Shown here piece by piece: positions 1 through 64,000 of a stretch of DNA of 64,000 nucleotides; position 1 is the stretch's first letter; every line of letters begins with the position of its first letter. The notes beneath the pieces are model-generated. The model was not told where the DNA came from and did not search any database. It worked only from the letters and a program-made list of their open reading frames with translations. This DNA comes from Deltaproteobacteria bacterium RBG_16_49_23 (GTDB lineage Bacteria > Desulfobacterota > BSN033 > UBA1163): positions 1-64,000 of the forward strand of contig MGQQ01000089.1 of the NCBI GenBank assembly GCA_001798855.1, in the 5' to 3' direction. Made by a program: the position numbers and the translations under genes.

Positions 1-27
1 CAGGAAGATTATCTTAAGCCATTCATC

Positions 28-44
28 CCCGCAAGCTGCGGGGT
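28..44. repeat. Short GC-rich hairpin
   Basis: CCCCGCA and TGCGGGG form a 7-bp stem with a 3-nt loop, about 45 bp beyond the stop of the minus-strand flavoprotein gene. It could end that transcript, but no clear T-run follows on the minus strand, so it may be only a palindromic repeat. Nothing else is recognised in bases 1-88. Confidence 0.35.
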
Positions 45-88
45 ATTCTCGAAGGTGCTGGATAAAGGGACTACCGGATTGTACCCAC

Positions 89-1741
89 CTAGTGGGCAGT
101 TAATTGACGCTCTCTCACTTTGGGATTGGAGTAATCCGGCAGGAGCATGGGAGCTACACGGTCTGTCACGATTCCTGCTTCTTCCAGTTCTTTATGATAT
201 CTCCGGACATGGTCTAAACTCAATTTGCCATCTCTTGCTTTCTCTTTCACATAATCTGCGGCGCTCATTCCGGCAATTTTTCCGAAGACACAGACATCGA
301 GAAGGGAATTCCCCATGAGGCGGTTCTCCCCGTGAACCCCGCCGGATACTTCCCCTGAGGAGTAGAGGCCGGGGATGGCGGTCTCGCACCTGCTGTTGTA
401 TTCCAATCCGCCGTTCTGGTAGTGGACCGTCGGGTAAACCAGCATCGGCTCTTTTGAGATGTCGATGCCGAAACGTTTCAGCAGAATATACTTTCCCGGG
501 AACTCACGTTTGACAGCCCCTTTCCCCATCAGCATCTCGATCAGCGGGGAATCCAGCCAGATTCCCACCTTTCCTGAACCTGTAGGCACTCCCTTCCCTG
601 TCTCGACACATTCTCGGATAAAGCAGGCCGATTCCACATCCCTCGGCTCCCGTTCATTGACAAACTGCTCCCCTTCGATGTTGAGCACATTAGCGCCCGC
701 GCCTCTGAATTTCTCGGTGATGAGGATTCCCTCCGACTGCTCAGGGAAAACAATGCCTGTGGGATGATATTGATAGGTGTGGAGAAAACAGACTGGCAGA
801 CCGGCCCGGTAGCCAAGGACCACGCCATCTCCTGTTGCCCCATAATGATTGGTAGTCATGAATCCCTGATAGTGAAGTCTTCCGGACCCGCCGGTGGCCA
901 GAATCACTGCTTTCGCCTTTGCAATGAAATATTCTTCTGTCTCCAAATTATACAAAACAGCGCCGCCGCAGTGACCATGCTCGTTCAAGATCAGCTCCAC
1001 GGCGGGCATAAACTCGAGAACTTTGATATCGGGTCTGTTTCTGGCTTCGTCTCTCAGGGTTCGCATGATCTCGGCGCCGGTGATGTCCGCTGCATAGTGC
1101 ATCCGTTTCCGGCACGTCCCGCCCCCATGGAGCGTCCTGAGCCGGCCGTCCTCATTTTTGGTGAACATGCAGCCCAAACTCTCGAGCCAGGCGATCACCT
1201 TTGGCGCCCCAGTGACCAACGTATGAACCAATTCCGGATCATTCTTGAAGTGCCCGCCGCCGAGGACATCGAGATAGTGGTAATAAGGTGAATCCTTCGT
1301 CTCCTTGGTGGCAGCCTGAATCCCTCCTTCGGCCATCATTGTATTTGCATCGCCGTGTCTGAGTTTGGTAGCGATCATTACCCGAACGCCGCACTCCTGA
1401 GCCATCAGTGCGGCCGCTGTTCCTGCTCCCCCTCCGCCAAGAATGAGAACATCCGTGTCGAAGTCGACCTTGCTTAAATCGATCTTATCCGGATCGATGC
1501 GACTCCGAGCCTCCAGAAGATTGACCATTTCGGGCTGAATCGCATAACCCTTGCTGGGACCCACCCGGATCTCTGTTCTGGCGCCCGCCTTGTAATCCGG
1601 ATGAAACTTCTCCAGACGCTCCTGCCTCTCTTTGAGAGAAAGCAGGGGGAACTCCTCGCCCCGTTTCTTCCGCTCAAATCTTTCCGGCCGGGTCGCCTCA
1701 ACCCTCTTGATCAGTTGTTTTAATTCTGCTGTGTATGGCAT
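89..1741 (-). CDS. Fumarate reductase/succinate dehydrogenase-type flavoprotein (TfrA-like)
   Basis: This 550-residue FAD flavoprotein belongs to the fumarate reductase/succinate dehydrogenase A-subunit family. After about 95 residues of N-terminal extension comes the dinucleotide-binding glycine motif LGGGGAGTAAA (about 101-111). Later come QYHPTGI and, near the C-terminus, GENRLMGNSLLD, which match the conserved HPTG and NRLxGNSL elements. The start has GGAGG seven bases upstream. It is the last gene of the Hdr block and directly follows its Fe-S partner, as in soluble thiol:fumarate reductase TfrAB; no membrane anchor is encoded nearby. One oddity: the usual RGEGG around the catalytic arginine reads RGAGA, so the Arg stays but the following Glu is Ala. 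A fumarate/succinate role is therefore likely from the fumarase and malate dehydrogenase upstream, but another unsaturated acid is possible. Confidence 0.85.
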   Translation of the reverse strand: MPYTAELKQLIKRVEATRPERFERKKRGEEFPLLSLKERQERLEKFHPDYKAGARTEIRVGPSKGYAIQPEMVNLLEARSRIDPDKIDLSKVDFDTDVLILGGGGAGTAAALMAQECGVRVMIATKLRHGDANTMMAEGGIQAATKETKDSPYYHYLDVLGGGHFKNDPELVHTLVTGAPKVIAWLESLGCMFTKNEDGRLRTLHGGGTCRKRMHYAADITGAEIMRTLRDEARNRPDIKVLEFMPAVELILNEHGHCGGAVLYNLETEEYFIAKAKAVILATGGSGRLHYQGFMTTNHYGATGDGVVLGYRAGLPVCFLHTYQYHPTGIVFPEQSEGILITEKFRGAGANVLNIEGEQFVNEREPRDVESACFIRECVETGKGVPTGSGKVGIWLDSPLIEMLMGKGAVKREFPGKYILLKRFGIDISKEPMLVYPTVHYQNGGLEYNSRCETAIPGLYSSGEVSGGVHGENRLMGNSLLDVCVFGKIAGMSAADYVKEKARDGKLSLDHVRRYHKELEEAGIVTDRVAPMLLPDYSNPKVRERQLTAH

Positions 1742-1757
1742 GATTCCTCCAAAACTT

Positions 1758-1822
1758 AGGGTACAGGGGGTTGGGTGTAGGGTTCAGCTACACCCTACAC
1801 CCTGTACCCGACACCCTAATTA
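1758..1822. repeat. Intergenic inverted repeat, family GGGTGTAGGG
   Basis: The arms AGGGTACAGGGGGTTGGGTGTAG and its near reverse complement (CTACACCCTACACCCTGTACCC) fold into a long hairpin between the two TfrAB-like genes. A second member lies at about 9447-9500. Confidence 0.7.
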
Positions 1823-1829
1823 ACCATTT

Positions 1830-2570
1830 TCATAAATATGTTTTGTCTTTTGGTGTCCAGTCTTCATCCGCCTGCTCGGGTTCCATCTCCCTCGCCGTGT
1901 AGAGTGTTTTCAATGTTTCTTCATCGGCTTTCATCAGTTCTTTCAGCATCGAATCGAACTTACCGCTTTCAATTTCTCCCACCATCGAGGCCAGATGCTC
2001 GGCCCTGGGGGCAATGTACTTCCCGTATAGCCGCCTGCCCAGGATGGCGATGTTGTATTGACAGATCTCTGCGGGGCACCTCGAGGTGCACAAGCCGCAC
2101 ATCACGCAGTCGAAGGAGAGTTCTGCCAAACGGGCGATATCCCCACGCATTCCGGCAGCGATATAATCCATCACCTCAATATCCATCGGGCAGGACTTGG
2201 TGCAGGTATTGCACTGAAGGCACCGGAGGAGTTCAGGATAATTTTTTACCAGTGTCTCGATCGAAGGTTTGATCTTCTCCATATCGTAGACACTCTTGGT
2301 CGCTGGAAAGAAAGGGATCTGTGTAAGATACATGTTTGGCTGGACAACGGTCTGGCAGGCCAGCCCCACCTCGATCTTATAACTTCCAGGAAACCGGTAG
2401 ACCGTTCCACAAGCCCCGCATATCCCTCCGCGGCATCCGCATCCCCGGATCAGTTGATACCCGGCATACTCCATCGCCTTCTGAATGGTGAAGGAAGCAG
2501 GAACTTCATATCGCTTTCCCATGATGAAGATGGGAACCAGCTCCTCCTTCTCCTTCGTTTTACCTTCCAT
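1830..2570 (-). CDS. Fumarate reductase/succinate dehydrogenase-type Fe-S subunit (TfrB-like)
   Basis: This 246-residue electron-transfer subunit has an N-terminal plant-type [2Fe-2S] ferredoxin fold (GCGCRGGICGAC, then LACQT) and a C-terminal dicluster [4Fe-4S] domain (CLQCNTCTKSCP and CVMCGLCTSRCP). This is the order seen in SdhB/FrdB and in the N-terminal half of TfrB, but the HdrB-like CCG domain of archaeal TfrB is absent; separate HdrB genes in the operon could supply that function. The start at 2570 is chosen because AAGGAGG lies just upstream; the longer frame would need a TTG start without such a site. It should pass electrons between the adjacent flavoprotein and the Hdr subunits. 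Confidence 0.85.
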   Translation of the reverse strand: MEGKTKEKEELVPIFIMGKRYEVPASFTIQKAMEYAGYQLIRGCGCRGGICGACGTVYRFPGSYKIEVGLACQTVVQPNMYLTQIPFFPATKSVYDMEKIKPSIETLVKNYPELLRCLQCNTCTKSCPMDIEVMDYIAAGMRGDIARLAELSFDCVMCGLCTSRCPAEICQYNIAILGRRLYGKYIAPRAEHLASMVGEIESGKFDSMLKELMKADEETLKTLYTAREMEPEQADEDWTPKDKTYL

Positions 2571-2599
2571 GGGCCTCTCCTCCTTATTGCCCGCCAATA

Positions 2600-2798
2600 T
2601 TTGAGCCGGCGTTTTTCAATTTCAAATTTCAAAATTCAAATGTCAAATGAATATCAAATTTCAAAACGGAATCGTGCACGAAAAACAAAATATTTTTCGT
2701 CAACGTAGAATTCCAACGTTCTATCATTCCAATTTTCCTTTTTCGACATTTGGGCTTTGGATTTCATTTGGTATTTGAACTTTGACATTTGTCATTTA
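2600..2798. repeat. AT-rich imperfect inverted repeat (TTTCAAATTTCAAA type)
   Basis: Runs of short CAAATTTCAAA-like words on the left are mirrored by TTTGG, TTTGAAC and TTTGACATTTGTC words on the right, giving a long imperfect hairpin between the TfrB-like gene and the upstream Fe-S gene. The same word family recurs at 61245-61445 and near 49690-49930. Confidence 0.6.
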
Positions 2799-3947
2799 TT
2801 AAATACTTCCAGATTCGATCTTCAGTTCATCTTCTTTGAAGGTGGCTACAGGGGGCACCTCATTCACATCTCTCCCGGGAACATAGTTAAACATCTTCTG
2901 AATCTTCTCTCCCACACTCCGGAAAAGCGTGGCAACGGGCAGCCGGCTCGGGCAGGCGCTGTCGCAGAGCCCGCAACCGATGCAGGAGGTGACCATATGG
3001 GACATCCGGATGAGATGAAAAATGAGGGTATCGGTGGGCATCCGTATCCCTCCTTTCCGGTCGGCCCATCTCAAAAACTGGTCCCCCTCATGTTCGAAGA
3101 CGGCCGTCTTGAAGACACACTCCTTGCAATAACAGATCGGACAGGCCACCATGCAATTGTGGCATCGAATGCAGGTTGAGAACCGGTCCAGGAAGGACTG
3201 AAGGTCTTTGACTATTCCCCTGAATTCCTGAAAAACAGCGTCCCTCTTCTTCGTCCTCTCCGCAACAACCTTGCCCACGACTTCGTTTCTCGATGAAGGT
3301 TCATTTCCTGAAAAGGAGAGGAGTCCCTTCTCTTCCAGCTCTTTCCCCAGCTTTTCTTCGATCTCAAGACCGACCTCTTCCTCCGCTTTATACCCGAAGA
3401 GTTTGATGTGAATATCCGCCTTCGGAATAGGATATTCACACATCCGGCAGGCAGGCCGGAAAGTATATCCCTGCGGAGCAACCGTCTCGCCCCTCTCCAT
3501 TCCTGTGAGAATCTCTCCCGCCAGTTTCTCGCCCTCTTTTCCCTCCTGTACCATCTTTGAATAGTCGGAGACCTCGAATGTCCCCGGACAGTCCACCCCG
3601 ATAAGAAGGAGATTGTCCAGCTTGACCTGAAGAAATTTGGCGAGCTCCACAATGCCCCTGATCTCGCAGGCCTTCAATACGGCGGCGACTTTCTTATTTA
3701 AGTTTTTTATGGAAAGATGGGAGGCGACCTTTGCGGATTGAACCGGCATGGTAAGGGAAAGGGCGCACATGCCATCCATCTTTTCAGGGTCGTGGATCAA
3801 TGTTTGAGCAAACCCATCCCCGGAAGGAAGTCCTTTGGGGACGAGGATGGCTTCAACAACCTCCTTCTCCAAAAGAGATTTAAGAAAACCTTGAATGGCC
3901 TTCTCTGGCCTCCCTTCCGAAACCTTTAACACCGTCTGCTTTGCCAT
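2799..3947 (-). CDS. FrhB/FdhB-like flavin and 4Fe-4S electron-input subunit
   Basis: This 382-residue protein has an N-terminal half like the beta subunit of F420-reducing hydrogenase/formate dehydrogenase (ACEIRG at about 93-98, then LLLIGVDCPGTF). Its C-terminal half has two ferredoxin motifs (CIRCHNCMVACPICYC and CIGCGLCDSACP). FdhB/FrhB proteins bind FAD and 4Fe-4S clusters and move electrons between a soluble carrier and a partner complex. No formate dehydrogenase or hydrogenase catalytic subunit is encoded here, so the partner is most plausibly the adjacent MvhD/HdrA set. The carrier (ferredoxin, NAD(P)H or another) cannot be read from sequence. AAGGAG lies about 11 bases before the ATG. 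Confidence 0.75.
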   Translation of the reverse strand: MAKQTVLKVSEGRPEKAIQGFLKSLLEKEVVEAILVPKGLPSGDGFAQTLIHDPEKMDGMCALSLTMPVQSAKVASHLSIKNLNKKVAAVLKACEIRGIVELAKFLQVKLDNLLLIGVDCPGTFEVSDYSKMVQEGKEGEKLAGEILTGMERGETVAPQGYTFRPACRMCEYPIPKADIHIKLFGYKAEEEVGLEIEEKLGKELEEKGLLSFSGNEPSSRNEVVGKVVAERTKKRDAVFQEFRGIVKDLQSFLDRFSTCIRCHNCMVACPICYCKECVFKTAVFEHEGDQFLRWADRKGGIRMPTDTLIFHLIRMSHMVTSCIGCGLCDSACPSRLPVATLFRSVGEKIQKMFNYVPGRDVNEVPPVATFKEDELKIESGSI

Positions 3948-4019
3948 CTTCGGAAATTCTCCTTTCGTGATATCATCTGCCCAATCGCAGGCTAATCCCG
4001 CGACGCGCGGGACTGCGGC

Positions 4020-4099
4020 TACATTTATAAAATCCCTCCTAACCTCCCTTTGCCAAAGGGAGGGATTTTCTCCCTTTTATAAAGGGGGAAAAAGGGGGA
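4020..4099. repeat. Palindromic CCTCCCTTTGCCAAAGGGAGG repeat
   Basis: AAAATCCCTCCTAACCTCCC, a CTTTGCCAAAG core and a downstream AAAGGGGGAAAAAGGGGGA tract form nested hairpins. It resembles the interior of the MITE-like elements elsewhere in the window but lacks their GTATCA ends. Confidence 0.6.
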
Positions 4100-4522
4100 T
4101 TAGGCATTCCATAACTGTTTCATGGGATTGGGTCCCATTTTCTTCAAATCATTGGTCATCTTCGTCACCGTATCGGCAAAAAGCTTTCCCTCGCTGGCGC
4201 TGATCCATTTCAACAAGACACGATCTTCGGTAAAACCCATCTGGTTAAGAATGCCCTTTAGAATTGCCAATCTTCTCCGGGCCTTATAATTTCCCGTCTG
4301 GTAATGGCAGTCTCCGGGGTGGCATCCTCCGATCAGGACGCCATCCGCACCGTCGATCAGGGCCTTGAGCACATAGATTGAATCGACGGCTCCGGAGCAC
4401 ATCAGATGGATGACGCGGATACTGGGTGGGTACTGCTGCCGGGTGGTTCCGGCCAGATCCGCTCCGGTATAGGTGCACCAGTGACAAAGAAAGGCTACGA
4501 TTCTCGGTTCAAATTCAGACAT
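4100..4522 (-). CDS. mvhD: MvhD/FlpD-type hydrogenase iron-sulfur subunit
   Basis: This 140-residue protein is the usual size for the MvhD/FlpD family, which carries a [2Fe-2S] cluster and bridges an electron donor to HdrA. Visible cysteine motifs are CHWCTYTGAD near the N-terminus, MCSGAVD in the middle and GCHPGDCHY. CTAACGGAGG precedes the ATG. It sits directly downstream of the fused HdrA, the arrangement expected for an HdrA-MvhD contact, and upstream of the FrhB-like subunit that could feed it. Confidence 0.9.
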   Translation of the reverse strand: MSEFEPRIVAFLCHWCTYTGADLAGTTRQQYPPSIRVIHLMCSGAVDSIYVLKALIDGADGVLIGGCHPGDCHYQTGNYKARRRLAILKGILNQMGFTEDRVLLKWISASEGKLFADTVTKMTNDLKKMGPNPMKQLWNA

Positions 4523-4532
4523 GTCTTACCTC

Positions 4533-4619
4533 CGTTAGTCGTAAGTCGTGAGGCGTTAGGCGTTTAAACCTTTTTTGTTTCCATCCCCTTGCGCCTTACA
4601 CCTGACGCCTTACGTTGTA
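4533..4619. repeat. Dyad repeat, family CGTAAGTCGTGAGGCGT
   Basis: GTCGTAAGTCGTGAGGCGTTAGGCGT is mirrored by ACACCTGACGCCTTACG, separated by a T-rich loop, in the gap between hdrA and mvhD. Related dyads lie at 11468-11545 and 48488-48562. Confidence 0.7.
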
Positions 4620-7600
4620 TTAGTCGATGGCTGCATCGAGAACAGCCAGATTTAATGCTTTATCAAAATTCCGCTGTTGCGAGGCCCCATTGCGACAGGC
4701 GACAACACAGTTCCCGCATCCCTGGCAGAGAGACTCCATCACCTCTGCCTTCACTTCCTCTTCATTGAGCGCCCTTGCGCCATAGGGACAGACCGTCACA
4801 CAGAGTCCGCACCCGCAGCAGAGTCTTTTGATCACATTGGCTAAGTAAGCCTTCTCCTCGACAGCCTCCTTGGATAAAAGCGCTCCTGCCCGGGCAGCCG
4901 ATGCATTCCCCTGGGAGATGGAGTCCTCGATGAAATTGGGCGAGTGGCAGAGACCGCAGAAGAATTTCCCCCGGTCCACCGAATCGAGGGGGGCCGATTT
5001 CGGATTGGCCTCCATAAAGAAACCATCCGGGTTAAGATCGACATCAAAGATCTTTGCCAGGTCCCGGTTATCATTTGGTTCGACGCCGGCGCTAAGGATA
5101 AGGCGATCCGCGGGAAGGCTCACCCGGCTTCCCATTGCAGGATCAAAAACCGAAACGGAAAGCCGGCCATTCTCAAGCGCCACCTCCGGTTTCTTCTCCA
5201 GATCGTAACGGATGAAGACTATTCCCTTGCCCCGTGCCTCGTGATAATAGGTTTCATAGAATCCATAGGTCCTCACATCCCGGTAGAGGACATAAACCTG
5301 GGCCGAATGGTTTTGCTCTTTTAGTTTAAGAGCATTCTTTACCGCATGGCCGCAACAGATCCGGCTGCAATAAGGATGCTCCTCATCCCTCGATCCCACG
5401 CACTGGATCATGACAGCCGAGCGGACTTCCTTCAATCCCTCATCCTTAAGGTGAATCATCTTTTCCAGTTGTCTCTGGGTGATGACCCTCGGATCTTTTC
5501 CGTAGAGATACTCTTTCGGAACAACCTCCCTTCCGCCGGTGGCAAGGATGAGGGCTCCGTGTTCGAGAGACTCCTCCCCATCCGGACGGAGGATCTTCGT
5601 CTTGTAATGGCCGTTTCTCTTTTCAAAACCGATGATCTCCGTCTCGAAATAGGGCCGGATGGAAGGATGGTTCTTCACTTTTTGAATGAGATCCTGCAAA
5701 AGAGACTGGGGATTGGATCCCCTCAACGTATAAAAGGAATCCCTCAGATTTCCTCCAAGCTCCCTCTCCTTCTCAATCAGACAGACTTCGTAACCCTGTT
5801 CGGCCAGCCTCAGGGAAGCTGTCATGCCGGCGACCCCTCCGCCCACGACCAATCCTCTCTTCTCAACCTTCTGGCTTCCTTTCCGGATGGGCTGAATTCT
5901 TCTCGCCCGTTCCACAGCCATCCTGATCAGGACCATTGCCTTTTCCGTCGCCAATTCTGGAAGGTCTCTATGAACAAAGGCGCACTGCTCCCGTATATTG
6001 GCATATTCGATCAGGTATGGATTGAAACCCATTCCTTTTGCCATCTCCTCCATTGGTTTCCGAATCTCCCGGTGGGAACAACCGGCGATCACGATTCGAT
6101 TGAGACCATGCTCCCCGATTCTCTTTTTGATCAGATCTAAATCTTCCGGAAGGCAAGCCAAACCTACCTCTTCAATATGAACCACTTCTCTCAGCAACTT
6201 TGTTCCCAGGATGAGATCAAAAAGAGAGAGGCTTTTCTTCAGCTCCTCGCCACAATGGCATATGAAGACCCCTATTTTAGGAATCTCCTCACCCAATGCC
6301 CCTTCCATGGGATACTCTTTCCTGGAAGGAGAAGATGCATTGGGAGCAAGGAAGGAAGCGGCGGCAGCCGCCGCACTTGAGCCTTCGACGACTGTCTCCG
6401 GGATATCCCTGGGGCCCCGGAATGCGCCTCCAACAAAAATGCCTTCAACCGATGTCTGGGCTGGATGAAACTCGTCGGTCTGGCAAAACCCCTGTTGGTT
6501 CAACAGGAGGCCCATCCCTCCGGCGATATCTTTAATGTTCTGTGGAGGCGTGAATCCTACAGAAAGAATGACGCTGTCGAATTCCCTCTCCTCAAAGATG
6601 CCATCCTCTTTCAAATAGGTGATGAAAAGGTTCTTCGTCTGCTGAAGCTCCTTCACCGAGGAGATGGCGCTCCGGATATATTCAATTCCGTATTCGGACT
6701 TCGCCCTCTCATAATACCGCTCGTAATCTTTCCCCATGGGCCGGATGTCCATATAAAAGAAGGTCACATTCAAGCCGGAGGCCCTCTCTTTGGCGATCAT
6801 GGCCTGCTTGGTGGCATACATGCAGCAGATCGTGGAACAGTGGTCCTGGCCGCAGGAGGGGTCTCTCGATCCGACGCACTGGATAAAGGCAATCTTCTCC
6901 ATCTTCTTTCCATCGGAGACCCGAACCGGAAATCCCTGTGTGGGGCTTGATGTGGAGATGAGCCTTTCGAACTGGACGCTGGTCAACACATTTTCGTACC
7001 GGCCAAAACCATACTCCCCTTTCTTCTGCGCCAGGAAGGGTTCAAATCCAAATCCGAGGAGAATGGCTCCTGCCCCGATCTCCTCCTCTTCCTCCTTCAT
7101 GTCGAGGTCGATGGCGCCCGGAGCGCAGGCTTTTACGCATTCTCCACATCGAGTGCATGTCCTGGGATCGATGACAAGACTGTGAGGGATGGCCTGAGGA
7201 TAGGGAAGATAGATCGCTTTTCTTTTTTCCAGGCCGCCTCCGAATTCCCTCTCCACCTCCACCGGACAGACTTTGATGCAGGCTTCGCAGAGGGTGCACC
7301 GCTTCGGATCCACGAATCTGGGCTTACGGACGATGGAGACCCTAAAATCCCCTCCTGTCCCTTCCACCTTCTTCACTTCCGAATAGGGCAACAGTTCGAT
7401 ATTGTCGTGCAGATGACATTCATAGATCGGGCAGAAGGCGGGAGGCGTGGGGCTCATGAAACAGACTCCGCACGAATTCGTTGGAAAGGTCTTGTCGAGG
7501 AGCGGAAAATAGCCTCCGATAGCCGGTCCCTGTTCCAGGAGAAAGACCTTCCTTCCCATCTCTGCCAGCAGCAGCGCGGACTGCATCCCCGCTATCCCTG

Positions 7601-7652
7601 CGCCGATCACCAACGCCGAACTTTTGTCACCCCTCATTTTTCCTTGTGCCAT
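4620..7652 (-). CDS. hdrA: Fused double HdrA (QmoA-like module plus full HdrA)
   Basis: This roughly 1010-residue protein contains two HdrA-type flavin modules in tandem. Module 1 begins at once with an FAD motif (VIGAGIAGMQSALLLAE), holds two ferredoxin motifs (CTLCEACIKVCP and CTRCGECVKAC) and a CVGSRDPSCGQ..CSTICCMY region. Around residue 460 the HdrA N-terminal domain appears (VFICHCGEEL), followed by a second FAD motif (VVGGGVAGMTASLRLAE), a second CVGSRDEEHPYCSRICC region, and a C-terminal dicluster ferredoxin (CCGCGLCVTVCP, CQGCGNCVVAC). Ordinary HdrA is about 650 residues. The order equals the separate 436- and 669-residue HdrA proteins encoded upstream, so this is a fused paralogue. 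The second ATG (7652) is preferred because AGAGG is correctly spaced from it. HdrA flavin is the bifurcation site in characterised Hdr complexes; whether either flavin bifurcates here is unknown. Confidence 0.9.
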   Translation of the reverse strand: MAQGKMRGDKSSALVIGAGIAGMQSALLLAEMGRKVFLLEQGPAIGGYFPLLDKTFPTNSCGVCFMSPTPPAFCPIYECHLHDNIELLPYSEVKKVEGTGGDFRVSIVRKPRFVDPKRCTLCEACIKVCPVEVEREFGGGLEKRKAIYLPYPQAIPHSLVIDPRTCTRCGECVKACAPGAIDLDMKEEEEEIGAGAILLGFGFEPFLAQKKGEYGFGRYENVLTSVQFERLISTSSPTQGFPVRVSDGKKMEKIAFIQCVGSRDPSCGQDHCSTICCMYATKQAMIAKERASGLNVTFFYMDIRPMGKDYERYYERAKSEYGIEYIRSAISSVKELQQTKNLFITYLKEDGIFEEREFDSVILSVGFTPPQNIKDIAGGMGLLLNQQGFCQTDEFHPAQTSVEGIFVGGAFRGPRDIPETVVEGSSAAAAAASFLAPNASSPSRKEYPMEGALGEEIPKIGVFICHCGEELKKSLSLFDLILGTKLLREVVHIEEVGLACLPEDLDLIKKRIGEHGLNRIVIAGCSHREIRKPMEEMAKGMGFNPYLIEYANIREQCAFVHRDLPELATEKAMVLIRMAVERARRIQPIRKGSQKVEKRGLVVGGGVAGMTASLRLAEQGYEVCLIEKERELGGNLRDSFYTLRGSNPQSLLQDLIQKVKNHPSIRPYFETEIIGFEKRNGHYKTKILRPDGEESLEHGALILATGGREVVPKEYLYGKDPRVITQRQLEKMIHLKDEGLKEVRSAVMIQCVGSRDEEHPYCSRICCGHAVKNALKLKEQNHSAQVYVLYRDVRTYGFYETYYHEARGKGIVFIRYDLEKKPEVALENGRLSVSVFDPAMGSRVSLPADRLILSAGVEPNDNRDLAKIFDVDLNPDGFFMEANPKSAPLDSVDRGKFFCGLCHSPNFIEDSISQGNASAARAGALLSKEAVEEKAYLANVIKRLCCGCGLCVTVCPYGARALNEEEVKAEVMESLCQGCGNCVVACRNGASQQRNFDKALNLAVLDAAID

Positions 7653-7671
7653 TGTCATCCTCTGAAAATTG

Positions 7672-7765
7672 TTTGAGGTTGGAGGCGGTCTTTGTTAGAG
7701 GATTGAGGTTAGAGGAGCGCTTCGCTTTAGGCAAAATCTCTTGCCTCAACCCTAACGCGAATTTG
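7672..7765. repeat. Intergenic repeat, family GAGGAGCGCTTCGCTT
   Basis: GAGGTTAGAGGAGCGCTTCGCTTTAGGCAAAATCTC is followed by TTGCCTCAACCCTAACG, its partial reverse complement. A second copy lies at 35095-35185. Confidence 0.6.
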
Positions 7766-7770
7766 ATCCA

Positions 7771-8616
7771 CTATCCCAATCCCAGCGATTCCAGTAATCC
7801 TTTCGGAGAAATCATATGTTTCTTCCACCATGTGTTCTTCTTTTCAGAATCAAAGGCCACTCCCATCAGTTCGGTAAAGTAGAAGACAGGAAGGCCCGCA
7901 TCCTGCCTCATCTCAAGGTTCGCTTGACAGAGGCCGCAGGAGGTGACAATACACTGTGCTCCTGCCTCCTTAGCCATGGCGACGATCTTTCCCACCATCT
8001 TCTGGACCACATTCCCGTAGGTCAGAGCCAGGTCCGCCCCGCAACAGTCAATCTTATACGACCAATCGACCGGCTCTGCTCCGATGGCTTTCATGATCCG
8101 GTCCATATATTGAGGGTTCTCAGGATCATCCAGCCCGGTCACCTTGGGATGCCGGACCAGCGCGCATCCATAGTAGCAGGCAGCCTTCAACCCCGTTAAG
8201 GGCTTCTTCACTTTTTCACGAATCTGATCGAGTCCTACCCGGTTGAGGACCACATCGATCAAAGCCAGAATCTCTAATCCGGGATCGTAGTTAAATTGAA
8301 CGATATCTTCAATCTCTTTTCGCCTGGCTTCGTCATTTTTAAGCGCATACTCGGCCCGTTTCAGCATATTGAAACATCCGGCGCAGGGGATCACAAGAGG
8401 CCCCGCCTGAGCCGCTTGAGCCTTTGAGATGTTTCGGGCCGGAAGGGAGAGGGAGAGAAGGTGATTGATGCTGTGCGTGGCTGCTGCGCCGCAGCAGTTC
8501 CAGTCTTCGATCTCTACCAAATCTACTCCTAATGTTTTGAGGACAGCCTCCGTGGAACGCCCGTATTCATACGATGTGGAATGATCCGTACAACCCGGAA
8601 AATATGAGAATCTCAT
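7771..8616 (-). CDS. hdrB: HdrB-like CCG-domain subunit (module 2)
   Basis: This 281-residue HdrB-type protein has two intact cysteine-rich CCG domains. The first has Cys9, Cys41-Cys42-Gly, and Cys78-x-x-Cys81, giving C-x31-CCG-x34-CxxC, the spacing of the non-cubane cluster sites of HdrB. The second has YYGC, IDCCGAD and SCGLC. In methanogens HdrB reduces the CoM-S-S-CoB disulfide; bacteria lack those thiols, so the substrate here is unknown. A strong GGAGG precedes the ATG. It lies between its HdrC and the fused HdrA. Confidence 0.92.
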   Translation of the reverse strand: MRFSYFPGCTDHSTSYEYGRSTEAVLKTLGVDLVEIEDWNCCGAAATHSINHLLSLSLPARNISKAQAAQAGPLVIPCAGCFNMLKRAEYALKNDEARRKEIEDIVQFNYDPGLEILALIDVVLNRVGLDQIREKVKKPLTGLKAACYYGCALVRHPKVTGLDDPENPQYMDRIMKAIGAEPVDWSYKIDCCGADLALTYGNVVQKMVGKIVAMAKEAGAQCIVTSCGLCQANLEMRQDAGLPVFYFTELMGVAFDSEKKNTWWKKHMISPKGLLESLGLG

Positions 8617-8629
8617 TCTATGCCTCCAA

Positions 8630-8865
8630 AATGTAATTCACGGAATATTGGAATACTGGAAACCTGAGAACTGGAATAATGGAATGTTGGAACAATGGAA
8701 TAAAGGAGAAAACCTGGACCAGCGAAAAATCGATGCGAAGATTTTTGCCATTCTTCCAGTGTTCAAATATTTCATCATTACAGAGTGGTCTTAACCCATC
8801 ATTCCAATATTCCACCTTTCCAATATTCCATATTTTGATATTCCATTGTTCCATTATTCCTCGTT
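8630..8865. repeat. Long imperfect inverted repeat (GGAATATTGGAATACTGG type)
   Basis: GGAATATTGGAATACTGGAA words on the left are mirrored by TTCCAATATTCCA words on the right over about 230 bp between hdrC and hdrB. A shorter relative lies at 23120-23235. Confidence 0.65.
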
Positions 8866-8866
8866 C

Positions 8867-9418
8867 TTATTTTTTACACCTTTCAAAGATTCTTTTGATT
8901 TCTCCTCTTCCTTTGACCAAACTGGGAAGGAGAGGAATCTTCCCCTTCATAAAGAGCATCATGCCGGGAACGAGGTCGGTCAGGAAGTCTTTGCTGCGAA
9001 GTTTATAATCGATCAGCATCGTCGCCTCATGGACCCTTCCGCCCCTCCGGATGCTATCGATAAATGCCTCGTGGAGGAGATGAATATTTTTCTCCTTTGC
9101 GTGGATTCCCTCATCAATGGCCATCTCTCTTAAGGCATCCATCAGGACGCCGATGTCGATCTTATTTGGACACCGGGTCCCGCAGGTCTCACAGGAGACA
9201 CAGAGCCAGATGGCGCTGCTTCCCAGGACTTCCTGCTTCATCCCCATCTGGATCATCCGGATGATATTGTTAGGCCGGATATCCATGATAGGGGCAGTGG
9301 GACACCCTGCCGTGCACTTCAGGCACTGGTAGCAAAGGCTGAGGTCTTCCCCGCTCCGTTTTTTGGCTTCCTCCAGAAAAGTGGCATCCATTTTATTCAT
9401 TTCGGTTATAGCTTCCAA
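8867..9418 (-). CDS. hdrC: HdrC-like 4Fe-4S subunit (module 2)
   Basis: This 183-residue HdrC-type electron-transfer subunit has two [4Fe-4S] motifs, CYQCLKCTAGCP (about residues 29-40) and CVSCETCGTRCP (about 73-84), separated by the typical NNIIRMIQMG helix. HdrC links HdrA and HdrB. The reading frame begins with TTG seven bases after AAGGAG; an in-frame ATG comes a few codons later. The sequence outside the cysteine motifs differs strongly from the other HdrC (13849-14262), so the two Hdr modules are old paralogues. Confidence 0.9.
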   Translation of the reverse strand: MEAITEMNKMDATFLEEAKKRSGEDLSLCYQCLKCTAGCPTAPIMDIRPNNIIRMIQMGMKQEVLGSSAIWLCVSCETCGTRCPNKIDIGVLMDALREMAIDEGIHAKEKNIHLLHEAFIDSIRRGGRVHEATMLIDYKLRSKDFLTDLVPGMMLFMKGKIPLLPSLVKGRGEIKRIFERCKK

Positions 9419-9446
9419 TTTTATCTCCTTTGTGTTTCACATTTCA

Positions 9447-9500
9447 GGGCTAAGGGTGTTGGGTGTAGGGTTTAAAAACCCCTTACCCCCTGTACCCTAC
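9447..9500. repeat. Intergenic inverted repeat, family GGGTGTAGGG
   Basis: AGGGTGTTGGGTGTAGGGTTT pairs with ACCCCTTACCCCCTGTACCCTAC. It is a second copy of the repeat at 1758-1822 and abuts the stop codon of the upstream hdrA. Confidence 0.6.
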
Positions 9501-11464
9501 TCCCTCGCCCCTGCTGTTACAAACGTATCCAGCATCCGAAGGGTCTGGATCGACGAATTATTTCTTAACTCACAGGCAAAGTTTGGGCAAGCCGCAATGC
9601 AGGCGCCACACCCCTGACAGAGGGCGCTATGGACGACCGAAATCCCCCGCTGAGAATCCATCTCCCTCGCCTCATAGGGACAGATCTCAACGCAGATGCC
9701 GCATCCGCTGCAAATATTCTCATCCACAAAAGCAATCAAAGGGTCCTGAAGGAGCTTATCCGTCGAAAGCAGGGCCTGAATTTTGCTGGCCGTGGCCGAA
9801 GCCTGCGAGACCGTATCCGAGATATCCTTCGGGCTCTGACCGCAACCAGCCAGGTAGATTCCCTTGGTCGAGCTCTCCACAGGATAGAGTTTGATATGGG
9901 CCTCTGTCCAAAAGCCATGGCGATCAACGGTAGCCCTCAGTTTGGCGGCCAGATCTTTCACCCCGTCGCTTGGAACGACGGCTGTGGCCAATACAACCAT
10001 ATCTGCGGCCACTTCAACCATTCTTCCTGTGAGGGTGTCCACTCCTAATACCCTCACCTTCCCATCATCCTGAAAGACCCTGGAGACACGGCCCCTGAGG
10101 TAGAGAAGCCCTTTCTCCTCGATCGTCTTCTGCAAAAATTCTTCGTAGCCTTTGCCATCCGACCGGATATCCATGTAGAAGATATAGGGCTGTCCGTCCG
10201 GCACCTGCTCCTTATAAATCTTCGCCTGCTTGGCTGTGTACATGCAGCAGATGCGGGAACAGTAAGGCATATACCGGTCCGGGTCCCTGGAAGCCACGCA
10301 CTGGATGAAGACCATCTCCTTCGGGACTTTCCCGTCGGAGGGCCGGATGATCCTTCCCTTTGTAGGCCCATCGACTGAAAGCATCCGTTCCAGAGCCAGG
10401 CCGTCGATCACATCCGGAATCTCTCCATATCCATACTCTCCGAGCCGTTCCCTGGGATAGAGTTCAAATCCTGTGGCCACGACAATGGCTCCGACCTTCT
10501 TTCCGATTCGTTCATCCTCCTGCTCGAACCGGATGGCCTTCTCAGGGCAGACCTCTTCGCATCTTCTGCAACTTCCATCAATGAAATACCGGCAGTGGCT
10601 GCGATGGATAACCGGCTTATGGGGAACGCTCTGAGGATAGAGCAGATCGATCGCCTTTCGAACTCCCAAGCCTCTCTCAAACTGGGAAACATACTCCACG
10701 GGACAATCCCTGATGCAGAGGCCGCATTCATTACACTTCTCCCAATCCACATGGGTTGCTTTCTTCCGTATCGTCAGCTCGAAATTCCCCACATAGCCCT
10801 TCACATCCTCCATCTCCGAATAACAGTGGAGATCGATCCCTGGATGCTTCTCTATCTCCAATGCCTTTGTGAGAAGATCCGGAAGGGCGGGATGGAGGTC
10901 GGGAAACGTTCTTGAGAGCTGGGTCATATGTCCGCCCAGGGCCTGTTCCTTCTCGAGCAGGATGACCTCATAACCTCCCTCGGCCAGGTCGAGGGCCGCT
11001 GTCATTCCGGCGATCCCTCCGCCGATCACGAGGACGCTGCGGTTGATGGAAACGGAGATGGCCTCAAGCTTCTCGTTCTCTCTCACCTTTTCAAGCGTCG
11101 CCAGAATGATCTCCTCGGCCTTCTCTGTCGCCTTCTCCTTCTCCTTCTGGTGAACCCAGCTGCACTGTTCCCGGATATTGGCGATCTCACAGAGATAGGG
11201 GTTCATCCCTTCCGACTTGACCGCCTTCCTGAAGGTGTTCTCATGCATGCTCGGCGAACAGCAGGCAACGACGACCCCTTCCAACCCCTTCTCCCGAACC
11301 GCCTCCCTGATGAGCTGTTGCCCGGGTTCAGAGCACATGTAGATGTAGTCTGTGCTGTGGGCGACATCCCCGACGCTTCCCACCTTGCCGGCCACCGATT
11401 TGACATCGACGGTGCCCGCAATATTCACTCCGCAATGACAGATAAAAACACCCAGCTTCTTCAT
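9497..11464 (-). CDS. hdrA: Full-length HdrA-like flavin/Fe-S subunit (module 1)
   Basis: This 655-residue protein has the complete HdrA layout: N-terminal domain starting KKLGVFICHCG, FAD motif VIGGGIAGMTAALDLAE (about 145-160), an inserted ferredoxin region (CNECGLCIRDCP; CRYF..CRRCEEVCP), CVASRDPDRYMPYCSRICCMY, and a C-terminal dicluster ferredoxin (CSGCGICVEICP, CQGCGACIAACP). The start is set at 11464 because the family begins with this CHCG domain; the longer frame starts at TTG inside a repeat. Just after the flavin motif it reads DLHPALPD where the neighbouring short HdrA has LDCAQC, so one potential ligand pair is missing. Confidence 0.9.
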   Translation of the reverse strand: MKKLGVFICHCGVNIAGTVDVKSVAGKVGSVGDVAHSTDYIYMCSEPGQQLIREAVREKGLEGVVVACCSPSMHENTFRKAVKSEGMNPYLCEIANIREQCSWVHQKEKEKATEKAEEIILATLEKVRENEKLEAISVSINRSVLVIGGGIAGMTAALDLAEGGYEVILLEKEQALGGHMTQLSRTFPDLHPALPDLLTKALEIEKHPGIDLHCYSEMEDVKGYVGNFELTIRKKATHVDWEKCNECGLCIRDCPVEYVSQFERGLGVRKAIDLLYPQSVPHKPVIHRSHCRYFIDGSCRRCEEVCPEKAIRFEQEDERIGKKVGAIVVATGFELYPRERLGEYGYGEIPDVIDGLALERMLSVDGPTKGRIIRPSDGKVPKEMVFIQCVASRDPDRYMPYCSRICCMYTAKQAKIYKEQVPDGQPYIFYMDIRSDGKGYEEFLQKTIEEKGLLYLRGRVSRVFQDDGKVRVLGVDTLTGRMVEVAADMVVLATAVVPSDGVKDLAAKLRATVDRHGFWTEAHIKLYPVESSTKGIYLAGCGQSPKDISDTVSQASATASKIQALLSTDKLLQDPLIAFVDENICSGCGICVEICPYEAREMDSQRGISVVHSALCQGCGACIAACPNFACELRNNSSIQTLRMLDTFVTAGARE

Positions 11465-11467
11465 AAT

Positions 11468-11545
11468 CCGTGAATCGTAAATCGTAAGGCGCAAGGGGTA
11501 AAACAACTCTTTTTCACCTCACGCTTTACGCCTGACGACTTACGC
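11468..11545. repeat. Dyad repeat, family CGTAAGTCGTGAGGCGT
   Basis: CGTAAATCGTAAGGCGCAAGGGGTAAAA is mirrored by TTTTTCACCTCACGCTTTACG and GACGACTTACG between the two split hdrA genes. It is the same family as 4533-4619 and 48488-48562. Confidence 0.65.
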
Positions 11546-11547
11546 CG

Positions 11548-12858
11548 TTAGTGTTTTGCAAACAATCCCTGGACTTTGCTCGCGGCTCCATTGGCATGAG
11601 CCACGGCATCGGCAATATCCTTCGGTCCCTGGGCGCAGCCTGCGAGGTAGATTCCTTCCACATTGGTTTCCACGGGCCGGAGTTTCCTCTCCGCCTCCGT
11701 AAAGAACCCGTATTCATCCGTGTTGATTCCCAGTTTTTGAGCCAGCCCCTTCGTCCCCCCCTGCGGAATGATGGCAGTAGCCAGAACGACCATATCCGCA
11801 GAGATCTCCACCTTCTTGCCGGTCAGCGTATCCACACCCCAGACCACAACCCTTCCGTCATCCCTGAAGATCCGGGAAACCCTGCCGCGGAGATAGAGGA
11901 TCCCCTCCTCTTCCATCCCCTGCTGGATGAACTCCTCGTAACCCTTGCCTGTTGACCGGATATCCATATAGAAGATATAAGCCTGCCCGTCATGGACTTT
12001 ATGTTTGTAAAGCCTCGCATGTTTGGCCGTGTACATGCAGCAGACCCGTGAGCAGTAGGGCATATACCGTTCCGGATCTCGCGACCCTGTACACTGGATG
12101 AAAACAACTTCTTTCGGGACCTTCCCATCCGAAGGCCTTCTGATTGCACCCGTTGTCGGCCCGGATGCGGAATTGAGCCTCTCAAAGGCCAGGCCGTCGA
12201 TCACATCCGGAATCGTCCCATAACCATATTCCCCGAAAGTCTCCTTTGGAATCAGGTCAATACCCACGGCGGTGATGATGGCTCCGACTCTCTCTTCGAC
12301 AAACCGGTCCTGCTGTTCGTAATCGATGGCTCCAACCGGACAGACCTTCTCACAGACTCTGCATTTCTTCTCCAGGAAATAGCGGCAGTTGGAAGGGTTG
12401 ATGACAGGCTTGTTCGGAACGGCCTGAGGTGAAAGCGTATAGATCGCCTTTCCCATACCCATGCCCCGGTCAAACTCAGAGGGCTTTTTCGAAGGGCACT
12501 TCTCCTGACAGAGGCCGCACCCCGTGCATTTCTCCCAGTCCACATAGGCCGCTTTCCTGCGGATTTTCACGGTAAAGTTGCCGGCCTTCCCTTCCACTCT
12601 GTCCACTTCCGAATAGGTGAGAAGTTTAATATGAGGATGCTGGCCTGTCTCGACGGTTTTGGGAGTCAGGGTGCACTGGGCGCAATCAAGCGTCGGAAAG
12701 GTCTCTGAGAGCTGGAGCATCCTTCCTCCGATGGAGGGAAGTTTCTCCACCAGAACAACATCATAACCCGCATTTCCGATGTCAATGGATGCCGAGATGC
12801 CGGCAATGCCTCCGCCGATCACCATCGCCCTTTTGATGAATTTCCCATTCTCCTTCAT
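11548..12858 (-). CDS. Short HdrA/QmoA-like flavoprotein (module 1)
   Basis: This 436-residue HdrA-type flavoprotein lacks both the N-terminal CHCG domain and the C-terminal ferredoxin, as QmoA does. It has FAD motif VIGGGIAGISASIDIG, LDCAQCTL, a ferredoxin region (CTGCGLCQEKCP; CRVCEKVCP) and CTGSRDPERYMPYCSRVCCMY. It closely resembles the middle of the next HdrA. It begins one base after the stop of hdrB, so translation is probably coupled. Together with the 655-residue HdrA it corresponds, in order, to the fused protein of module 2. Confidence 0.88.
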   Translation of the reverse strand: MKENGKFIKRAMVIGGGIAGISASIDIGNAGYDVVLVEKLPSIGGRMLQLSETFPTLDCAQCTLTPKTVETGQHPHIKLLTYSEVDRVEGKAGNFTVKIRRKAAYVDWEKCTGCGLCQEKCPSKKPSEFDRGMGMGKAIYTLSPQAVPNKPVINPSNCRYFLEKKCRVCEKVCPVGAIDYEQQDRFVEERVGAIITAVGIDLIPKETFGEYGYGTIPDVIDGLAFERLNSASGPTTGAIRRPSDGKVPKEVVFIQCTGSRDPERYMPYCSRVCCMYTAKHARLYKHKVHDGQAYIFYMDIRSTGKGYEEFIQQGMEEEGILYLRGRVSRIFRDDGRVVVWGVDTLTGKKVEISADMVVLATAIIPQGGTKGLAQKLGINTDEYGFFTEAERKLRPVETNVEGIYLAGCAQGPKDIADAVAHANGAASKVQGLFAKH

Positions 12859-12859
12859 C

Positions 12860-13729
12860 TTAGATAAAACCCTTTTCCTTTAGGAGCGGCAAAGGATCCA
12901 CAAAGTTCTGTTCAAACCCCAGGGTCTGATAATCGAGTCCCATGGCCATCCCGAGAAGCTGTGTGAAATAGAGGACCGGGATCGATTTGAAGTCCAGATA
13001 TTTCTGCTTGATGTCGGACTGTTTATGGTCGATGTTGAAGGTGCACATCGGACAGGTTGAAACAACGACCTCTGCTCCGTTCTTAATGGCGGAGCCCAGA
13101 ATCTTATAGCCGCATTCCGTGGCCACTTCCGGCGATCCCACGGATTGAAAAGACCCGCAGCATTCGATCTTGTAGGGAAAATCGACCGGTTCCGCGCCCA
13201 TGGCTTCCAGGAACTCTTCGAACAGGGTGGGCCTCTCCTTGTCGTCAAACCCCATCTCGTCAAACGGGCGAAGGAGCATGCATCCATAATAGGCTGCCGC
13301 CTTCAGCCCGGCCAGCGGCTTCCTCACCCTCTCTTTGATTTGAGGAAACCCGATCTCCTGTTTCAGGATCTCCAGGTAGTGGAGGACACGGAGGTCGCCC
13401 TGGTAGTTCATTTCGATAAAGTTATTGATCTTCTCCCTCTTCTCTCCGTCATTCTGAATCAACCGGTTCGTCCGCTTAATCACATTGAAGCAGATGGCGC
13501 AGAGGGTCGTCAGGGTGGTTCCTTCTTGCCTCGCCCTGGCTAAAATCCTCGAAGGCGGAAGAAGGGCCATGATATTGTCCGTGGCCAATGGAAAAGTTGC
13601 TCCGCAGCAGGTCCAGTTGGGAAGTTCCTTCAATTCGAACCCGAGGAGAAGGGAGCAGTTCCGGGCCGTCTGATCGAGATTTTTAGCCTTGGTGTAGAGC
13701 GTGCATCCGGGAAAGTAGAGATAATCCAT
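12860..13729 (-). CDS. hdrB: HdrB-like CCG-domain subunit (module 1)
   Basis: This 289-residue HdrB paralogue has two intact CCG domains: FPGC (Cys9), TCCGA (41-43) and CAIC (77-80), then YYGC, ECCGS and TCPMC. The ATG at 13729 is chosen because the family starts MxYxYFPGC and AAAGGATGGGG lies upstream; an ATG four codons earlier is possible. It sits between hdrC and the short hdrA. The disulfide or other substrate is unknown. Confidence 0.92.
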   Translation of the reverse strand: MDYLYFPGCTLYTKAKNLDQTARNCSLLLGFELKELPNWTCCGATFPLATDNIMALLPPSRILARARQEGTTLTTLCAICFNVIKRTNRLIQNDGEKREKINNFIEMNYQGDLRVLHYLEILKQEIGFPQIKERVRKPLAGLKAAAYYGCMLLRPFDEMGFDDKERPTLFEEFLEAMGAEPVDFPYKIECCGSFQSVGSPEVATECGYKILGSAIKNGAEVVVSTCPMCTFNIDHKQSDIKQKYLDFKSIPVLYFTQLLGMAMGLDYQTLGFEQNFVDPLPLLKEKGFI

Positions 13730-13741
13730 GATCGACCCCAT

Positions 13742-13845
13742 CCTTTTACCCCTCCCCCTTGACGGGGGAGGGTACGGGTGGGGGTGAATCAGTTCTTCAT
13801 CCCCCTCCCCTCCATCCCCTCCCGCCAGGGGGAGGGAAATTTTCT
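13742..13845. repeat. C/G-tract inverted repeat
   Basis: ACCCCTCCCCCTTGACGGGGGAGGGTACGGGTGGGGGT is mirrored by CCCCCTCCCCTCC and CTCCCGCCAGGGGGAGGG between hdrC and hdrB. Similar tracts occur at 17085-17130, 26440-26490, 36985-37075, 52035-52130, 54030-54100 and 57468-57560. Confidence 0.6.
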
Positions 13846-13848
13846 ATT

Positions 13849-14262
13849 TTAAGATAAAAATTTCCTGAAGCCGCTGATGAATGCGATTTGCGGCACCCTC
13901 TCCAGAAACCCCTCCTGGAATTCGGAAATCTGAATATGATCCTTCCGGTCCTTCTTCCTCAGGATGACCATTCGCAATGCATCCATCACCCTGGCGATAT
14001 CGATCCCCTTCGGACACCTCGACGTGCACTGGAGGCACGAAGCGCAGAGCCAGAAGGTATTCACTCCGAGCGCCTCCTCTTCGAGGCCGAGAAGCGTATA
14101 ACGGATGACCTCATGAGGACCAACCTCCATGGCAAAAGCCACCGGGCAGCCGGCTGTGCAATTTCCGCACTGGTAACAGGCGAAGAGATTCTGCCCGCTG
14201 ATCAGCTCCACTTTCTTTGCAAATTCATTGTGGACCTTCTGTCTCGTCAGTTCGATCTTCAT
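13849..14262 (-). CDS. hdrC: HdrC-like 4Fe-4S subunit (module 1)
   Basis: This 137-residue HdrC-type protein has CYQCGNCTAGCP and CASCLQCTSRCP, each followed by the expected helix. The start at 14262 is preferred because GGAG lies seven bases upstream; the longer frame begins 14 codons earlier. It is the first gene of the double Hdr block, 166 bases after the fumarase beta gene and in the same direction. Confidence 0.9.
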   Translation of the reverse strand: MKIELTRQKVHNEFAKKVELISGQNLFACYQCGNCTAGCPVAFAMEVGPHEVIRYTLLGLEEEALGVNTFWLCASCLQCTSRCPKGIDIARVMDALRMVILRKKDRKDHIQISEFQEGFLERVPQIAFISGFRKFLS

Positions 14263-14294
14263 GATGAATCTCCAAAAAAACGCATTAAATATTT

Positions 14295-14352
14295 TGTAGG
14301 GCATGATCTCCGATCATGCCTTTAAACGGTGTGTTCGGGGAACACACCCTAC
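14295..14352. repeat. TGTAGGG...CCCTACA hairpin repeat
   Basis: TGTAGGGCATGATC, GATCATGCC, and GTGTGTTCGGGGAACACACCCTACA form two nested hairpins upstream of hdrC. It could influence expression between the fumarase and Hdr genes; this is not shown. Confidence 0.55.
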
Positions 14353-14428
14353 ATTCCATATAAATTCATTTATTGCGTACATATTAATAATAAAACACCG
14401 TTGGTGATAAAACGAGTCTATCTTCCCC

Positions 14429-14986
14429 TCATCCTTGCCGGTATCTCTTCTCCCCTTCAATATAAAGGTCGTTTCCTCGAACATCATTGATGACGATCAC
14501 CGGAAGGTCTTCAACTTCCAGCCTCCGGATGGCCTCTGGGCCAAGATCCTCATAAGCCACTATCTCTGCCTTCTTCACCTTTTTGGCAAGAAGAGCCCCG
14601 GCGCCTCCGGTAGCTGCAAAGTATATAGCTTTATACTTCTTCATCGCTTCTTTAACCGCATCGGACCGCATGCCTTTTCCAACCATCCCTTTCAACCCCT
14701 TCTCAATCAAAGCGGGAGCATAGGCATCCATCCGGTAACTGGTTGTAGGGCCTGCTGACCCGAAGACCCGTCCCGGTCTGGCGGGTGTTGGGCCGACATA
14801 ATAGATGACCTGGCCCCGAATGTCAAAAGGGAGCTCTTTTCCCTCTTTCAAAAGATCGGAAAGCCTTTTATGTGCGGCATCCCTTCCCGTATAGATGACC
14901 CCATTGAGCAGAATGCGATCGCCGATCTTTAGCTTTTCCACATCTTCATCACTCAGGGGTGTCTTCAAACGAATAGGCTCAGCCAT
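14429..14986 (-). CDS. Class I fumarate hydratase, beta subunit (C-terminal domain type)
   Basis: This 185-residue protein is the separate C-terminal half of the oxygen-sensitive class I fumarase/tartrate dehydratase family. Typical elements are GDRILLNGVIYTGRDAAHKR, PFDIRGQVIYYVGP, GSAGPTTSYRMD and ATGGAGAL. With the alpha subunit encoded next it forms the Fe-S hydratase that interconverts malate and fumarate. GGAGG precedes the ATG. Context (malate dehydrogenase and a fumarate reductase-type complex) favours fumarase over tartrate dehydratase. Confidence 0.9.
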   Translation of the reverse strand: MAEPIRLKTPLSDEDVEKLKIGDRILLNGVIYTGRDAAHKRLSDLLKEGKELPFDIRGQVIYYVGPTPARPGRVFGSAGPTTSYRMDAYAPALIEKGLKGMVGKGMRSDAVKEAMKKYKAIYFAATGGAGALLAKKVKKAEIVAYEDLGPEAIRRLEVEDLPVIVINDVRGNDLYIEGEKRYRQG

Positions 14987-14999
14987 AAATCCTCCGTTA

Positions 15000-15190
15000 A
15001 ACTAATGATGGGGAGATAGGGGGATTGGGTGATGGGGTGACAACAAATGTCACAATGAAAATTGCAAAGTTAACAATCCAAAATTAGCAATTAAAAAAGC
15101 TTATTTATTCTTTATTAGTTATTGGGAATTGGTCATTGATAATTGCTAATTGATCACTTTGCAATGATTATTTTTCTACCTATCTCCTCA
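15000..15190. repeat. AT-rich inverted repeat (GCAAAGTTAACAATCC..AATTAGCAATT type)
   Basis: GGGGAGATAGGGGGAT, TTGCAAAGT and AATTAGCAATTA are mirrored by AATTGCTAATTGATCACTTTGCAA and CTATCTCCTCATCTCCC, giving a nearly 190-bp hairpin between the two fumarase subunit genes. A relative lies at 43095-43230. Confidence 0.65.
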
Positions 15191-15195
15191 TCTCC

Positions 15196-16035
15196 CTATA
15201 GGATTACCTCTTTATGTCTCTGGGCGTGGCACTGAATGTTAACTGCCAGCGGGAAACTGGCGATGTGGCAGGGCATCATCAAAATGTGAACCGCCAGCGA
15301 GGTGGTCCGTCCTCCCAGACCCTGTGGTCCGATGCCCAGCCTGTTGATCTCCTCCAGAATCTCCGACTCCAGTCTGTCCAGCTCCGGGTCCTGATTCCTG
15401 CTTCCGAGAGGACGGAGAAGGCTCTTCTTCGCAAGAAGCGCGGCCAGCTCAAATGTCCCTCCGATTCCGACTCCGATAATGGTCGGTGGACAGGGATTGG
15501 AGCCCGACTCCTTCACCCTCTGGACGACATAGCGTTTGATTCCCTCAATCCCATCGGATGGCGTCAGCATCACCACTCGGCTCATATTCTCACTGCCGCC
15601 CCCTTTCGGAGCCACGGTAATCTTAACTTTATCTCCCTGAACGATCTCCGTATGGATGATGGCGGGAGTATTGTCCCCGGTATTTTTCCGGGTGAAAGGA
15701 TGACAGATCGACTTCCTGAGATACCCGTCCCGGTATCCCTGGCGAACCCCTTCAAAGATCGCCTCCTTCAGGTCCCCCCCGGCCAGATGAACATCCTGTC
15801 CCAATTCGAGGAAGACCACTGCAAATCCCGTATCCTGACAGAGGGCCACCTTTTCGTCCTTTGCAATCCGGGCATTCTCTTTCAATTCCCTCAGTATTTC
15901 CAGTCCCAGAGAAGATTCTTCCTTTTCGATGGCCCGGTCAAACGCTTGAAGCACATCCTCTCCCAGATCGGTGTTTGCCTCCATACAGAGGTCTCTCACC
16001 TTCTCGGTGATCAACTTGACATCGATCTCTCGCAT
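15196..16035 (-). CDS. Class I fumarate hydratase, alpha subunit (N-terminal domain type)
   Basis: This 279-residue protein is the Fe-S half of a two-subunit class I fumarase. The three cluster ligands are visible as CQDTG (about residue 65), PCPPT (about 182) and QCHAQRH near the C-terminus. KGGGSENMS and GIGGTFE are also family signatures. The frame opens with ATG, only weakly preceded by GAAGAA. It lies between malate dehydrogenase and the beta subunit, separated from the latter by a repeat. Confidence 0.92.
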   Translation of the reverse strand: MREIDVKLITEKVRDLCMEANTDLGEDVLQAFDRAIEKEESSLGLEILRELKENARIAKDEKVALCQDTGFAVVFLELGQDVHLAGGDLKEAIFEGVRQGYRDGYLRKSICHPFTRKNTGDNTPAIIHTEIVQGDKVKITVAPKGGGSENMSRVVMLTPSDGIEGIKRYVVQRVKESGSNPCPPTIIGVGIGGTFELAALLAKKSLLRPLGSRNQDPELDRLESEILEEINRLGIGPQGLGGRTTSLAVHILMMPCHIASFPLAVNIQCHAQRHKEVIL

Positions 16036-16044
16036 TTCTTCATC

Positions 16045-16118
16045 CCCATTCAGGGCTAAAGCCCTGAGTTACAAATTTTTAAGAATATGTAACTCAACCC
16101 TTTAGGGTTGATTCATTA
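16045..16118. repeat. Inverted repeat, family AGGGCTAAAGCCCTGAGTTACA
   Basis: CAGGGCTAAAGCCCTGAGTTACA is mirrored by TGTAACTCAACCCTTTAGGGTTG between mdh and the fumarase alpha gene. A second copy is at 46178-46236. Confidence 0.7.
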
Positions 16119-16121
16119 CAA

Positions 16122-17084
<963 letters not shown>

Positions 17085-17090
17085 TCACCT

Positions 17091-18182
17091 TCATCCTCTC
17101 CCCTCAGGGGAGAGGGTCGGGGGTGAGGGGTTTGTTGATTCGATTTGATAACCCTTCAAATGAAATCCGCAGGTCTTCCGGATGATCAGTTCGGGCATGA
17201 GAAGAACCTCTTTCGCGGAAGTCCTCTCCTCACCCTTCTCAATCTTTTCCACCAGCATCTCAACGGCGATGGCTCCCATCTCAAACTTTTTCTGGCCAAT
17301 CGTGGTCAGTTCGATCCCTTGCATGGATGAAAATTCGATGTCGTTGAATCCGATCAGCGCCACATCCTCCGGTATCCTGAGCCCCTCTTCAAGGATCGCC
17401 TGACAGACTCCCAATGCCATGTAGTCACTGGCGGCAAAGATGGCAGTGGGCAGTTCTGCCATTTTAAGAAACTGTTTTCCCCTCTCATAACCCGACTTCT
17501 TTAAAAAATTTCCTTCGAGAAAATAGTCGTTTCTCTGCTCCAGTCCATAGGTCGAAAGCGCTTTTTTCCCCCCCTCGAGACGTTCAAGGCCGACGGAGGA
17601 TTCCGCAGACCCGCCGATCACCCCTATTCTTTCATGGCCGAGTCTGATCAGATGTTCCACAGCTAAAAACCCTCCGAGGATATTATCCACGCCGACATAA
17701 TTGACCTTCTCCTTGACAACCGGATGGTAGGTCCTTCGATTGACCAGGGTAATAGGAAATTCCTCCTCGGCTAATGCAACGATATTGGGATCCTCCATAT
17801 GGGCGGAGGAAAAAACGATTCCATCCACCCCCTTACTTCGTAGCATTTCAATATACTGCTTTTCAGTCGAGATGTCAGACTGGGTGCTGCAGAGGATGAT
17901 ACTATATCCCAACTTTGTAGCTGTCTTCTCTATCCCCTGAGCTAATTCGGTATAGAAAGGATTGGCAATATTCGTAATGACAAGGCCGAGAGTCCGGGTC
18001 CGCTTCAATACCAAACTTCTTGCTATGAAATTAGGCCGGTAACCTAACTCTTTTGCAATTGAGAGGATCTTCTCTTTGGTTTCTTGACGAATCCGGGATT
18101 TATCATTGAGGGCTCTTGAAACAGTTGTGTGTGATACCTGGGCAATTCTCGCTATATCTTTAATATTGATCTTTTTATACAT
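17091..18182 (-). CDS. LacI-family transcriptional regulator
   Basis: This 363-residue regulator has an N-terminal LacI helix-turn-helix (IKDIARIAQVSHTTVSRALN, residues about 7-26), a hinge helix (YRPNFIARSL) and a periplasmic-binding-protein-like sensor domain. It lies inside the central-carbon block, between the carboxyltransferase gene and mdh. A CGTTAACG element immediately before its start, and a perfect 16-bp version before the carboxyltransferase gene, suggest autoregulation and control of the whole block. The last dozen or so codons (NPSPPTLSPEGRG) are encoded by an intergenic C/G repeat, so the native C-terminus was probably extended by repeat insertion. The effector is unknown. Confidence 0.9.
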   Translation of the reverse strand: MYKKINIKDIARIAQVSHTTVSRALNDKSRIRQETKEKILSIAKELGYRPNFIARSLVLKRTRTLGLVITNIANPFYTELAQGIEKTATKLGYSIILCSTQSDISTEKQYIEMLRSKGVDGIVFSSAHMEDPNIVALAEEEFPITLVNRRTYHPVVKEKVNYVGVDNILGGFLAVEHLIRLGHERIGVIGGSAESSVGLERLEGGKKALSTYGLEQRNDYFLEGNFLKKSGYERGKQFLKMAELPTAIFAASDYMALGVCQAILEEGLRIPEDVALIGFNDIEFSSMQGIELTTIGQKKFEMGAIAVEMLVEKIEKGEERTSAKEVLLMPELIIRKTCGFHLKGYQIESTNPSPPTLSPEGRG

Positions 18183-18188
18183 TCTTTT

Positions 18189-18198
18189 GCGTTAACGG
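18189..18198. promoter_or_regulatory. Half-palindromic LacI-type operator before the regulator gene
   Basis: GCGTTAACGG lies seven bases upstream of the lacI-type start codon and shares GCGTTAACG with the perfect palindrome at 20006-20021. It is a likely autoregulatory site, inferred from sequence similarity. Confidence 0.5.
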
Positions 18199-18213
18199 AA
18201 AATACGAAATTCT

Positions 18214-18400
18214 GTAACAATTTAGTTGTTTGAAAAAACTTTCAAAATCCCTCCCCTGCCTTCGCCGAAGCGGCTTCGCGCAGGCAGGCAACCTCCCTTT
18301 GCCAAAGGGAGGAGTAATTAATCCCCCTTTGTAAAAGGGGGATTGCCGCCAGCCCATAGGGCCTCTGGCCCGGAGGGAGGGGGATTTTCATGGTTTGAGC
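18214..18400. mobile_element. MITE-like element, right end missing
   Basis: Starts GTAACAATTTAGTTGTTTGAAAA, like the left ends of the complete elements, then has CCTGCCTTCGCCGAAGCGGCTTCGCGCAGG and paired CCTCCCTTTG/CAAAGGGAGG hairpins. No matching right terminal repeat is seen before the upstream gene, so it looks truncated. Confidence 0.55.
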
Positions 18401-18461
18401 CTGTCCCGTATAAACGGGAGATGACGCTCCGTCATGAAAGATTGCCAAGGAGCCATCAGGC

Positions 18462-19949
18462 TTACTTCTTCTGAGCCTCTGCCTTGGCTTTAGTGATTGC
18501 CTCATCCTCTCTCTTCACATCCTCCAGTGTCTTTGGCTTCACCTTATCCGGCACAGGCTCCAGGCCATACTTCCACTTCAAGAACTGCGCCCCGGTCTGC
18601 GGAAAAAGTGCATAGATCAAAGCATCATAAAGGTCTTTGGCCAGCTCTTTCGACTCCCCCTTCACCTTCTCTAACTCCGGTTCAATAACATCCGCTGGAC
18701 GGCAGGTGATTGGCTCCTTCCCTTTCTTATATCCTTTGAGCACCACATTCTTGACTTCATCTGAAATCGGCACAGGAGGCCTTCCATAGAGACCGTAGAC
18801 ATAGTCCTGCGTCTCCTTTGACACCATCTTATAACGACCGAAAAGAACATTGAGCACCGCTTGAACTCCCACAATCTGTGACGTCGGCGTCACCAGTGGA
18901 GGATATCCCAGGTCCTTTCTGGCCTTAGGCAGCTCCGCATAGACCTCTGAAATTCTATGGATGGCATTTTGCTGCCTTAGCTGGCTAACCATGTTTGAGA
19001 TCATCCCACCGGGGATCTGGTGTTTTAGCACTCCCGTGTCGATCACGGACATCTTCGTGGTATCCAGAAAGTCACGATATTTAGGCGCAACCGACTCCAG
19101 ATATTCTCCTAACTTCAGGAGCTTCGAAAGGTCGAGCTTCGGATCCCAGGGCGTTCCCTGAACAGCCACGAGGATGGGTTCCACAGCGGGCTGGGAAGAA
19201 CGGAGCGCGAAAGGGGCGAGCGCTGTATCAACGACATCCACCCCTGCCTCAATCGCCTTCAGATAGGTCATCGTGCCCATCCCGCTCGTATAATGTGTGT
19301 GAAGTTGAATGGGAATTTTCACCGTTTTCTTCAATCCCTTGACCAGCTCATAGGCGTCATAAGGCGCAAGAAGTGCGGCCATATCCTTGATGCAGAGCGA
19401 ATCGGCGCCCATCCCTTCCAGGACCTTTGCCTTTTCAAGATAATAATTGAGATTATAGATTGGCCCGCCCATTCGTGTCTCAGTCAGTGAATAACAGATC
19501 GTTCCTTGAATATGCTTCTTGCAGCGCTTGATCACTTTGAAGGCTGTCTCAAAGTTACGCTCATCATTGACGGCGTCAAAAACCCGAAAGATGTCAATGC
19601 CCACTTCAGCGCATTTCTCTACAAATGCCTCTACCAGGTCATCGGCATAATGACGATAACCCACCAGATTTTGACCACGGAGAAGCATCTGAAAGGGCGT
19701 TCTCGGCATCAGCTTCTTTAAAATCCTTACCCTTTCCCAGGGATCCTCTCCTAAAAAGCGATGGCAGACATCATAAGTCGCCCCTCCCCACACTTCAACA
19801 GAATGAAATCCCACCTGATCCATTTCCTCGGCAATGGGAACCATATCCTCAACCCGCATTCTCGTGGCTAAATTGGATTGATGACCATCGCGTAGAGTCG
19901 TATCCGTTATGCCGATTGGCTTTTTCGCCACCTTCTCCATACCTTCCAT
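18462..19949 (-). CDS. Biotin-dependent carboxyltransferase subunit (OadA/PycB/transcarboxylase 5S type)
   Basis: This 495-residue TIM-barrel carboxyltransferase interconverts pyruvate and oxaloacetate using carboxybiotin. Motifs are DTTLRDGHQS (about 17-26), the metal site QLHTHYTSG, and the carboxylated-lysine region CIKDMA. The length and the absence of a C-terminal biotin-attachment (AMKM) domain match the 5S subunit of methylmalonyl-CoA transcarboxylase or split PycB/OadA. No biotin carrier or carboxylase gene is in this window. The start at 19949 is used because AGGAGG lies eight bases upstream; the longer frame reads into the promoter. It is the first gene of the block and carries the LacI-type operator. 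Confidence 0.88.
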   Translation of the reverse strand: MEGMEKVAKKPIGITDTTLRDGHQSNLATRMRVEDMVPIAEEMDQVGFHSVEVWGGATYDVCHRFLGEDPWERVRILKKLMPRTPFQMLLRGQNLVGYRHYADDLVEAFVEKCAEVGIDIFRVFDAVNDERNFETAFKVIKRCKKHIQGTICYSLTETRMGGPIYNLNYYLEKAKVLEGMGADSLCIKDMAALLAPYDAYELVKGLKKTVKIPIQLHTHYTSGMGTMTYLKAIEAGVDVVDTALAPFALRSSQPAVEPILVAVQGTPWDPKLDLSKLLKLGEYLESVAPKYRDFLDTTKMSVIDTGVLKHQIPGGMISNMVSQLRQQNAIHRISEVYAELPKARKDLGYPPLVTPTSQIVGVQAVLNVLFGRYKMVSKETQDYVYGLYGRPPVPISDEVKNVVLKGYKKGKEPITCRPADVIEPELEKVKGESKELAKDLYDALIYALFPQTGAQFLKWKYGLEPVPDKVKPKTLEDVKREDEAITKAKAEAQKK

Positions 19950-20005
19950 TCTTGTAGCCTCCTTTCCATCCTCAAAAGGGATCATTTAATTAATGTTAAT
20001 TTTAT

Positions 20006-20040
20006 GCGTTAACGTTAACGCCTACGGAAAAATTTGTCAA
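20006..20040 (-). promoter_or_regulatory. Promoter with perfect 16-bp LacI-type operator
   Basis: On the minus strand TTGACA (20040-20035) is followed after 17 bases by TAACGT (20017-20012). The perfect palindrome GCGTTAACGTTAACGC (20006-20021) covers this -10 region, so a bound LacI-type repressor would block RNA polymerase. The TTGACA match is exact; the -10 match is weak. Transcript start is inferred. Confidence 0.65.
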
Positions 20041-20084
20041 GCTTAAAATTTGGAAGGATTTATCTTTCCGGGAAGAAAATCGAC

Positions 20085-20112
20085 GGGGAGAGGAAAGATC
20101 GTTCCTCTCCCC
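20085..20112. repeat. 11-bp perfect hairpin
   Basis: GGGGAGAGGAA and TTCCTCTCCCC pair across a 6-nt loop between the promoter region and the decayed fragment at 20130. A terminator role is uncertain because no T-run follows on either strand. Confidence 0.5.
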
Positions 20113-20129
20113 TTGCGTTCGAATTGGAT

Positions 20130-20226
20130 TCAAGGTGAGATCAATTTGTCCGGAATTGTAATTCCCTTCTCCCTGTAATATCTAACCGCCCATGGATGAA
20201 TAAGAAAGCATTTGTTCTGAACATCC
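20130..20226 (-). pseudogene. Remnant: C-terminus of a TAXI-type TRAP solute receptor
   Basis: Minus-strand translation of these bases gives about 30 codons ending at a TGA, including IHPWAVRYYREKGITIP. This resembles the HPGAxRYYKEKG end of TAXI-family TRAP receptors. The rest of the gene is absent, and the fragment is cut off by a CCCCCC/GGGGGG palindromic repeat at about 20226. It is judged by eye; the remaining 20227-20401 has only that repeat and unrecognised sequence. Confidence 0.5.
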
Positions 20227-20401
20227 CCCCTCGCCCCCCTTTGCCAAAGGGGGGATGTTAGTGTTTGCCATTTGCTAAAAGGGGATCATAAGAATGATAG
20301 TCATATTTTATGAGGTTTTTACCCACCCACTTACACGAAGAGCCCTTTATTATTCCCCTCTGTCTCACTCTGTTTATATTGAAGTTGTCAATGACCTCCT
20401 T

Positions 20402-21130
20402 TCACGGATTTTCATCGGAAACCAGTAGGCTCTTCATCTCCCCCGGACTGCCGAACTCCATCTTCATCAGCCGCTGATAATAGGATCGTGAGGTGTAGAG
20501 GGCAGCCAGCGGATTATGCCCTGTGACCCGGTCTTTCACGGCAAAGACGGTGGTCAGGCCATTAATAAATTTCAAAAAGAGGGAATCATGGCCGATACAG
20601 AGTCCCAGCATGACATTAAAATCGGTCCCGGCCTGATTCAAGATTTTTGCCTGGGCAATCGGATTACACATTGACTCAAATTCCCCGATACAGATCTTCT
20701 CCTCATCCTTCACACCGATCCTCTCCTTTGGAATCCCTCCCACCTTGCACGAAACCGAAATAACCTCGAAGCCATGCTTTTCCAGAATCTCTGAGAGAAC
20801 GGCAGCCTCATGGGTCAGGCCGCCACAGAAGGCCAAACCAAGCTTCTTATAGCCCATCCTCTGAGAGAATTCGATCAACTCCTCCATTCTGCTTTTTGTG
20901 GGAATCATCACAAACGGTCTGGCTTCACGCAGTGCGTAACAGGAACCCTCCTGAACCGAGGCCGTCCGTGCAAACTCTTTTATCTCCGGATCGTCATATC
21001 TCTCCATGGCTTCCGTCAGGGCTGACTCTCCTTTCTTTGTTGGACACCAGGAAGGCCCCCTGCCCTTCTCCAGCCGGCAGATCTTCTCTACCACCGCACA
21101 CTTTGCGCAATTGCATCCGATGTCTTCCAT
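20402..21130 (-). CDS. DUF1847-like cysteine-rich protein
   Basis: This 242-residue protein begins with CNCAKCAVVEKIC and a further WCP, resembling the metal-binding head of DUF1847 proteins. The body has GLAFCGGLTHEA, a CKVGGIPKE stretch, MCNPIAQA and GLCIGHDSLF, with spaced conserved cysteines. No enzymatic function is established for the family as far as I know. AAGGAG precedes the ATG. Neighbours are intergenic repeats and gene remnants on both sides, so it seems to stand alone. Confidence 0.75.
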   Translation of the reverse strand: MEDIGCNCAKCAVVEKICRLEKGRGPSWCPTKKGESALTEAMERYDDPEIKEFARTASVQEGSCYALREARPFVMIPTKSRMEELIEFSQRMGYKKLGLAFCGGLTHEAAVLSEILEKHGFEVISVSCKVGGIPKERIGVKDEEKICIGEFESMCNPIAQAKILNQAGTDFNVMLGLCIGHDSLFLKFINGLTTVFAVKDRVTGHNPLAALYTSRSYYQRLMKMEFGSPGEMKSLLVSDENP

Positions 21131-21177
21131 ATCTCTTTCTCCTTATGATTGGAGCTTGTTGCACAAATGCTAAAAAT

Positions 21178-21345
21178 ACTCTTCGACAAGCTCAGTGTGA
21201 ACGGAGTTTAAATTAAAACCATTGACTTTTCAAGTTCGTCCTGAGCCCTTCCTTCGACTTCGCTCAGGACATTCGGAAAAAACCGTTCGCCCTGAGGTTC
21301 TCGAAGGGCATATAGTTCGCTTAGGACAGACTTGTCGAAGAACGG
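21178..21345. repeat. TTCGACAAGCTCAG / CTGAGCGAAGTCGAAG repeat cluster
   Basis: CTTCGACAAGCTCAGTGTGAACGG, CCTTCGACTTCGCTCAGGAC, CCTGAGGTTCTCGAAGGG and CTTGTCGAAGAACGG are repeated, partly inverted words of a repeat type common between genes of many bacteria. They fill much of the gap after the DUF1847-like gene. Confidence 0.6.
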
Positions 21346-21374
21346 AAAGTGGCTTTCTGCAACAGGCTCATTGG

Positions 21375-21550
21375 CTATCTATTTCGTAACAATAAAGAGG
21401 ACCATTTCCGCAGGTCTCGAATCTTTTCAACGTTTCTAACTTGTTCAACAATCTTAACTCGTCGTTCTCTTGTCCAGAGACGATTGCTCAGATCGTGGAA
21501 CTTCTCAATCAACTCTTCCCAGGAGAGAGGATTCTCAGGATCGCCTTTGC
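21375..21550 (-). pseudogene. Remnant: C-terminus of a MmgE/PrpD-family gene
   Basis: About 58 in-frame minus-strand codons begin KGDPENPLSWEELIEKF and end at TAG (21375-21377). That opening resembles the C-terminal segment of MmgE/PrpD (2-methylcitrate dehydratase/cis-aconitate decarboxylase-like) proteins. Everything upstream is missing; the fragment runs directly into a palindromic element at about 21551. It is a decayed gene end, recognised by eye. Confidence 0.55.
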
Positions 21551-21765
21551 AAAATCCTTCCCCTGCCTTCGCCGAAGCGGCTTCGCGCAGGCAGGCAACC
21601 TCCCTTTTCCCTCCGGGTCGGAGACCGCTCTGGGTCGGAGACCAAAGGGGGATTCACCCTGTTAGATAAATTTTTTTCACTTTCAATAATTGGATATAGA
21701 CCTGCTATCTAACAGGGTGAAGGGGGATTAGATCAGGTTTTTCAAAGCGCTAAACTATTGCCATT
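21551..21765. mobile_element. MITE-like element, rearranged
   Basis: Contains the CCTGCCTTCGCCGAAGCGGCTTCGCGCAGG hairpin, a perfect 14-bp inverted repeat CACCCTGTTAGATA/TATCTAACAGGGTG (21655-21668 and 21706-21719), and a right end TTTTTCAAAGCGCTAAAC like complete elements. The left GTATCA end is absent; the element abuts the MmgE/PrpD remnant. Confidence 0.5.
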
Positions 21766-21870
21766 AATGAATAATAATAGTTTATTGTATGCAAGATAAC
21801 ATGAATATTCAAACAAATTATATCATCCTCAAACGGTGTTCAAACACAATCTTTCTAAAAAAAGAAAAAA

Positions 21871-21892
21871 CTGCTATATTACTGCTATATTA
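21871..21892 (+). promoter_or_regulatory. Tandem CTGCTATATTA, possible extended -10
   Basis: The 11-base word CTGCTATATTA occurs twice in tandem about 20-40 bases before the next gene. Each copy contains TGCTATATT, an extended -10-like sequence. Promoter function is inferred. Confidence 0.4.
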
Positions 21893-21912
21893 AGGCAATC
21901 AGAAAGGATGCT

Positions 21913-22878
21913 ATGGAAAGAAAAGGACACATGACCAGAGATCGGAATATATCGGAGATCGTGCGAGCGCTTCTCCACTCCCAGATCGCTTTTCAGGAAA
22001 TATTCAAAAGGTACAGAAAGGGCCGGCTCCGCTTCCCTGACATTGGAAACTGGGTGGATGACAAGGGTCAGAGCCCTCTCTACAATCTGAAAGAACAATC
22101 CCATTCCCTTTTCCGCAATAAGGGAAAAGAGCCTTTCCAGAAAAAAGAGTGGCTCCTTGACCTGGTCATTGGATCCATCTTTCACGAAGCCATGAAGTTA
22201 AGGGAAAATATTTATCAACTCGAAATCTATCGCCCCAAATATCATAAATATAAACTCCATATTGGAAGATCGGCTTATGAAAGGGATTATTCGCAACAAT
22301 TTGAGCGGATCATCTCAAAGGCGGAAAAGGGAGTGCTTCTGGGAGTATCGGAAATGCGATCCCTTTTCCATGATGCCATGGAGCAGTTGATCGACCTCTT
22401 TAAAGAGAATGGCCGGAATCCCTATCTGGTCCGATTCCTTCTGGAACATCACGCCCTTCTTCAGAAAGCTTACGGTTCTCAAAGAGGGAAGGAGGTTTTC
22501 GGTCTCATCTTTGAAGGTGGAATGCAGGAGGCTTATGACCGGGCGGGCCGCAGTTATCTTTCGAGCGGGTATTATGATCTCTCATCCCGCCACTTTGCAA
22601 AAGCGTTGAAGCTGGGGCCTCCCCATCATGAACTTCGTTTTCTGCTTTACTTCAGCCTCGGGATGAATGCCTATTATAAAAATGCTTACCCGGAGGCCCT
22701 GTCCTCCTGGGGAAAACTGATCTCCATCCGGTTAAAGAAAAATTTTAAGAAACATTATGCCAGGCAACTCGAGGAGGTCTGCCATAAGATGGCTTCGGAA
22801 TTAAACGAGGAGGGAAAACCCAAGCTGGCCCAAAAGGCGCATCTCCTTGCCGATCAGATTAAAAAAATGTTAGGATGA
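21913..22878 (+). CDS. Hypothetical protein with TPR-like C-terminal half
   Basis: This 321-residue protein is not recognised as a named family. It is basic and largely helical. Residues about 200-280 contain helix pairs resembling tetratricopeptide repeats (AGRSYLSSGYYDLSSRHFAKALKL, then FSLGMNAYYKNAYPEALSSWGKL). No signal peptide or membrane segment is visible, so it is probably cytoplasmic and may act as a protein-binding scaffold. AGAAAGGATG precedes the ATG. It is followed after 19 bases by the FmdB-like zinc ribbon gene, so the two may be co-transcribed. Confidence 0.7.
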   Translation: MERKGHMTRDRNISEIVRALLHSQIAFQEIFKRYRKGRLRFPDIGNWVDDKGQSPLYNLKEQSHSLFRNKGKEPFQKKEWLLDLVIGSIFHEAMKLRENIYQLEIYRPKYHKYKLHIGRSAYERDYSQQFERIISKAEKGVLLGVSEMRSLFHDAMEQLIDLFKENGRNPYLVRFLLEHHALLQKAYGSQRGKEVFGLIFEGGMQEAYDRAGRSYLSSGYYDLSSRHFAKALKLGPPHHELRFLLYFSLGMNAYYKNAYPEALSSWGKLISIRLKKNFKKHYARQLEEVCHKMASELNEEGKPKLAQKAHLLADQIKKMLG

Positions 22879-22897
22879 ATTAAGAGGGGTCTGTGAG

Positions 22898-23116
22898 ATG
22901 CCAATCTATGAATATCGTTGCAGTCATTGTAAACACGAGTTTGAAAAGCTGGTTTTCAACTCTTCTGAAAAGATCATCTGCCCCGAATGCAAAGGCAAAA
23001 AAGTGAGCCGGATGATGTCGGCCTTCGCCTTTTCGAGCGGTGGAAAGTTCAAGAGCGCCGCCAGTCCCTCCTGCAGCGGCTGTTCCTCCAGCAGCTGTTC
23101 CACCTGTGGCTCTTAA
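22898..23116 (+). CDS. FmdB-family zinc ribbon protein
   Basis: This 72-residue protein starts MPIYEYRC and has CSHC and CPEC pairs forming a zinc ribbon (residues 8-35), the signature of the FmdB/putative regulatory protein family. The tail is Ser/Cys-rich and ends with closely spaced cysteines (CSGCSSSSCSTC). The role of these small proteins is poorly defined; a regulatory function is only a family annotation. It lies 19 bases after the TPR-like gene. Confidence 0.85.
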   Translation: MPIYEYRCSHCKHEFEKLVFNSSEKIICPECKGKKVSRMMSAFAFSSGGKFKSAASPSCSGCSSSSCSTCGS

Positions 23117-23119
23117 TCA

Positions 23120-23235
23120 CGGAATGATGGAATACCGGAATACTGGAACAATGGGGGATTAAAAAAGAAGACATCGAATGAATGATTTGTTTTTTCTTTG
23201 ACCCATCATTCCATTTATCCATTATTCCCTTATTC
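23120..23235. repeat. Inverted repeat (GGAATGATGGAATACCGG type)
   Basis: GGAATGATGGAATACCGGAATACTGGAACAATGGG is mirrored by CCCATCATTCC and CCATTATTCC between the convergent FmdB-like and radical SAM genes. It is related to 8630-8865. Confidence 0.6.
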
Positions 23236-23238
23236 CCT

Positions 23239-24162
23239 TTAGAGGTTCGTCAGATGCCTTCTTGCCTCCATCTCCTCCCTCAACGAGACATCTTCCTGAA
23301 GCCCTTTTAAAACCTCATCGATCAAGCGAATCATCTCCTCCTTCTCCTCCGGCAGTTTCCCGTGGAGGGGAACCAGATTCGAGATATGATCGCTTAAAAA
23401 TTGGGAGGTGACCTGGAGTTCTTTCAGAAGGAGCCTGGTCTCTTTTAAAATCGTCTCCGGCGATGCCGGCTGGAACCGGCCTTCCTCCATGGCTTCATAA
23501 AGAAGGGAGTTGGGTTGGGGGATGAAGGTCCGGACGCGTATGAAATGGGGATCGATCTGATTCAGAACGTCCGCTGTCCCTCTCGCATGTTGCTCCCACT
23601 TTTTTTCTCCGCCGATGCCCAGCAAAACATATAAAGAGTATTCAAAACCTGCCTGCTTTCCCCTCTTCCCCGCTTCGACCATCTCCTCCGGAGTGGCTCC
23701 TTTTTCAATTTCCTCGAGCAGTTCACGGTCACCCGTCTCAAGACCGACATGAAGCCGATTCAATCCTGCTTTGAAGAGCTTTTCCAGCTCCTCGACAGGC
23801 TTCTTGGCCAGTGTCTTTGCCCTTGCGTAACTGGTTACCCTTTCAATATGGGGGAAAGAAGAATACAAAGCATTTAAAATCTTGATCAACTCATCGGTCT
23901 TGTAAACCAGGCTGTTCGAATCCCCGATAAAGACTGTGCGGACTCTATCGCTGTAGAGTTCCCTTGCCATGGAGATATCCTCAAGCACCTCCTCCGGTTC
24001 TCTTCGCTCGAATTTGATATTTTTATACATGGAACAGAAGGTGCACCGGTTCCAGGGACATCCTCTCGTCACCCTCAACAGGAGGCTGTTTGCTTCACTC
24101 GGCGGCCGAAAAGGGGGAAAGTCATACTCTCTTCTTCTCAATCCGAATCGTCCAATCGTCAT
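23239..24162 (-). CDS. Radical SAM protein with CX4CX2C cluster motif
   Basis: This 307-residue radical SAM enzyme has its cluster motif CPWNRCTFC at about residues 35-43. That is CX4CX2C rather than the usual CX3CX2C, a variant I associate with a broad group of unassigned radical SAM proteins. The barrel region has IGDSNSLV, LHVGLETGD and a GIGGE segment typical of the Elp3/HemN-like radical SAM core. No auxiliary cluster domain is seen. GAGGTCAG precedes the ATG. Nothing in the neighbourhood names a substrate. Confidence 0.8.
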   Translation of the reverse strand: MTIGRFGLRRREYDFPPFRPPSEANSLLLRVTRGCPWNRCTFCSMYKNIKFERREPEEVLEDISMARELYSDRVRTVFIGDSNSLVYKTDELIKILNALYSSFPHIERVTSYARAKTLAKKPVEELEKLFKAGLNRLHVGLETGDRELLEEIEKGATPEEMVEAGKRGKQAGFEYSLYVLLGIGGEKKWEQHARGTADVLNQIDPHFIRVRTFIPQPNSLLYEAMEEGRFQPASPETILKETRLLLKELQVTSQFLSDHISNLVPLHGKLPEEKEEMIRLIDEVLKGLQEDVSLREEMEARRHLTNL

Positions 24163-24202
24163 AACTGACCTCGCTGAAAAAGATAATTGAACTAAAATGA
24201 TC

Positions 24203-24409
24203 GTACCAATTTAGCTGTTTGAAATCGTCTTGTAAAATCCCTCCCCTGCCTTCGCCGAAGCGGCTTCGCGCAGGCAGGCCACCTCCCTTTTCCAAAGGGA
24301 GGAAAAATATTTCCCCCTTTTGCCCTCCGGGTCAGAGACCGCTTCGGGTCGGAGACCAAAGGGGGATGGAGGGGGATTAGATCATTTTCTAAAAGCGATA
24401 AAGTGTTAC
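24203..24409. mobile_element. MITE-like element 1
   Basis: Left end GTACCAATTTAGCTGTTTGAAA and right end TTTTCTAAAAGCGATAAAGTGTTAC are imperfect inverted repeats. Internally it carries the GCCTTCGCCGAAGCGGCTTCGCGCAGG hairpin and CCTCCC/GGGAGG palindromes. Flanks AAATGATC and AAGTAATT agree at five of eight positions, compatible with a decayed 8-bp duplication. No ORF is credible. Confidence 0.6.
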
Positions 24410-24431
24410 AAGTAATTTAAAGTGACTAAAG

Positions 24432-25193
24432 TTAAAAGATCATCGTTACCGGAATCCCTTTTTTCTCAAAACGTTCCTTTAGATCGATTCCAATGACATT
24501 AAAATAATCCTCTTTTAGATAGTCGTCCAGTCCATGTTTATGGTAGAGCCCCTTTACTTTATTGGGATAATTCATCTTATCAATGAGGACCTCATCAACC
24601 GCTCCTTCCAGCATTTGAACCAATGTTTTTGAATCCATGGGAAGCAGCGGGCCGACAAAGGCATAGGTCTTCACTTTTTCCAGATGCAGGGTTCTCAATG
24701 CCTTTGCTCTGGATTCAATTGCAGGAGAGCCCGGTTCGAAGATCCTTTTTATATTTTCGTCATGGGTGCTCATGGTGAGGCCTACTTTAATATGATTGAA
24801 CCGTTTAAACAGATCCATATCTCTCAGACAGAGCGGTGAACGGGTCAACAGGTTAACCGGGAACTGTTTGTCCAGAAGGGCTTCCAGGCATCTCCGGGTA
24901 ATCTCATATTTTTTTTCAAGGGGCTGGTAGGGGTCGGTCACCGTGCTGATGGCAACCATTCCCAGTTTTGCCCTTTGCAACTGCTTCTTCAGGAGAGAGG
25001 GGGCGTTCACTTTGACATCAATAAATTCACCCCATGGCTCTTTATGGCCGGTGAACCGCTTCATAAAACTGGCGTAACAGTACTTACATCCATGCCCGCA
25101 TCCCACATAAGGGTTGAGGCAATAATCAAACCCAACGATAGCCGTTCTCGTGAGAACGGTCTTTGCAAAGACCTCTTTCACTTTCATTGACAT
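24432..25193 (-). CDS. Radical SAM protein, SPL-like
   Basis: This 253-residue radical SAM protein has the canonical CGHGCKYC motif (CX3CX2C, about residues 32-39) with an NPYVGC lead-in, as in the spore-photoproduct-lyase-related group. Other core elements are VAISTVTDPYQPLE and NLLTRSP. It lacks the DNA-repair C-terminus expected for true spore photoproduct lyase, so a different role is likely. No clear ribosome binding site precedes the ATG. It stands between a MITE-like element and a hypothetical gene. Confidence 0.78.
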   Translation of the reverse strand: MSMKVKEVFAKTVLTRTAIVGFDYCLNPYVGCGHGCKYCYASFMKRFTGHKEPWGEFIDVKVNAPSLLKKQLQRAKLGMVAISTVTDPYQPLEKKYEITRRCLEALLDKQFPVNLLTRSPLCLRDMDLFKRFNHIKVGLTMSTHDENIKRIFEPGSPAIESRAKALRTLHLEKVKTYAFVGPLLPMDSKTLVQMLEGAVDEVLIDKMNYPNKVKGLYHKHGLDDYLKEDYFNVIGIDLKERFEKKGIPVTMIF

Positions 25194-25261
25194 AATTATA
25201 ACGGAGTCTCAGATTAAATCAAAAGATTCCTGGAATGGCGGAGGATGATTAAGTCCGGGAC

Positions 25262-26020
25262 TTACTGGATGGGTATTTCAGGGAAATGGGAAAAAAGATT
25301 TTCGATTCCTTTCTGAGGATAGATTCCGCTCCGCTGGAAATAGATCTTCTGAAAGAATTTGAAGATGTCAATCTCCCCCTTTTTCGCCTTCTGCCAGAGG
25401 CTGTAAAGATGGTGGGCGGTAATAAAACTGATCTGTTGCCGGATCAGGAGATCGATCAGGTCCTTTGAGATATGGCTCATCTCGTTTCTCTCCGAAAGGG
25501 GAAGGCGGATATGCGTGCTTGCAATGATAAGGGTTTTTTCATTCTCCTTCTTATCTGTCTCAAATTGAAGGAGCCGGGTGATCTTGGGATGACTTTTTTC
25601 AGCCTCTCCTTGGCACATCATTACCTGCAGACCAAAAGATTTCTGGGCATTCGGAATCTTTACAATGCGGTCTACGGATTGATAATGAATTCCAGGCGAA
25701 ATCATGAATCCCAGATCTTTGAAGATGGCGTGGACCGCATCGAGGAGAAGCAATTCACTTTTAGGCCAGAGAAGGGTCTCAATGGTGAAAAAGTCCTGTT
25801 CTTTAATCGTTGCCGAATCTTTTTGAGAAATCTTATCAATCTCTGCTTTTAAAAAATTCTTTCGTGCCCTCTCTTTTTCAGTGTTCTTTCTATCTGCCCG
25901 GCCTACAATAAACATAAAAATAAGGCAGACCAGCGGTATGATGAGTCGTGCTTCCTCCTCAAAGGTTAGAGCGCTATAGATAGCAAAAGCGGCCAGAAAA
26001 AGCTGGAATAAAACTAACAT
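25262..26020 (-). CDS. Hypothetical membrane-anchored protein, possible nuclease-like domain
   Basis: This 252-residue protein starts with two hydrophobic segments (about 1-19 and 25-42) and continues as a soluble domain facing the cytoplasm. The segment TLIIASTHIRL, then LIDLLIRQQISFITAHHLYSLW, resembles the end of restriction-endonuclease-like folds, where a helper protein picks up a target; the catalytic acidic residues are not clear. I therefore do not assign activity. AAAAAGG lies nine bases before the ATG. It is flanked by AT-rich sequence. Confidence 0.6.
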   Translation of the reverse strand: MLVLFQLFLAAFAIYSALTFEEEARLIIPLVCLIFMFIVGRADRKNTEKERARKNFLKAEIDKISQKDSATIKEQDFFTIETLLWPKSELLLLDAVHAIFKDLGFMISPGIHYQSVDRIVKIPNAQKSFGLQVMMCQGEAEKSHPKITRLLQFETDKKENEKTLIIASTHIRLPLSERNEMSHISKDLIDLLIRQQISFITAHHLYSLWQKAKKGEIDIFKFFQKIYFQRSGIYPQKGIENLFSHFPEIPIQ

Positions 26021-26241
26021 TTTTGAATCCTTTTTAAAAATAGAGTGAAAACAATAAGTTAAACAAAAGCTATTTACAGCAAATATTATACCAATGCGAG
26101 ATAATTAAAATTCAATAATATTATCAAAATGTTAGGTTAATAACCCGGATGTTTGTCTAAAAATGACTCTATAAATATTGCCCAATCCGAACAAAAAATG
26201 TCATTTTATTCATATATGAAATTTACAACGACTTCATCAGC

Positions 26242-26418
26242 CTATTCAAAACAACCCAGCTGGCACTGGCCGATTTTGATCTTCATCTCATTCAAGACCT
26301 TTGTTAACTCCTTCTTGGGTATTCCAAAATCATCAGCGATCTTAAAACAGATAGCGCATGGGATCTTGCCATCTTTCGCCTTCTCTTTTATAGCCATCTC
26401 TATTTTCTCACGGTCCAT
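26242..26418 (-). CDS. Small cysteine-containing protein
   Basis: This 58-residue protein (MDREKIEMAIKEKAKDGKIP then CAICFKIADDFG) has a predicted helical, basic-to-acidic sequence with CAIC and a final CQLGC. The ATG at 26418 has AAGGAG eight bases upstream; the longer frame reads into a C/G repeat. Its helices could form a winged-helix-like fold. Its function is not recognised. It lies 75 bases after the LeuA-type regulatory-domain gene and in the same direction. Confidence 0.6.
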   Translation of the reverse strand: MDREKIEMAIKEKAKDGKIPCAICFKIADDFGIPKKELTKVLNEMKIKIGQCQLGCFE

Positions 26419-26493
26419 ACCCAACTCCTTCCCATTGGCCCCCTCACCCCACCCTCTCCCCATAGGGGAGAGGGTGGGGTGAGGGGGGATCTT

Positions 26494-26958
26494 TCATCCT
26501 TCTTTCCTTTTTTCTTCCTTTGATATATAAATCCCATATTCAAACCCGTCGACCAGGGCCAGAAAGGAGGCCTTATTAATATTTTCTGAAAAAGCTTTGA
26601 CCTTCCATGCATCTTTTCCATTGCCGAAGAGAATCTCCACCTCCACGCCTGCTGCAGTTCCAGCGCCTGGATCAAAAATCCTGGAACTGAAATCAATCAA
26701 TTTTATCTGGGCGACCTCAGGGAAAATAGATTTGAGTGACTTCTTTAAAACCTTTGCCAGGGCATCTACGGGTCCCACCCCCGTATCCGCCTCATGCATC
26801 TCTTTTCCACTCGCACGGATGGTGATGGTGGCTTCAGGCTGGATGCCATCGTCGATCAGACGATAATTTCCGATAATCTCAAAGTGGGGTTTATAATCGG
26901 ACATGGAGCGTAAAAGGTTTAAGATCTTCGTCGCATCCTTGACTCTTTCTTCAACCAA
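26494..26958 (-). CDS. Stand-alone LeuA-type allosteric (dimerisation) domain
   Basis: This 154-residue protein resembles only the C-terminal regulatory domain of 2-isopropylmalate/citramalate synthases. Family features are EATITIRASGKEMHEADTG, GPVDALAKVL, GTAAGVEVEI, and SENINKASFLALVDGFEYGI near the end. No catalytic TIM barrel is encoded beside it. In LeuA this domain binds the inhibitory amino acid and holds the dimer together. A stand-alone copy may regulate another synthase or act as a ligand sensor; this is inference. It starts at TTG, preceded by GGAGGAGGGGAG. Confidence 0.75.
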   Translation of the reverse strand: MVEERVKDATKILNLLRSMSDYKPHFEIIGNYRLIDDGIQPEATITIRASGKEMHEADTGVGPVDALAKVLKKSLKSIFPEVAQIKLIDFSSRIFDPGAGTAAGVEVEILFGNGKDAWKVKAFSENINKASFLALVDGFEYGIYISKEEKRKEG

Positions 26959-27076
26959 GGCTCCCCTCCTCCTTTGTGATTGAATGATATTAGATTAATA
27001 TTCTTTAAAATTGTCAAGAGAAAATATATTCAACCGGTCCATCTCACTTATTCATAGGATCATGGGAAAAAAAGAC

Positions 27077-27104
27077 TTGACAAAATATGGTAGTGTGTTA
27101 ACAT
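27077..27104 (+). promoter_or_regulatory. Candidate sigma-70 promoter of the AOR cluster
   Basis: TTGACA (27077-27082) and TAACAT (27099-27104) are spaced by 16 bases, about 210 bases before the DUF362 gene. The gap 26959-27312 otherwise shows only AT-rich sequence and two GGAGG sites, at 27230 and 27300; the second serves the gene. Confidence 0.5.
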
Positions 27105-27312
27105 TTTTTTACTCCAAACAAGCACTCACCGTCCATATAAGATCATCGAGGGGAAAAGCCGGGGGGATTTCTCTCGGGCTTGGATCCTACTCCAGGCAGA
27201 TTTAAAAAAACTAAAAAGAAAAACGAAGGAGGTGAAAAAATAGCTTCAGGCTTCTGGTTAAATTAATGGTGACCTATCTCTATCCTAACCTTAACCGAAA
27301 GGAGGCAAAACT

Positions 27313-28497
27313 ATGAGCTCTAAGGAAGTTACCAGAAGAAAATTTTTCGGAGATGTGGCTAAATACTGTGGAGCGGGAGTGGCCGCCTTGGGCATGATGG
27401 GGCCTGGCCGGGTCCATGGGGTCGATGACCTGGATACACCAGCCCATGAAGGGGTTTGGAGGATGAGGGATACACAGCTCAAGCAGTATGGAGAATTTGT
27501 CAAAAATGCACCTCTCCCCAAGGACTATTTTGAAAAGAAGCCTGAAAATCTGGTGGACGGAGGAAAGCCGGTAAATTGGTCTCACCTCCATCCGAATTGG
27601 TATGGAGAAGGCAATAAATCTTCGCTTGGCCTCACCATGGCCACTCCCCTCGATAAAGAACTTAAGGGTGATATTAAAAAGGCCGTTAAGCTCATCGGAG
27701 GCTTTGAAAAATCTCTTAAAAAAACTGACAAGATCCTTATCAAACCAAACATGAATACTGGAGACCCCTGGCCGCAAGGAGGGACTGACCCTGCCTTTCT
27801 TGAAGCCCTTATTCTCGTTCTCAAGGATGAAGGTTATACAAACTTAACTGTAGCCGACACTTGTGGACCTTGGGGACCCACAGAACGCGTCATGAAGAAA
27901 ATGGGCTATGACTCTGTATCCAGCCGGACGGGCACGCCCCTCAAGACCTGGGAAAACGAGAAATGGATGAACATCCGCAATGCCAAGGCTGAATTTCTTG
28001 GCCGTTTCGGAGGCGGAGATGGCACGATAGCCTATCCCGATGACCTCAGAAATTATGATAAAGTGATTTATACCCCGGTTATGAAAACCCACTTCCTTGG
28101 TGGAATCACCATGAGTTTGAAGCTCTCCGTTGGGATTTTGCATCGGGCTGATCGTGGGGCACATCTCCACACTTTCAATCACCTCTTCGTGGCCGAGCAA
28201 GCCGCTGAGATCAATCTTCCCTTCCAACCCGATCTGATCATCATGGATGGAAGAAGATCCCTGATCAGCGGAGGACCCTCCCATGGGGAGCAGGTCAAAC
28301 CCGGGGTGATCCTCGCCTCCGGAGACCAGGTTGCCACCGATGTTATAGGAATAAGGATACTTCAGGAGTGGTACCCGAACATGGCCCAGAATAAGATCGG
28401 AATGTATGCCTGGTATCAAAAGCAGATTGCTCAGGCTGTAAAGGTCGGAGTGGGATTTGCAAGGAAGCAAGATGATATCAAGCTGGTATTGGGTTAA
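27313..28497 (+). CDS. DUF362 protein with twin-arginine-like leader
   Basis: This 394-residue DUF362 protein starts with a TRRKFFGDVAKYCGAG leader of twin-arginine type, suggesting export. Features of the family are ILIKPNMNTG (about 138), VADTCGPWG, YTPVMKTHFLGGITMSLKLSVG, and IIMDGRR. DUF362 members often accompany Fe-S proteins, but the reaction is not known. AAAGGAGG precedes the ATG. It is the first gene of the aldehyde oxidoreductase-like cluster. A strong hairpin with T-run follows it, so downstream genes may be expressed at a lower level. Confidence 0.85.
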   Translation: MSSKEVTRRKFFGDVAKYCGAGVAALGMMGPGRVHGVDDLDTPAHEGVWRMRDTQLKQYGEFVKNAPLPKDYFEKKPENLVDGGKPVNWSHLHPNWYGEGNKSSLGLTMATPLDKELKGDIKKAVKLIGGFEKSLKKTDKILIKPNMNTGDPWPQGGTDPAFLEALILVLKDEGYTNLTVADTCGPWGPTERVMKKMGYDSVSSRTGTPLKTWENEKWMNIRNAKAEFLGRFGGGDGTIAYPDDLRNYDKVIYTPVMKTHFLGGITMSLKLSVGILHRADRGAHLHTFNHLFVAEQAAEINLPFQPDLIIMDGRRSLISGGPSHGEQVKPGVILASGDQVATDVIGIRILQEWYPNMAQNKIGMYAWYQKQIAQAVKVGVGFARKQDDIKLVLG

Positions 28498-28516
28498 TCT
28501 CTCGATGTTAGGTTTA

Positions 28517-28556
28517 AAATTCCCCCTTCCCGATGTTCTGGGAAGGGGGAATTTTT
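28517..28556 (+). terminator. Rho-independent terminator/attenuator
   Basis: AAATTCCCCCTTCCC and GGGAAGGGGGAATTT form a perfect 15-bp stem with an 8-nt loop, followed by a short T-run. It sits between the DUF362 gene and the rest of the cluster, with only 24 bases left before the next ATG, so partial read-through is likely. Confidence 0.85.
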
Positions 28557-28580
28557 GATGGAAAATTGGGAGAACGGTCG

Positions 28581-29036
28581 ATGAATAAATTTACAATCTT
28601 TTTCCCCATCTTAATCCTTCTTTTCCCCATCATCGCCTTATCTCAAAAATCAGACTCCGCCATTGTGGATTTCAAAGTTCAGGCGCTATACCGGGCAGCC
28701 AAGCTGACCTGGAAGGCAAAGGAGGGCTTGAAAAGTCCTATCACGGTTCAGATCTTCCGAGCAGATACTTTTGAAGAGGGCCCCTACAAGGAAGTGGACG
28801 CTGTCGCTCTTGCCCCCGATAAGAGCGCCTATGAGTATATAGATAAAACCATGGGGGCAGAAGCAAAATACTATTACAAACTCATCATTAAAGAAACGAA
28901 TGAATCTTTCGGTCCGATTCCTACGAGGCCCTTCTTTTCTCCTCCTGCAACTCATTGGAAGCCGCCAACCCCGAAGCAACAGCATGGTAACATCTTGGGC
29001 TCAGATTTCCGCCCATCCGTGAGGAAAGAATCCTAA
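28581..29036 (+). CDS. Secreted fibronectin-III-like small protein
   Basis: This 151-residue protein has an N-terminal signal peptide (a hydrophobic run FTIFFPILILLFPIIALS at about 4-21). The following single domain (VQALYRAAKLTWKAKEG, YEYIDKTM, YYYKLIIKE) resembles a fibronectin type III fold, with its Trp and Tyr positions. The tail is Pro-rich. A periplasmic structural or partner role for the redox cluster is possible but unproven. Its stop is immediately followed by the next ATG. Confidence 0.65.
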   Translation: MNKFTIFFPILILLFPIIALSQKSDSAIVDFKVQALYRAAKLTWKAKEGLKSPITVQIFRADTFEEGPYKEVDAVALAPDKSAYEYIDKTMGAEAKYYYKLIIKETNESFGPIPTRPFFSPPATHWKPPTPKQQHGNILGSDFRPSVRKES

Positions 29037-29642
29037 ATGAACGGAGAAGTAAATCGACGAACCATCCTCAAGGGATTCACTGTCGGGATATTCGGTCTCG
29101 GAGGTGTCATCAGCTTGGGTAACTTCCTTGAAGTCCTCACCTTTCCAAATGGGCAAAAAGTGGCGTTGGCCAAAGGGGTGATCCTTGTGGATAAATCCCT
29201 CTGCTCAGGCTGTCGCATCTGTGAGATGGTCTGTGCTAATTTCAACAGTGCCGGACGGAACGCGGCTTCTCTCTCAAGGATTCTACTGGAAAAAGAATAT
29301 CTTGGTGGAGACTACCAACCGAAGGTATGTCATCAGTGTGCCGATCCTCCCTGTCTGAAAGTCTGTCCAGTAACCGCTCTCCAAGTGGATCGACAAAAAG
29401 GCACCTATGCCCGTGTCATTGATGAGAGAGCCTGCATCGGTTGTCAGAAATGCGTCGAGGCTTGCCGACAATATTTCCGTCCTTCCCGGCCAAGGTTTGA
29501 TGTTCAAAAAAACAGGGCGGTGAAATGTCACCTTTGTTTCGGAGATCCTCAATGCGTCAAATTTTGCCCCCTCGGCGTTTTGCGAGTGGAAAGGTCAGAA
29601 AAGGGACTGCTTGTCGGTTATCCCGTGATCAAAGAGGATTGA
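29037..29642 (+). CDS. 4Fe-4S ferredoxin-type subunit with twin-arginine leader
   Basis: This 201-residue protein has a NRRTILKGFTVGIFGLGGVISLGN leader of twin-arginine type, followed by clusters of cysteines: CSGCRICEMVC, CHQCADPPCLKVCP, CIGCQKCVEAC and CHLCFGDPQCVKFCP. The pattern is that of multi-cluster electron-transfer subunits of molybdopterin oxidoreductases (HycB/DmsB/AorB type). It should carry electrons between the adjacent aldehyde oxidoreductase-type catalytic subunit and the cytochrome b. It starts directly at the stop of the previous gene. Confidence 0.88.
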   Translation: MNGEVNRRTILKGFTVGIFGLGGVISLGNFLEVLTFPNGQKVALAKGVILVDKSLCSGCRICEMVCANFNSAGRNAASLSRILLEKEYLGGDYQPKVCHQCADPPCLKVCPVTALQVDRQKGTYARVIDERACIGCQKCVEACRQYFRPSRPRFDVQKNRAVKCHLCFGDPQCVKFCPLGVLRVERSEKGLLVGYPVIKED

Positions 29643-29643
29643 A

Positions 29644-31680
29644 ATGGCTCCATCAGGCGGATGGGTTGGAAAAATTCTTCGAGTAGACCTGACAAATTGG
29701 AAAATTTCAGAGATCTCTACTTTTGACTATGTGCCCAAATTCTTAGGGGGTCGGGGGTTGGGGGCTAAAATCTACTGGGACGAAGTGCCGCCAGAAGTTG
29801 GAGCCCTCGACCCTGAAAATCGACTCATTTTTGCCACCGGTCCTCTTCAGGGTACGATGGCCCCTACATCCGGAAGGTTTATGGTCCTCGGAAAATCCCC
29901 TCAGACCGCCCCCACGGAATCTTTCTGCCGTTCGGGAGTAGGAGGCCATTGGGCTCCTGAATTGAAATGGGCGGGCTATGATGCCCTCATTATCCAAGGA
30001 AAATCTCCGAAGCCGGTCTATCTCTGGATAACCGATCAAAAAGCAGAGATTCTCGATGCCACCCGTCTCTGGGGTTTGGATACCTATCGAACCCAGCAAA
30101 TGATTTGGAAGCTTCATGGCCCTAAGACGAGAGTGATGGTCATTGGAAAGGCTGGAGAGAATCGAAGCCGGATCGCCTGTATTTTGACGGATTCCGGGGA
30201 TGCATCGGGCCAAGGCGGATTCGGTGGGGTGATGGGCTCGAAAAATTTGAAGGCGATTGCGGTTCGAGGCACAGGGAGTGTAATTGTTGCAAGGCCAAAA
30301 GAACTGATGGAGATTACCCATCGCATCCAGAGTCTTTTCTCCCGCAAATCCCTTAAGAGCAATCCTTATCAGCCAGAAGAGAAAGGGTTCAAATATAATA
30401 TTTGGGGAGGAGGCTACGGCCGGGGAAGCCTTTCGCTTCTTCAGGGTGAACTTCTCGACCTCTGTCAGGACCCATCCTCTGGCTATTCCCAGACTCCGGA
30501 GGGTTGTTTCGCCTGTCCGGTCTCCTGCCGGTCCCATGTAAAAGGTCCAGATATTATCAAAGGGGTTGCCTTTTGTGCCCAATCCTATATGTACCTCGAA
30601 TCTCTGGTCCATCAGCCTGAAAAAGGCTACAGCAAAATCACCTGGCAGGCTGCCAAATTAGCTGACCTCTATGGGATCAATGCTTATGAACTGATGGCGA
30701 TCATCCCCTGGCTGGCGGATTGCTTTCGGGAGAAGCTAATCACTGAAGAGGGGACCGGACTTCCTCTCAAGGAGATCGGATCCTGGAACTTCATCTCAAA
30801 GCTTCTGCATCAGATGGCTGAACGGGAAGGTTTTGGTGATCTCCTGGCTGAAGGTGGCCAGCGAGCGGCTGCGAAGCTCGGCGGTAAGGCGGAAAAACTT
30901 TCTCAGATGTATTATCCCCGTGCCGGAAAGTTCGGTGGGTATCGTGAGCACTGGGTCTATTTAGGGGGCTTTCCAACAGGATATGCAGTCCCTCCGCTCG
31001 CATTGATGTGGGTTCTTGACAACCGGGACGCACTCGTTTCCCACAGTTTCATCTCTATGCTCTGGGGAGCGGCTTTTACGATCGGACAGAATGCCCTGAC
31101 CGCAGTCCCGGAGAAGATTTTCCCCATTCTCAAACCTGTCATGAAGGCCGCTTATGGTTCAGCCGAGGCTGCGGAATTCTTCCGTGCCGACGGAAAGAGT
31201 CTCAACTGGAAATGGACTGCTCCTGTTGTGAAAAGGTATCATGAACACTCACTTCTGAAGGATAGCTACATTGTCTGCGACATCCTCTTCCCATACCTTT
31301 TTAATGCAAATTCCTCAGATCACGTTGGAGACTCAACCCTCGAATCCCGTCTCTATTCCGCAGTTACCGGAATGGAGATGAGTTTGGAGGAATCCTACAA
31401 AAAAGGAGAGATGCTCTGTACATTAGAAAGGGCATTGGCCGTGCGGGATGGTCGCACTCGCAAGGATGATATCCTCCATGACCTCTATTTCGAAAAGGAG
31501 GATGCTGGGGGTAGGAAATATCTGCGGGAAGATCTGGAGCGTTCCAAAAGTGAATACTACAGTCGGATGGGATGGGACGTAAAGACCGGCATTCCAACCG
31601 CTTCGACCTTAGAGCAGTGGGACCTTAAAGAGGTGGCTGAGGATTTTCAGAGAAGAAAAATTCTGGGACAACGATCATGA
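29644..31680 (+). CDS. Aldehyde:ferredoxin oxidoreductase family, tungsten/molybdenum enzyme
   Basis: This 678-residue protein has the AOR fold order: N-terminal GGRGLGAKIYW, a pterin-binding RSGVGGHWAPELKWAGYD, a mid-protein cluster motif CFACPVSC (CX2CX3C), and a distal Cys in SYIVCDIL which may be the fourth ligand. AOR enzymes contain a tungsten bis-molybdopterin centre and one [4Fe-4S] cluster and oxidise aldehydes or reduce acids. No signal peptide is present on this subunit, although its presumed partner has a twin-arginine leader. It lies one base after the ferredoxin gene and its stop overlaps the cytochrome b start (ATGA). The substrate is unknown. Confidence 0.92.
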   Translation: MAPSGGWVGKILRVDLTNWKISEISTFDYVPKFLGGRGLGAKIYWDEVPPEVGALDPENRLIFATGPLQGTMAPTSGRFMVLGKSPQTAPTESFCRSGVGGHWAPELKWAGYDALIIQGKSPKPVYLWITDQKAEILDATRLWGLDTYRTQQMIWKLHGPKTRVMVIGKAGENRSRIACILTDSGDASGQGGFGGVMGSKNLKAIAVRGTGSVIVARPKELMEITHRIQSLFSRKSLKSNPYQPEEKGFKYNIWGGGYGRGSLSLLQGELLDLCQDPSSGYSQTPEGCFACPVSCRSHVKGPDIIKGVAFCAQSYMYLESLVHQPEKGYSKITWQAAKLADLYGINAYELMAIIPWLADCFREKLITEEGTGLPLKEIGSWNFISKLLHQMAEREGFGDLLAEGGQRAAAKLGGKAEKLSQMYYPRAGKFGGYREHWVYLGGFPTGYAVPPLALMWVLDNRDALVSHSFISMLWGAAFTIGQNALTAVPEKIFPILKPVMKAAYGSAEAAEFFRADGKSLNWKWTAPVVKRYHEHSLLKDSYIVCDILFPYLFNANSSDHVGDSTLESRLYSAVTGMEMSLEESYKKGEMLCTLERALAVRDGRTRKDDILHDLYFEKEDAGGRKYLREDLERSKSEYYSRMGWDVKTGIPTASTLEQWDLKEVAEDFQRRKILGQRS

Positions 31681-32498
31681 CTGAAGAACCCTTCTCCCTG
31701 CCAACCTTCACCATGGCTGAATATGACTTCTACCGCGTTGATGAGCGAATCTTCTGGGCTCTCATTTTTGCCGCACTGATCTTCTGTGCAGTCCATGCGG
31801 CGCGCAGGGCCTTTCGTCAACCCCGATCCATAGAAACTCCTGAGACTCCTACAAACGCAAAGGGAGAAGAGCTTCAGAGGCACACCCTTTCTCAGAGAGT
31901 CTTCCATTGGACAAACGCAGGTGCCGTCATTTTACTAACCCTCTCTGGCTGGATGATCTATCAACCCAAAAAAATTCTTCTTTTTTCAGGAACGACCCCC
32001 CTATGGTTTATCTTCCACCGATGGGGAGTGGCGCTCTTTCTTGTGGGATTCATCTTTCATCTCATCTACGAAAGTTTCATTGCCCAAGGTTCGAATCCGC
32101 TGACGGTGAGTCGAGGAGAAATGAAAAGATTTCTGGACATCCTTAAAAATTTCTTCGGTCTTTCCAAATTCTACCCCTACTCAACCAAATACCATCCAGG
32201 TCAAATCTTCTTCCATTGGGCAGTAGCGGGGAACCTTTTCTTTCTGACGATCACCGGATTTGTAATTTGGAAACCTTTCCGCGATCTCCTTCCCCTTTTC
32301 CTTTTGGGCCTGGGTTGGGATTTCATCTTTTACTGCCGTCTTCTTCATGGATTTTTTTCAGCCACCCTTATCCCCAGCCTCATCGGCCATATCTACTTTG
32401 CCCTTCTGATTAAAAAGAACTGGGCAGAGACAAAATCGATGATCACCGGCCGTGTTTCCCTCCACGACTATCCGAGGAGCCATTCCTCCAATCGTTGA
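31677..32498 (+). CDS. Di-heme cytochrome b membrane subunit (FdnI/FdoI-like)
   Basis: This 273-residue membrane protein has hydrophobic segments at about 26-42, 80-98, 107-128, 174-193, and 204-240, and histidines in the positions of b-type heme ligands (QRVFHWTNAG, FHRWGV, FFHWAVAGN, LLHGF, IGHIYFALL). It resembles the gamma subunit of formate dehydrogenase, which passes electrons to or from the quinone pool. It overlaps the AOR gene by four bases, so it is very probably its membrane partner, giving a membrane-bound aldehyde oxidoreductase linked to menaquinone. Confidence 0.88.
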   Translation: MTEEPFSLPTFTMAEYDFYRVDERIFWALIFAALIFCAVHAARRAFRQPRSIETPETPTNAKGEELQRHTLSQRVFHWTNAGAVILLTLSGWMIYQPKKILLFSGTTPLWFIFHRWGVALFLVGFIFHLIYESFIAQGSNPLTVSRGEMKRFLDILKNFFGLSKFYPYSTKYHPGQIFFHWAVAGNLFFLTITGFVIWKPFRDLLPLFLLGLGWDFIFYCRLLHGFFSATLIPSLIGHIYFALLIKKNWAETKSMITGRVSLHDYPRSHSSNR

Positions 32499-32579
32499 AA
32501 ATCACCATTTGACCACACCCCAGAGGAAATGCTATCTTTTGGGCTGCGGGGTTCTAATTTTTAAGAATTATATTAATTC

Positions 32580-32640
32580 CACAATTCGCATTCCCTGCCC
32601 GCGCCTGCCTGCGGTAGGCAGGGCAGGCAGGCGCACTCCA
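32580..32640. repeat. CCTGCC/GGCAGG palindrome
   Basis: CCTGCCTGCGGTAGGCAGGGCAGGCAGG is a nested palindrome before the aldolase gene. It is of the same kind as the GCCTGCC-rich cores of the MITE-like elements. Confidence 0.5.
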
Positions 32641-32667
32641 CAATGAGTTAGAGAAAGGAGCATCAAA

Positions 32668-33549
32668 ATGAAATTGAGCGGCGTTATGCCCCCTATCAGC
32701 ACTCCTTTTCAAAAAGGAAATCTTGCCCTGGACAGGTTGAAAGAGAATTTTAACAGATGGAACAAGACCGGACTCTCCGGCTATCTTGTCCTGGGATCCA
32801 ACGGAGAGGCAGTCTATTTAAACGAAAAAGAGAAGATGAAAGTCATGGAAGTCTCCAGGGAATCGATTCCCAAAACAAAGGTAATGATCGTCGGAACAGG
32901 GACGGAATCGACACAGGAGACGATTCGTTTTACCCATCAGGCAGCAAAAGTTGGGGCCGATTTTGCTCTTGTCGTAACCCCTTGTTACTTTAAGGGATCG
33001 ATGAGACCCCAGGTCCTTTACGACCACTTCATCGCAGTTGCAGACTCCTCCAGAATCGGCATCCTCCTCTACAATGTCCCCCAATTTACCGGGATCAATC
33101 TGGACTCTGAACTGGTAGCAAAATTATCCTTTCATCGCAATATCCTTGGAATCAAAGACAGCTCAGGAAACATCGGCCAGTTGAATGAAATCATCCACCT
33201 TTCCCGGAAAGGGTTTGCTGTCTTTGTGGGGTCGGCCCCTGTCTTCTACCCTGCTCTTTGTGTGGGAGCAACCGGAGGAATCCTGGCTGTGGCGAATGTG
33301 GCGCCGGAAGAATGTGTCAGAATTCAGAGCCTTTTCCATCAGGGTAAAATAGCCGAGGCAATGGCCTTGCAGAACCAATTGAATCCGCTTGCCAAAGCGG
33401 TGACGGTGAAATATGGGATTGGCGGCTTAAAGACGGCTATGGACCTTGCCGGTTACTTCGGTGGAGATCCGAGACTCCCATTAAAAAAACCCGGAAAGGA
33501 CGTTGAAGAGGAATTAAAACGGCTATGGCTCAACTTCAAAAAAGTCTGA
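32668..33549 (+). CDS. DapA/HOGA-family aldolase
   Basis: This 293-residue TIM-barrel enzyme belongs to the dihydrodipicolinate synthase/N-acetylneuraminate lyase family. The Schiff-base lysine lies in GIKDSSG (about residue 162), the catalytic Tyr in YNVPQFTG (about 134), and the pyruvate-binding loop is LGSNGEA (about 43-49). The family includes several 2-oxoacid aldolases, including 4-hydroxy-2-oxoglutarate aldolase. Lysine biosynthesis is not suggested by its neighbours, so a catabolic aldolase is at least as likely. AAAGGAG precedes the ATG. Confidence 0.85.
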   Translation: MKLSGVMPPISTPFQKGNLALDRLKENFNRWNKTGLSGYLVLGSNGEAVYLNEKEKMKVMEVSRESIPKTKVMIVGTGTESTQETIRFTHQAAKVGADFALVVTPCYFKGSMRPQVLYDHFIAVADSSRIGILLYNVPQFTGINLDSELVAKLSFHRNILGIKDSSGNIGQLNEIIHLSRKGFAVFVGSAPVFYPALCVGATGGILAVANVAPEECVRIQSLFHQGKIAEAMALQNQLNPLAKAVTVKYGIGGLKTAMDLAGYFGGDPRLPLKKPGKDVEEELKRLWLNFKKV

Positions 33550-33567
33550 AATGGCCTGGAGGACAGG

Positions 33568-34236
33568 CTAAAAATTTAAGAACAATTCCTGGGTCACTTC
33601 CTGACCCGGTTTTATGATAATAAAATCCTCATTCCACCATCCTCGAAGCATCTTCTCAAAAAATGCTAACGATCCTGCCATCTCTTCATACCTGAGATGA
33701 AGAAACCGGGCGTTCTCCCTGGCATGTTCCCGATGGGTTTCTGATAAATCAGTCCCCACATCCACCAGGGCGATTCTCGTATAGTTCTTCAATTCCTCCT
33801 TGATCGCCCATTCCGCAGTCTCCTGACCGTAGCGTTGGCAGTATTCCTTGTAGATTCCAAGCGGAGATTTTCCTTCCTCTATCCATCCTTTGGTGAGATA
33901 GTAGGTTCCTGGCTCTTTTTTTTGTTCTTCCATATATCTGTTACAGGACCCGAGGAAAAGAGCGATGCAATCATGGACCTTTGGAATAACCATGGGATGC
34001 CGGTTGGCCTTGACACCTAATATCCCGTTACTACAAAGTCCATAGCTTAAAATAATATAATCTAATTCCTGCTCTGCAGCCCTATCGATCTCTTCCTGAA
34101 TAATCGGCTTCATCTTTTGAGGAGTCCGATGAAGGGATTGTTCTAGAAAAACGAAAGAGATTCCGTTGGTCTGGAAACGGAGGATCTCATCTTTCATGAT
34201 GTTGCAGGCAATTACGAGGTATTTTGTGTTTGCCAT
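33568..34236 (-). CDS. DUF1638 protein
   Basis: This 222-residue protein matches the DUF1638 type: VIACNIMKDEIL at the start, LSYGLCSNGILG at about 66-77, PKVHDCIALFLG, and a final region with conserved YRK/TDLS elements. The cysteines and HDC suggest a metal or corrinoid-related role. DUF1638 genes are often reported beside corrinoid methyltransferases, and here it is the last gene of such a cluster. The function is unknown. Confidence 0.8.
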   Translation of the reverse strand: MANTKYLVIACNIMKDEILRFQTNGISFVFLEQSLHRTPQKMKPIIQEEIDRAAEQELDYIILSYGLCSNGILGVKANRHPMVIPKVHDCIALFLGSCNRYMEEQKKEPGTYYLTKGWIEEGKSPLGIYKEYCQRYGQETAEWAIKEELKNYTRIALVDVGTDLSETHREHARENARFLHLRYEEMAGSLAFFEKMLRGWWNEDFIIIKPGQEVTQELFLNF

Positions 34237-34269
34237 CTGCTATCAGCTATAAGCTACCTGCTAAGAAAT

Positions 34270-35064
34270 TTATTCCAATCTTCCTTCCCTAAATCCGGCA
34301 ATATATTGCATACAGAATTCATCTTTTCCGGCGATCGTGAGGGCCGCTTTGAGCGCTCCGAAAAGCTGTTTGTCCGTTGGGTCTAAAATAACGGAATCCA
34401 AACCACGGCCAATAGCGGCTACAAGAAAGGCCCGATTCACAAGCTTCCGGTTGGGCAGACCGTAAGACACATTGGTGAGACCGCAGGTCGTATGAACGCC
34501 TGGGAACTCTTTCATGATTGTCTCAATAGCATCCAACGTTGCTAACGCTGACCGGTCATCGGTCGCAAGAGGATAGACGAGGGGATCGATGTACAGGTGA
34601 TCCAGGGGAACACCCGAAGCTTCCACCTTTTTCACGAGTTGCCCGGCCATTTTCACCTTTGCTTCGGCTGTATCTGCGATAGAGTCCCCTGATTGACAGA
34701 GACCAATGACCTTTGCCTTGTGTTCAGCCACCAACGGGAGAATGCCTTCCAAACGGGAAGCTTCCAGGGTGATGGAATTAATCATAGGAGTTTTCTTCAC
34801 CAACGGAATCATCGCTTTGATCACCGCCGGATCCGGACTGTCAATGGAGAGGGGAAGATCTACGGCTTCCTGGATGGTCTCAATAACCCACTGGAGATGC
34901 TTCGCCTCCTCACCGACAAAAGTCCCCGCATTGGCATCAATATAATCAGCGCCGGCCGCGGCCTGTATTTTTGCCTCATTCCGAATAAAAGCTGCATTCC
35001 TGGAGGAAATAGCATCGGCAATAGACTTTCGAGAAGCGTTGATTCGTTCACCGATGATCAGCAT
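34270..35064 (-). CDS. Methyltetrahydrofolate:corrinoid methyltransferase
   Basis: This 264-residue pterin-binding TIM-barrel protein starts MLIIGERINA and has GADYIDANAG, SIDSPDP and TTCGLTNVSYGLPNR, the substrate and pterin contacts of the AcsE/MtgA/MetH-pterin family. It transfers a methyl group between tetrahydrofolate and a corrinoid protein. The ATG at 35064 fits the family N-terminus; the longer frame starts with GTG. It lies downstream of the corrinoid protein and UroD-like genes, so its likely task is to move a demethylated substrate's methyl group to tetrahydrofolate. Confidence 0.92.
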   Translation of the reverse strand: MLIIGERINASRKSIADAISSRNAAFIRNEAKIQAAAGADYIDANAGTFVGEEAKHLQWVIETIQEAVDLPLSIDSPDPAVIKAMIPLVKKTPMINSITLEASRLEGILPLVAEHKAKVIGLCQSGDSIADTAEAKVKMAGQLVKKVEASGVPLDHLYIDPLVYPLATDDRSALATLDAIETIMKEFPGVHTTCGLTNVSYGLPNRKLVNRAFLVAAIGRGLDSVILDPTDKQLFGALKAALTIAGKDEFCMQYIAGFREGRLE

Positions 35065-35094
35065 GGGGCCTTTCACAAAGTGAGTTACAGGATC

Positions 35095-35185
35095 GCTCTA
35101 CGCTTAAGGTTGGAGGAGCGCTTCGCTTGAGGTAAAATCTTTTACCTCTATCCTCAAGTTCTGCTGCGGCAGAACGATCCTCAAA
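35095..35185. repeat. Intergenic repeat, family GAGGAGCGCTTCGCTT
   Basis: GTTGGAGGAGCGCTTCGCTTGAGGTAAAATC, CTGCTGCGGCAG and TCCTCAAACCTCTAACG fold as an inverted repeat. It is a second copy of 7672-7765. Confidence 0.6.
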
Positions 35186-35188
35186 CCT

Positions 35189-36298
35189 CTAACGATTTTC
35201 ACCTTTGTCCAATGGATACTTCCCGTATTTCTTGATGGCATGGGCCATCGCCCAGACATTTTCAGTCTTGCAATAATCTGTCAGGCTGTTCGCACTCGTG
35301 ACGATATAGCCCCCTCCAGGTCCTGCCGCGGCAATCCTTTCCCTGACCTCCTTATCCACTTCATCTGGAGTCCCTAAGGTAAGGGTATAATCGAGATCAA
35401 TATTGCCCAGAATGCAAACCCGATTCCCATATCTTTCCTTTATTTGTTTGATGTCCATAGCGGAAGGCTGGATAGGGTGAAGACCGTTCATCCCCAATGT
35501 CAGCAGATCATCTAAAATGGGCAGGAGGTTTCCATCGCTATGGAAAACCCAGGGTTTCTTAATCGCCTGGGCCACAATTTTTTGGTACGGGAGAAAAAAT
35601 TCCTGGTACTGTTCACGACTCATCCAGGTTGATTTCGTATCGGCATGGTCATCATTAACCCAATAATAATCAAAATCCATCCGGTTCAGATGTTCCACCA
35701 CTTTCGCCGACCATTCCGAAAACCTTCGATGAATCTCTTTGATCAGACCCGGGTTGTCATAAACATTATAGGCAAACTCCACAATGCCCATGCTCTCTAA
35801 CATCGAAGCAGATCCCAAGCGGATTCTGGCAAAAACGGCGTAATCCCCTTTGAATTGGGCAATCCATTTAGACACCTGCTCGTAACGAGCCGGATGATCC
35901 GGATCAGGAAGATATTCTTCGAAGAGTTTTAATGAGTCATTGGAGGTGAGCAGGCCCCGCTTAACAAATGTCCGGCCTGTTTCGGGGATGACCCCCATCT
36001 CTGCAATCCAGGGAGGGACAAAATCAAATGTGATTTTTTTCGGGTAATAATAACTCTCCTTAAAACCCACAGCAGCCTGCATGGCCTGGCCTGCAGTGGC
36101 TTGCCCCCCCATCGGGAAGTGATAACCGAAGCCGTCCATTCCGAGTTTATCGCAGAGCTGACCCGGAGTAAATTCGGTCGTCTCCATGATCCTCGCCTGG
36201 AGCCCCTCCTCAATATCATTCTCTATCCATGGAACCCGGTCTGGAACCCCTCTTTTTAATGCGGTCAAAATCCTATCCCTCGGTTTCATCCCCTTCAT
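35189..36298 (-). CDS. UroD-like methyltransferase (MtaA/CmuA-type superfamily)
   Basis: This 369-residue protein is of the uroporphyrinogen-decarboxylase fold, in the branch of corrinoid-linked methyltransferases. Features include RDRILTALKRGVPDRVP at the start and the family loop VFHSDGNLLPIL at about residue 250. In CoM-type methyltransferases this loop is HxCG with a zinc-binding Cys; here it is HSDG, so the zinc-thiolate site appears altered. GGAGGAGG precedes the ATG. With the adjacent corrinoid protein it may demethylate a substrate, possibly a methoxylated or methylated compound brought in by the Liv transporter. The substrate is unknown. Confidence 0.85.
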   Translation of the reverse strand: MKGMKPRDRILTALKRGVPDRVPWIENDIEEGLQARIMETTEFTPGQLCDKLGMDGFGYHFPMGGQATAGQAMQAAVGFKESYYYPKKITFDFVPPWIAEMGVIPETGRTFVKRGLLTSNDSLKLFEEYLPDPDHPARYEQVSKWIAQFKGDYAVFARIRLGSASMLESMGIVEFAYNVYDNPGLIKEIHRRFSEWSAKVVEHLNRMDFDYYWVNDDHADTKSTWMSREQYQEFFLPYQKIVAQAIKKPWVFHSDGNLLPILDDLLTLGMNGLHPIQPSAMDIKQIKERYGNRVCILGNIDLDYTLTLGTPDEVDKEVRERIAAAGPGGGYIVTSANSLTDYCKTENVWAMAHAIKKYGKYPLDKGENR

Positions 36299-36326
36299 AA
36301 ATCCCTCCTCCTCAGGAGTTGACTCT

Positions 36327-36968
36327 TCAAATCAATGTATTACACTTGATCACCGCTGCGCGGGCATCCTTTCCATAAAAGTCCGCCCCGATTTGGTCCG
36401 CAAATTTCTGAGTAAGAGGCGCTCCTCCGACTCCTATCTTAACTTTCTCTCTTACCCCGGCCTTTTTAAAAGTCCAAATCGTTTCATCCATCATCGACAT
36501 GGTTAAGGTAATGAGCGCAGACATCAGAACAAACTTGGGCTGATGTTGGTGAATGGCCTCGATAAATTTCTCCGGCGCGACATCAATTCCTAAATCGATC
36601 ACCTCATAACCTGCGCCCTGGAGAACCATGGAGACAATGTTCTTCCCGACATCATGAATGTCGCCTTTGACGGACCCGATCACCACTTTGCCCTTGCCCA
36701 ATGCCCCTTGCGCTGTAAGCATGGGACGGAGGATATCCAGGCCAATGTTCATCGCTCTTGCGGCAATCATCATCTCCGGCAGGAAGATCTCGTTTCGAGA
36801 ATATTGATCTCCCACCACATCCATGGCCGGAATCATGACATCATTCATGATCGCCTCAGGATTTAAACCATCGAACAAAAGTTTACGGACCAATGGTTCG
36901 ACCGCATCCCGTTTCCCTTTGATGATGGCTTGTTGAAGCTCCTCTTTCAGGGTTGTTATCTCAGGCAT
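36327..36968 (-). CDS. Corrinoid (B12-binding) protein
   Basis: This 213-residue protein has a helical cap domain and a Rossmann-like B12 domain with the classic motif GDIHDVGKN (the DxHxxG cobalt ligand His, about residue 105), followed by GYEVIDLGIDV and later GGAPLTQ. It is the methyl carrier of the methyltransferase module. The start at 36968 is chosen for GGGGAGG upstream; the longer frame would read into a C/G palindromic repeat. Genes for the methyl-THF transferase and UroD-like enzyme follow it. Confidence 0.93.
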   Translation of the reverse strand: MPEITTLKEELQQAIIKGKRDAVEPLVRKLLFDGLNPEAIMNDVMIPAMDVVGDQYSRNEIFLPEMMIAARAMNIGLDILRPMLTAQGALGKGKVVIGSVKGDIHDVGKNIVSMVLQGAGYEVIDLGIDVAPEKFIEAIHQHQPKFVLMSALITLTMSMMDETIWTFKKAGVREKVKIGVGGAPLTQKFADQIGADFYGKDARAAVIKCNTLI

Positions 36969-36984
36969 ATTAGACCTCCCCAAG

Positions 36985-37075
36985 AAATCCTCCCCACCCT
37001 TTTCTTCCCCTCTCCGAGCCAGAGGCTCTTCTGAGCCGGAGGCCTCGAGGGGGAAGGGTGAGGGAGGGGGGGATA
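36985..37075. repeat. C/G-tract palindrome
   Basis: CCTCCCCACCCTTTTCTTCCCC is mirrored by GGGGGAAGGGTGAGGGAGGGGGG with GAGCCAGAGGCTCTTCTGAGCC in the middle. It separates livF from the corrinoid gene. Confidence 0.6.
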
Positions 37076-37088
37076 TCAATAATATTGG

Positions 37089-37799
37089 TTACGTTGCTCC
37101 TGCGACAATCTTCAGGACAGCTTTATCCTTCATCAGCCCTTCAGGTTTTCCCGAGAAGATGATCTCCCCTCTTTCAATGACATAAAGCCTGTCTGTAAAA
37201 TCGGGAACATGATAAATGTTCGATTCAGCGAGGAGGATGGAGTGACCCATTTTAGCAATCTCATGGATACTCTCTGCGATCTGCGGGATGATGGCCGGTG
37301 AGAGCCCTTCGAAGGATTCATCGAGCAATAGCATATGAGGATCCATGGCCAACGCTCTTGCGATCGAGAGCATTTTCCTCTCCCCACCACTGATCTGTGT
37401 CCCCTTTCTCGCCTTATACCTCTCCAGGGGTGGAAATACAGAATAAGCGAGCCGGACCCTCTCTTCTGCGGAACGCGAGGTTTTTCGGGTCCAGGTCGCG
37501 ATCTCAATATTTTCTAAGGTGGTTAAATCGGCAAATATTTCACTTTCTTCCGGAGCAAAGCCTATTCCCAAAAGAGCAATCTCGTGAGGAAAAAACTCGG
37601 TAATCTCTTTTCCCATGAACTTGATGCTGCCGGACTCGGGTTTAAGAAATCCCATAATGCTCCTGAGAGTAGTGGTCTTGCCTGCCCCATTCCTTCCGAT
37701 GAGACAGACGACTTCTTTCTCCCCCACCTCGATATTCACATTTTGCAGGATATGGCTGGCCTTGATAAAAACATTGATGTCTTTTAATTCGAGCATCAT
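37089..37799 (-). CDS. livF: Branched-chain amino acid-type ABC transporter ATPase LivF
   Basis: This 236-residue ATPase has Walker A GRNGAGKTT (about 34-42), signature SGGERK, Walker B MLLLDESFEGLSP, and a switch-His region. The sequence around GFLKPESGSIKF and the AIIPQIAESI stretch is LivF-like. The start overlaps the livG stop by four bases (ATGA). It powers uptake through LivHM in the inner membrane. Because methyltransferase genes follow directly, the cargo may be a methylated or methoxylated substrate rather than an amino acid; this is inference. Confidence 0.92.
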   Translation of the reverse strand: MMLELKDINVFIKASHILQNVNIEVGEKEVVCLIGRNGAGKTTTLRSIMGFLKPESGSIKFMGKEITEFFPHEIALLGIGFAPEESEIFADLTTLENIEIATWTRKTSRSAEERVRLAYSVFPPLERYKARKGTQISGGERKMLSIARALAMDPHMLLLDESFEGLSPAIIPQIAESIHEIAKMGHSILLAESNIYHVPDFTDRLYVIERGEIIFSGKPEGLMKDKAVLKIVAGAT

Positions 37800-38605
37800 G
37801 CTTTACCGCCCTTTCCGGTATGTTCATGCATCAGGGCGCTGAAAATCTTGAAACATTCCTTTTGCCCTAAGACGGTGCAAACCACTTCTTCATTCTTCTC
37901 GATTTCTCCCGGGGCGCTATCCGATAAGATCTTCCCCTGGTGTAAGGCGATGATGCGATCCGAAAAGGAGAAAACGATATCCATATCATGCTCCACTTGA
38001 ATGATCGATTTGATCCCGATCTTTTTCGAAGCCGATACAAGGGTTTCCATAATCTTGTTCTTATCGCTGGTGCTCACGCCACTCGTGGGTTCATCCAGCA
38101 AAATAACCTCGGGGTGAAGGGCAAAAGCGGAGGCGACATCGAGCATCTTTTTGTCGCCCTGAGGTAAATTCTTTGTTAGCACATCTCTCTTTCCAACTAA
38201 TCCAAAGAGCATTGCCACCTCCAACGCCTCACTCGTCACCTTCTGGTCTCGGAGAAGTGAGGAGTAGAAGTTGGTTCCTTTCCCCAATCGTGAAACCACA
38301 GCGACCATTAAGAACTCAAGGACGGTAAAATTTGGGAAAATATTGACCAGTTGAAAACTCCGGGCAACCCCCAGTTTTGAAAGCTTTTCAGGACCGATTC
38401 CGGTAATCTCTTTATCCTTGTAAAAAACTTTCCCCGTATTCGGTGTAAGCAATCCGGTCAAGACATTGATTAATGTGGTCTTGCCCGCCCCATTCGGTCC
38501 AATGATGGACACAAACTCCCCTTCATTAATCTTAAAGCTTACCCCATCCAGGGCACAGAACTCTCCATAATATTTACGAAGATCACTCGCAGAGAGAATC
38601 ACCAT
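37796..38605 (-). CDS. livG: Branched-chain amino acid-type ABC transporter ATPase LivG
   Basis: This 269-residue ATPase has Walker A GPNGAGKTT (about 35-43), a LPQGDKK signature replacing the usual LSGGQ, Walker B VILLDEPTSGVS and the H-loop residue in VEHDMDI. The altered signature is common in LivG proteins. It starts 10 bases after the livM stop and shares the ATGA overlap with livF. It forms the ATPase heterodimer with LivF. Confidence 0.92.
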   Translation of the reverse strand: MVILSASDLRKYYGEFCALDGVSFKINEGEFVSIIGPNGAGKTTLINVLTGLLTPNTGKVFYKDKEITGIGPEKLSKLGVARSFQLVNIFPNFTVLEFLMVAVVSRLGKGTNFYSSLLRDQKVTSEALEVAMLFGLVGKRDVLTKNLPQGDKKMLDVASAFALHPEVILLDEPTSGVSTSDKNKIMETLVSASKKIGIKSIIQVEHDMDIVFSFSDRIIALHQGKILSDSAPGEIEKNEEVVCTVLGQKECFKIFSALMHEHTGKGGKA

Positions 38606-38615
38606 CTCTATCTCC

Positions 38616-39605
38616 TCATTCGCCGCCTTTCTCTTTTTTCACCAGAGAGCTGATCACTCCAGCAATACCACCCGGCGCAACGATAACGAGAAAGGCCAAA
38701 ATGGCCCCAAAGATAAACCTCCAATAAGTCGTGAGAGACATAACCTTGTCTTGAAGGAAAATATAGACGACACCGCCGATCAAGGGGCCAAAAAAGTTTT
38801 CGAAACCTCCGAGGAGGGTCATAAACACGAGTGTTCCAGAGTGTGTCCAGTAAGTCAGCCCAGGATCCACTTGGCCGATGGCAGGAGCCAATAACGCTCC
38901 TCCGATCGCAGCATAGGCTCCGGATATAATAAAGGCATACCATCTGTATCTCTTTACGCTCACCCCCAGATATTCAGCTTTCTCAGGGTTGTCCCTGATC
39001 GCCTTCAGGCAGAGCCCGAACGGTGATGAGACGATCTTCCACATGACGAAGGTAAGGATCGCTAAAATAACAAGAGTATAGATATAATAGCTTCTTGTGA
39101 GGTACTGCATTTTTGGAATCTCAGAAAGGTTAAACCCCAGGAGATAAGGCCTTAAAACTCGCATTCCTTCGTCGCCCCCGGTCAGATAATAGAACTTCAG
39201 CAAGAACGTGTAGAAGAGCATCCCAAAGGCGAGGGTAAGCATTGCAAAGTAAATTTTGATGTATCGCACACAGATGGCCCCGATCAATGCAGCCAGAATA
39301 GAAGAGATGATGACCGCAACAACAAGTATGACTTCCATATAAAGAATAGAAAATTTGCCTGTGAGGAAAGCGGCTGTATAAGCTCCAATCGCCATAAAAA
39401 AAGCATGGCCAAAGGAGAGGAGGCCGGTGTATCCAAAGAGAAGATTAAGACCAAGCACCATGACGGCATAGGCGAAAAAAGTTAACATTAGATAACTGAC
39501 ATATTGGCTGGCGAACAGGGGTAACCCTAAAAACAGTAGACCGACAACGATGAGGATCAATACTTTCGTGCTCTTGAGAGACAAGATCTCCTGCCATGGT
39601 TTCAT
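38616..39605 (-). CDS. livM: Branched-chain amino acid-type ABC transporter permease LivM
   Basis: This 329-residue permease has many hydrophobic segments, a family motif GYTGLLSFGHAFFMAIGAY at about 60-78, and the ATPase-coupling loop around SVKRYRWYAFIISGAYAAIGGAL. The ATG at 39605 overlaps the livH stop as TGATG. Together with LivH it forms the channel in the inner membrane. Confidence 0.92.
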   Translation of the reverse strand: MKPWQEILSLKSTKVLILIVVGLLFLGLPLFASQYVSYLMLTFFAYAVMVLGLNLLFGYTGLLSFGHAFFMAIGAYTAAFLTGKFSILYMEVILVVAVIISSILAALIGAICVRYIKIYFAMLTLAFGMLFYTFLLKFYYLTGGDEGMRVLRPYLLGFNLSEIPKMQYLTRSYYIYTLVILAILTFVMWKIVSSPFGLCLKAIRDNPEKAEYLGVSVKRYRWYAFIISGAYAAIGGALLAPAIGQVDPGLTYWTHSGTLVFMTLLGGFENFFGPLIGGVVYIFLQDKVMSLTTYWRFIFGAILAFLVIVAPGGIAGVISSLVKKEKGGE

Positions 39606-40489
39606 CAAACTTTACTCCCTCCGAATAACCCTTGCGGCTTAATCACTAGAACAGCAATCACGATGATATAGATGGTGAGCATTTCCAATTCTGGATAAGT
39701 GGAAATGGCGACCGATTTTAACACGCCTACGATCAGAGCGCCGATAAAGGCTCCCTTCATGCTTCCGAGGCCGCCAATGACCACCACGGCAAAAGCTAAC
39801 ACGATAAGTTCTACACCCATTTCTGAAACAACCGCGGTGGCAGGAATCACCAGAGCGCCGCCAAGAGTTCCAAGCACCGTTCCGAGTGTGAAAACTTTAA
39901 TGTAAACCATCTTCATATTGATCCCGAGGGCTTCACCCATCTCTTTTTTGTCCGCCGTCGCTCGAATAATCCTGCCGAACTTTGTGTTCAAAAGAATGTA
40001 ACCGATCAGGGCGGCAATGATTAAGCTGCATAAGATGACAATGAGGTTGTAAACGGGTAACGTGGCCCCGAATAGATTGATCCGACCGTAAATCAGGTCA
40101 ATTCCTCCTGTGGTTTGTGGGGAGGTTCCCCAAATAAACTTGATGACATCCTCGATCATCATTACGAGCGCAAAGGTTAATAGGAGTTGAAAAGTTTCAT
40201 CCCGGTCGTAAACAAACTTGATCAGTCCTCGTTCGACAATAGGACCGATAAATCCCAGCAATAATCCAGCCCCAATCAATGGAACGATAAAAAGTGGCTT
40301 GGGAAAACCTCCAGCAACAAAACTCTTTACTACCACGATGCCAAAATACGCCCCGAGGGCATAGAAGCTGCCACAGGCCAAATTAAATACTTTCTGGACA
40401 CCGAAAACGACCTGAAGCCCTGCAGCAACTAAAAAAAGCGTCGAGGCATTAAAAACGCCGCTGAAAATTATACTGACAATGGTTTCCAT
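39605..40489 (-). CDS. livH: Branched-chain amino acid-type ABC transporter permease LivH
   Basis: This 294-residue permease has about eight hydrophobic segments, FNLACGSFYALGAYFG near the N-terminus and the coupling region ATADKKEMGEALGIN, then VVIGGLGSMKGAFIGALIVGV. It lies downstream of the binding-protein gene, separated by a GC-rich hairpin. Confidence 0.92.
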   Translation of the reverse strand: METIVSIIFSGVFNASTLFLVAAGLQVVFGVQKVFNLACGSFYALGAYFGIVVVKSFVAGGFPKPLFIVPLIGAGLLLGFIGPIVERGLIKFVYDRDETFQLLLTFALVMMIEDVIKFIWGTSPQTTGGIDLIYGRINLFGATLPVYNLIVILCSLIIAALIGYILLNTKFGRIIRATADKKEMGEALGINMKMVYIKVFTLGTVLGTLGGALVIPATAVVSEMGVELIVLAFAVVVIGGLGSMKGAFIGALIVGVLKSVAISTYPELEMLTIYIIVIAVLVIKPQGLFGGSKV

Positions 40490-40509
40490 TCATTTGCCCC
40501 AAACAGCGA

Positions 40510-40536
40510 GGCGGCCTCAAGGTTTCTGAGGCCGCC
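40510..40536. terminator. GC-rich hairpin between binding protein and permeases
   Basis: GGCGGCCTCA pairs with TGAGGCCGCC over a 7-nt loop, without a following T-run. Such hairpins after binding-protein genes often stabilise the upstream mRNA, allowing more binding protein than permease. The effect here is inferred. Confidence 0.6.
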
Positions 40537-40551
40537 CGATTCAAAATCTCT

Positions 40552-41847
40552 TTACGACTTCCAACCCTTAATCCATTCGTATAACTTTGTTTCCGCAGTG
40601 GGTTTAATGATCTGTGAAGGGGTGAGGACCTCCACCGGATCAATCGTCACAAAGTCATAGGGGTTCTTGTGAGTGGTAATCCCCATAAAAAAATTGCAGG
40701 TCATAATGTTGTCCTCCCTGTATCCGCGATATCCGGACAGAGAAGGAACCTGGATGCCGCTCAGGGCTTTTCCAACCTCTTCCTTGGTCGGCCATTTTCC
40801 CAAAATCGAATAACACTTCTCAACGGCCGTCTTGTAAGCCTGAAGGACAAAATAGGCGTGATCGCATTCATAGACAGGATATTCCTTATATTTATCAAAG
40901 TACGTTTTTACAAATTTTGTAAGCAATGGCCAGGTGTCCGTCCATTTGAAATACATGCTGTTATATCCGAGGATGAGCCCTTCCGGAGTAAATTCTTTCT
41001 TGAGGGTATAGTGGACTCCGCCTCCTGTTGTAAAACAGCCTTTCGTGGTCTTGAAAAGGCCTACAGCCGCTGCCTGCTTCATTAAAATGGGGACATCTCC
41101 TGACCAAAAACTGGTCATGATTAAATCCGGTTTCGCCTTTTTAAGGGCGGCGATGTGAGAAGTAAAATCTGTTTCGCCAAGCTTCGGCCATAGGGCCTCC
41201 ACGGCCTTCACATTCGGATGGAAGTGTTTCAGGACGGCTTGAAAGGATTCCCAGCAATCTCGGCCATAGGAATAATCGTTATTGATGCCCGCGATGGTCT
41301 TGATCTTAGGAAAATACTTGGCTGTCAGGATCGCCCCTCCAATTGCTTCCGCTTCGTTATCGATGCTTTTAAAAGCAAATTTCGTCTTGGGCATGGTCTC
41401 TTCAACGCCTTTTTGGGTTGTGCCATCCCAGGCAAGCCACAATTGACCTAACTCCTCAGCCAGAGGACCAACGGCAAGTCCGTTTCCGGTAGACATGAGA
41501 CCGACAATCACGTCAACCTTCTTCTCCAGGGTAAGTTTTTTAAATCTCTCTACGCACTCTTTGGCGGTCGTTTCCTCCTCCATGTGGAGCTCAACTTTCC
41601 TTCCTAAGATTCCGCCCGACGCATTGACCTCGTCTGCCCAGATCTGGGTCGTACGCCAGGCGGCTGTGCCGGGAACTCCGATCACACCCGTTAAACCGGG
41701 CATGACTCCAATCCTTATCGGCTCTGAAGGCGCCCCTTTTGCAGGTATGGTCTGCGCGCTTGCTCTGCCCTTGCCTGCAAGAATAACTCCTGCACCCAGG
41801 GCAGCCCCACCCACCAACTTCACAAATTCACGTCGGGTCTTTTCCAT
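40552..41847 (-). CDS. Liv-type ABC transporter substrate-binding protein with twin-arginine leader
   Basis: This 431-residue periplasmic binding protein has a leader TRREFVKLVGGAALGAGVILAG with paired arginines and an AXA-type cleavage region near SAQ. The mature domain is type I periplasmic-binding-fold (IRIGVMPGLTGVIGVPG, GLMSTGNGLAVGPLAEE, DYSYGRDCWESF). The start is set at 41847 because AAGGAGG precedes it; the longer frame has 12 extra codons. It is the first gene of the Liv operon. Ligand is unknown. Confidence 0.92.
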   Translation of the reverse strand: MEKTRREFVKLVGGAALGAGVILAGKGRASAQTIPAKGAPSEPIRIGVMPGLTGVIGVPGTAAWRTTQIWADEVNASGGILGRKVELHMEEETTAKECVERFKKLTLEKKVDVIVGLMSTGNGLAVGPLAEELGQLWLAWDGTTQKGVEETMPKTKFAFKSIDNEAEAIGGAILTAKYFPKIKTIAGINNDYSYGRDCWESFQAVLKHFHPNVKAVEALWPKLGETDFTSHIAALKKAKPDLIMTSFWSGDVPILMKQAAAVGLFKTTKGCFTTGGGVHYTLKKEFTPEGLILGYNSMYFKWTDTWPLLTKFVKTYFDKYKEYPVYECDHAYFVLQAYKTAVEKCYSILGKWPTKEEVGKALSGIQVPSLSGYRGYREDNIMTCNFFMGITTHKNPYDFVTIDPVEVLTPSQIIKPTAETKLYEWIKGWKS

Positions 41848-41918
41848 ATCTTTCCTCCTTTTTAAAAAAGTTAGATGCCTCAAAATGAGTTATAAAGATT
41901 GACGGTGCCGAATTGCCT

Positions 41919-43073
41919 TTACAATGGCGATCCCATCGCCTCCAGAACGACCTCTGTAATATCCCTTACCTTCAATTTGATCTTATGCTTTCTTGCATAA
42001 CCTGAGATGGTCCGGATGCACTGCTGGCAGGAAGTCACAACCTCCCCGGCTCCCGTTCTCTGAATCTCTTCGATCTTTCTCTGTGCAATGGCAGCGGAGA
42101 GCGCCGGATCAATCATCTCAAGGTCTCCTCCTCCGCCGCAGCATACGCTCAACTGGCGGTTTCCCTCTAACTCAACCAGGTTCAATCCGGGGATTCGCTT
42201 TAAAATATTTCTGGGGGCGTCGAAAACTTTGCTGTTCCTCCCCAGATCGCAGGGATCATGATAGGTGACGGCTCTGTCAGCTCCATTCTGGAAAGTGATC
42301 TTCCCTTCTCCGATCAGCCTTTCTATGAATTGAGTCGAATGAAGCAGTTCAGCATTCGTTTGATACTTCTCCTTCCAGGTATGGAAGCAGGAGGGGCACG
42401 CAAAGACAACCGTTTCAGCTCCTATTTCCTTTACCTTCTCCTGATTGTGTTCGACCAGCTTCTGCATCTTCTCCTTCATGCCCGCCTGGATGAGTGGAAA
42501 TCCGCAGCACCATTCCTCCCCTCCTAGAATGGTGAAGTCGACATCCGCCTTATGCAGAATCTGAACAAAGGTCTGCGGGATCTTATGGGCCATCGGGTAA
42601 AAAGCCGCCACACATCCCACAAAGTAGATCACTCTCGCTTTCTCCTTCTGGAACCTGTGATCCGGGATGTCTTCCAATTTCTCCATCCACAGGGTGCGGT
42701 TAGCATTCGGCTCATTAGAAATATTGAAATGAGTTTCCAGCGCTTCGACCACCCGGTCAACCACCTTTGGGTATTGTTTCCGGTCAACCAGACATTCCCG
42801 TCCTGCCAGAACAGCCTGATTGGTTTCGACCGCCGGGAAACAGGTCTGCGTGCAGAGCTTGCAGCCCGTGCACCGGAAGAGTGTCTCTTCAATTTCAGGT
42901 GTCCAGTCGATCTTGCCCTCTATGATCGCCTTCACAAGCACATTCTTTCCGCGGGGGGTGGCCCATTCCCTTCCTGTAACTGTATAAACAGGACAGTGGG
43001 CCAGACAGAAGCCGCAATGGTTGCATTTGGCAACCTCGTCATAGAACAGGGTTTTGAGTTGTTCGGTCTTCAT
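41919..43073 (-). CDS. glcF: GlcF/HdrD-like Fe-S and CCG-domain subunit
   Basis: This 384-residue protein has two N-terminal 4Fe-4S motifs, CNHCGFCLAHCP and CTGCKLCTQTCF (the last Cys not followed by Pro), then two CCG domains (FVGC, WCCGF, CPSC; DPC, CCGGGG, CQQC). It is the GlcF/LutA-like subunit of 2-hydroxyacid (glycolate, D-lactate) dehydrogenases, or the HdrD-like acceptor. The ATG at 43073 has GGAG upstream. It follows the GlcE- and GlcD-like genes, and the Liv operon comes next in the same direction. Confidence 0.88.
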   Translation of the reverse strand: MKTEQLKTLFYDEVAKCNHCGFCLAHCPVYTVTGREWATPRGKNVLVKAIIEGKIDWTPEIEETLFRCTGCKLCTQTCFPAVETNQAVLAGRECLVDRKQYPKVVDRVVEALETHFNISNEPNANRTLWMEKLEDIPDHRFQKEKARVIYFVGCVAAFYPMAHKIPQTFVQILHKADVDFTILGGEEWCCGFPLIQAGMKEKMQKLVEHNQEKVKEIGAETVVFACPSCFHTWKEKYQTNAELLHSTQFIERLIGEGKITFQNGADRAVTYHDPCDLGRNSKVFDAPRNILKRIPGLNLVELEGNRQLSVCCGGGGDLEMIDPALSAAIAQRKIEEIQRTGAGEVVTSCQQCIRTISGYARKHKIKLKVRDITEVVLEAMGSPL

Positions 43074-43094
43074 ACTTAGCTCCATTTTCTTGAG

Positions 43095-43230
43095 AAACCA
43101 TTGCAAAATTAGCCACGCCTTGGCGTGGCAAAATTAGCAATTAGCAATGATCTTGACTAATTCGACTTATTCACGTCTAATCTTTCAATTGCTAACTGAT
43201 AATTGTTAATTGACCAATTTGCATTGATCC
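43095..43230. repeat. AT-rich inverted repeat (TTGCAAAATTAGC type)
   Basis: TTGCAAAATTAGCCACGCCTTGGCGTGGCAAAATTAGCAATTAGCAATGATC is mirrored by CAATTGCTAACTGATAATTGTTAATTGACCAATTTGCA. It resembles 15000-15190. Confidence 0.6.
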
Positions 43231-43232
43231 TT

Positions 43233-44597
43233 TCAGATTCCTCCCGCAAACCTTCCCGGGTTGAGGATTCCTTTCGGATCGATCTCTTTCTTCAATCGCC
43301 GCATGATCTCGTAATCACCTCTGGGTTCCCCCCAGACATCGATCCTCTTTTTGATGTCAGGAGGAGCCGACTCCACAACGGGGTGACCTTCGTTTTTGAC
43401 GGCGACTAAGGAGAACTCTCTTATGAGGTTGAGCAAGGATTCTTTTTTGGATCGCACGCCTTTGCCGCCGAAGACATAGGAGTAAAGTATTCCGTTTCCC
43501 GAATGGCAGATGAGTCCACAATCGACTCCGGACTCTTTTGCGATTTTTTCATAGCTGCCCATCACCTCTCCACATCTCGAGATCAAAATATTGGATTTGA
43601 AGGAGATAAAATTTAACCCCTCTTCCGCCAGTCCCTCTGAAAAGTCTCGTATCGCCTTCCAGAAGGAGGAGTGAGATTCCGAACGGAGAACCGCTATTTC
43701 AAGGGCGCTTTTCTTCTTCGCCCTTTCTCCTATCTCCGAGACCTGCCGCTCAATGCTTTCAGCCACACCTTCCAACCCTATGGCAACGAGATAATTCCCC
43801 TGCTGGGCTATTGGAGGGTTGATCTTCTTCACAGCCATTCCGTTGAGGATCTCAATGGATGAAGGAAGGTATTGGGATTGGAGGATTTCACGTCCAAATT
43901 GAGCAGCCTCCTCCAGTCTGACAAAAGGGAGGAGCAAGGTTGCCTCTCTCTCCGGAAGGGGGAGGAGTTTAAAGGTGATCTCACAGAGGATTCCCAGTGT
44001 CCCGTAAGAACCGATCAGGAGCTTGCACATGTCGTAGCCCGAGACATTCTTCACTGTTTTTCCACCCGAGGCAACAATATCCCCGTTGGGAAAAACAGCT
44101 TTTATCCCGATGATTAAATCCCTCGCCGTGCCGTAAATTAGTCTTCCGGGCCCGCTCGAATTGGTCGCTACGATCCCGCCCAGCGTCGCCTTCAAAGTGT
44201 GGGGTGGATCAAGGGGTAGAAAATATCCTTTTCCTTCCTGCCCCAATTTTTTCTGAACCTCGCCCAGTGTGATTCCGCTTTCTGCGGAAAGGGTAAGATT
44301 ATCACAATCACAATCCGTCATTCGGTTGAGTCGGAGAGTGGAGAGGACGACATCCATCTTTCCGGGTATCGTCCCTATCCCCATCTTCGTCCCATTCCCC
44401 ATGGGAAGAATGGTCAGAGATTGCTCGTTGGCATAGGCGACGACTTTTGAAACCTCGGCGATCGTGCCCGGGAAGACAACAACCTTGGGTCGCTTTCCAT
44501 CAACGGAACACGCTTTTAGTTTTTCCGGATCTTGAATGAGATTGGTTTCCCCTACGATCTCTTTTAACTTGGGAATTAGTTTTTCAATTCTGGACAT
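43233..44597 (-). CDS. glcE: GlcE-like FAD-binding subunit
   Basis: This 454-residue FAD-linked oxidase-type protein contains the FAD_binding_4 core (VSKVVAYANEQSLTILPMGNGTK, GGIVATNSSGPGRLIYG, SGYDMCKLLIGSYGTLG) and ends DPKGILNPGRF. It is of the GlcE type, the second flavin subunit of glycolate oxidase. The start at 44597 has GAGGAG upstream; the longer ORF has 25 additional codons. It lies between GlcD and GlcF. Confidence 0.85.
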   Translation of the reverse strand: MSRIEKLIPKLKEIVGETNLIQDPEKLKACSVDGKRPKVVVFPGTIAEVSKVVAYANEQSLTILPMGNGTKMGIGTIPGKMDVVLSTLRLNRMTDCDCDNLTLSAESGITLGEVQKKLGQEGKGYFLPLDPPHTLKATLGGIVATNSSGPGRLIYGTARDLIIGIKAVFPNGDIVASGGKTVKNVSGYDMCKLLIGSYGTLGILCEITFKLLPLPEREATLLLPFVRLEEAAQFGREILQSQYLPSSIEILNGMAVKKINPPIAQQGNYLVAIGLEGVAESIERQVSEIGERAKKKSALEIAVLRSESHSSFWKAIRDFSEGLAEEGLNFISFKSNILISRCGEVMGSYEKIAKESGVDCGLICHSGNGILYSYVFGGKGVRSKKESLLNLIREFSLVAVKNEGHPVVESAPPDIKKRIDVWGEPRGDYEIMRRLKKEIDPKGILNPGRFAGGI

Positions 44598-44776
44598 ATA
44601 AATCTCCTCGAATATTACAATTCGGAAAAACAATAACCAATCACCAAATTCCAAGCTCGAACATAATAACACCTCCCAACCCCCTCTTAACTTAAGAGGG
44701 GGAGTTATTGTTTGAAATTTAGCGTTTGGTTATTTTTCCATTATTTAACGCATTCGCATTACCATCCATGATTGTA

Positions 44777-46162
44777 TTACGCTTGAACTTCCGGCAAGAT
44801 CTTTCCGGGGTTACAGATATCTTCCGGATCGAAAGCCTTCTTCACCTTTCTCATTGCGGCAATATCCTGAGGGGAGAAGATAAAGAACATCTCCTTCATC
44901 TTCTCCGTGCCAATCCCATGCTCCCCGCTTATGGTCCCGCCTGCATCGGCGCATAATTTCATGATCTCGGAGCCTGCCAGATGCACCTTCCTCAGCTCCT
45001 CCTCGTCCCTTTCGTCAAAGAGGATGAGGGGATGGAGATTTCCATCTCCCGCATGAAAGACATTCGCGATGGTAAGGCCATACTTCTTGCTCACCTCCAT
45101 TACCTGGACCAACACCTCGGGTAGTTTGGTCCTCGGCACCGTTCCATCACAGACAAGATAGTTGGGACGAAGTCTCGAAAGGGCGCCGAATGCCCCTTTC
45201 CGGCCTGCCCAGAGCTGTGTTCTTTCGGCCTCCGTCTTGGCGGATTTTACCTCACGGGCGTTATTCTTCCTGCAGATCTCCATGATTCGTTCCGCCAGCC
45301 TCTCCATCCCGTCTTTGAGCCCATCGATCTCGATGAGAAGAACAGCTTCTGCGTCGAGAGGAAAACCCGCATGGACCGATTCCTCAACCGCCTTGATCGT
45401 CAGTTTATCGAGGATTTCGAGCGTAGCCGGAACGATTCCATCGGCAATGATGGCAGAGACCGTTCTGCCTGCATCCTCCAGAGAATTGTAGATGGCCAGC
45501 ATCGTTTTAACCGCTTCGGATTTGGGCATGATCCGGAGAGTTAATTGAGTGGCGATTCCCAGCGTCCCTTCTGAACCCACCAGGAGCCCTGTCAGATCAT
45601 ATCCGGGATTATCCAGCGCTTTGCCACCGACCTGAATCACCTCGCCATCCGGAAGAACAACCTCAGCTCCCAGGATGTGGTTCGTCGTCACACCGTATTT
45701 GAGACAGTGAGGACCTCCCGAATTCTCTGCAAAATTTCCTCCGAAGGTGGAGACCTTCTCACTTGCAGGGTCCGGTTGATAGACAAATCCATATCGGGCC
45801 AACTGATTTTTTAAAGCAAGGGTGAACAGGCCCGGTTCAACTACAGCCCTCTGATTTTCGATATCGATCTCGAGAATCTTGTTCATCCTGGAAAAGTGAA
45901 GGATAATCCCGCCCCGGGTGGGAATCGTCCCGCCGCTCAGATTCGTTCCAGAACCTCTTGCAATGACAGGAATGTGCTCACGGTGGCAGAACTTGACGAT
46001 TTGAGAAACCTCTTCCGTTGAACCCGGAAACAGAATGCAATCGGGTTTTGCCTTAAAAAGGGAGGCATCATACCCATAGAGGAACAGGTCTGTCTCCGAG
46101 GAAAGCACATTCTCTTTTCCGACGATCTTCGATAACTCTTCAACCATTCTCTCGCGTTCCAT
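44777..46162 (-). CDS. glcD: GlcD-type FAD-linked 2-hydroxyacid dehydrogenase
   Basis: This 461-residue protein has the FAD_binding_4 domain (RGSGTNLSGGTIPTRGG at about 70-86; GGNFAENSGGPHCLKYG) and the C-terminal FAD-linked oxidase domain with FHAGDGNLHP and SGEHGIGTEKM, ending CNPGKILPE. It oxidises glycolate, D-lactate or a related 2-hydroxyacid. The start at 46162 follows AAGGAGG; six further codons are possible upstream. With GlcE and GlcF it would form a three-subunit complex. The nearby CitE-type lyase could make glyoxylate, giving glycolate/glyoxylate as a plausible substrate pair. Confidence 0.9.
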   Translation of the reverse strand: MERERMVEELSKIVGKENVLSSETDLFLYGYDASLFKAKPDCILFPGSTEEVSQIVKFCHREHIPVIARGSGTNLSGGTIPTRGGIILHFSRMNKILEIDIENQRAVVEPGLFTLALKNQLARYGFVYQPDPASEKVSTFGGNFAENSGGPHCLKYGVTTNHILGAEVVLPDGEVIQVGGKALDNPGYDLTGLLVGSEGTLGIATQLTLRIMPKSEAVKTMLAIYNSLEDAGRTVSAIIADGIVPATLEILDKLTIKAVEESVHAGFPLDAEAVLLIEIDGLKDGMERLAERIMEICRKNNAREVKSAKTEAERTQLWAGRKGAFGALSRLRPNYLVCDGTVPRTKLPEVLVQVMEVSKKYGLTIANVFHAGDGNLHPLILFDERDEEELRKVHLAGSEIMKLCADAGGTISGEHGIGTEKMKEMFFIFSPQDIAAMRKVKKAFDPEDICNPGKILPEVQA

Positions 46163-46177
46163 GGATCCTCCTTCAAT

Positions 46178-46236
46178 CAAGGCTAAAGCCTTGAGTTACA
46201 GACTTCGTCTTTCTGTAACTCAACCCTTTAGGGTTG
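46178..46236. repeat. Inverted repeat, family AAGGCTAAAGCCTTGAGTTACA
   Basis: CAAGGCTAAAGCCTTGAGTTACAG is mirrored by CTGTAACTCAACCCTTTAGGGTTG. It is the second copy of 16045-16118. Confidence 0.7.
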
Positions 46237-46238
46237 AT

Positions 46239-47150
46239 TCAATTTCCGAATCGGTCACCCACCTTCACGCCAACCGATTGGGTAAATTCAATCGGTCCCA
46301 TTTTCTCGCCTTTATCCACCCTCAACTTGCCAACGGTGATTATCCCCCCTTGAACAGCAATTTCAATGCCTCCCCTTTCAATGGCCACAACTTGTCCTGC
46401 CCCCTCTTTTGCCGGCAGACTCTTTTTTCTTGTATCGTAGAATCTGATTCTTTTTCCTCTATACATTATAAAAGCCCCTGGCTGGGGATCACAACCCCTT
46501 ATCAAATTATAAACCTCATTAACCGGTTTTGAAGAATCAATGGAGGCAACCCGATCATCACAGGGAGGTTCGTAGGTGGCTTTCGATTCATCCTGAGGAA
46601 CCCTTGGAGCAACGCCCTGTTTGATCAGATTGACCGCTTCGGTCATAGCCTCGATGCCCATGGGAAAGAGGGTATTGAAGTAGAGGGACCCCGTCGTTTC
46701 ATCAGGGCCAATTTCTACTTTTTTTTGGAGCAGAATGGGACCCGTATCGATCCCCCTGTCCGCCCAGAAGATTGTTAAACCGGTGCGGGTGTCTCCCTGG
46801 ATAATGGCCCAGTTGACGGCGCTGGCTCCCCGATGCCGTGGTAATAGTGAAGGATGGTAGCAGATCGTTCCAAGGGAGGGAATATTCAGGATCTTCTCCG
46901 GGATGATATCCGTCACAAAGGCAAGTATGGCAAGATCGGGCTTCAATGCAAGATAATCGTCATAGACCTGAGGATTTTTCATCAGAGCAGGACGGAAGGC
47001 AGGAATCCCCGTCTTTTGAGCAAGAGAGGCTATCGGTTCTCCCCTCTTATCCGGAGGGGAGAAGATTCCCACCACTTCCTCTCCCTTTTGAGTCAACGAT
47101 TCCAGTGCTTTTTCACCGAAAGGGCCCTGACCAACAATGATGATTCTCAT
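46239..47150 (-). CDS. Formyltransferase-family protein, 10-formyl-THF hydrolase-like
   Basis: This 303-residue protein has the N-terminal formyltransferase domain with YHPSLLPRHRGASAVNW (about 95-111), and FWADRGIDTGPILLQ (about 128-142) holding the catalytic Asp, followed by a C-terminal Fmt-type domain (DSSKPVNEVYNLIRGCDPQPGA). The sequence resembles the hydrolase domain of 10-formyl-THF dehydrogenase more than methionyl-tRNA formyltransferase, which has NVHPS at the first motif. It could release formate from 10-formyl-THF. AATAAGGAT precedes the ATG. It is upstream of the GlcD gene and near the methyl-THF module, so it may serve C1 metabolism. The activity is not proven. Confidence 0.75.
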   Translation of the reverse strand: MRIIIVGQGPFGEKALESLTQKGEEVVGIFSPPDKRGEPIASLAQKTGIPAFRPALMKNPQVYDDYLALKPDLAILAFVTDIIPEKILNIPSLGTICYHPSLLPRHRGASAVNWAIIQGDTRTGLTIFWADRGIDTGPILLQKKVEIGPDETTGSLYFNTLFPMGIEAMTEAVNLIKQGVAPRVPQDESKATYEPPCDDRVASIDSSKPVNEVYNLIRGCDPQPGAFIMYRGKRIRFYDTRKKSLPAKEGAGQVVAIERGGIEIAVQGGIITVGKLRVDKGEKMGPIEFTQSVGVKVGDRFGN

Positions 47151-47173
47151 TGCTCATCCTTATTAAAATGAAG

Positions 47174-47314
47174 GTATCAATTTAGTTGTTTGAAATCCTC
47201 TTGTAAAATCCCTCCCAACCTCCCTTTGGCAAAGGGAGGAGAAAAATTTCCCCCCTTTGCCAAAGGGGGATGAAGGGGGATTAGATCAGTTTCTTCAAAG
47301 CACTAAAGTGTTGT
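47174..47314. mobile_element. MITE-like element 2
   Basis: Left end GTATCAATTTAGTTGTTTGAAA and right end TTTCTTCAAAGCACTAAAGTGTTG are imperfect inverted repeats; internal CCTCCCTTTGGCAAAGGGAGG and CCCCCTTTGCCAAAGGGGG palindromes fill it. Flanks AAATGAAG and AGATTAAG agree at six of eight positions. Confidence 0.6.
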
Positions 47315-47330
47315 AGATTAAGAAGGGAAA

Positions 47331-47380
47331 GGCTCATCAGACTTGGGTGGGTCGAAGGTGGGAGATGAGCTTTGCCCTTC
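47331..47380. repeat. 17-bp imperfect hairpin
   Basis: GAAGGGAAAGGCTCATC pairs with GATGAGCTTTGCCCTTC with one mismatch over a 16-nt loop. It lies between two mobile-like elements in a gene-free gap. Confidence 0.5.
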
Positions 47381-47522
47381 TAGTGTAGTGCCTCAATAAC
47401 GGCTTTACAATGATTTGAAAGCTGTCATTCCCGCGAAAGCGGGAATCCAGATTGAAAACACTGGATTCCGGATCAAGTCCAGAATGACAACATTGTTAAG
47501 TCATTGCTGATACACCACACTA
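47381..47522. mobile_element. Mini-element with TAGTGTAGTG ends and a GTCATTCCCGCG core
   Basis: The ends TAGTGTAGTG and CACCACACTA are inverted repeats (nine of ten bases) around GTCATTCCCGCGAAAGCGGG and CTGGATTCCGGATCAAG/AGAATGAC. About 142 bp, no ORF. The core is of the GTCATTCCCGCG family common in bacterial intergenic regions. Confidence 0.55.
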
Positions 47523-47537
47523 GCATCTTATAAAGTT

Positions 47538-48431
47538 TTATTTCTTTCTTTTGGCATCAAAGGCGGCGATCTCATCTACGGTGGCAAGGATCGTCCTTGC
47601 ATTATCATAGACCGGGGTATCCACCATCTTCCCCAGATAGGAGACGGCGGCCGCGCCCTTTGCAATTCCCTCTTCCTCAAAGACCTTTACCACCCCTTTC
47701 GCCCATTCCACATCCTCCGGCGCCGGAGTGTAGATTCGATGGGCCGGCTCGATCTGGCTGGGATGAATGAGCATTCTTCCCTCATATCCCAACTGCCGGC
47801 CGAAGCGGGTGTTCTTCTCAAAGGCTTCCGTATCTTTAAAGGCTACGAAGGGACAGTCAATGGCAATGCAACCCGCTGCCCTGGCAGCGACAGCGTTATG
47901 AGCCCGTGCATAGAATTGCTCGTCCCCCTCGGTGGTGAGTTTCACCCTCATGTCTTTCGTATAATCCACGGCGCCAAAGATAAGGGAGCTGACCCGCTTG
48001 CTCGCAGTGGCTGATGGATAGGCATTGATAACGCCTTTGGCTGTTTCAATAAGAAGCTGAATCGCAATGCTTCCAACCTTCAACCCTCTTCTTCGCTCTA
48101 ATTCCTCCAGTTTCCAGTCGAGACGCTGGACATGATCCGCACCACCCGTCTTGGCCAGACAGACCCCAGAAAGCCCCTCATAGACGATGGCCTCCAGGTC
48201 ATCGTTCGTCATCAAGGTCTCCCAGTTATTGATCCTTACATAGATTGTGGACCCTCCCGATCCGGCGAATTTCAGGTTCTCCCGGACCATCTCGCGAGCC
48301 CTTGCCTTCTCGGCCGGCGGGACAGAGTCTTCCAGGTCGAGCGTGATAATATCGGCCGGTGTCTCAGGGGCCTTCGAAACCATTTTCTCATTGTTTCCCG
48401 GAATGTAAAACACAGATCGCATGACAGTCAT
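47538..48431 (-). CDS. CitE/malyl-CoA lyase-family protein (HpcH/HpaI)
   Basis: This 297-residue TIM-barrel lyase has ITLDLEDSVPPAEKA (about 25-39), IQLLIETAKGVINAYPSA and FGAVDYTKDM, the Mg2+ and CoA-thioester contacts of the CitE/malyl-CoA lyase family. Members cleave malyl-, citramalyl- or beta-methylmalyl-CoA to glyoxylate or pyruvate plus a CoA ester. It lies directly downstream of a succinate/malate-CoA ligase pair, an order that suggests a malate thiokinase and malyl-CoA lyase pathway. The start at 48431 follows AGGAGG by seven bases. Confidence 0.88.
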   Translation of the reverse strand: MTVMRSVFYIPGNNEKMVSKAPETPADIITLDLEDSVPPAEKARAREMVRENLKFAGSGGSTIYVRINNWETLMTNDDLEAIVYEGLSGVCLAKTGGADHVQRLDWKLEELERRRGLKVGSIAIQLLIETAKGVINAYPSATASKRVSSLIFGAVDYTKDMRVKLTTEGDEQFYARAHNAVAARAAGCIAIDCPFVAFKDTEAFEKNTRFGRQLGYEGRMLIHPSQIEPAHRIYTPAPEDVEWAKGVVKVFEEEGIAKGAAAVSYLGKMVDTPVYDNARTILATVDEIAAFDAKRKK

Positions 48432-48487
48432 AACCACACCTCCTCTTTAATTTTGGCTATTCTATAGAATTCGAATCCAAACTCGAA

Positions 48488-48562
48488 GTAGCCAATCGTG
48501 AGGCGTAAAGGGTTAGGGGTAAGGTGTAAACCCCTTCCGCCTAACGACTCCCGCCTTACGTC
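48488..48562. repeat. Dyad repeat, family CGTAAGTCGTGAGGCGT
   Basis: AATCGTGAGGCGTAAAGGGTTAGGGGTAAGG is mirrored by CCCTTCCGCCTAACGACTCCCGCCTTACG. It is the third copy of the dyad at 4533 and 11468. Confidence 0.6.
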
Positions 48563-48565
48563 ATT

Positions 48566-49462
48566 TCAGCTTTTCAGCAATTTTTTGAGGGTTGGGGCGA
48601 TTTCATCGGGCCGGTCGACCACATGGACTCCGGCCTCCTTCAGGGATTTGATTTTGTCTTTGGCCGACCCCTTCCCTCTTTCGATGATGCTGCTCGCATG
48701 GGAGAACCGCATTCCCTCCGGGGCCCAGGCGCCAGCGACATAGACCACAAGGGGCTTTGTGAATTTCTTCGTCCTTACCGCCTCGGCTGCCTCCTCTTCG
48801 TAGGGACCTCCGATTTCCCCGAAGACGGCAACAGCCTTTGTATCCGGATCAGCTTCAAAAAGAGGCAGGAGGTCGCCCATGGACTGCCCCAGAACCGGCT
48901 CTGTTCCGATATGGACAACCGTGGTCACACCAAGGCCGGCCTGCTGAATGGCCCACGGCACCGTGCCGGACTGCCCGCCACTTCTCGAAATGACGCCTAT
49001 GGGGCCTGGCACGAAGACCTTCTTTGCAAACTCCGGCGTCCCTCCGAGCCAGCCCGCGGCTGCAATTCCGGGGCTGATAATGCCAATCGATCCTGGCCCT
49101 AACAACCGTGCGCCCTTCTGTTTCCCATAGGCCATCATCTCAAGGATGTCATAAAGAGGAACGCGTTCCACAGGCATGACAATGAACTTAATGCCGGAAT
49201 CCAGCGCTTCGAGAACCGCATCCCTCAGACCCGGACCGGGAACAAAGGTCACGCTTGCATCAATTGGACCTTTCGCCCGAACGGCCTCTTCAACCGTGTT
49301 AAAGACAGGGATTCCCGTTACTTCTTCTCCCCCTCTTCCAGGTGTCACTCCTGCCACCACCTTCGTCCCGTAACCTTTCATAAAGGCGGCCCGCACTGAG
49401 CCTTCCCTTCCGGTAATCCCCTGAACTAAAATCGTCGTATTCTTTTCAAGTAGAATCGCCAT
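48566..49462 (-). CDS. sucD: Succinate/malate-CoA ligase, alpha subunit (SucD/MtkB-like)
   Basis: This 298-residue protein has the CoA-binding N-terminus ([21 protein letters not shown], typically residues 8-28), the [12 protein letters not shown]-type sequence [14 protein letters not shown] and a phospho-histidine region [17 protein letters not shown]. It pairs with the beta subunit encoded further upstream to form CoA esters from succinate or malate with ATP. The start follows AGGAGG; the longer ORF extends into a C/G repeat. Beside a CitE-type lyase, malate-CoA ligase is plausible, but succinyl-CoA synthetase cannot be excluded. Confidence 0.9.
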
Positions 49463-49497
49463 CTCCCATATCCTCCTAATATCCCCCCTCACCCTCT

Positions 49498-49665
49498 CCC
49501 TCTCCCCCAAGGGAGAGGGGTTTAAGAGGTTTCCCTCTCCCCCAAGGGAGAGGGGTTTAAGGGGTTTCCCTCTCCCCCAAAGGAGAGGGGTTTAAGGGGT
49601 TTCCCTCTCCCCCAAAGGAGAGGGGTTTAAAGGGTTCCCCTCTCCCCGCTGGGGAGAGGGGAAAG
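49498..49665. repeat. 35-bp tandem repeat, about 4.5 copies
   Basis: The unit CCCTCTCCCCCAAGGGAGAG plus GGGTTTAAGGGGTTT repeats four times head to tail with small changes, followed by a partial copy and a CTGGGGAGAGGGG arm. Each unit contains an inverted repeat. It is a local expansion of the C/G-tract repeat, not a CRISPR array. Confidence 0.85.
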
Positions 49666-49744
49666 GTGAAGGAAAATTTTAAATATTTTTGTTAAGATCC
49701 CAAATTTTTCATTTTTCAATTTGAAATTTGAAATCTGAAATTTG

Positions 49745-49918
49745 GTATCACTTTAGCTGTTTGAAAATTTCCTTGCAAAATCCCTCCCGACCTCCCTTTG
49801 CCAAGGGAGGAGATAAGGGTTTCCCCCTTTGGAAAAGGGGGATTAAGGGGGATTTTATGATGATTCTTTTGACCAATTGACTCATGAAACTCTTCTTTTC
49901 ATAAGGCTAAAGTGATAC
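49745..49918. mobile_element. MITE-like element 3 (best-preserved ends)
   Basis: The ends GTATCACTTTAGC and GCTAAAGTGATAC are perfect 13-bp inverted repeats. GAAATTTG lies immediately outside both ends, an apparent 8-bp target duplication, though GAAATTTG-like words occur nearby. Internal CCTCCCTTTG/CAAGGGAGG and CCCCCTTTGG/AAGGGGG palindromes match the other elements. No transposase ORF. Confidence 0.7.
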
Positions 49919-49929
49919 GAAATTTGAAA

Positions 49930-50214
49930 TTATAATACTCCATGTTTCCTTTTATATTCTTCCAACCCGGGAATCGGGGCTTCAATCGTAATCGCTTTGT
50001 TCCCCCTGAACCAGCATTCATACTCGCAGGCTAAACACTCTGTCCCAATACGCTGGGCGAATTCGGCGTCTCCTCCCAGGGCGGGCTTCCCATCCTTCAA
50101 CACCAAAATACCCCGGTCAAAAAGTTTGCATCCGGCAACGCAGGCGTGGGTCGTGCAGCCGGCGCATTTGCTCTCGTCGATAACCACCTTGATTGTCCTC
50201 TCTTCAAAATGCAT
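49930..50214 (-). CDS. Small Cys-rich ferredoxin-like protein
   Basis: This 94-residue protein has six cysteines: CAGCTTHACVAGC at about 17-29 and CLACEYEC at about 60-67. That could bind one or two Fe-S clusters, though the spacing is not a standard ferredoxin motif. It starts MHFEERTIKVVIDESKC with AAGGAGG upstream. It lies between the beta and alpha CoA ligase subunit genes, so it is probably part of that operon. Its role is unknown; it may be a subunit or a redox sensor of the ligase-lyase pathway. Confidence 0.75.
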   Translation of the reverse strand: MHFEERTIKVVIDESKCAGCTTHACVAGCKLFDRGILVLKDGKPALGGDAEFAQRIGTECLACEYECWFRGNKAITIEAPIPGLEEYKRKHGVL

Positions 50215-50234
50215 AAACCTTCCTCCTTAATGAT

Positions 50235-50375
50235 CTAAGAGTTGTCATTCACGCCCCGTATCAGGTACGGGGTAAACTCCAGCGGGAATCCAGACCTCGT
50301 CTCTGCGAAAGCAGGGATCTTTCTTCGAAAAGACTGGATTCCGGATCAAGTCCGGAATGGCAAGATTTGTAAAAT
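50235..50375. repeat. GTCATTCCCGCG-type repeat
   Basis: TTGTCATTCACGCCCCGTATC, CAGGTACGGGGTAAAC and AGCGGGAATCCAGAC are followed by GACTGGATTCCGGATCAAGTCCGGAATGGC. It is the same family as 47381-47522 and 52508-52640. Confidence 0.65.
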
Positions 50376-50393
50376 CATTTCTGAGACAGTAGT

Positions 50394-51653
50394 TTAGCCC
50401 TTTATCTCTCTTTTCTTCCGATATTCATCGATGAGGGCTCTCATGCGTTTTGCAAGAAACTCCGTCTCGTAGACTTTCTCGCTTCCATAGATTTCGATCG
50501 GGTTCTGACCCAGCAAGTCCGTTGTCCCCTCCTTCAGAATCTCCATGGATTCCTTTTCCTTATTCCCGCAGAGTAGAATCACACTGGGAAATCCGGGTCT
50601 CTTGGGGAGCTCCTCCCTCAGGGCCTTCACGACCCCATGAGCATGGTGCCACTGTTCCTGGTTTGCGACAATAAAGCCGCCGAGCATATATCCTTCAATA
50701 TCCGGCTGGGAAAGAATCACCTTCGCAGCCCGGTAAACTTTCGCGGCCGTTGGATTGCCGCTCGTATCGGCATAGTTGGCGATTTTCAAACCCTGCCGGT
50801 TCAAGGCATCCACTCCGAGAATGGCGCCTCCTCCCCCGATTCCATGGTAACCCACATAACCCGGTCCCTTTTTATCCGGCGCCATCTGGGCGATGTAACA
50901 GGTTCCCCGGAGATCGCCTTCCTCAATCCACCATGCAATCCGGTCGAACTCGGTGGGAGGCGTGGGGGCTTCGCGAGCGACGTCGATGCCCAGCTCGGGG
51001 TGGCGAAATACGGAAGAGTCATCAATGGAGATTCGGCAATCCGCAGCAAGTATCTTCCCGGCCTTCGTCAACACAAGAGGGTTGATCTCTGCCGTCCGGC
51101 AATTGTATCCCTTAAATGTCTGGTACAAACCCATGATGGCTTGGGCAATGGAAGGAAGCACCCGGGTAGGAACCTTCAATGCCACACAAAGGTTGAGAGC
51201 ATCATATAGACGAAAGCCGCGGAGAACGTCCACGGTCACCCGGGCAATCTTTTCCGAATCCACCGATTCGATGTCCATTCCCCCTTCCGTGCTGAACATC
51301 ACCACCGGGGCTCTCGCCTCTTTTGAAGCATCGATGATGACGCCGACGTAGTATTCCTTTTCAATATCTAACTTCTCCTCCACCAGTACCTTTTCTACCT
51401 TCAGATTCTTGATTTCCATCCCCAGGAGCTGGTTTGCAGTGATCTCTGCATCGAGAGGATGTTCAGCAAACTTAATCCCTCCTGCCTTTCCACGGCCCCC
51501 GGCCCAAACCTGCGATTTGATCACCACGGGTTTCCCTATCTTCTCAGCAATCTTCTTCGCCTCCTGGGGAGTGGCGGCCACTTCCCCCTGCGGGACCGGC
51601 ACCTTCGCCGCCTTGAGCAGCTGTTTCCCCTGATATTCATACAATCGAGCCAT
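50394..51653 (-). CDS. sucC: Succinate/malate-CoA ligase, beta subunit (SucC/MtkA-like, ATP-grasp)
   Basis: This 419-residue ATP-grasp subunit begins MARLYEYQGKQLLK and has the nucleotide region VVIKSQVWAGGRGKAGGIK, the metal-binding NPLVL and a C-terminal CoA-ligase domain (GYHGIGGGGAILGVDAL, AAKVYRAAKVILS). It is about 30 residues longer than E. coli SucC. It pairs with the downstream alpha subunit. GGGAGG precedes the ATG. It is the first gene of the ligase-lyase operon. Confidence 0.9.
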   Translation of the reverse strand: MARLYEYQGKQLLKAAKVPVPQGEVAATPQEAKKIAEKIGKPVVIKSQVWAGGRGKAGGIKFAEHPLDAEITANQLLGMEIKNLKVEKVLVEEKLDIEKEYYVGVIIDASKEARAPVVMFSTEGGMDIESVDSEKIARVTVDVLRGFRLYDALNLCVALKVPTRVLPSIAQAIMGLYQTFKGYNCRTAEINPLVLTKAGKILAADCRISIDDSSVFRHPELGIDVAREAPTPPTEFDRIAWWIEEGDLRGTCYIAQMAPDKKGPGYVGYHGIGGGGAILGVDALNRQGLKIANYADTSGNPTAAKVYRAAKVILSQPDIEGYMLGGFIVANQEQWHHAHGVVKALREELPKRPGFPSVILLCGNKEKESMEILKEGTTDLLGQNPIEIYGSEKVYETEFLAKRMRALIDEYRKKREIKG

Positions 51654-52822
51654 AACGACCTCCCAATCTCTTCTTCAGCCTTTGGGGATTAAAATTTTTT
51701 CTCTTATAACAAATGGCAAACGCCTTGTCAATAAAATTAAAATGGTAAGACCAATAGACCAACCCGCTCTTGATAGTGATAGAGTCAATGGGTTGGGGAG
51801 TCCCCTTTTGAAAATGGGAGCGGGACAGGTTTGAAAGGGTTCCACTCTTTGCCAAAGGGAGGAGCGCCCCAGAGAATCTTGAGGAACCAAATAGAACTCT
51901 TCGTTTGTATCACATTAGTTTTTTAAAAAAGAAGTCTGATCAAGATATCGAAAAATCCCGAATCCCCCTCAAACCCCCTTTTTCAAACTGATCCTTACCC
52001 ATAAATAGGGGCGCTGGACACAAGGGGCACTCCGATAGATTCCCCATCCCCCTCCTGACCTCCCCCTTGAAGGGGGAGGACCATAACGATTACCCTCCTC
52101 TTCAGGGGGAGGGTCGGGGTGGGGGTGGGGTATGCCAAAGCCTCAATTGCACCAGTCGTACGTTCCATACTTGTGTCCAGCCCCCCAACTTATGGGACAC
52201 GGTCAGTTTTTCAAAGGGGAAGTCTTTCTCCTCCCTTTAGCAAAGGGAGGTGGGGAGGGATTTTATGAAGCCTTTTTCAAAGAGCTAAAGTGTTATTCCT
52301 TTTTCATGTTCCCCTATTTAAATTTTCATCTTGACAAAGATTAATTACGATGTTATGGAGTTTTGCAGAATTATTACAAATTTTCTTAAGAAGAAGTTAA
52401 TGGTCTGTCCAGTTTTCAGCCCCGCACACTTTATACCGACCCTTTCACGGATTCAGCCTCTGAATGTGTGCTTAACATTTTTATGGGAACCTCTACTAAT
52501 TATCAATTTGTCACTCCCGCCCCGTATCAAGCGCGGGGTAAACTCCGGCGGGAGTCCAGTGATGTCAAGAGCTCCTGGATTCCTGCTTTCACAGGCCTGC
52601 CCGCCAAAGGGCGGTTCGGCCCGCAGGCAGGAATGACATTTTTAGATGTAACCTAATATACATAATGAGCCGGGCTTTGATGTGAATGTATTTAATGTAA
52701 TAAGGAAAGGAGGTGATTTCTTAATTCAATCGGGAAGCTTTCCAGTCTTTAAAGCCAGGGAGATCAGACTTTTAAAAAAGAGAGTTTATTAACCTAAGTC
52801 TATTATTAAGGAGGAGGAAGGA
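51654..52822. other. Gene-free gap with repeat remnants
   Basis: No credible gene is seen. A GTATCACATTAG left end of a MITE-like element starts at 51906. C/G-tract palindromes cover about 52035-52130. A right end TTTTTCAAAGAGCTAAAGTGTTAT ends near 52296. A TTGACA at 52331-52336 with TATGGA 17 bases later is a weak promoter candidate. A GTCATTCCCGCG-type repeat lies at about 52508-52640. GGAGGTG at 52708 precedes no ORF. The gap separates the minus-strand block from the plus-strand TRAP genes. Confidence 0.7.
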
Positions 52823-54010
52823 ATGATGAAAAAAGTGAAAGAGAATAAGACAAAAGAAGAAAAAGTTTCACGACGCAATTTTTTGAAAACTGCAGCCGTG
52901 ACGGCAGGAGCAGCGGCCACAATGGGCTTTCCAACGATCGTCAAAGCGCAGGGACCGATTTCGATGCGCTGGCAGTCCACCTGGCCGACCAAGGACATTT
53001 TCCACGAATTCGCCCTCGACTTCGCCAAGAAGGTGAATGACATGACCGGCGGGGACCTCAAAATCGAGGTGCTGCCGGCGGGCGCCGTGGTGCCGGCCTT
53101 CGGCCTGCTCGACGCGGTGTCCAAGGGCACGCTTGACGGCGGCCACGGCGTGGTGGTCTACCACTACGGCAAACAGAATGCCCTGGCGCTCTTTGGGTCT
53201 GGCCCTGGCTATGGCATGGACGCCAACATGCTTCTCGCCTGGTATAAATACGGCGGTGGGAGGGAGCTGCATGCGAAGCTCTATGCGTCCATCGGCGCGA
53301 ACGTGGTATCGTTCCTTTACGGACCGATGGCGACTCAGCCCTTCGGCTGGTTTAAGAAGCCGATCAGCAAGCTGGAGGACCTCAAGGGCCAGAAGTTCCG
53401 GACCGTGGGGCTTTCCGTTGATCTATACACGGCGATGGGCTTGGCGGTGAACGCATTGCCCGGCGGCGAGATCGTCCCGGCGCTGGATCGCGGCCTGCTT
53501 GACGGAGCGGAATTTAACAACGCCTCCTCCGACCGCCTCCTCGGCTTCGCCGACGTGTCGAAGGTGTGCATGCTGCAGAGCTTCCACCAGAACGCCGAGC
53601 AGTTCGAGATTCTGTTCAACAAGGACAAATATAATGCGCTGCCAGAAAAGATGAAAGCAATCATTTATTACGCCGTGGAAGCGGCCTCTGCAGACATGTG
53701 GTGGAAGTCTATCGATCGTTACTCAAAGGACTACATCGGGCTGCAGACCGTGGACAAGGTAAAGTTCTACAAGACCCCGGATGCGATCCTCATGAAGCAG
53801 CTCGAACTCTTCGACCAGATCGTGGCAAAAAAGTCGGCGGAGAACCCCCTGTTCAAAGAGATCATCGAATCGCAGATAGCATTCGCCAAGCGGGCGGTGG
53901 CATGGGACATGGATACCAATGTCGGCCGTCGCATGGCTTATAACTATTACTTTGGACCCAAAAAGGCTCCAGCAAAGGCTCCAGAGAAAGCTCCAGCGAA
54001 GAAAGGCTAA
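52823..54010 (+). CDS. dctP: TRAP transporter substrate-binding protein (DctP family)
   Basis: This 395-residue TRAP receptor has a leader SRRNFLKTAAVTAGAAATMGFP with paired arginines and an AXA-type site near VKAQ. The mature part begins ISMRWQSTWPTKDIFHEFA and contains the DctP/TakP-type solute-binding loops (EVLPAGAVV, LDAVSKGTLDGGH, LDRGLLDGAEF). The tail is a short Lys/Pro/Ala repeat. It resembles receptors for 2-oxo or 2-hydroxy carboxylic acids (TakP type). AAGGAGG precedes the ATG. Codon use is markedly richer in G and C than in the neighbouring blocks. Confidence 0.92.
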   Translation: MMKKVKENKTKEEKVSRRNFLKTAAVTAGAAATMGFPTIVKAQGPISMRWQSTWPTKDIFHEFALDFAKKVNDMTGGDLKIEVLPAGAVVPAFGLLDAVSKGTLDGGHGVVVYHYGKQNALALFGSGPGYGMDANMLLAWYKYGGGRELHAKLYASIGANVVSFLYGPMATQPFGWFKKPISKLEDLKGQKFRTVGLSVDLYTAMGLAVNALPGGEIVPALDRGLLDGAEFNNASSDRLLGFADVSKVCMLQSFHQNAEQFEILFNKDKYNALPEKMKAIIYYAVEAASADMWWKSIDRYSKDYIGLQTVDKVKFYKTPDAILMKQLELFDQIVAKKSAENPLFKEIIESQIAFAKRAVAWDMDTNVGRRMAYNYYFGPKKAPAKAPEKAPAKKG

Positions 54011-54029
54011 CCAAAGATATTTGAAATTT

Positions 54030-54100
54030 TCCTCCACCCCCTCCCTCTCCCTGCTGGGGAGAGGGGAAGGTCGGTTCGACTCGCAACCGAGGTGAGGGGG
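54030..54100. repeat. C/G-tract inverted repeat
   Basis: CTCCACCCCCTCCCTCTCCCTGCTGGGGAGAGGGGAAGG pairs with itself, then GAGGTGAGGGGG, between the receptor and small permease genes. Confidence 0.5.
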
Positions 54101-54183
54101 CATAAAAAGTTTCTCCCTATCATCGAGTAGCTACCCGGGGGCTCTTAGCGTTCGGGTAGCTAAATTTTTAAAAAGGTTCGAAT

Positions 54184-54810
54184 ATGCAGAAATTACTCCT
54201 TACCATTGACAAAATCAGCACGTTTGTGGGCCAGGCGTTCTCCTGGCTCATCGTGGGGCTCACCTTTCTGATCGCCTACGAGGTGTACGCCCGCTACGCC
54301 ATGGACGCACCGCACCCCTGGGCCTTCGATATCATGCTCCAGATGTACGGGACCCTGTTCATGATGGCGGGCGCCTACACCCTCTCGAAGAACGGCATGG
54401 TCCGCGGCGATGTCCTCTACGGTTTCTTCCCGCAGCGTGTGCAGGCCGCCCTCGACCTGACGCTCTATATCCTCTTCTTCCTCCCCGGGGTGACCGCCCT
54501 CTGCTGGGCCGGCTACTACTATGCCGGCGACTCCTGGCGGATAACGGAGCATTCGAGCATCACCGCCGACGGCCCGCCGCTCTATCACTTCAAGACGATC
54601 ATTCCGATCGCCGGGGCGTTCATCCTCGTGCAGGGCTTCGTCGAGATATACCGCTGCATCCTGTGCCTGAAGGATGGGAAGTGGCCCTCGCGCATCCAGG
54701 ACGTCGAGGAGGTCGACGTCGAGAAACTGAAGGCGACGGTGCACGTCACCGACGAGGATATCGCGAAGCTCGATGAGTATGTGACACACACGAAAGGGGG
54801 CAACAAGTGA
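54184..54810 (+). CDS. dctQ: TRAP transporter small permease (DctQ family)
   Basis: This 208-residue protein has four hydrophobic segments, at about 15-33, 48-70, 88-113 and 139-160, and the family's Trp/Tyr pattern (YEVYARYAMDAPHPWAFDIM). It is longer than typical DctQ because of a polar C-terminal extension of about 45 residues (EEVDVEKLKA...). Its stop overlaps the next gene's GTG start (GTGA). G+C at third positions is high. Confidence 0.9.
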   Translation: MQKLLLTIDKISTFVGQAFSWLIVGLTFLIAYEVYARYAMDAPHPWAFDIMLQMYGTLFMMAGAYTLSKNGMVRGDVLYGFFPQRVQAALDLTLYILFFLPGVTALCWAGYYYAGDSWRITEHSSITADGPPLYHFKTIIPIAGAFILVQGFVEIYRCILCLKDGKWPSRIQDVEEVDVEKLKATVHVTDEDIAKLDEYVTHTKGGNK

Positions 54811-56735
54811 GAAAAGGAGCCTGGTTCGGATTATCTATCATGGCCCTGGTGGTGATCGGGGTCTTCTGGATGATGCCCTCGCCGTCGCTGATGACCAACG
54901 GCCACCTGGGCCTCCTGATGCTGGCGATGATCGTGGTGGCGATCATGCTCGGGTTTCCCACCGCCTTCACACTGATGGGAATGGGATCAATGTTCGCCTT
55001 TTTCGCCTATTACAGCCAAAACCCGAATACAGCGGTGGTGCACGTGTTCGATCTGGTGTCGCAGCGGGCCTATGCCGTCATGAACAACGACGTACTGATC
55101 TCGATACCGCTCTTCGTCTTCATGGGGTACCTGGTCGAGCGGGCCAACCTGATCGGCAGGCTCTTCAAGAGTCTCCACCTGGCGACCTCCCGGATCCCCG
55201 GGTCGCTCGCCGTCGCGACGGTCATCACCTGCGCGATCTTCGCCACCGCCACCGGGATCATCGGGGCGTGCGTGACGCTCATGGGCCTTCTCGCCTTTCC
55301 GGCGATGCTCAAGGCCGGATACAGCACCCGCATCTCGGCGGGGGTCGTGACCGCGGGGGGAACCCTCGGCATCTTGATCCCGCCTTCGGTCCTTTTGATC
55401 CTCTACGGCGCGACCGCGGGCGTCTCGGTCGTCCAGCTTTACGCCGGGGCGTTTTTACCCGGCTTCATGCTGACCAGCCTCTATATCGGCTACATCATCA
55501 TCTCCGCAAAGCTCAATCCGAAAACCGCCCCGCCGCTCTCCGAGGAGGAGCAGATCGTCGAGCTGCCCAAGTTCGCGGAGGTGATCTCGAAGAAATCCAA
55601 CAACGTCATGGTCGGACTGATCGGTGCGATCAAGGGGAAACGGAACGCCGACGTCCCGATGAAGACGCTCCTCACCCACCTGGTGATCGCCATACTTCCC
55701 CTAATGGCGGCCTCTCTCCTCGTTCTGATTGTCTACCTCTGGACGACGGCCCCCACGCTGGTGGATACATCGGGCCTGCAGACGATGGGCATGGAGTCGA
55801 CGGAGACCACTGAAGTCTCGACCGACACGGGGGGTCTCCAGGAACCGGAGGGGTCGGTCGGCCTGGCGGAGCCCCCGGCCGAACCCGGTCAGACTGCTCA
55901 GGTTGCCCCGGCCGAGGCCCCGAAACCGCCCGCTGAGGTAAAGCCAGCGACACCAGTGGTACCAGCCGCACCCGGACGCAATCCCGCCCCCCTGGTGTTC
56001 TGGATCACCTTCGGCATTTTCGCGGCGGGGACAACGATCTTCTATGTGATCTTCACCTTTGCACGTCTCGAGATCTTCAAGATGCTCCTCGGATCGTTCT
56101 TCCCGCTAGCCCTGATCATCCTCGGGGTTCTCGGGACGATCGTCGTGGGGCTCGCGACCCCGACCGAGGCGGCGGCGATGGGGTCCTTCGGGGGATTTGT
56201 TCTGGCGGCCGCGTACAAACAGCTCAATTTCACCGTCGTCAAGGAATCAGTCTTCCTTACCGCGAAGACAAGCGCGATGGTCTGCTGGCTCTTCGTCGGC
56301 TCGAGTATCTTCGCAGCGGCCTTCGCCCTCCTCGGCGGTCAGGAGCTCATCAACGACTGGGTTAAATCGATGGACATGACGCCGACCCAGTTCATGCTCC
56401 TGGCGCAGCTCATCATCTTCCTCCTCGGCTGGCCGTTGGAGTGGACCGAGATCATCGTCATCTTCATGCCGATCTTCATCCCGCTGTTGGCCCACTTTCA
56501 AATCGATCCACTCTTCTTCGGCCTGATAGTGGCGTTGAACCTCCAGACGGCGTTCCTCTCGCCACCGGTCGCGATGGCCGCCTTCTACCTGAAGGGCGTG
56601 GCGCCGCCGCACGTGACTCTGAACCAGATCTTCATCGGGATGATGCCCTTCATGGCGATCCAGGCTCTGGCGATCTTTTTACTCTACATGTTCCCCCAGA
56701 TCGGTCTGTGGGTGCCGGGCTTGGTGTATAAGTGA
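54807..56735 (+). CDS. dctM: TRAP transporter large permease (DctM family) with Pro-rich insert
   Basis: This 642-residue protein is the ion-coupled large permease; ordinary DctM is about 430 residues. N-terminal and C-terminal halves hold the expected helices and loops (FPTAFTLMGMGSM, GTLGILIPPSVLLILYGATAG, PTEAAAMGSFGGF, GLIVALNLQTAFLSPPVAMAAFYLKG). Between the halves, residues about 230-395, lies an insert: a hydrophilic cytoplasmic part, an extra hydrophobic helix, and a Pro/Ala/Glu/Val-rich linker (about 315-393). GTG start, coupled to dctQ. Confidence 0.92.
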   Translation: MRKGAWFGLSIMALVVIGVFWMMPSPSLMTNGHLGLLMLAMIVVAIMLGFPTAFTLMGMGSMFAFFAYYSQNPNTAVVHVFDLVSQRAYAVMNNDVLISIPLFVFMGYLVERANLIGRLFKSLHLATSRIPGSLAVATVITCAIFATATGIIGACVTLMGLLAFPAMLKAGYSTRISAGVVTAGGTLGILIPPSVLLILYGATAGVSVVQLYAGAFLPGFMLTSLYIGYIIISAKLNPKTAPPLSEEEQIVELPKFAEVISKKSNNVMVGLIGAIKGKRNADVPMKTLLTHLVIAILPLMAASLLVLIVYLWTTAPTLVDTSGLQTMGMESTETTEVSTDTGGLQEPEGSVGLAEPPAEPGQTAQVAPAEAPKPPAEVKPATPVVPAAPGRNPAPLVFWITFGIFAAGTTIFYVIFTFARLEIFKMLLGSFFPLALIILGVLGTIVVGLATPTEAAAMGSFGGFVLAAAYKQLNFTVVKESVFLTAKTSAMVCWLFVGSSIFAAAFALLGGQELINDWVKSMDMTPTQFMLLAQLIIFLLGWPLEWTEIIVIFMPIFIPLLAHFQIDPLFFGLIVALNLQTAFLSPPVAMAAFYLKGVAPPHVTLNQIFIGMMPFMAIQALAIFLLYMFPQIGLWVPGLVYK

Positions 56736-56821
56736 TGGCAGAGGCTTCTGCGCCGGGATCTCAGCGCCCGGCGGGGGGGTAAATTGCCTGATTCACGAAA
56801 ACCTACATCAGGAGGAGAAAG

Positions 56822-57007
56822 ATGCGACATTTTTTGTCTGTGGTCGGCGCCGTCGTCGGTAATTTCATTCTGTGGTCGTTGATCACCAAACTGCCCGTGC
56901 ATTCAATGATCATTTTTTGTCTTGTGATTGCCGTGGGCTGTCTTATGCTTTACAGCATCGTGCATTTCGGGAAAGCAGCGGATAATAATCCGTCCGCTAA
57001 GGGTTGA
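56822..57007 (+). CDS. Small membrane protein 1 (TRAP-associated)
   Basis: This 61-residue protein has two hydrophobic segments (about 5-22 and 27-48) and a polar tail. ATCAGGAGGAG precedes the ATG. It follows the large permease by 86 bases. It is unlike known TRAP subunits; a membrane accessory role is only suggested by position. Confidence 0.65.
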   Translation: MRHFLSVVGAVVGNFILWSLITKLPVHSMIIFCLVIAVGCLMLYSIVHFGKAADNNPSAKG

Positions 57008-57127
57008 TCTGAACAAACTGAATACGGTGAACAAATAGATTCACACTTACCTGTTTCTAGTGTTCCGCGTCCGTTGTAGGAGCAGATTAGCTCAATTTTC
57101 TGAATCACGTATGCAGGGAGGTTACAT

Positions 57128-57337
57128 ATGTGGGAAAAGCTGGGTGGGCTCGCTACCATAGTTGTTGCAGTTATGGTGTTATATCTTATAAGTGTTTATA
57201 GACCACCGACATTCATCCAAATTATCTGTGCGTTAGCCGGCAGCATTATCTGTCTTATCGGCGTTGTGTTTCTGTTCGCTGAAGGGCAGATTCTTACAAA
57301 AGACCGCCGGGTCAAGAAGGCTCCCAAGGTTGGTTAG
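57128..57337 (+). CDS. Small membrane protein 2 (TRAP-associated)
   Basis: This 69-residue protein has two hydrophobic segments (about 7-24 and 28-51) and a basic tail (KDRRVKKAPK). GGGAGG precedes the ATG. It follows small membrane protein 1 by 120 bases. Its function is not recognised, and codon use is less GC-rich than in the TRAP permease genes. Confidence 0.65.
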   Translation: MWEKLGGLATIVVAVMVLYLISVYRPPTFIQIICALAGSIICLIGVVFLFAEGQILTKDRRVKKAPKVG

Positions 57338-57340
57338 ACC

Positions 57341-57451
57341 ACTGAAGTTACGGCATCATTGGGAATGATGCCGTTCCAGGTGATCGCGATATTCCTGCTG
57401 TACTTGTTCCTGCAGATTTGGTTATGGGTGCCGAGTTTGGTATATAAATAA
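57341..57451 (+). pseudogene. Remnant: C-terminus of a second DctM-type permease
   Basis: In-frame translation gives about 36 codons with LGMMPFQVIAIFLLYLF and WLWVPSLVYK before a TAA. The intact DctM ends with GMMPFMAIQALAIFLLYMF and LWVPGLVYK, so this is the tail of a related, now missing permease gene. It argues that a second TRAP transporter once lay here, or that a duplication was mostly deleted. Confidence 0.7.
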
Positions 57452-57467
57452 TGACCGGGACCCCACG

Positions 57468-57560
57468 CAATCCCATCCCCCTCCCAACCTCCCCCTTGAA
57501 GGGGGAGAAGCCTATATTTTCCTCCCCTTCAAGGGGAGGGTTAGGGTAGGGATGGGGTTA
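57468..57560. repeat. C/G-tract inverted repeat
   Basis: CCCATCCCCCTCCCAACCTCCCCCTTGAAGGGGGAG is followed by CTCCCCTTCAAGGGGAGGGTTAGGGTAGGGATGGG, a nearly perfect inverted copy. Confidence 0.6.
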
Positions 57561-57611
57561 GAAAGATAGCACAGTGAAAAAATGTAATAAAGAAAAGGTA
57601 GAAACAAAGCC

Positions 57612-58577
57612 ATGAAACCCAAAATACTGGTGACCCGGGAAGTATTTGATGATGTGCTTGAATATCTCTCCCAATATTTTGAAGTAACCTCAAATCAATC
57701 GGATATCCCATTTGATTCTGAAACCCTCGCTTCCAAGCTCTCTGACAAGCAGGGCGCCATGATAACCCTTACGGATAGAATTGACACACTGCTTTTAACA
57801 CGCTGTCCGAACCTAAAAGCGGTCTGTAATATCGCTGTCGGTTATAATAACATTGACCTTGAAGCCTGCCGTAAAGCAAACGTCATGGCAACCAACACCC
57901 CCGGTGTATTGGATGATACCACCGGAGATTTTACCTGGACATTGATTCTTGCCACTGCGCGCAGGCTTACCGAGGCGGAAGCCTACCTTCGTGCAGGGCA
58001 GTGGGATAGGTGGAAACTGAAACAGTTTCTTGGCCTGGATATCCATCATGCCACATTAGGAATCTTTGGCCTGGGACGGATCGGTCAGGTGGTGGCACGC
58101 CGTGCGACTGGCTTTGAGATGAAGGTAATTTATCATGATGTCCATCGGGCTACTCCAGAAATTGAACAGGCATGCCGGGCAAGATTTGTGAGCAAGGAAG
58201 AATTGCTATCACTCGCAGATATTGTGACGATTCACGTCCCCTACTCCCCTGAGACCCATCATCTCATTGGCAAACGGGAACTCGAACAGATGAAACCAAC
58301 GGCGATCCTTATCAACGCCTCCCGTGGCGGTGTAGTGGACGATGCGGCGCTGATTGAGGCGCTTCGTTCAGGAACGATTGCCGGCGCAGGCCTCGATGTT
58401 TTTGAAAATGAGCCGAAATTCAATCCTGGGTTTCTTGAGCTAAAAAATGTCGTTCTCGCGCCCCACATCGCAAGTTCGTCAAAGGCAACACGTCACAAAA
58501 TGGCCATGCTTGCTGCAGAGAACCTTGTAGCCGCCCTCACCACCGGTAAACCGCCCAACCTCCTTAATCCTTTTTGA
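57612..58577 (+). CDS. D-2-hydroxyacid dehydrogenase (glyoxylate/hydroxypyruvate reductase type)
   Basis: This 321-residue NAD(P)-dependent enzyme has GIFGLGRIGQVVARRATGF (nucleotide binding, about 151-170), the catalytic Arg in INASRGGVVDD, Glu in LDVFENEP and His in LAPHIASSS. It is closest in pattern to glyoxylate/hydroxypyruvate reductases. It could interconvert glyoxylate and glycolate, or another 2-oxo and 2-hydroxy acid, fitting the adjacent GlcD/GlcF genes and the TRAP transporter. AAAAGG precedes the ATG. Confidence 0.9.
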   Translation: MKPKILVTREVFDDVLEYLSQYFEVTSNQSDIPFDSETLASKLSDKQGAMITLTDRIDTLLLTRCPNLKAVCNIAVGYNNIDLEACRKANVMATNTPGVLDDTTGDFTWTLILATARRLTEAEAYLRAGQWDRWKLKQFLGLDIHHATLGIFGLGRIGQVVARRATGFEMKVIYHDVHRATPEIEQACRARFVSKEELLSLADIVTIHVPYSPETHHLIGKRELEQMKPTAILINASRGGVVDDAALIEALRSGTIAGAGLDVFENEPKFNPGFLELKNVVLAPHIASSSKATRHKMAMLAAENLVAALTTGKPPNLLNPF

Positions 58578-58590
58578 CCCCCTGGATTAC

Positions 58591-58766
58591 GTATCATTTT
58601 AGTTTTTTGAAAAGGTTTTTCTAATCCCCCTTAATCCCCCTTCGTCAAAAGGGGGATATGTTTTTCCTCCCTTTGGCAAAGGGAGGTGGCCTGCCTGCGC
58701 GAAGCCGCTCCGGCGAAGGCAGGGGAGGGATTTTAAAAAGTTTAATTCAAACCGCCAAATTGATAC
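58591..58766. mobile_element. MITE-like element 4
   Basis: Left end GTATCATTTTAGTTTTTTGAAAA and right end TTCAAACCGCCAAATTGATAC are imperfect inverted repeats; the interior holds paired AATCCCCC, CCTCCC/GGGAGG and CCTGCC/GGCAGG stems. GGATTA stands near both ends (58584-58589 and 58768-58773), giving six matched bases of an 8-bp flank. Confidence 0.65.
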
Positions 58767-58799
58767 CGGATTATTTATGGTCCAAAATTGACATATTGT

Positions 58800-58895
58800 T
58801 CTTAAAATCTCCCCTATCCCCTGGTTGCCCTCCGGGCCAGAGGCCCTATGGGCCGGCGGCCAAAGAGGGGAATTCCTCAGAAAATTCTGAAGATC
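58800..58895. repeat. Palindromic GGCCAGAGGCCCTATGGGCCGGCGGCC repeat
   Basis: CTCCGGGCCAGAGGCCCTATGGGCCGGCGGCC and AAATCTCCCCTATCCCC/AGAGGGGAATT arms form hairpins. The same words occur at about 18345-18385. Confidence 0.5.
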
Positions 58896-58906
58896 CTTTT
58901 CCCATC

Positions 58907-58935
58907 TTGACAAAGAAGTGGAATTTAATTTAAAA
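58907..58935 (+). promoter_or_regulatory. Candidate promoter of the FadR-type regulator
   Basis: TTGACA (58907-58912) with TTAAAA 17 bases later, about 25 bases before the regulator ATG. The preceding CATCTTGACAAAG is also found at 52328-52340 in the gap before the TRAP genes. The -10 match is weak. Confidence 0.45.
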
Positions 58936-58960
58936 GAGGTAAGACCATTGGAGCATTTAT

Positions 58961-59659
58961 ATGTTTAATTCCATCAAGCACACCAAAATCTCTGAGGACA
59001 TTGCCAATCAGATCAAACGCCTCATCATCGATGGGAAGTTAAAACCCGGAGACCAGCTTCCCCCTGAACGGGAACTCATCAAACAGTTGGGCGTAAGCCG
59101 GCCCTCTCTCAGGGAGGCTCTGAATGCTCTGGCGGCGATGGGATTTCTGGATGTCAGGCAGGCCAAGAGGACCTTTGTCAAATCCGTCTCCTCGAAACTG
59201 ATCGAGGATCCTCTCTCCCTGCTCATTAAGGCGGACGATCAGAAGATTTTTGACCTCATCGAAGTGCGAAAGGCCATCGAAACCTGGGCCGCCTACCATG
59301 CGGCGCAGAAAGCTTCAAGGGAAGACATTAAGCAACTCGACACCATCATCGGGGAGATGAAGAGAGCTTTTGAAGAGGGCCGGTCCTGGGAAAAACAGGA
59401 TGCTGATTTCCACCTGGCCATCGCCCAGGCTACCCATAATACCATCCATATGCATATCATGTCAGGGATTTATGATCTTCTCAGAGAATCGGTAGGAAGA
59501 GTTTTTAGGGATCGTGTAAAAATAAAAAAATTGCTTGATCAACATTATAGAATATTCAATGCGATTAAGAATCACTCTCCTGATAAAGCCAGGGAGAGAA
59601 CCCTTGAACACCTGAATTATGTGGAGTCCGAGGTCAAAAAAGCGACCGGCCACGGATGA
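58961..59659 (+). CDS. GntR/FadR-family transcriptional regulator
   Basis: This 232-residue regulator has a winged helix-turn-helix (LKPGDQLPPERELIKQLGVSRPSLREALNAL, about 27-57) and an all-helical FCD ligand domain with metal-binding residues (DADFHLAIAQATHN, HMHIM and a later HLNYVE). FadR-type members such as LldR and GlcC control 2-hydroxyacid use. It stands between the D-2-hydroxyacid dehydrogenase and GlcD genes, so it probably responds to glycolate, lactate or similar acids. GGAG precedes the ATG. Confidence 0.9.
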   Translation: MFNSIKHTKISEDIANQIKRLIIDGKLKPGDQLPPERELIKQLGVSRPSLREALNALAAMGFLDVRQAKRTFVKSVSSKLIEDPLSLLIKADDQKIFDLIEVRKAIETWAAYHAAQKASREDIKQLDTIIGEMKRAFEEGRSWEKQDADFHLAIAQATHNTIHMHIMSGIYDLLRESVGRVFRDRVKIKKLLDQHYRIFNAIKNHSPDKARERTLEHLNYVESEVKKATGHG

Positions 59660-59734
59660 GTAGCCGCACCCTTAAGGGTGCGTTCTTTTGAAGAACAAAT
59701 TATTAACAGTCTCAAAATGGTAAAGACATTAATT

Positions 59735-59820
59735 TGTAAAATCCCTCCTGACCTCCCTTTGTCTAAGGGAGGGATTACCCCTCTTTGGAAAAGAGGGGCG
59801 AGGGGAGATTTTCCAATGTT
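59735..59820. repeat. Palindromic CCTCCCTTTG repeat
   Basis: AAATCCCTCCTGACCTCCCTTTGTCTAAGGGAGGGATT and CCCCTCTTTGGAAAAGAGGGG are two stem-loops. It is part of the same palindrome family as the MITE-like interiors. Confidence 0.55.
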
Positions 59821-59868
59821 TATTTCAATTTAATTTTAGACTGTTATTAATTCACGAGAGGGTGTTCC

Positions 59869-61236
59869 GTGATTAAGAAACTGATCGAGATTGTGGGTCA
59901 GGAGAATTTCACCGACCAATTAGAAGAGTTAGTGCCCTATAGCTACGATGCCTCGATGAATATCCACCGGCCTGATGCGGCTGTCTGGCCTGAAACGGCA
60001 GAACAGGTATTGGCCATTGTCAAATTTGCCAATGAGCATAAGATACCGGTCATTCCCCGGGGGGCAGGAACCAGCCTCAGCGGAGGGGTGGTTCCGATAA
60101 GGGGCGGGGTGATCATCGACCTCTCCAAAATGAACAGGATCCTTGAGATCAGCATTGAAAACCGTTATGCCCGCGTGGAGGCAGGCGTGGTTTGTGACGA
60201 CCTTAACAGGGAACTCGCAAAACATGGCTTCGTATTTCCTCCGGACCCAGCAAGCAGCACGGTTTCAACGATCGGAGGAAATGTGGCCACCAATGCGGGT
60301 GGTATCAAGGGCGCCAAATATGGCACCACCCGCGATTATGTCCTGGGCCTTCAGGTCGCCCTGCCCACCGGAGAGTTGATGCGGACAGGCTCCTATACGA
60401 TGAAATGCGTCTCGGGCTATGATCTGGCTAAACTCTTTGTCGGAGCAGAGGGGACACTTGGGGTGATCACGGAGGTCACATTAAAAATCAACCCCCTTCC
60501 CCGCCATGCCATGACCGCTGTCGCCACCTATGCCAGGCTCGAAGATGCGGGGAAAGCCATTTTCCAGACAATGACCAGCGGAGTCATTCCCAGCGTGATG
60601 GAGATCCTGGACAAAGTCACTCTTAAATCGATCAGGGAAAATACAGACATCGATTTGCCGGATGCGGAGGCCATGATCCTGACAGAAACCGATGGTTTCA
60701 CCTGGGAAGAGGTCGAGGCTCAGATGGAGGTGGTTCTCAGCATTTTGAAAAAGAATCATCCCATCGAGATAAAGACAGCAAAGGATGAAAAAGAGCGGCT
60801 CAATCTCTGGAAGGCCCGCAAGTCCGCCTATGCGACGCTTGCCAGGGTAAGCAGCAGTTTTACGCTGGACGATGTGACCGTCCCCATCTCCCGAATACCC
60901 GAGTTGCTGGTTGGCATTCAGGAGATTTCTAAAAAATACAATATCGTCGTTGCCACGTTTGGCCACGCCGGCGATGGAAACCTCCATCCTCAGATTCTTT
61001 ACGATGAATATGATTCCGATCAAGTCGAAAGAACCAAAAAGGTTGAGGAAGAGATTTTCAAGCTTACTATCTCTCTCAAAGGCACCCTGAGCGGAGAACA
61101 TGGCATCGGCCTCTCCAAAGCTAGCTATATGACATTGGAGCATGACCCGGTTGAAATGGATTTGATGAGAAGGGTTAAGAAGACACTGGATCCGAATAAC
61201 ATCATGAACCCAGGGAAAAGAGCTCTCGATAGCTAA
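59869..61236 (+). CDS. glcD: GlcD-type FAD-linked 2-hydroxyacid dehydrogenase (second copy)
   Basis: This 455-residue FAD-linked oxidase has RGAGTSLSGGVVPIRGG (about 64-80), GGNVATNAGGIKGAKYG, a FGHAGDGNLHP metal/substrate motif and SGEHGIGLSKA. The GTG start has GAGAGGG upstream. It is paralogous to the minus-strand glcD (44777-46162). With the next GlcF-like gene and no GlcE, it forms a two-part system, like many D-lactate/glycolate dehydrogenases. The substrate is not assigned. Confidence 0.9.
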   Translation: MIKKLIEIVGQENFTDQLEELVPYSYDASMNIHRPDAAVWPETAEQVLAIVKFANEHKIPVIPRGAGTSLSGGVVPIRGGVIIDLSKMNRILEISIENRYARVEAGVVCDDLNRELAKHGFVFPPDPASSTVSTIGGNVATNAGGIKGAKYGTTRDYVLGLQVALPTGELMRTGSYTMKCVSGYDLAKLFVGAEGTLGVITEVTLKINPLPRHAMTAVATYARLEDAGKAIFQTMTSGVIPSVMEILDKVTLKSIRENTDIDLPDAEAMILTETDGFTWEEVEAQMEVVLSILKKNHPIEIKTAKDEKERLNLWKARKSAYATLARVSSSFTLDDVTVPISRIPELLVGIQEISKKYNIVVATFGHAGDGNLHPQILYDEYDSDQVERTKKVEEEIFKLTISLKGTLSGEHGIGLSKASYMTLEHDPVEMDLMRRVKKTLDPNNIMNPGKRALDS

Positions 61237-61244
61237 GGCTATCG

Positions 61245-61445
61245 AGAATGTCAAATGTCAAAATCCAAATTCCAAATGAATGTCAAATTTCAAAATTCAA
61301 GCATAAAATTACGGGATAAAGGTGTGAGGAACGAGAATTTTTCCAAAAATCTATTCTTTCCGATGTCCCCACTTTATATTCTTCTTTGACATTTGTGATT
61401 TGAACTTCCTTTGAACTTTGAGCTTTGACATTTTATATTTTTTTA
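61245..61445. repeat. AT-rich inverted repeat (CAAATTTCAAA type)
   Basis: TGTCAAATGTCAAAATCCAAATTCCAAATG and CAAATTTCAAAATTCAA are mirrored by TTTGACATTTGTGATTTGAAC and TTTGAACTTTGAGCTTTGACATTT. Same family as 2600-2798; it separates glcD and glcF. Confidence 0.6.
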
Positions 61446-61461
61446 AGCAGCCGGAGGCTAA

Positions 61462-62577
61462 ATGCCCACTCAACTCCAATTCGATGAAAAACGTCGCAAA
61501 GCGATCACTCAGTGCTCCCGGTGCGGCTTCTGCCGGGCGGTTTGCCCTATCTTCGACCTGACAAAGAGGCCCATCACCAATGCCCACGGAAAGATCATCC
61601 TCCTCAAAGAGGTGTTGGAAGGAAAACTTCCCGCCACCGAAGAAGTGGCAAAGGCAATGCTTCGTTGTACCGCCTGTATGAACTGCACGGTCAATTGTCC
61701 CTCGGGTGTTGATCCTCAAGAGATTATCAAAGCGGCGCGAAGGGATATGGTGGGAATGGGTTTTGACAACCTCTTCAAGGCAATGGGCGAGGTGGTCGAA
61801 AAGTATGGGAATATCTATGGAGAGGAGAAGAGGTCCGACTGGGGTCATCGAAAAGGAAAGGCTCCTTATGCCCTTTTTTTAGGCTGTGCAGGGGCTTACC
61901 GGGAAGAAGAGAGTGTAAAAGAGACCCTTCAACTCCTCGATATTCTGAAGGTTGATTTCACCCTGATCGATGAGGTCTGTTGCAGTGGGGTACTCGAAGA
62001 TGTGGGGTATAAGATCAAGGAAGATTTAGTCTGGCGAAATATCCAGGAAATTCAGAAAACCGGAGCCAAGACGCTGATCACAACCTGCCCTTATTGTTAT
62101 CGAGTCTTCAAGGAACATCCCGCTTATAAAGACTTAGGAATGGAAGTCAAACATATCACGCAGTTTCTCAAGGATTTTGATTTTGGGGTTAAAACAGATA
62201 AAAAAGTCACCTATCATGACCCCTGTGATTTAGGTCGCCATGCTGGAATCTATGATGAGCCAAGACAGATCATCCAAAAGATTGCACCCAATTTTGTGGA
62301 ACCACGAAGAACACGAGAGAATGCTATGTGCTGTGGGGCTGGAAGCGGGTTCAGGGGAGCCTTTCCCAAAGAGTCCGTCAAAATTGCGAGAAATCGTTTA
62401 AGTCAAATCATCGAGGATACAGGAGCTGAAATTCTTCTCACCGAATGTCCTTCCTGCCTTCACAATTTCAGGAACGCCAAAAGGCAAAAACAGAAGATCG
62501 AAATCTACAACCTCACCGAATTCCTCGCCCGCCTTTACCGGGAAAGGGAACGACCCTCCACCAAAGAAGCAGCTTGA
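61462..62577 (+). CDS. glcF: GlcF-type Fe-S and CCG-domain subunit (second copy)
   Basis: This 371-residue protein has two N-terminal cluster motifs (CSRCGFCRAVCP; CTACMNCTVNCP) and two CCG domains (FLGC, EVCCSG, CPYC; DPC, CCGAGSG, CPSC). The first CCG has Ser in place of the Gly (CCSG), a common variant. It should take electrons from the upstream flavoprotein and pass them to an unidentified acceptor. It differs in sequence from the minus-strand GlcF, so the sets are old paralogues. Confidence 0.88.
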   Translation: MPTQLQFDEKRRKAITQCSRCGFCRAVCPIFDLTKRPITNAHGKIILLKEVLEGKLPATEEVAKAMLRCTACMNCTVNCPSGVDPQEIIKAARRDMVGMGFDNLFKAMGEVVEKYGNIYGEEKRSDWGHRKGKAPYALFLGCAGAYREEESVKETLQLLDILKVDFTLIDEVCCSGVLEDVGYKIKEDLVWRNIQEIQKTGAKTLITTCPYCYRVFKEHPAYKDLGMEVKHITQFLKDFDFGVKTDKKVTYHDPCDLGRHAGIYDEPRQIIQKIAPNFVEPRRTRENAMCCGAGSGFRGAFPKESVKIARNRLSQIIEDTGAEILLTECPSCLHNFRNAKRQKQKIEIYNLTEFLARLYRERERPSTKEAA

Positions 62578-62804
62578 TATTCATTCGACCCTCTTTCATT
62601 TGAAAAATTCTTTTCGACATGTTTAGTATTTGCACATCCGATCTTCAAAATAGATTGAAGCATCATAATATCAGCAGAAGAAATGGATTCCATTCACCAC
62701 CTATTCAATCTATCCATCCTGATCCAAATACTGAGATTAGAGACCTGAGCCTGGCCGCTTGATTACAGTAGATTCCAATTTTTGTTATCCAATTTTTGTT
62801 ATCC
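62578..62804. other. Gap with tandem CCAATTTTTGTTAT
   Basis: No gene is seen. The word CCAATTTTTGTTAT occurs twice in tandem at 62775-62802, just upstream of the toxin-antitoxin promoter. The rest is unrecognised AT-rich sequence. Confidence 0.5.
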
Positions 62805-62832
62805 TTGACATCGTCATCTTACATGGTAAGAT
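62805..62832 (+). promoter_or_regulatory. Promoter with 17-bp inverted operator of the toxin-antitoxin-like pair
   Basis: TTGACA (62805-62810) and TAAGAT (62827-62832) are spaced by 16 bases. The inverted repeat ATCTTAC-ATG-GTAAGAT (62816-62832) overlaps the -10 hexamer, as autoregulatory operators of such pairs often do. The binding protein would be the antitoxin or complex; this is inference. Confidence 0.65.
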
Positions 62833-62878
62833 TTAGCGAGTAATGATCTGATAAAATGATAACAGAAAAGGCCGTATA

Positions 62879-63163
62879 TTGAATATCCGTTATTATATCG
62901 ACCCGGAAACAGAACTACCCCATATCTATCGACATGATGTTGAAGAAACAGAGGTGGAGGAAGTTCTCTCCGATCCTGGAGAAGATCGACCGGGCCGAGA
63001 AGGATCAAGAGTTGCAATGGGACGAACGTCAGACGGACGCTATCTTAGAGTAATCTATGTTCCTGATCCGGCCCCAAATAGTGTTTTTGTAATCACAGCT
63101 TATGAGTTACAAGGCAAGCCATTAATCGCATATCGTCGCCGTAGGAGGAGAAAGAAAAAATGA
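62879..63163 (+). CDS. RelE-like (DUF4258-type) putative toxin
   Basis: This 94-residue protein has a RelE/DUF4258-like pattern: HDVEETEVEEVLSDP, GRTSDGRYLRVIYVP, FVITAYELQGKP, and a highly basic Arg/Lys tail. These folds form mRNA interferases or inactive relatives. It starts with TTG, with AAAAGG upstream. It overlaps the next gene by four bases (ATGA). Its toxin role is inferred from size, fold pattern and partner. Confidence 0.65.
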   Translation: MNIRYYIDPETELPHIYRHDVEETEVEEVLSDPGEDRPGREGSRVAMGRTSDGRYLRVIYVPDPAPNSVFVITAYELQGKPLIAYRRRRRRKKK

Positions 63164-63360
63164 AACAAAGTGAATTTCCACCAGGATGGGACGCTGACCG
63201 TGTGAAAAGGGTGTTAGCCCATTATGAATCACAGTCGGAAGAAGAAGCTGTCGCTGAAGACGAAGCAGCATTTGAAGCATTGGGTCAAACGGTCATGGAA
63301 GTCCCGACAGAGATAGTACCAGCAATACGCGAGCTAATTGCAAAACACAAAGCCGCATGA
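63160..63360 (+). CDS. Putative antitoxin
   Basis: This 66-residue acidic protein (PPGWDADRVKRVLAHYESQSEEEAVAEDEAAFEAL) overlaps the putative toxin by four bases and ends with a Lys-containing helix. It has no obvious DNA-binding fold, so assignment as antitoxin rests on the gene arrangement and its acidic character. A terminator-like hairpin follows. Confidence 0.6.
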   Translation: MKQSEFPPGWDADRVKRVLAHYESQSEEEAVAEDEAAFEALGQTVMEVPTEIVPAIRELIAKHKAA

Positions 63361-63395
63361 TAGCGGCTAAGTCGCTACACCTGACTACCATTTTA

Positions 63396-63435
63396 CCCCG
63401 TTAGAAATAATGCCCCGCTGGAATTTCTAACGGGG
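63396..63435 (+). terminator. 13-bp hairpin after the toxin-antitoxin-like pair
   Basis: CCCCGTTAGAAAT and ATTTCTAACGGGG pair perfectly over a 14-nt loop, followed by TTT. Likely a terminator for the pair. Confidence 0.6.
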
Positions 63436-63513
63436 TTTACTTCATAACGTCAGGTGAGGTTTGGCGTCCCAATCCATATTTCGATTGATTGTGGGCCGTT
63501 TATTGGATAGACC

Positions 63514-63834
63514 ATGATAGACACATATATCAACAAAATCGCATCGATCACCAAGCGAGGAGATGCTCGTGAGGAATCTTACTATTCTGCCCTTGCGGCC
63601 CTTCTCGAAGAGTTCTCCGAAATCAAGCGAAAAAAGAAAGTCCATGTCACTGTACTGCCAAAGAAGACCGAAGCAGGCAATCCGGACTTTCGAGTCTGGG
63701 ACGGCAAGCACTCACAAGTCGGCTACGTTGAAGCAAAGCCGCCCAAAGCTAATCTGGATGAAATCGAGATTGCCGTTCCATGGCCCGGGTCAGACCAAAT
63801 TAACCAATTGATATTACAGATGAGCAACGAATAA
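63514..63834 (+). pseudogene. Truncated N-terminal domain of a restriction enzyme-like protein
   Basis: This 106-codon frame begins MIDTYINKIASITKRG and contains GNPDFRVWDG and VGYVEAKPP, with an Asp and the ExK of a PD-(D/E)xK nuclease core, like the N-terminus of large Type IIG-like restriction-modification proteins. In such proteins the segment after EAK continues with EQLKRY; here it diverges to NQLILQMSNE and stops. No methyltransferase part follows within the window. It is probably truncated or decayed. Confidence 0.5.
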
Positions 63835-63925
63835 CTGACTCAGATTTGACATGTCCTCCTGATCTTGGGTAAATTACTTCCTCAAGTAGCACTTCGTATC
63901 CGAGAGAGGATAAGGTAACAACGCG

Positions 63926-64000
63926 ATGCCTATAGAGCGAAACATTGTGAAGCGCACAAAATTCAATAAGGTGGCCCAACTGCCATACGAGTTGAGGCTC
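63926..64000 (+). CDS. Partial gene, start only
   Basis: An ATG opens a frame MPIERNIVKRTKFNKVAQLP that continues past the end of the window. A weak AAGG lies upstream. The product is not recognised, and the real start could be elsewhere. The 91 bases before it after the truncated nuclease-like gene hold nothing clear. Confidence 0.35.
   Translation, partial: MPIERNIVKRTKFNKVAQLPYELRL

Follow-up and report, generated by a model that had tools for sequence, protein, structure and literature searches.

A candidate import-and-demethylate cassette of corrinoid methyltransferase and Liv-type transporter genes in a deltaproteobacterial genome

The window analyzed here, a 64,000-nucleotide stretch of DNA from Deltaproteobacteria bacterium RBG_16_49_23, belongs to contig C89 of a draft genome of 3.8 Mb and 93% completeness and contains a nine-gene block that quite likely forms an import-and-demethylate cassette. 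In this cassette, Liv-type uptake would be followed by the action of a UroD-like methyltransferase (MT1), a corrinoid protein (CP) and a second methyltransferase (MT2), with the methyl group passing to the Wood-Ljungdahl pathway. Gene content, gene order, fold, catalytic blocks, a recurring pairing of transporter and methyltransferase, and a CODH/ACS locus are what is read from sequence. The block occupies 8.3 kb (33568-41847), and its genes, defined by open reading frames and Pfam matches, are closely packed in a single direction on the minus strand. A preliminary description of this DNA had placed a Liv transporter ahead of a CP, a UroD-like enzyme, a methyl-THF methyltransferase and DUF1638, and this layout holds, with the coordinates right and Pfam support for each of the nine genes. 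The block and its flanks are as follows:

32668..33549, plus strand: DapA-family aldolase, nearest 4-hydroxy-2-oxoglutarate aldolase, convergent flank (3s5n, human HOGA, 217 bits vs. 154 for the best DapA)
33568..34236, minus strand: DUF1638 protein with a probable accessory role in corrinoid reactivation (PF07796, 153 bits; Phaeobacter fitness data, PMC5764234)
34270..35076, minus strand: predicted methyl-tetrahydrofolate:corrinoid protein methyltransferase, MeTr, MT2 (NF005719, 318 bits, cut-off 259; Pterin_bind; 4o0q)
35189..36298, minus strand: UroD-like methyltransferase carrying HSDG, proposed to act as MT1 on the donor side (PF01208, 76 bits, above cut-off; AlphaFold2; MtaA 4ay7)
36327..36965, minus strand: CP with DIHDVG cobalamin-binding motif (PF02310 B12-binding and PF02607 B12-binding_2; MtgC-like, 200 bits)
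37089..37799, minus strand: LivF-type ATPase (PF00005 ABC_tran)
37796..38605, minus strand: LivG-type ATPase (PF00005 ABC_tran)
38616..39608, minus strand: LivM-type permease (PF02653 BPD_transp_2)
39605..40489, minus strand: LivH-type permease (PF02653 BPD_transp_2)
40552..41847, minus strand: Tat-type periplasmic receptor of the corrinoid-linked clade (PF13458 Peripla_BP_6, 150 bits; clade support 98/99)
41919..43106, minus strand: GlcF-like iron-sulfur subunit, last gene of a conserved upstream operon (CCG and Fer4 domains)
43233..44600, minus strand: GlcE-like FAD-linked oxidase subunit (NCBIfam glcD 210 and GlcE 146 bits, both under cut-off)
44777..46180, minus strand: GlcD-like 2-hydroxyacid dehydrogenase subunit (TIGR00387, 544 bits, cut-off 568)
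47538..48437, minus strand: CitE/malyl-CoA lyase-like protein of the same operon (NCBIfam citE, 213 bits; PDB 1sgj and malyl-CoA lyase 5ugr)
48566..51653, minus strand: acyl-CoA ligase subunits, SucD- and SucC-like, also in this operon (profile matches; order kept in relatives)

The transcribed order is receptor-LivHMGF-CP-UroD-MeTr-DUF1638, with gaps of about 62, -4, 7, -4, 124, 28, 112 and 33 bp. The GC content of the block is slightly lower than that of its flanks (47.7% vs. 50.6%). Rfam elements were not found in the window, hence no argument from a cobalamin riboswitch is made, and promoter and terminator patterns in the window were at chance level.

The UroD-like enzyme and its HxDG site

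The UroD-like protein carries HSDG (H253-S-D255-G256) where MtaA has HxCG. The zinc site of MtaA, in which the H-x-C and the later C are taken here to be the zinc ligands, aligns with H253-x-D255...N337. The preliminary description had noted the motif correctly but had called the enzyme atypical, which does not stand: HxDG or HxDS is found in 67 of 68 aligned relatives, the lone exception being a frameshifted row. As HxDG is standard across a broad URO-D subclade, HSDG is a trait of the whole subclade and the enzyme is not individually atypical. Since both zinc cysteines of HxC...C are replaced by conserved D and N residues, thiol chemistry at this enzyme is unlikely, and the methyl partner is probably no thiol, in line with what had been suggested earlier. 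In an AlphaFold2 model of the enzyme (pLDDT 91.9), for which the closest solved fold is MtaA (4ay7, E 3e-15), the conserved residues are placed at or right after barrel strands (211-215, 250-254, and 331-333), as those of an active site would be.

Comparison with characterized families sets the enzyme apart. Its score against TIGR01463, the model for MtaA/CmuA thiol methyltransferases, is 55.7 bits and does not reach the cut-off of 235.4. Its best PDB sequence match for the single protein is CdmB (E 3e-11), which covers only 138 residues (224-361) and features FQGE in place of the motif. Moorella stamsii has 27 URO-D matches, and 26 URO-D proteins of this organism split into those with HxCG, those with HxDG, and those with neither; FAEG occupies the HSDG position in a cluster arranged like mtv, whose Mtv identity is inferred from gene order. 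HxDG thus belongs to a set of three site types that recur, the others being HxC...C and FxEG.

The cassette as a whole resembles an O-demethylase system that has a dedicated importer, and in the comparisons made its MT1 falls outside the classical O-demethylase and thiol-methyltransferase families. With the Mtv, Odm/Vdm, and Mto O-demethylases it shares a UroD-superfamily MT1, a CP, and a PF00809 or MtrH-type MT2. The known systems also include an activase, whereas the window block has a Liv importer and no clustered activase, and its MT1 is of the HxDG type where the Moorella Mtv-like enzyme is of the FxEG type. Kinship with classical O-demethylase or CdmB-type MT1 enzymes was not found in a comparison with CdmB and the M. 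stamsii Mtv-like UroDs. The Cdm chloromethane system of Acetobacterium likewise combines a UroD-superfamily MT1 with a CP and an MT2, but CdmB, which is zinc-free and features a hydrophobic channel for the gas, lacks the His/Asp site of the window enzyme, and Cdm requires no importer (PMC13222342). MtaA, MtbA, and CmuA have the same fold as the window MT1, with a zinc-thiol H-x-C...C site in place of H-x-D...N.

Corrinoid partners and genomic neighbors

The translation of the CP reads GDIHDVG, in agreement with the DxHxxG pattern, and its best scores are to glycine-betaine MtgC models (200 bits, under the cut-off of 370). These scores, as well as a cysteine-dioxygenase-like gene close to one related cluster (L067), would favor a methylated amine or sulfur compound, such as betaine, dimethylglycine, or a methylthio acid, over an O-methyl donor. 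However, the cysteine-dioxygenase-like neighbor occurs at that locus only, thiol-type UroDs use an HxC...C site that the UroD-like enzyme lacks, and the MttB-type MT1 that accompanies a similar CP in the glycine betaine MtgBC/MttB system is replaced in the window by the UroD-like enzyme. Betaines are unlikely as the donor because the cluster has no MttB-type protein, and an amine or sulfur donor in general is considered improbable.

The best PDB match of MeTr is 4o0q (E 7e-55), which is presumably the MT2 of a Desulfitobacterium O-demethylase. The pterin-site blocks IDS, INS, IDP, and N(V/I)S are kept, and MeTr is predicted to be a tetrahydrofolate-binding MT2. In Phaeobacter, DUF1638 and a RamA-like activase have fitness phenotypes in common, with no reaction proposed (PMC5764234); by analogy, the window DUF1638 protein is probably an accessory factor in corrinoid reactivation. 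The window cluster has no activase (RACE) gene. In the draft host genome PF14574 is matched just once, by a fragment at a contig edge next to CODH/ACS, and RACE is beside the module in three other loci (L054, L060, and L165). The host genome encodes a CODH/ACS locus, FolD, and MTHFR.

An alternative possibility is that the enzymes run in reverse and pass the methyl group of methyl-THF to an acceptor, as they might in a split methionine synthase, which in Phaeobacter also includes a CP, a PF00809 protein, and DUF1638 (PMC5764234). A split methionine synthase was judged unlikely, as the draft genome gave no match to the PF02574 homocysteine methyltransferase domain and the enzyme standing in its place, the UroD, lacks the zinc cysteines. 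The reverse direction also leaves the tie to an importer unexplained, and it is regarded as very unlikely.

The association of the UroD-like enzyme with corrinoid genes extends well beyond the window. Named genomes were scanned and yielded 80 UroD loci, and the clade of the window enzyme comprises 21 rows (99% SH-aLRT) from Thermodesulfobacteriota, Pseudomonadota, Bacillota, and Chloroflexota. Neighbors were counted at loci of at least 10 kb, namely 18 of the close UroD clade and 34 of distant UroDs. CP was present at 15/18 close-clade loci vs. 4/34 distant ones, MT2 at 9/18 vs. 0/34, DUF1638 at 10/18 vs. 1/34, RACE at 8/18 vs. 0/34, and an importer (of four types in the close clade) at 13/18 vs. 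1/34. Among UroD relatives (62-85% for those with TRAP, MFS, and TctC), the methyltransferase is constant and the importer type varies between Liv, TRAP, MFS, and TctC. In the Proteobacterial members CP-UroD-MeTr-RACE-MTHFR-DUF1638 are consecutive, which puts CH3-THF metabolism within this operon.

The Liv importer and its receptor clade

The evidence supports the transporter as part of the methyl-transfer module. In a Syntrophaceae metagenome bin (L054) the genes run activase-receptor-LivH-M-G-F-CP-UroD-MeTr, with transporter and methyltransferase genes 72-85% identical to those of the window; because the receptor-LivHMGF-CP-UroD-MeTr order recurs at this level of identity, the arrangement is beyond chance. 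A receptor search of 395 genomes of the phylum (threshold E 1e-70) matched 15 genomes. The top three receptors (that of the window, G017 at 67%, and G041 at 64%) all adjoin UroD and corrinoid genes, the arrangement in G041 being MeTr-receptor-LivHMGF-UroD/CP fusion (L156), and ten other receptor loci that were fetched (37-40% identical) have corrinoid methyltransferase neighbors in 0/10 cases. Two Proteobacterial receptors are also linked to corrinoid genes, one at 46% identity (L067) and one at 44% (L165), where the Liv genes end against DUF1638-RACE-UroD-CP. The six corrinoid-linked receptors form a single clade (support 98/99), in a sample that is unbiased only in part, as L054 and L067 were reached via UroD and are not independent. 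The neighboring Liv genes of a further locus (L072) are only 22-32% identical and were excluded as the same transporter, and a betaproteobacterial search for further receptors found none besides the starting genome.

The five-gene architecture and the receptor family are those of common HAAT/Liv branched-chain transporters, but the window receptor falls in a separate clade, is 21-23% identical to E. coli LivJ/LivK, and lacks the Glu226 of LivK, which we take to be the residue that holds the amino group of the ligand. The corresponding position is Phe272 in the window receptor and is invariant in the alignment (A4). An AlphaFold2 model of the receptor, built from three sequences, had a pLDDT of 45 and was left out of the analysis.

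It could be argued that an ordinary amino-acid transporter simply adjoins unrelated methyltransferase genes, given that Liv systems are very common, that their annotation seldom reveals the substrate, and that the LivF-CP gap is 124 bp. Yet the pairing recurs in six genomes with a well-supported receptor clade, the L054 transporter is flanked by a RACE-like activase immediately before the receptor and by a CP after the transporter, and the loss of Glu226 is at odds with amino-acid binding of the LivK kind. Coincidence is therefore highly improbable, although the transporter may be under separate regulation. The earlier suggestion that the transporter brings in a methyl donor gains from the L054 gene order, the receptor clade, and the importer counts, and the Liv transporter probably imports the methyl donor of the cassette.

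Insertion site, candidate substrate, and significance

Beyond the block, same-strand genes encode GlcF-, GlcE-, and GlcD-like proteins, a formyltransferase-like protein (FMT), a CitE/malyl-CoA lyase-like (HpcH) protein, and SucD/SucC-like proteins. The order SucD-HpcH-FMT-GlcD-GlcE-GlcF, followed by the convergent aldolase, is kept in same-genus genomes (L198, L201, and L202). In five same-genus genomes (L197-L201), whose GlcF is 85-93% identical to that of the window, GlcF and the HOGA-like aldolase are direct neighbors (0-245 bp), and in the window the two are separated by 8.3 kb, which is exactly the nine-gene block. The same site holds a TRAP transporter in G011 (L202), the receptor of which matches the lactate receptor TTHA0766 (464 bits), and in G004 (L203) it holds MeTr (87%) and DUF1638 (86%), followed by a relative of LarA-type racemases. 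As the content of this site differs among the genomes, the GlcF-aldolase junction is a variable entry point that ends a conserved 2-hydroxyacid operon. In G004, either the rest of the block may have been lost or the block may have been assembled stepwise. The operon is assigned by sequence to the glycolate dehydrogenase family with glycolate as a putative substrate, the scores being below the curated cut-offs for GlcD (544/568), GlcE (146/284), and GlcF (103/333).

Taken together, the following sequence of events is proposed, in which the directions of reaction and import and the substrate are inferred. The periplasmic receptor and LivHMGF would take up a methylated organic anion, the HSDG enzyme would load the methyl group of this anion onto the Co(I) center of the CP, and MeTr would hand the methyl group from the CP to tetrahydrofolate, after which methyl-THF would enter the Wood-Ljungdahl pathway of the cell. 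DUF1638 and a RACE-type activase encoded elsewhere would keep the cobalt active.

TRAP and TctC importers mostly transport organic acids, and as both are among the exchangeable importers, a small carboxylate is the likeliest methyl donor. TRAP receptors next to close UroDs (same genus; L060) have their best matches among lactate/2-oxoacid receptors (152 and 146 bits), the ligands of which are in part presumed here, and a lactate receptor is the second-best match of the Moorella TRAP receptor. Because the block follows GlcF and these receptors are of the lactate/ketoacid type, our leading, if tentative, guess is a 2-methoxy acid such as methoxyacetate, demethylation of which would give glycolate, the compound that the upstream operon appears built to oxidize. 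The case is circumstantial. GlcD/GlcF near UroD is rare (2/18 close-clade loci, plus the window and G017, vs. 1/34 distant loci), and a search for a general enrichment gave no clear signal; in the Proteobacterial loci glycolate genes were not seen nearby, and the place of the block beside the glycolate operon could be a chance landing.

Such a chance neighborhood is assumed if the block encodes an O-demethylase for lignin-type methoxylated aromatic acids with the same three-step mechanism. The characterized UroD-superfamily O-demethylases MtvB, OdmB, VdmB, and MtoB use methoxylated aromatics (PMC8630106, PMC13222342), and all characterized O-demethylases that were found act on aromatic methoxy acids. 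Moreover, MFS importers adjoin UroD in four loci (L058, L063, L066, and L073) in a manner resembling MtoB clusters, and 2-methoxyphenol induces branched-chain ABC transporter genes in Archaeoglobus (PMC8359953). Against this, genes for degrading aromatics were not noticed among the loci read, the HSDG position is FAEG and FQGE in the Mtv-like cluster and CdmB, respectively, and the neighboring TRAP receptors are nearest to lactate/ketoacid receptors. Aromatic methoxy acids are thus possible but on the unlikely side, and the neighborhood favors a small 2-methoxy monocarboxylate.

A more doubtful extension of the methoxyacetate guess is that a gene set for the anaerobic O-demethylation of an aliphatic methoxy acid would here be seen for the first time, in which a dedicated Liv-type receptor clade would import methoxyacetate and the HxDG UroD would release glycolate to be burnt via malyl-CoA. 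Literature searches covering methoxyacetate, PocR, and UroD clusters linked to transporters turned up no account of the nine-gene cassette. Methoxyacetate is not used by A. malicum or A. dehalogenans (PMC12062537).

UroD-family methyltransferases are numerous and mostly of unknown substrate, as the 27 matches in the cultured acetogen M. stamsii exemplify, and a 2026 paper colors whole UroD clades as "unknown substrates" (PMC13222342). In the block described here, a receptor gene is physically linked with a single UroD subclade, and the substrate should therefore be findable by a simple binding screen; with relatives in named strains and in Proteobacteria, testing is possible without the uncultured host. 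HxDG emerges as a third kind of active site, widespread like the subclade that carries it, next to HxC...C and FxEG. Methoxyacetate is reportedly fermented to glycolate and acetate, according to a 1990 report, and to our knowledge no genes are known for this fermentation. If true, a methoxyacetate cassette would account for that report.

Methionine route and redox genes of the host

Across the draft host genome (93% complete), no homocysteine methyltransferase of PF02574 and only two PF02607 corrinoid proteins were found, so that the methionine route is not obvious. The cassette shares the window with the following genes:

29037-32498: three consecutive genes for a ferredoxin-type protein, an aldehyde-ferredoxin-oxidoreductase family protein and a cytochrome b-like protein; the counterparts of the latter two in genome G009 are 97% identical
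46239-47150: methionyl-tRNA-formyltransferase-like protein, kept genus-wide within the SucD-HpcH-GlcDEF operon
52823-62577: DctP, DctQ and DctM (TRAP transporter), a glyoxylate-reductase-like dehydrogenase, a FadR/GntR regulator, and GlcD-like and GlcF-like proteins

The last of these is another 2-hydroxyacid cluster, present in addition to the GlcDEF-like operon.

Neighbours of related loci

Loci of other genomes (local coordinates) place regulators and further enzymes beside the methyltransferase genes:

L034 (same genus), 8067-9404: PocR-domain AraC regulator adjoining an HSDG UroD gene, with a corrinoid protein and a DUF1638 gene transcribed divergently
L061, 8542-9870: PocR-domain AraC regulator adjoining an HSDG UroD gene
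L060, 8247-9125, minus strand: ketopantoate hydroxymethyltransferase (PanB) paralogue adjoining a Proteobacterial methyltransferase operon, as in L059
L064, 5043-5972, and L069, 6017-6928: PhyH-type dioxygenases in two Proteobacterial loci, adjoining TRAP and UroD/corrinoid-protein genes

The PanB paralogue of L060 and L059 perhaps uses CH2-THF.

Fusions and co-occurring UroD-like types

Two proteins recall CmuA in their domain layout:

L156 (genome G041), 10476-12251: UroD-corrinoid protein fusion in one polypeptide, the corrinoid protein forming the C-terminal half
L060, 3056-4981: single protein whose C-terminal half is a corrinoid protein

The N-terminal half of the L060 protein resembles the WYxxN UroD type, and a Pfam search with it returned no match.

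In the same-genus loci L034, L036 and L040, three kinds of UroD-like methyltransferase, with the motifs HSDG, HCDG (LPWVPRIDLWHNSN type) and HLCG, occur together in TRAP-linked islands that also carry several corrinoid proteins and, in L036, the reductive activase RACE. The 3.3-Mb genome of Moorella stamsii holds 27 URO-D family matches, several of which adjoin TRAP, TctC or corrinoid genes.
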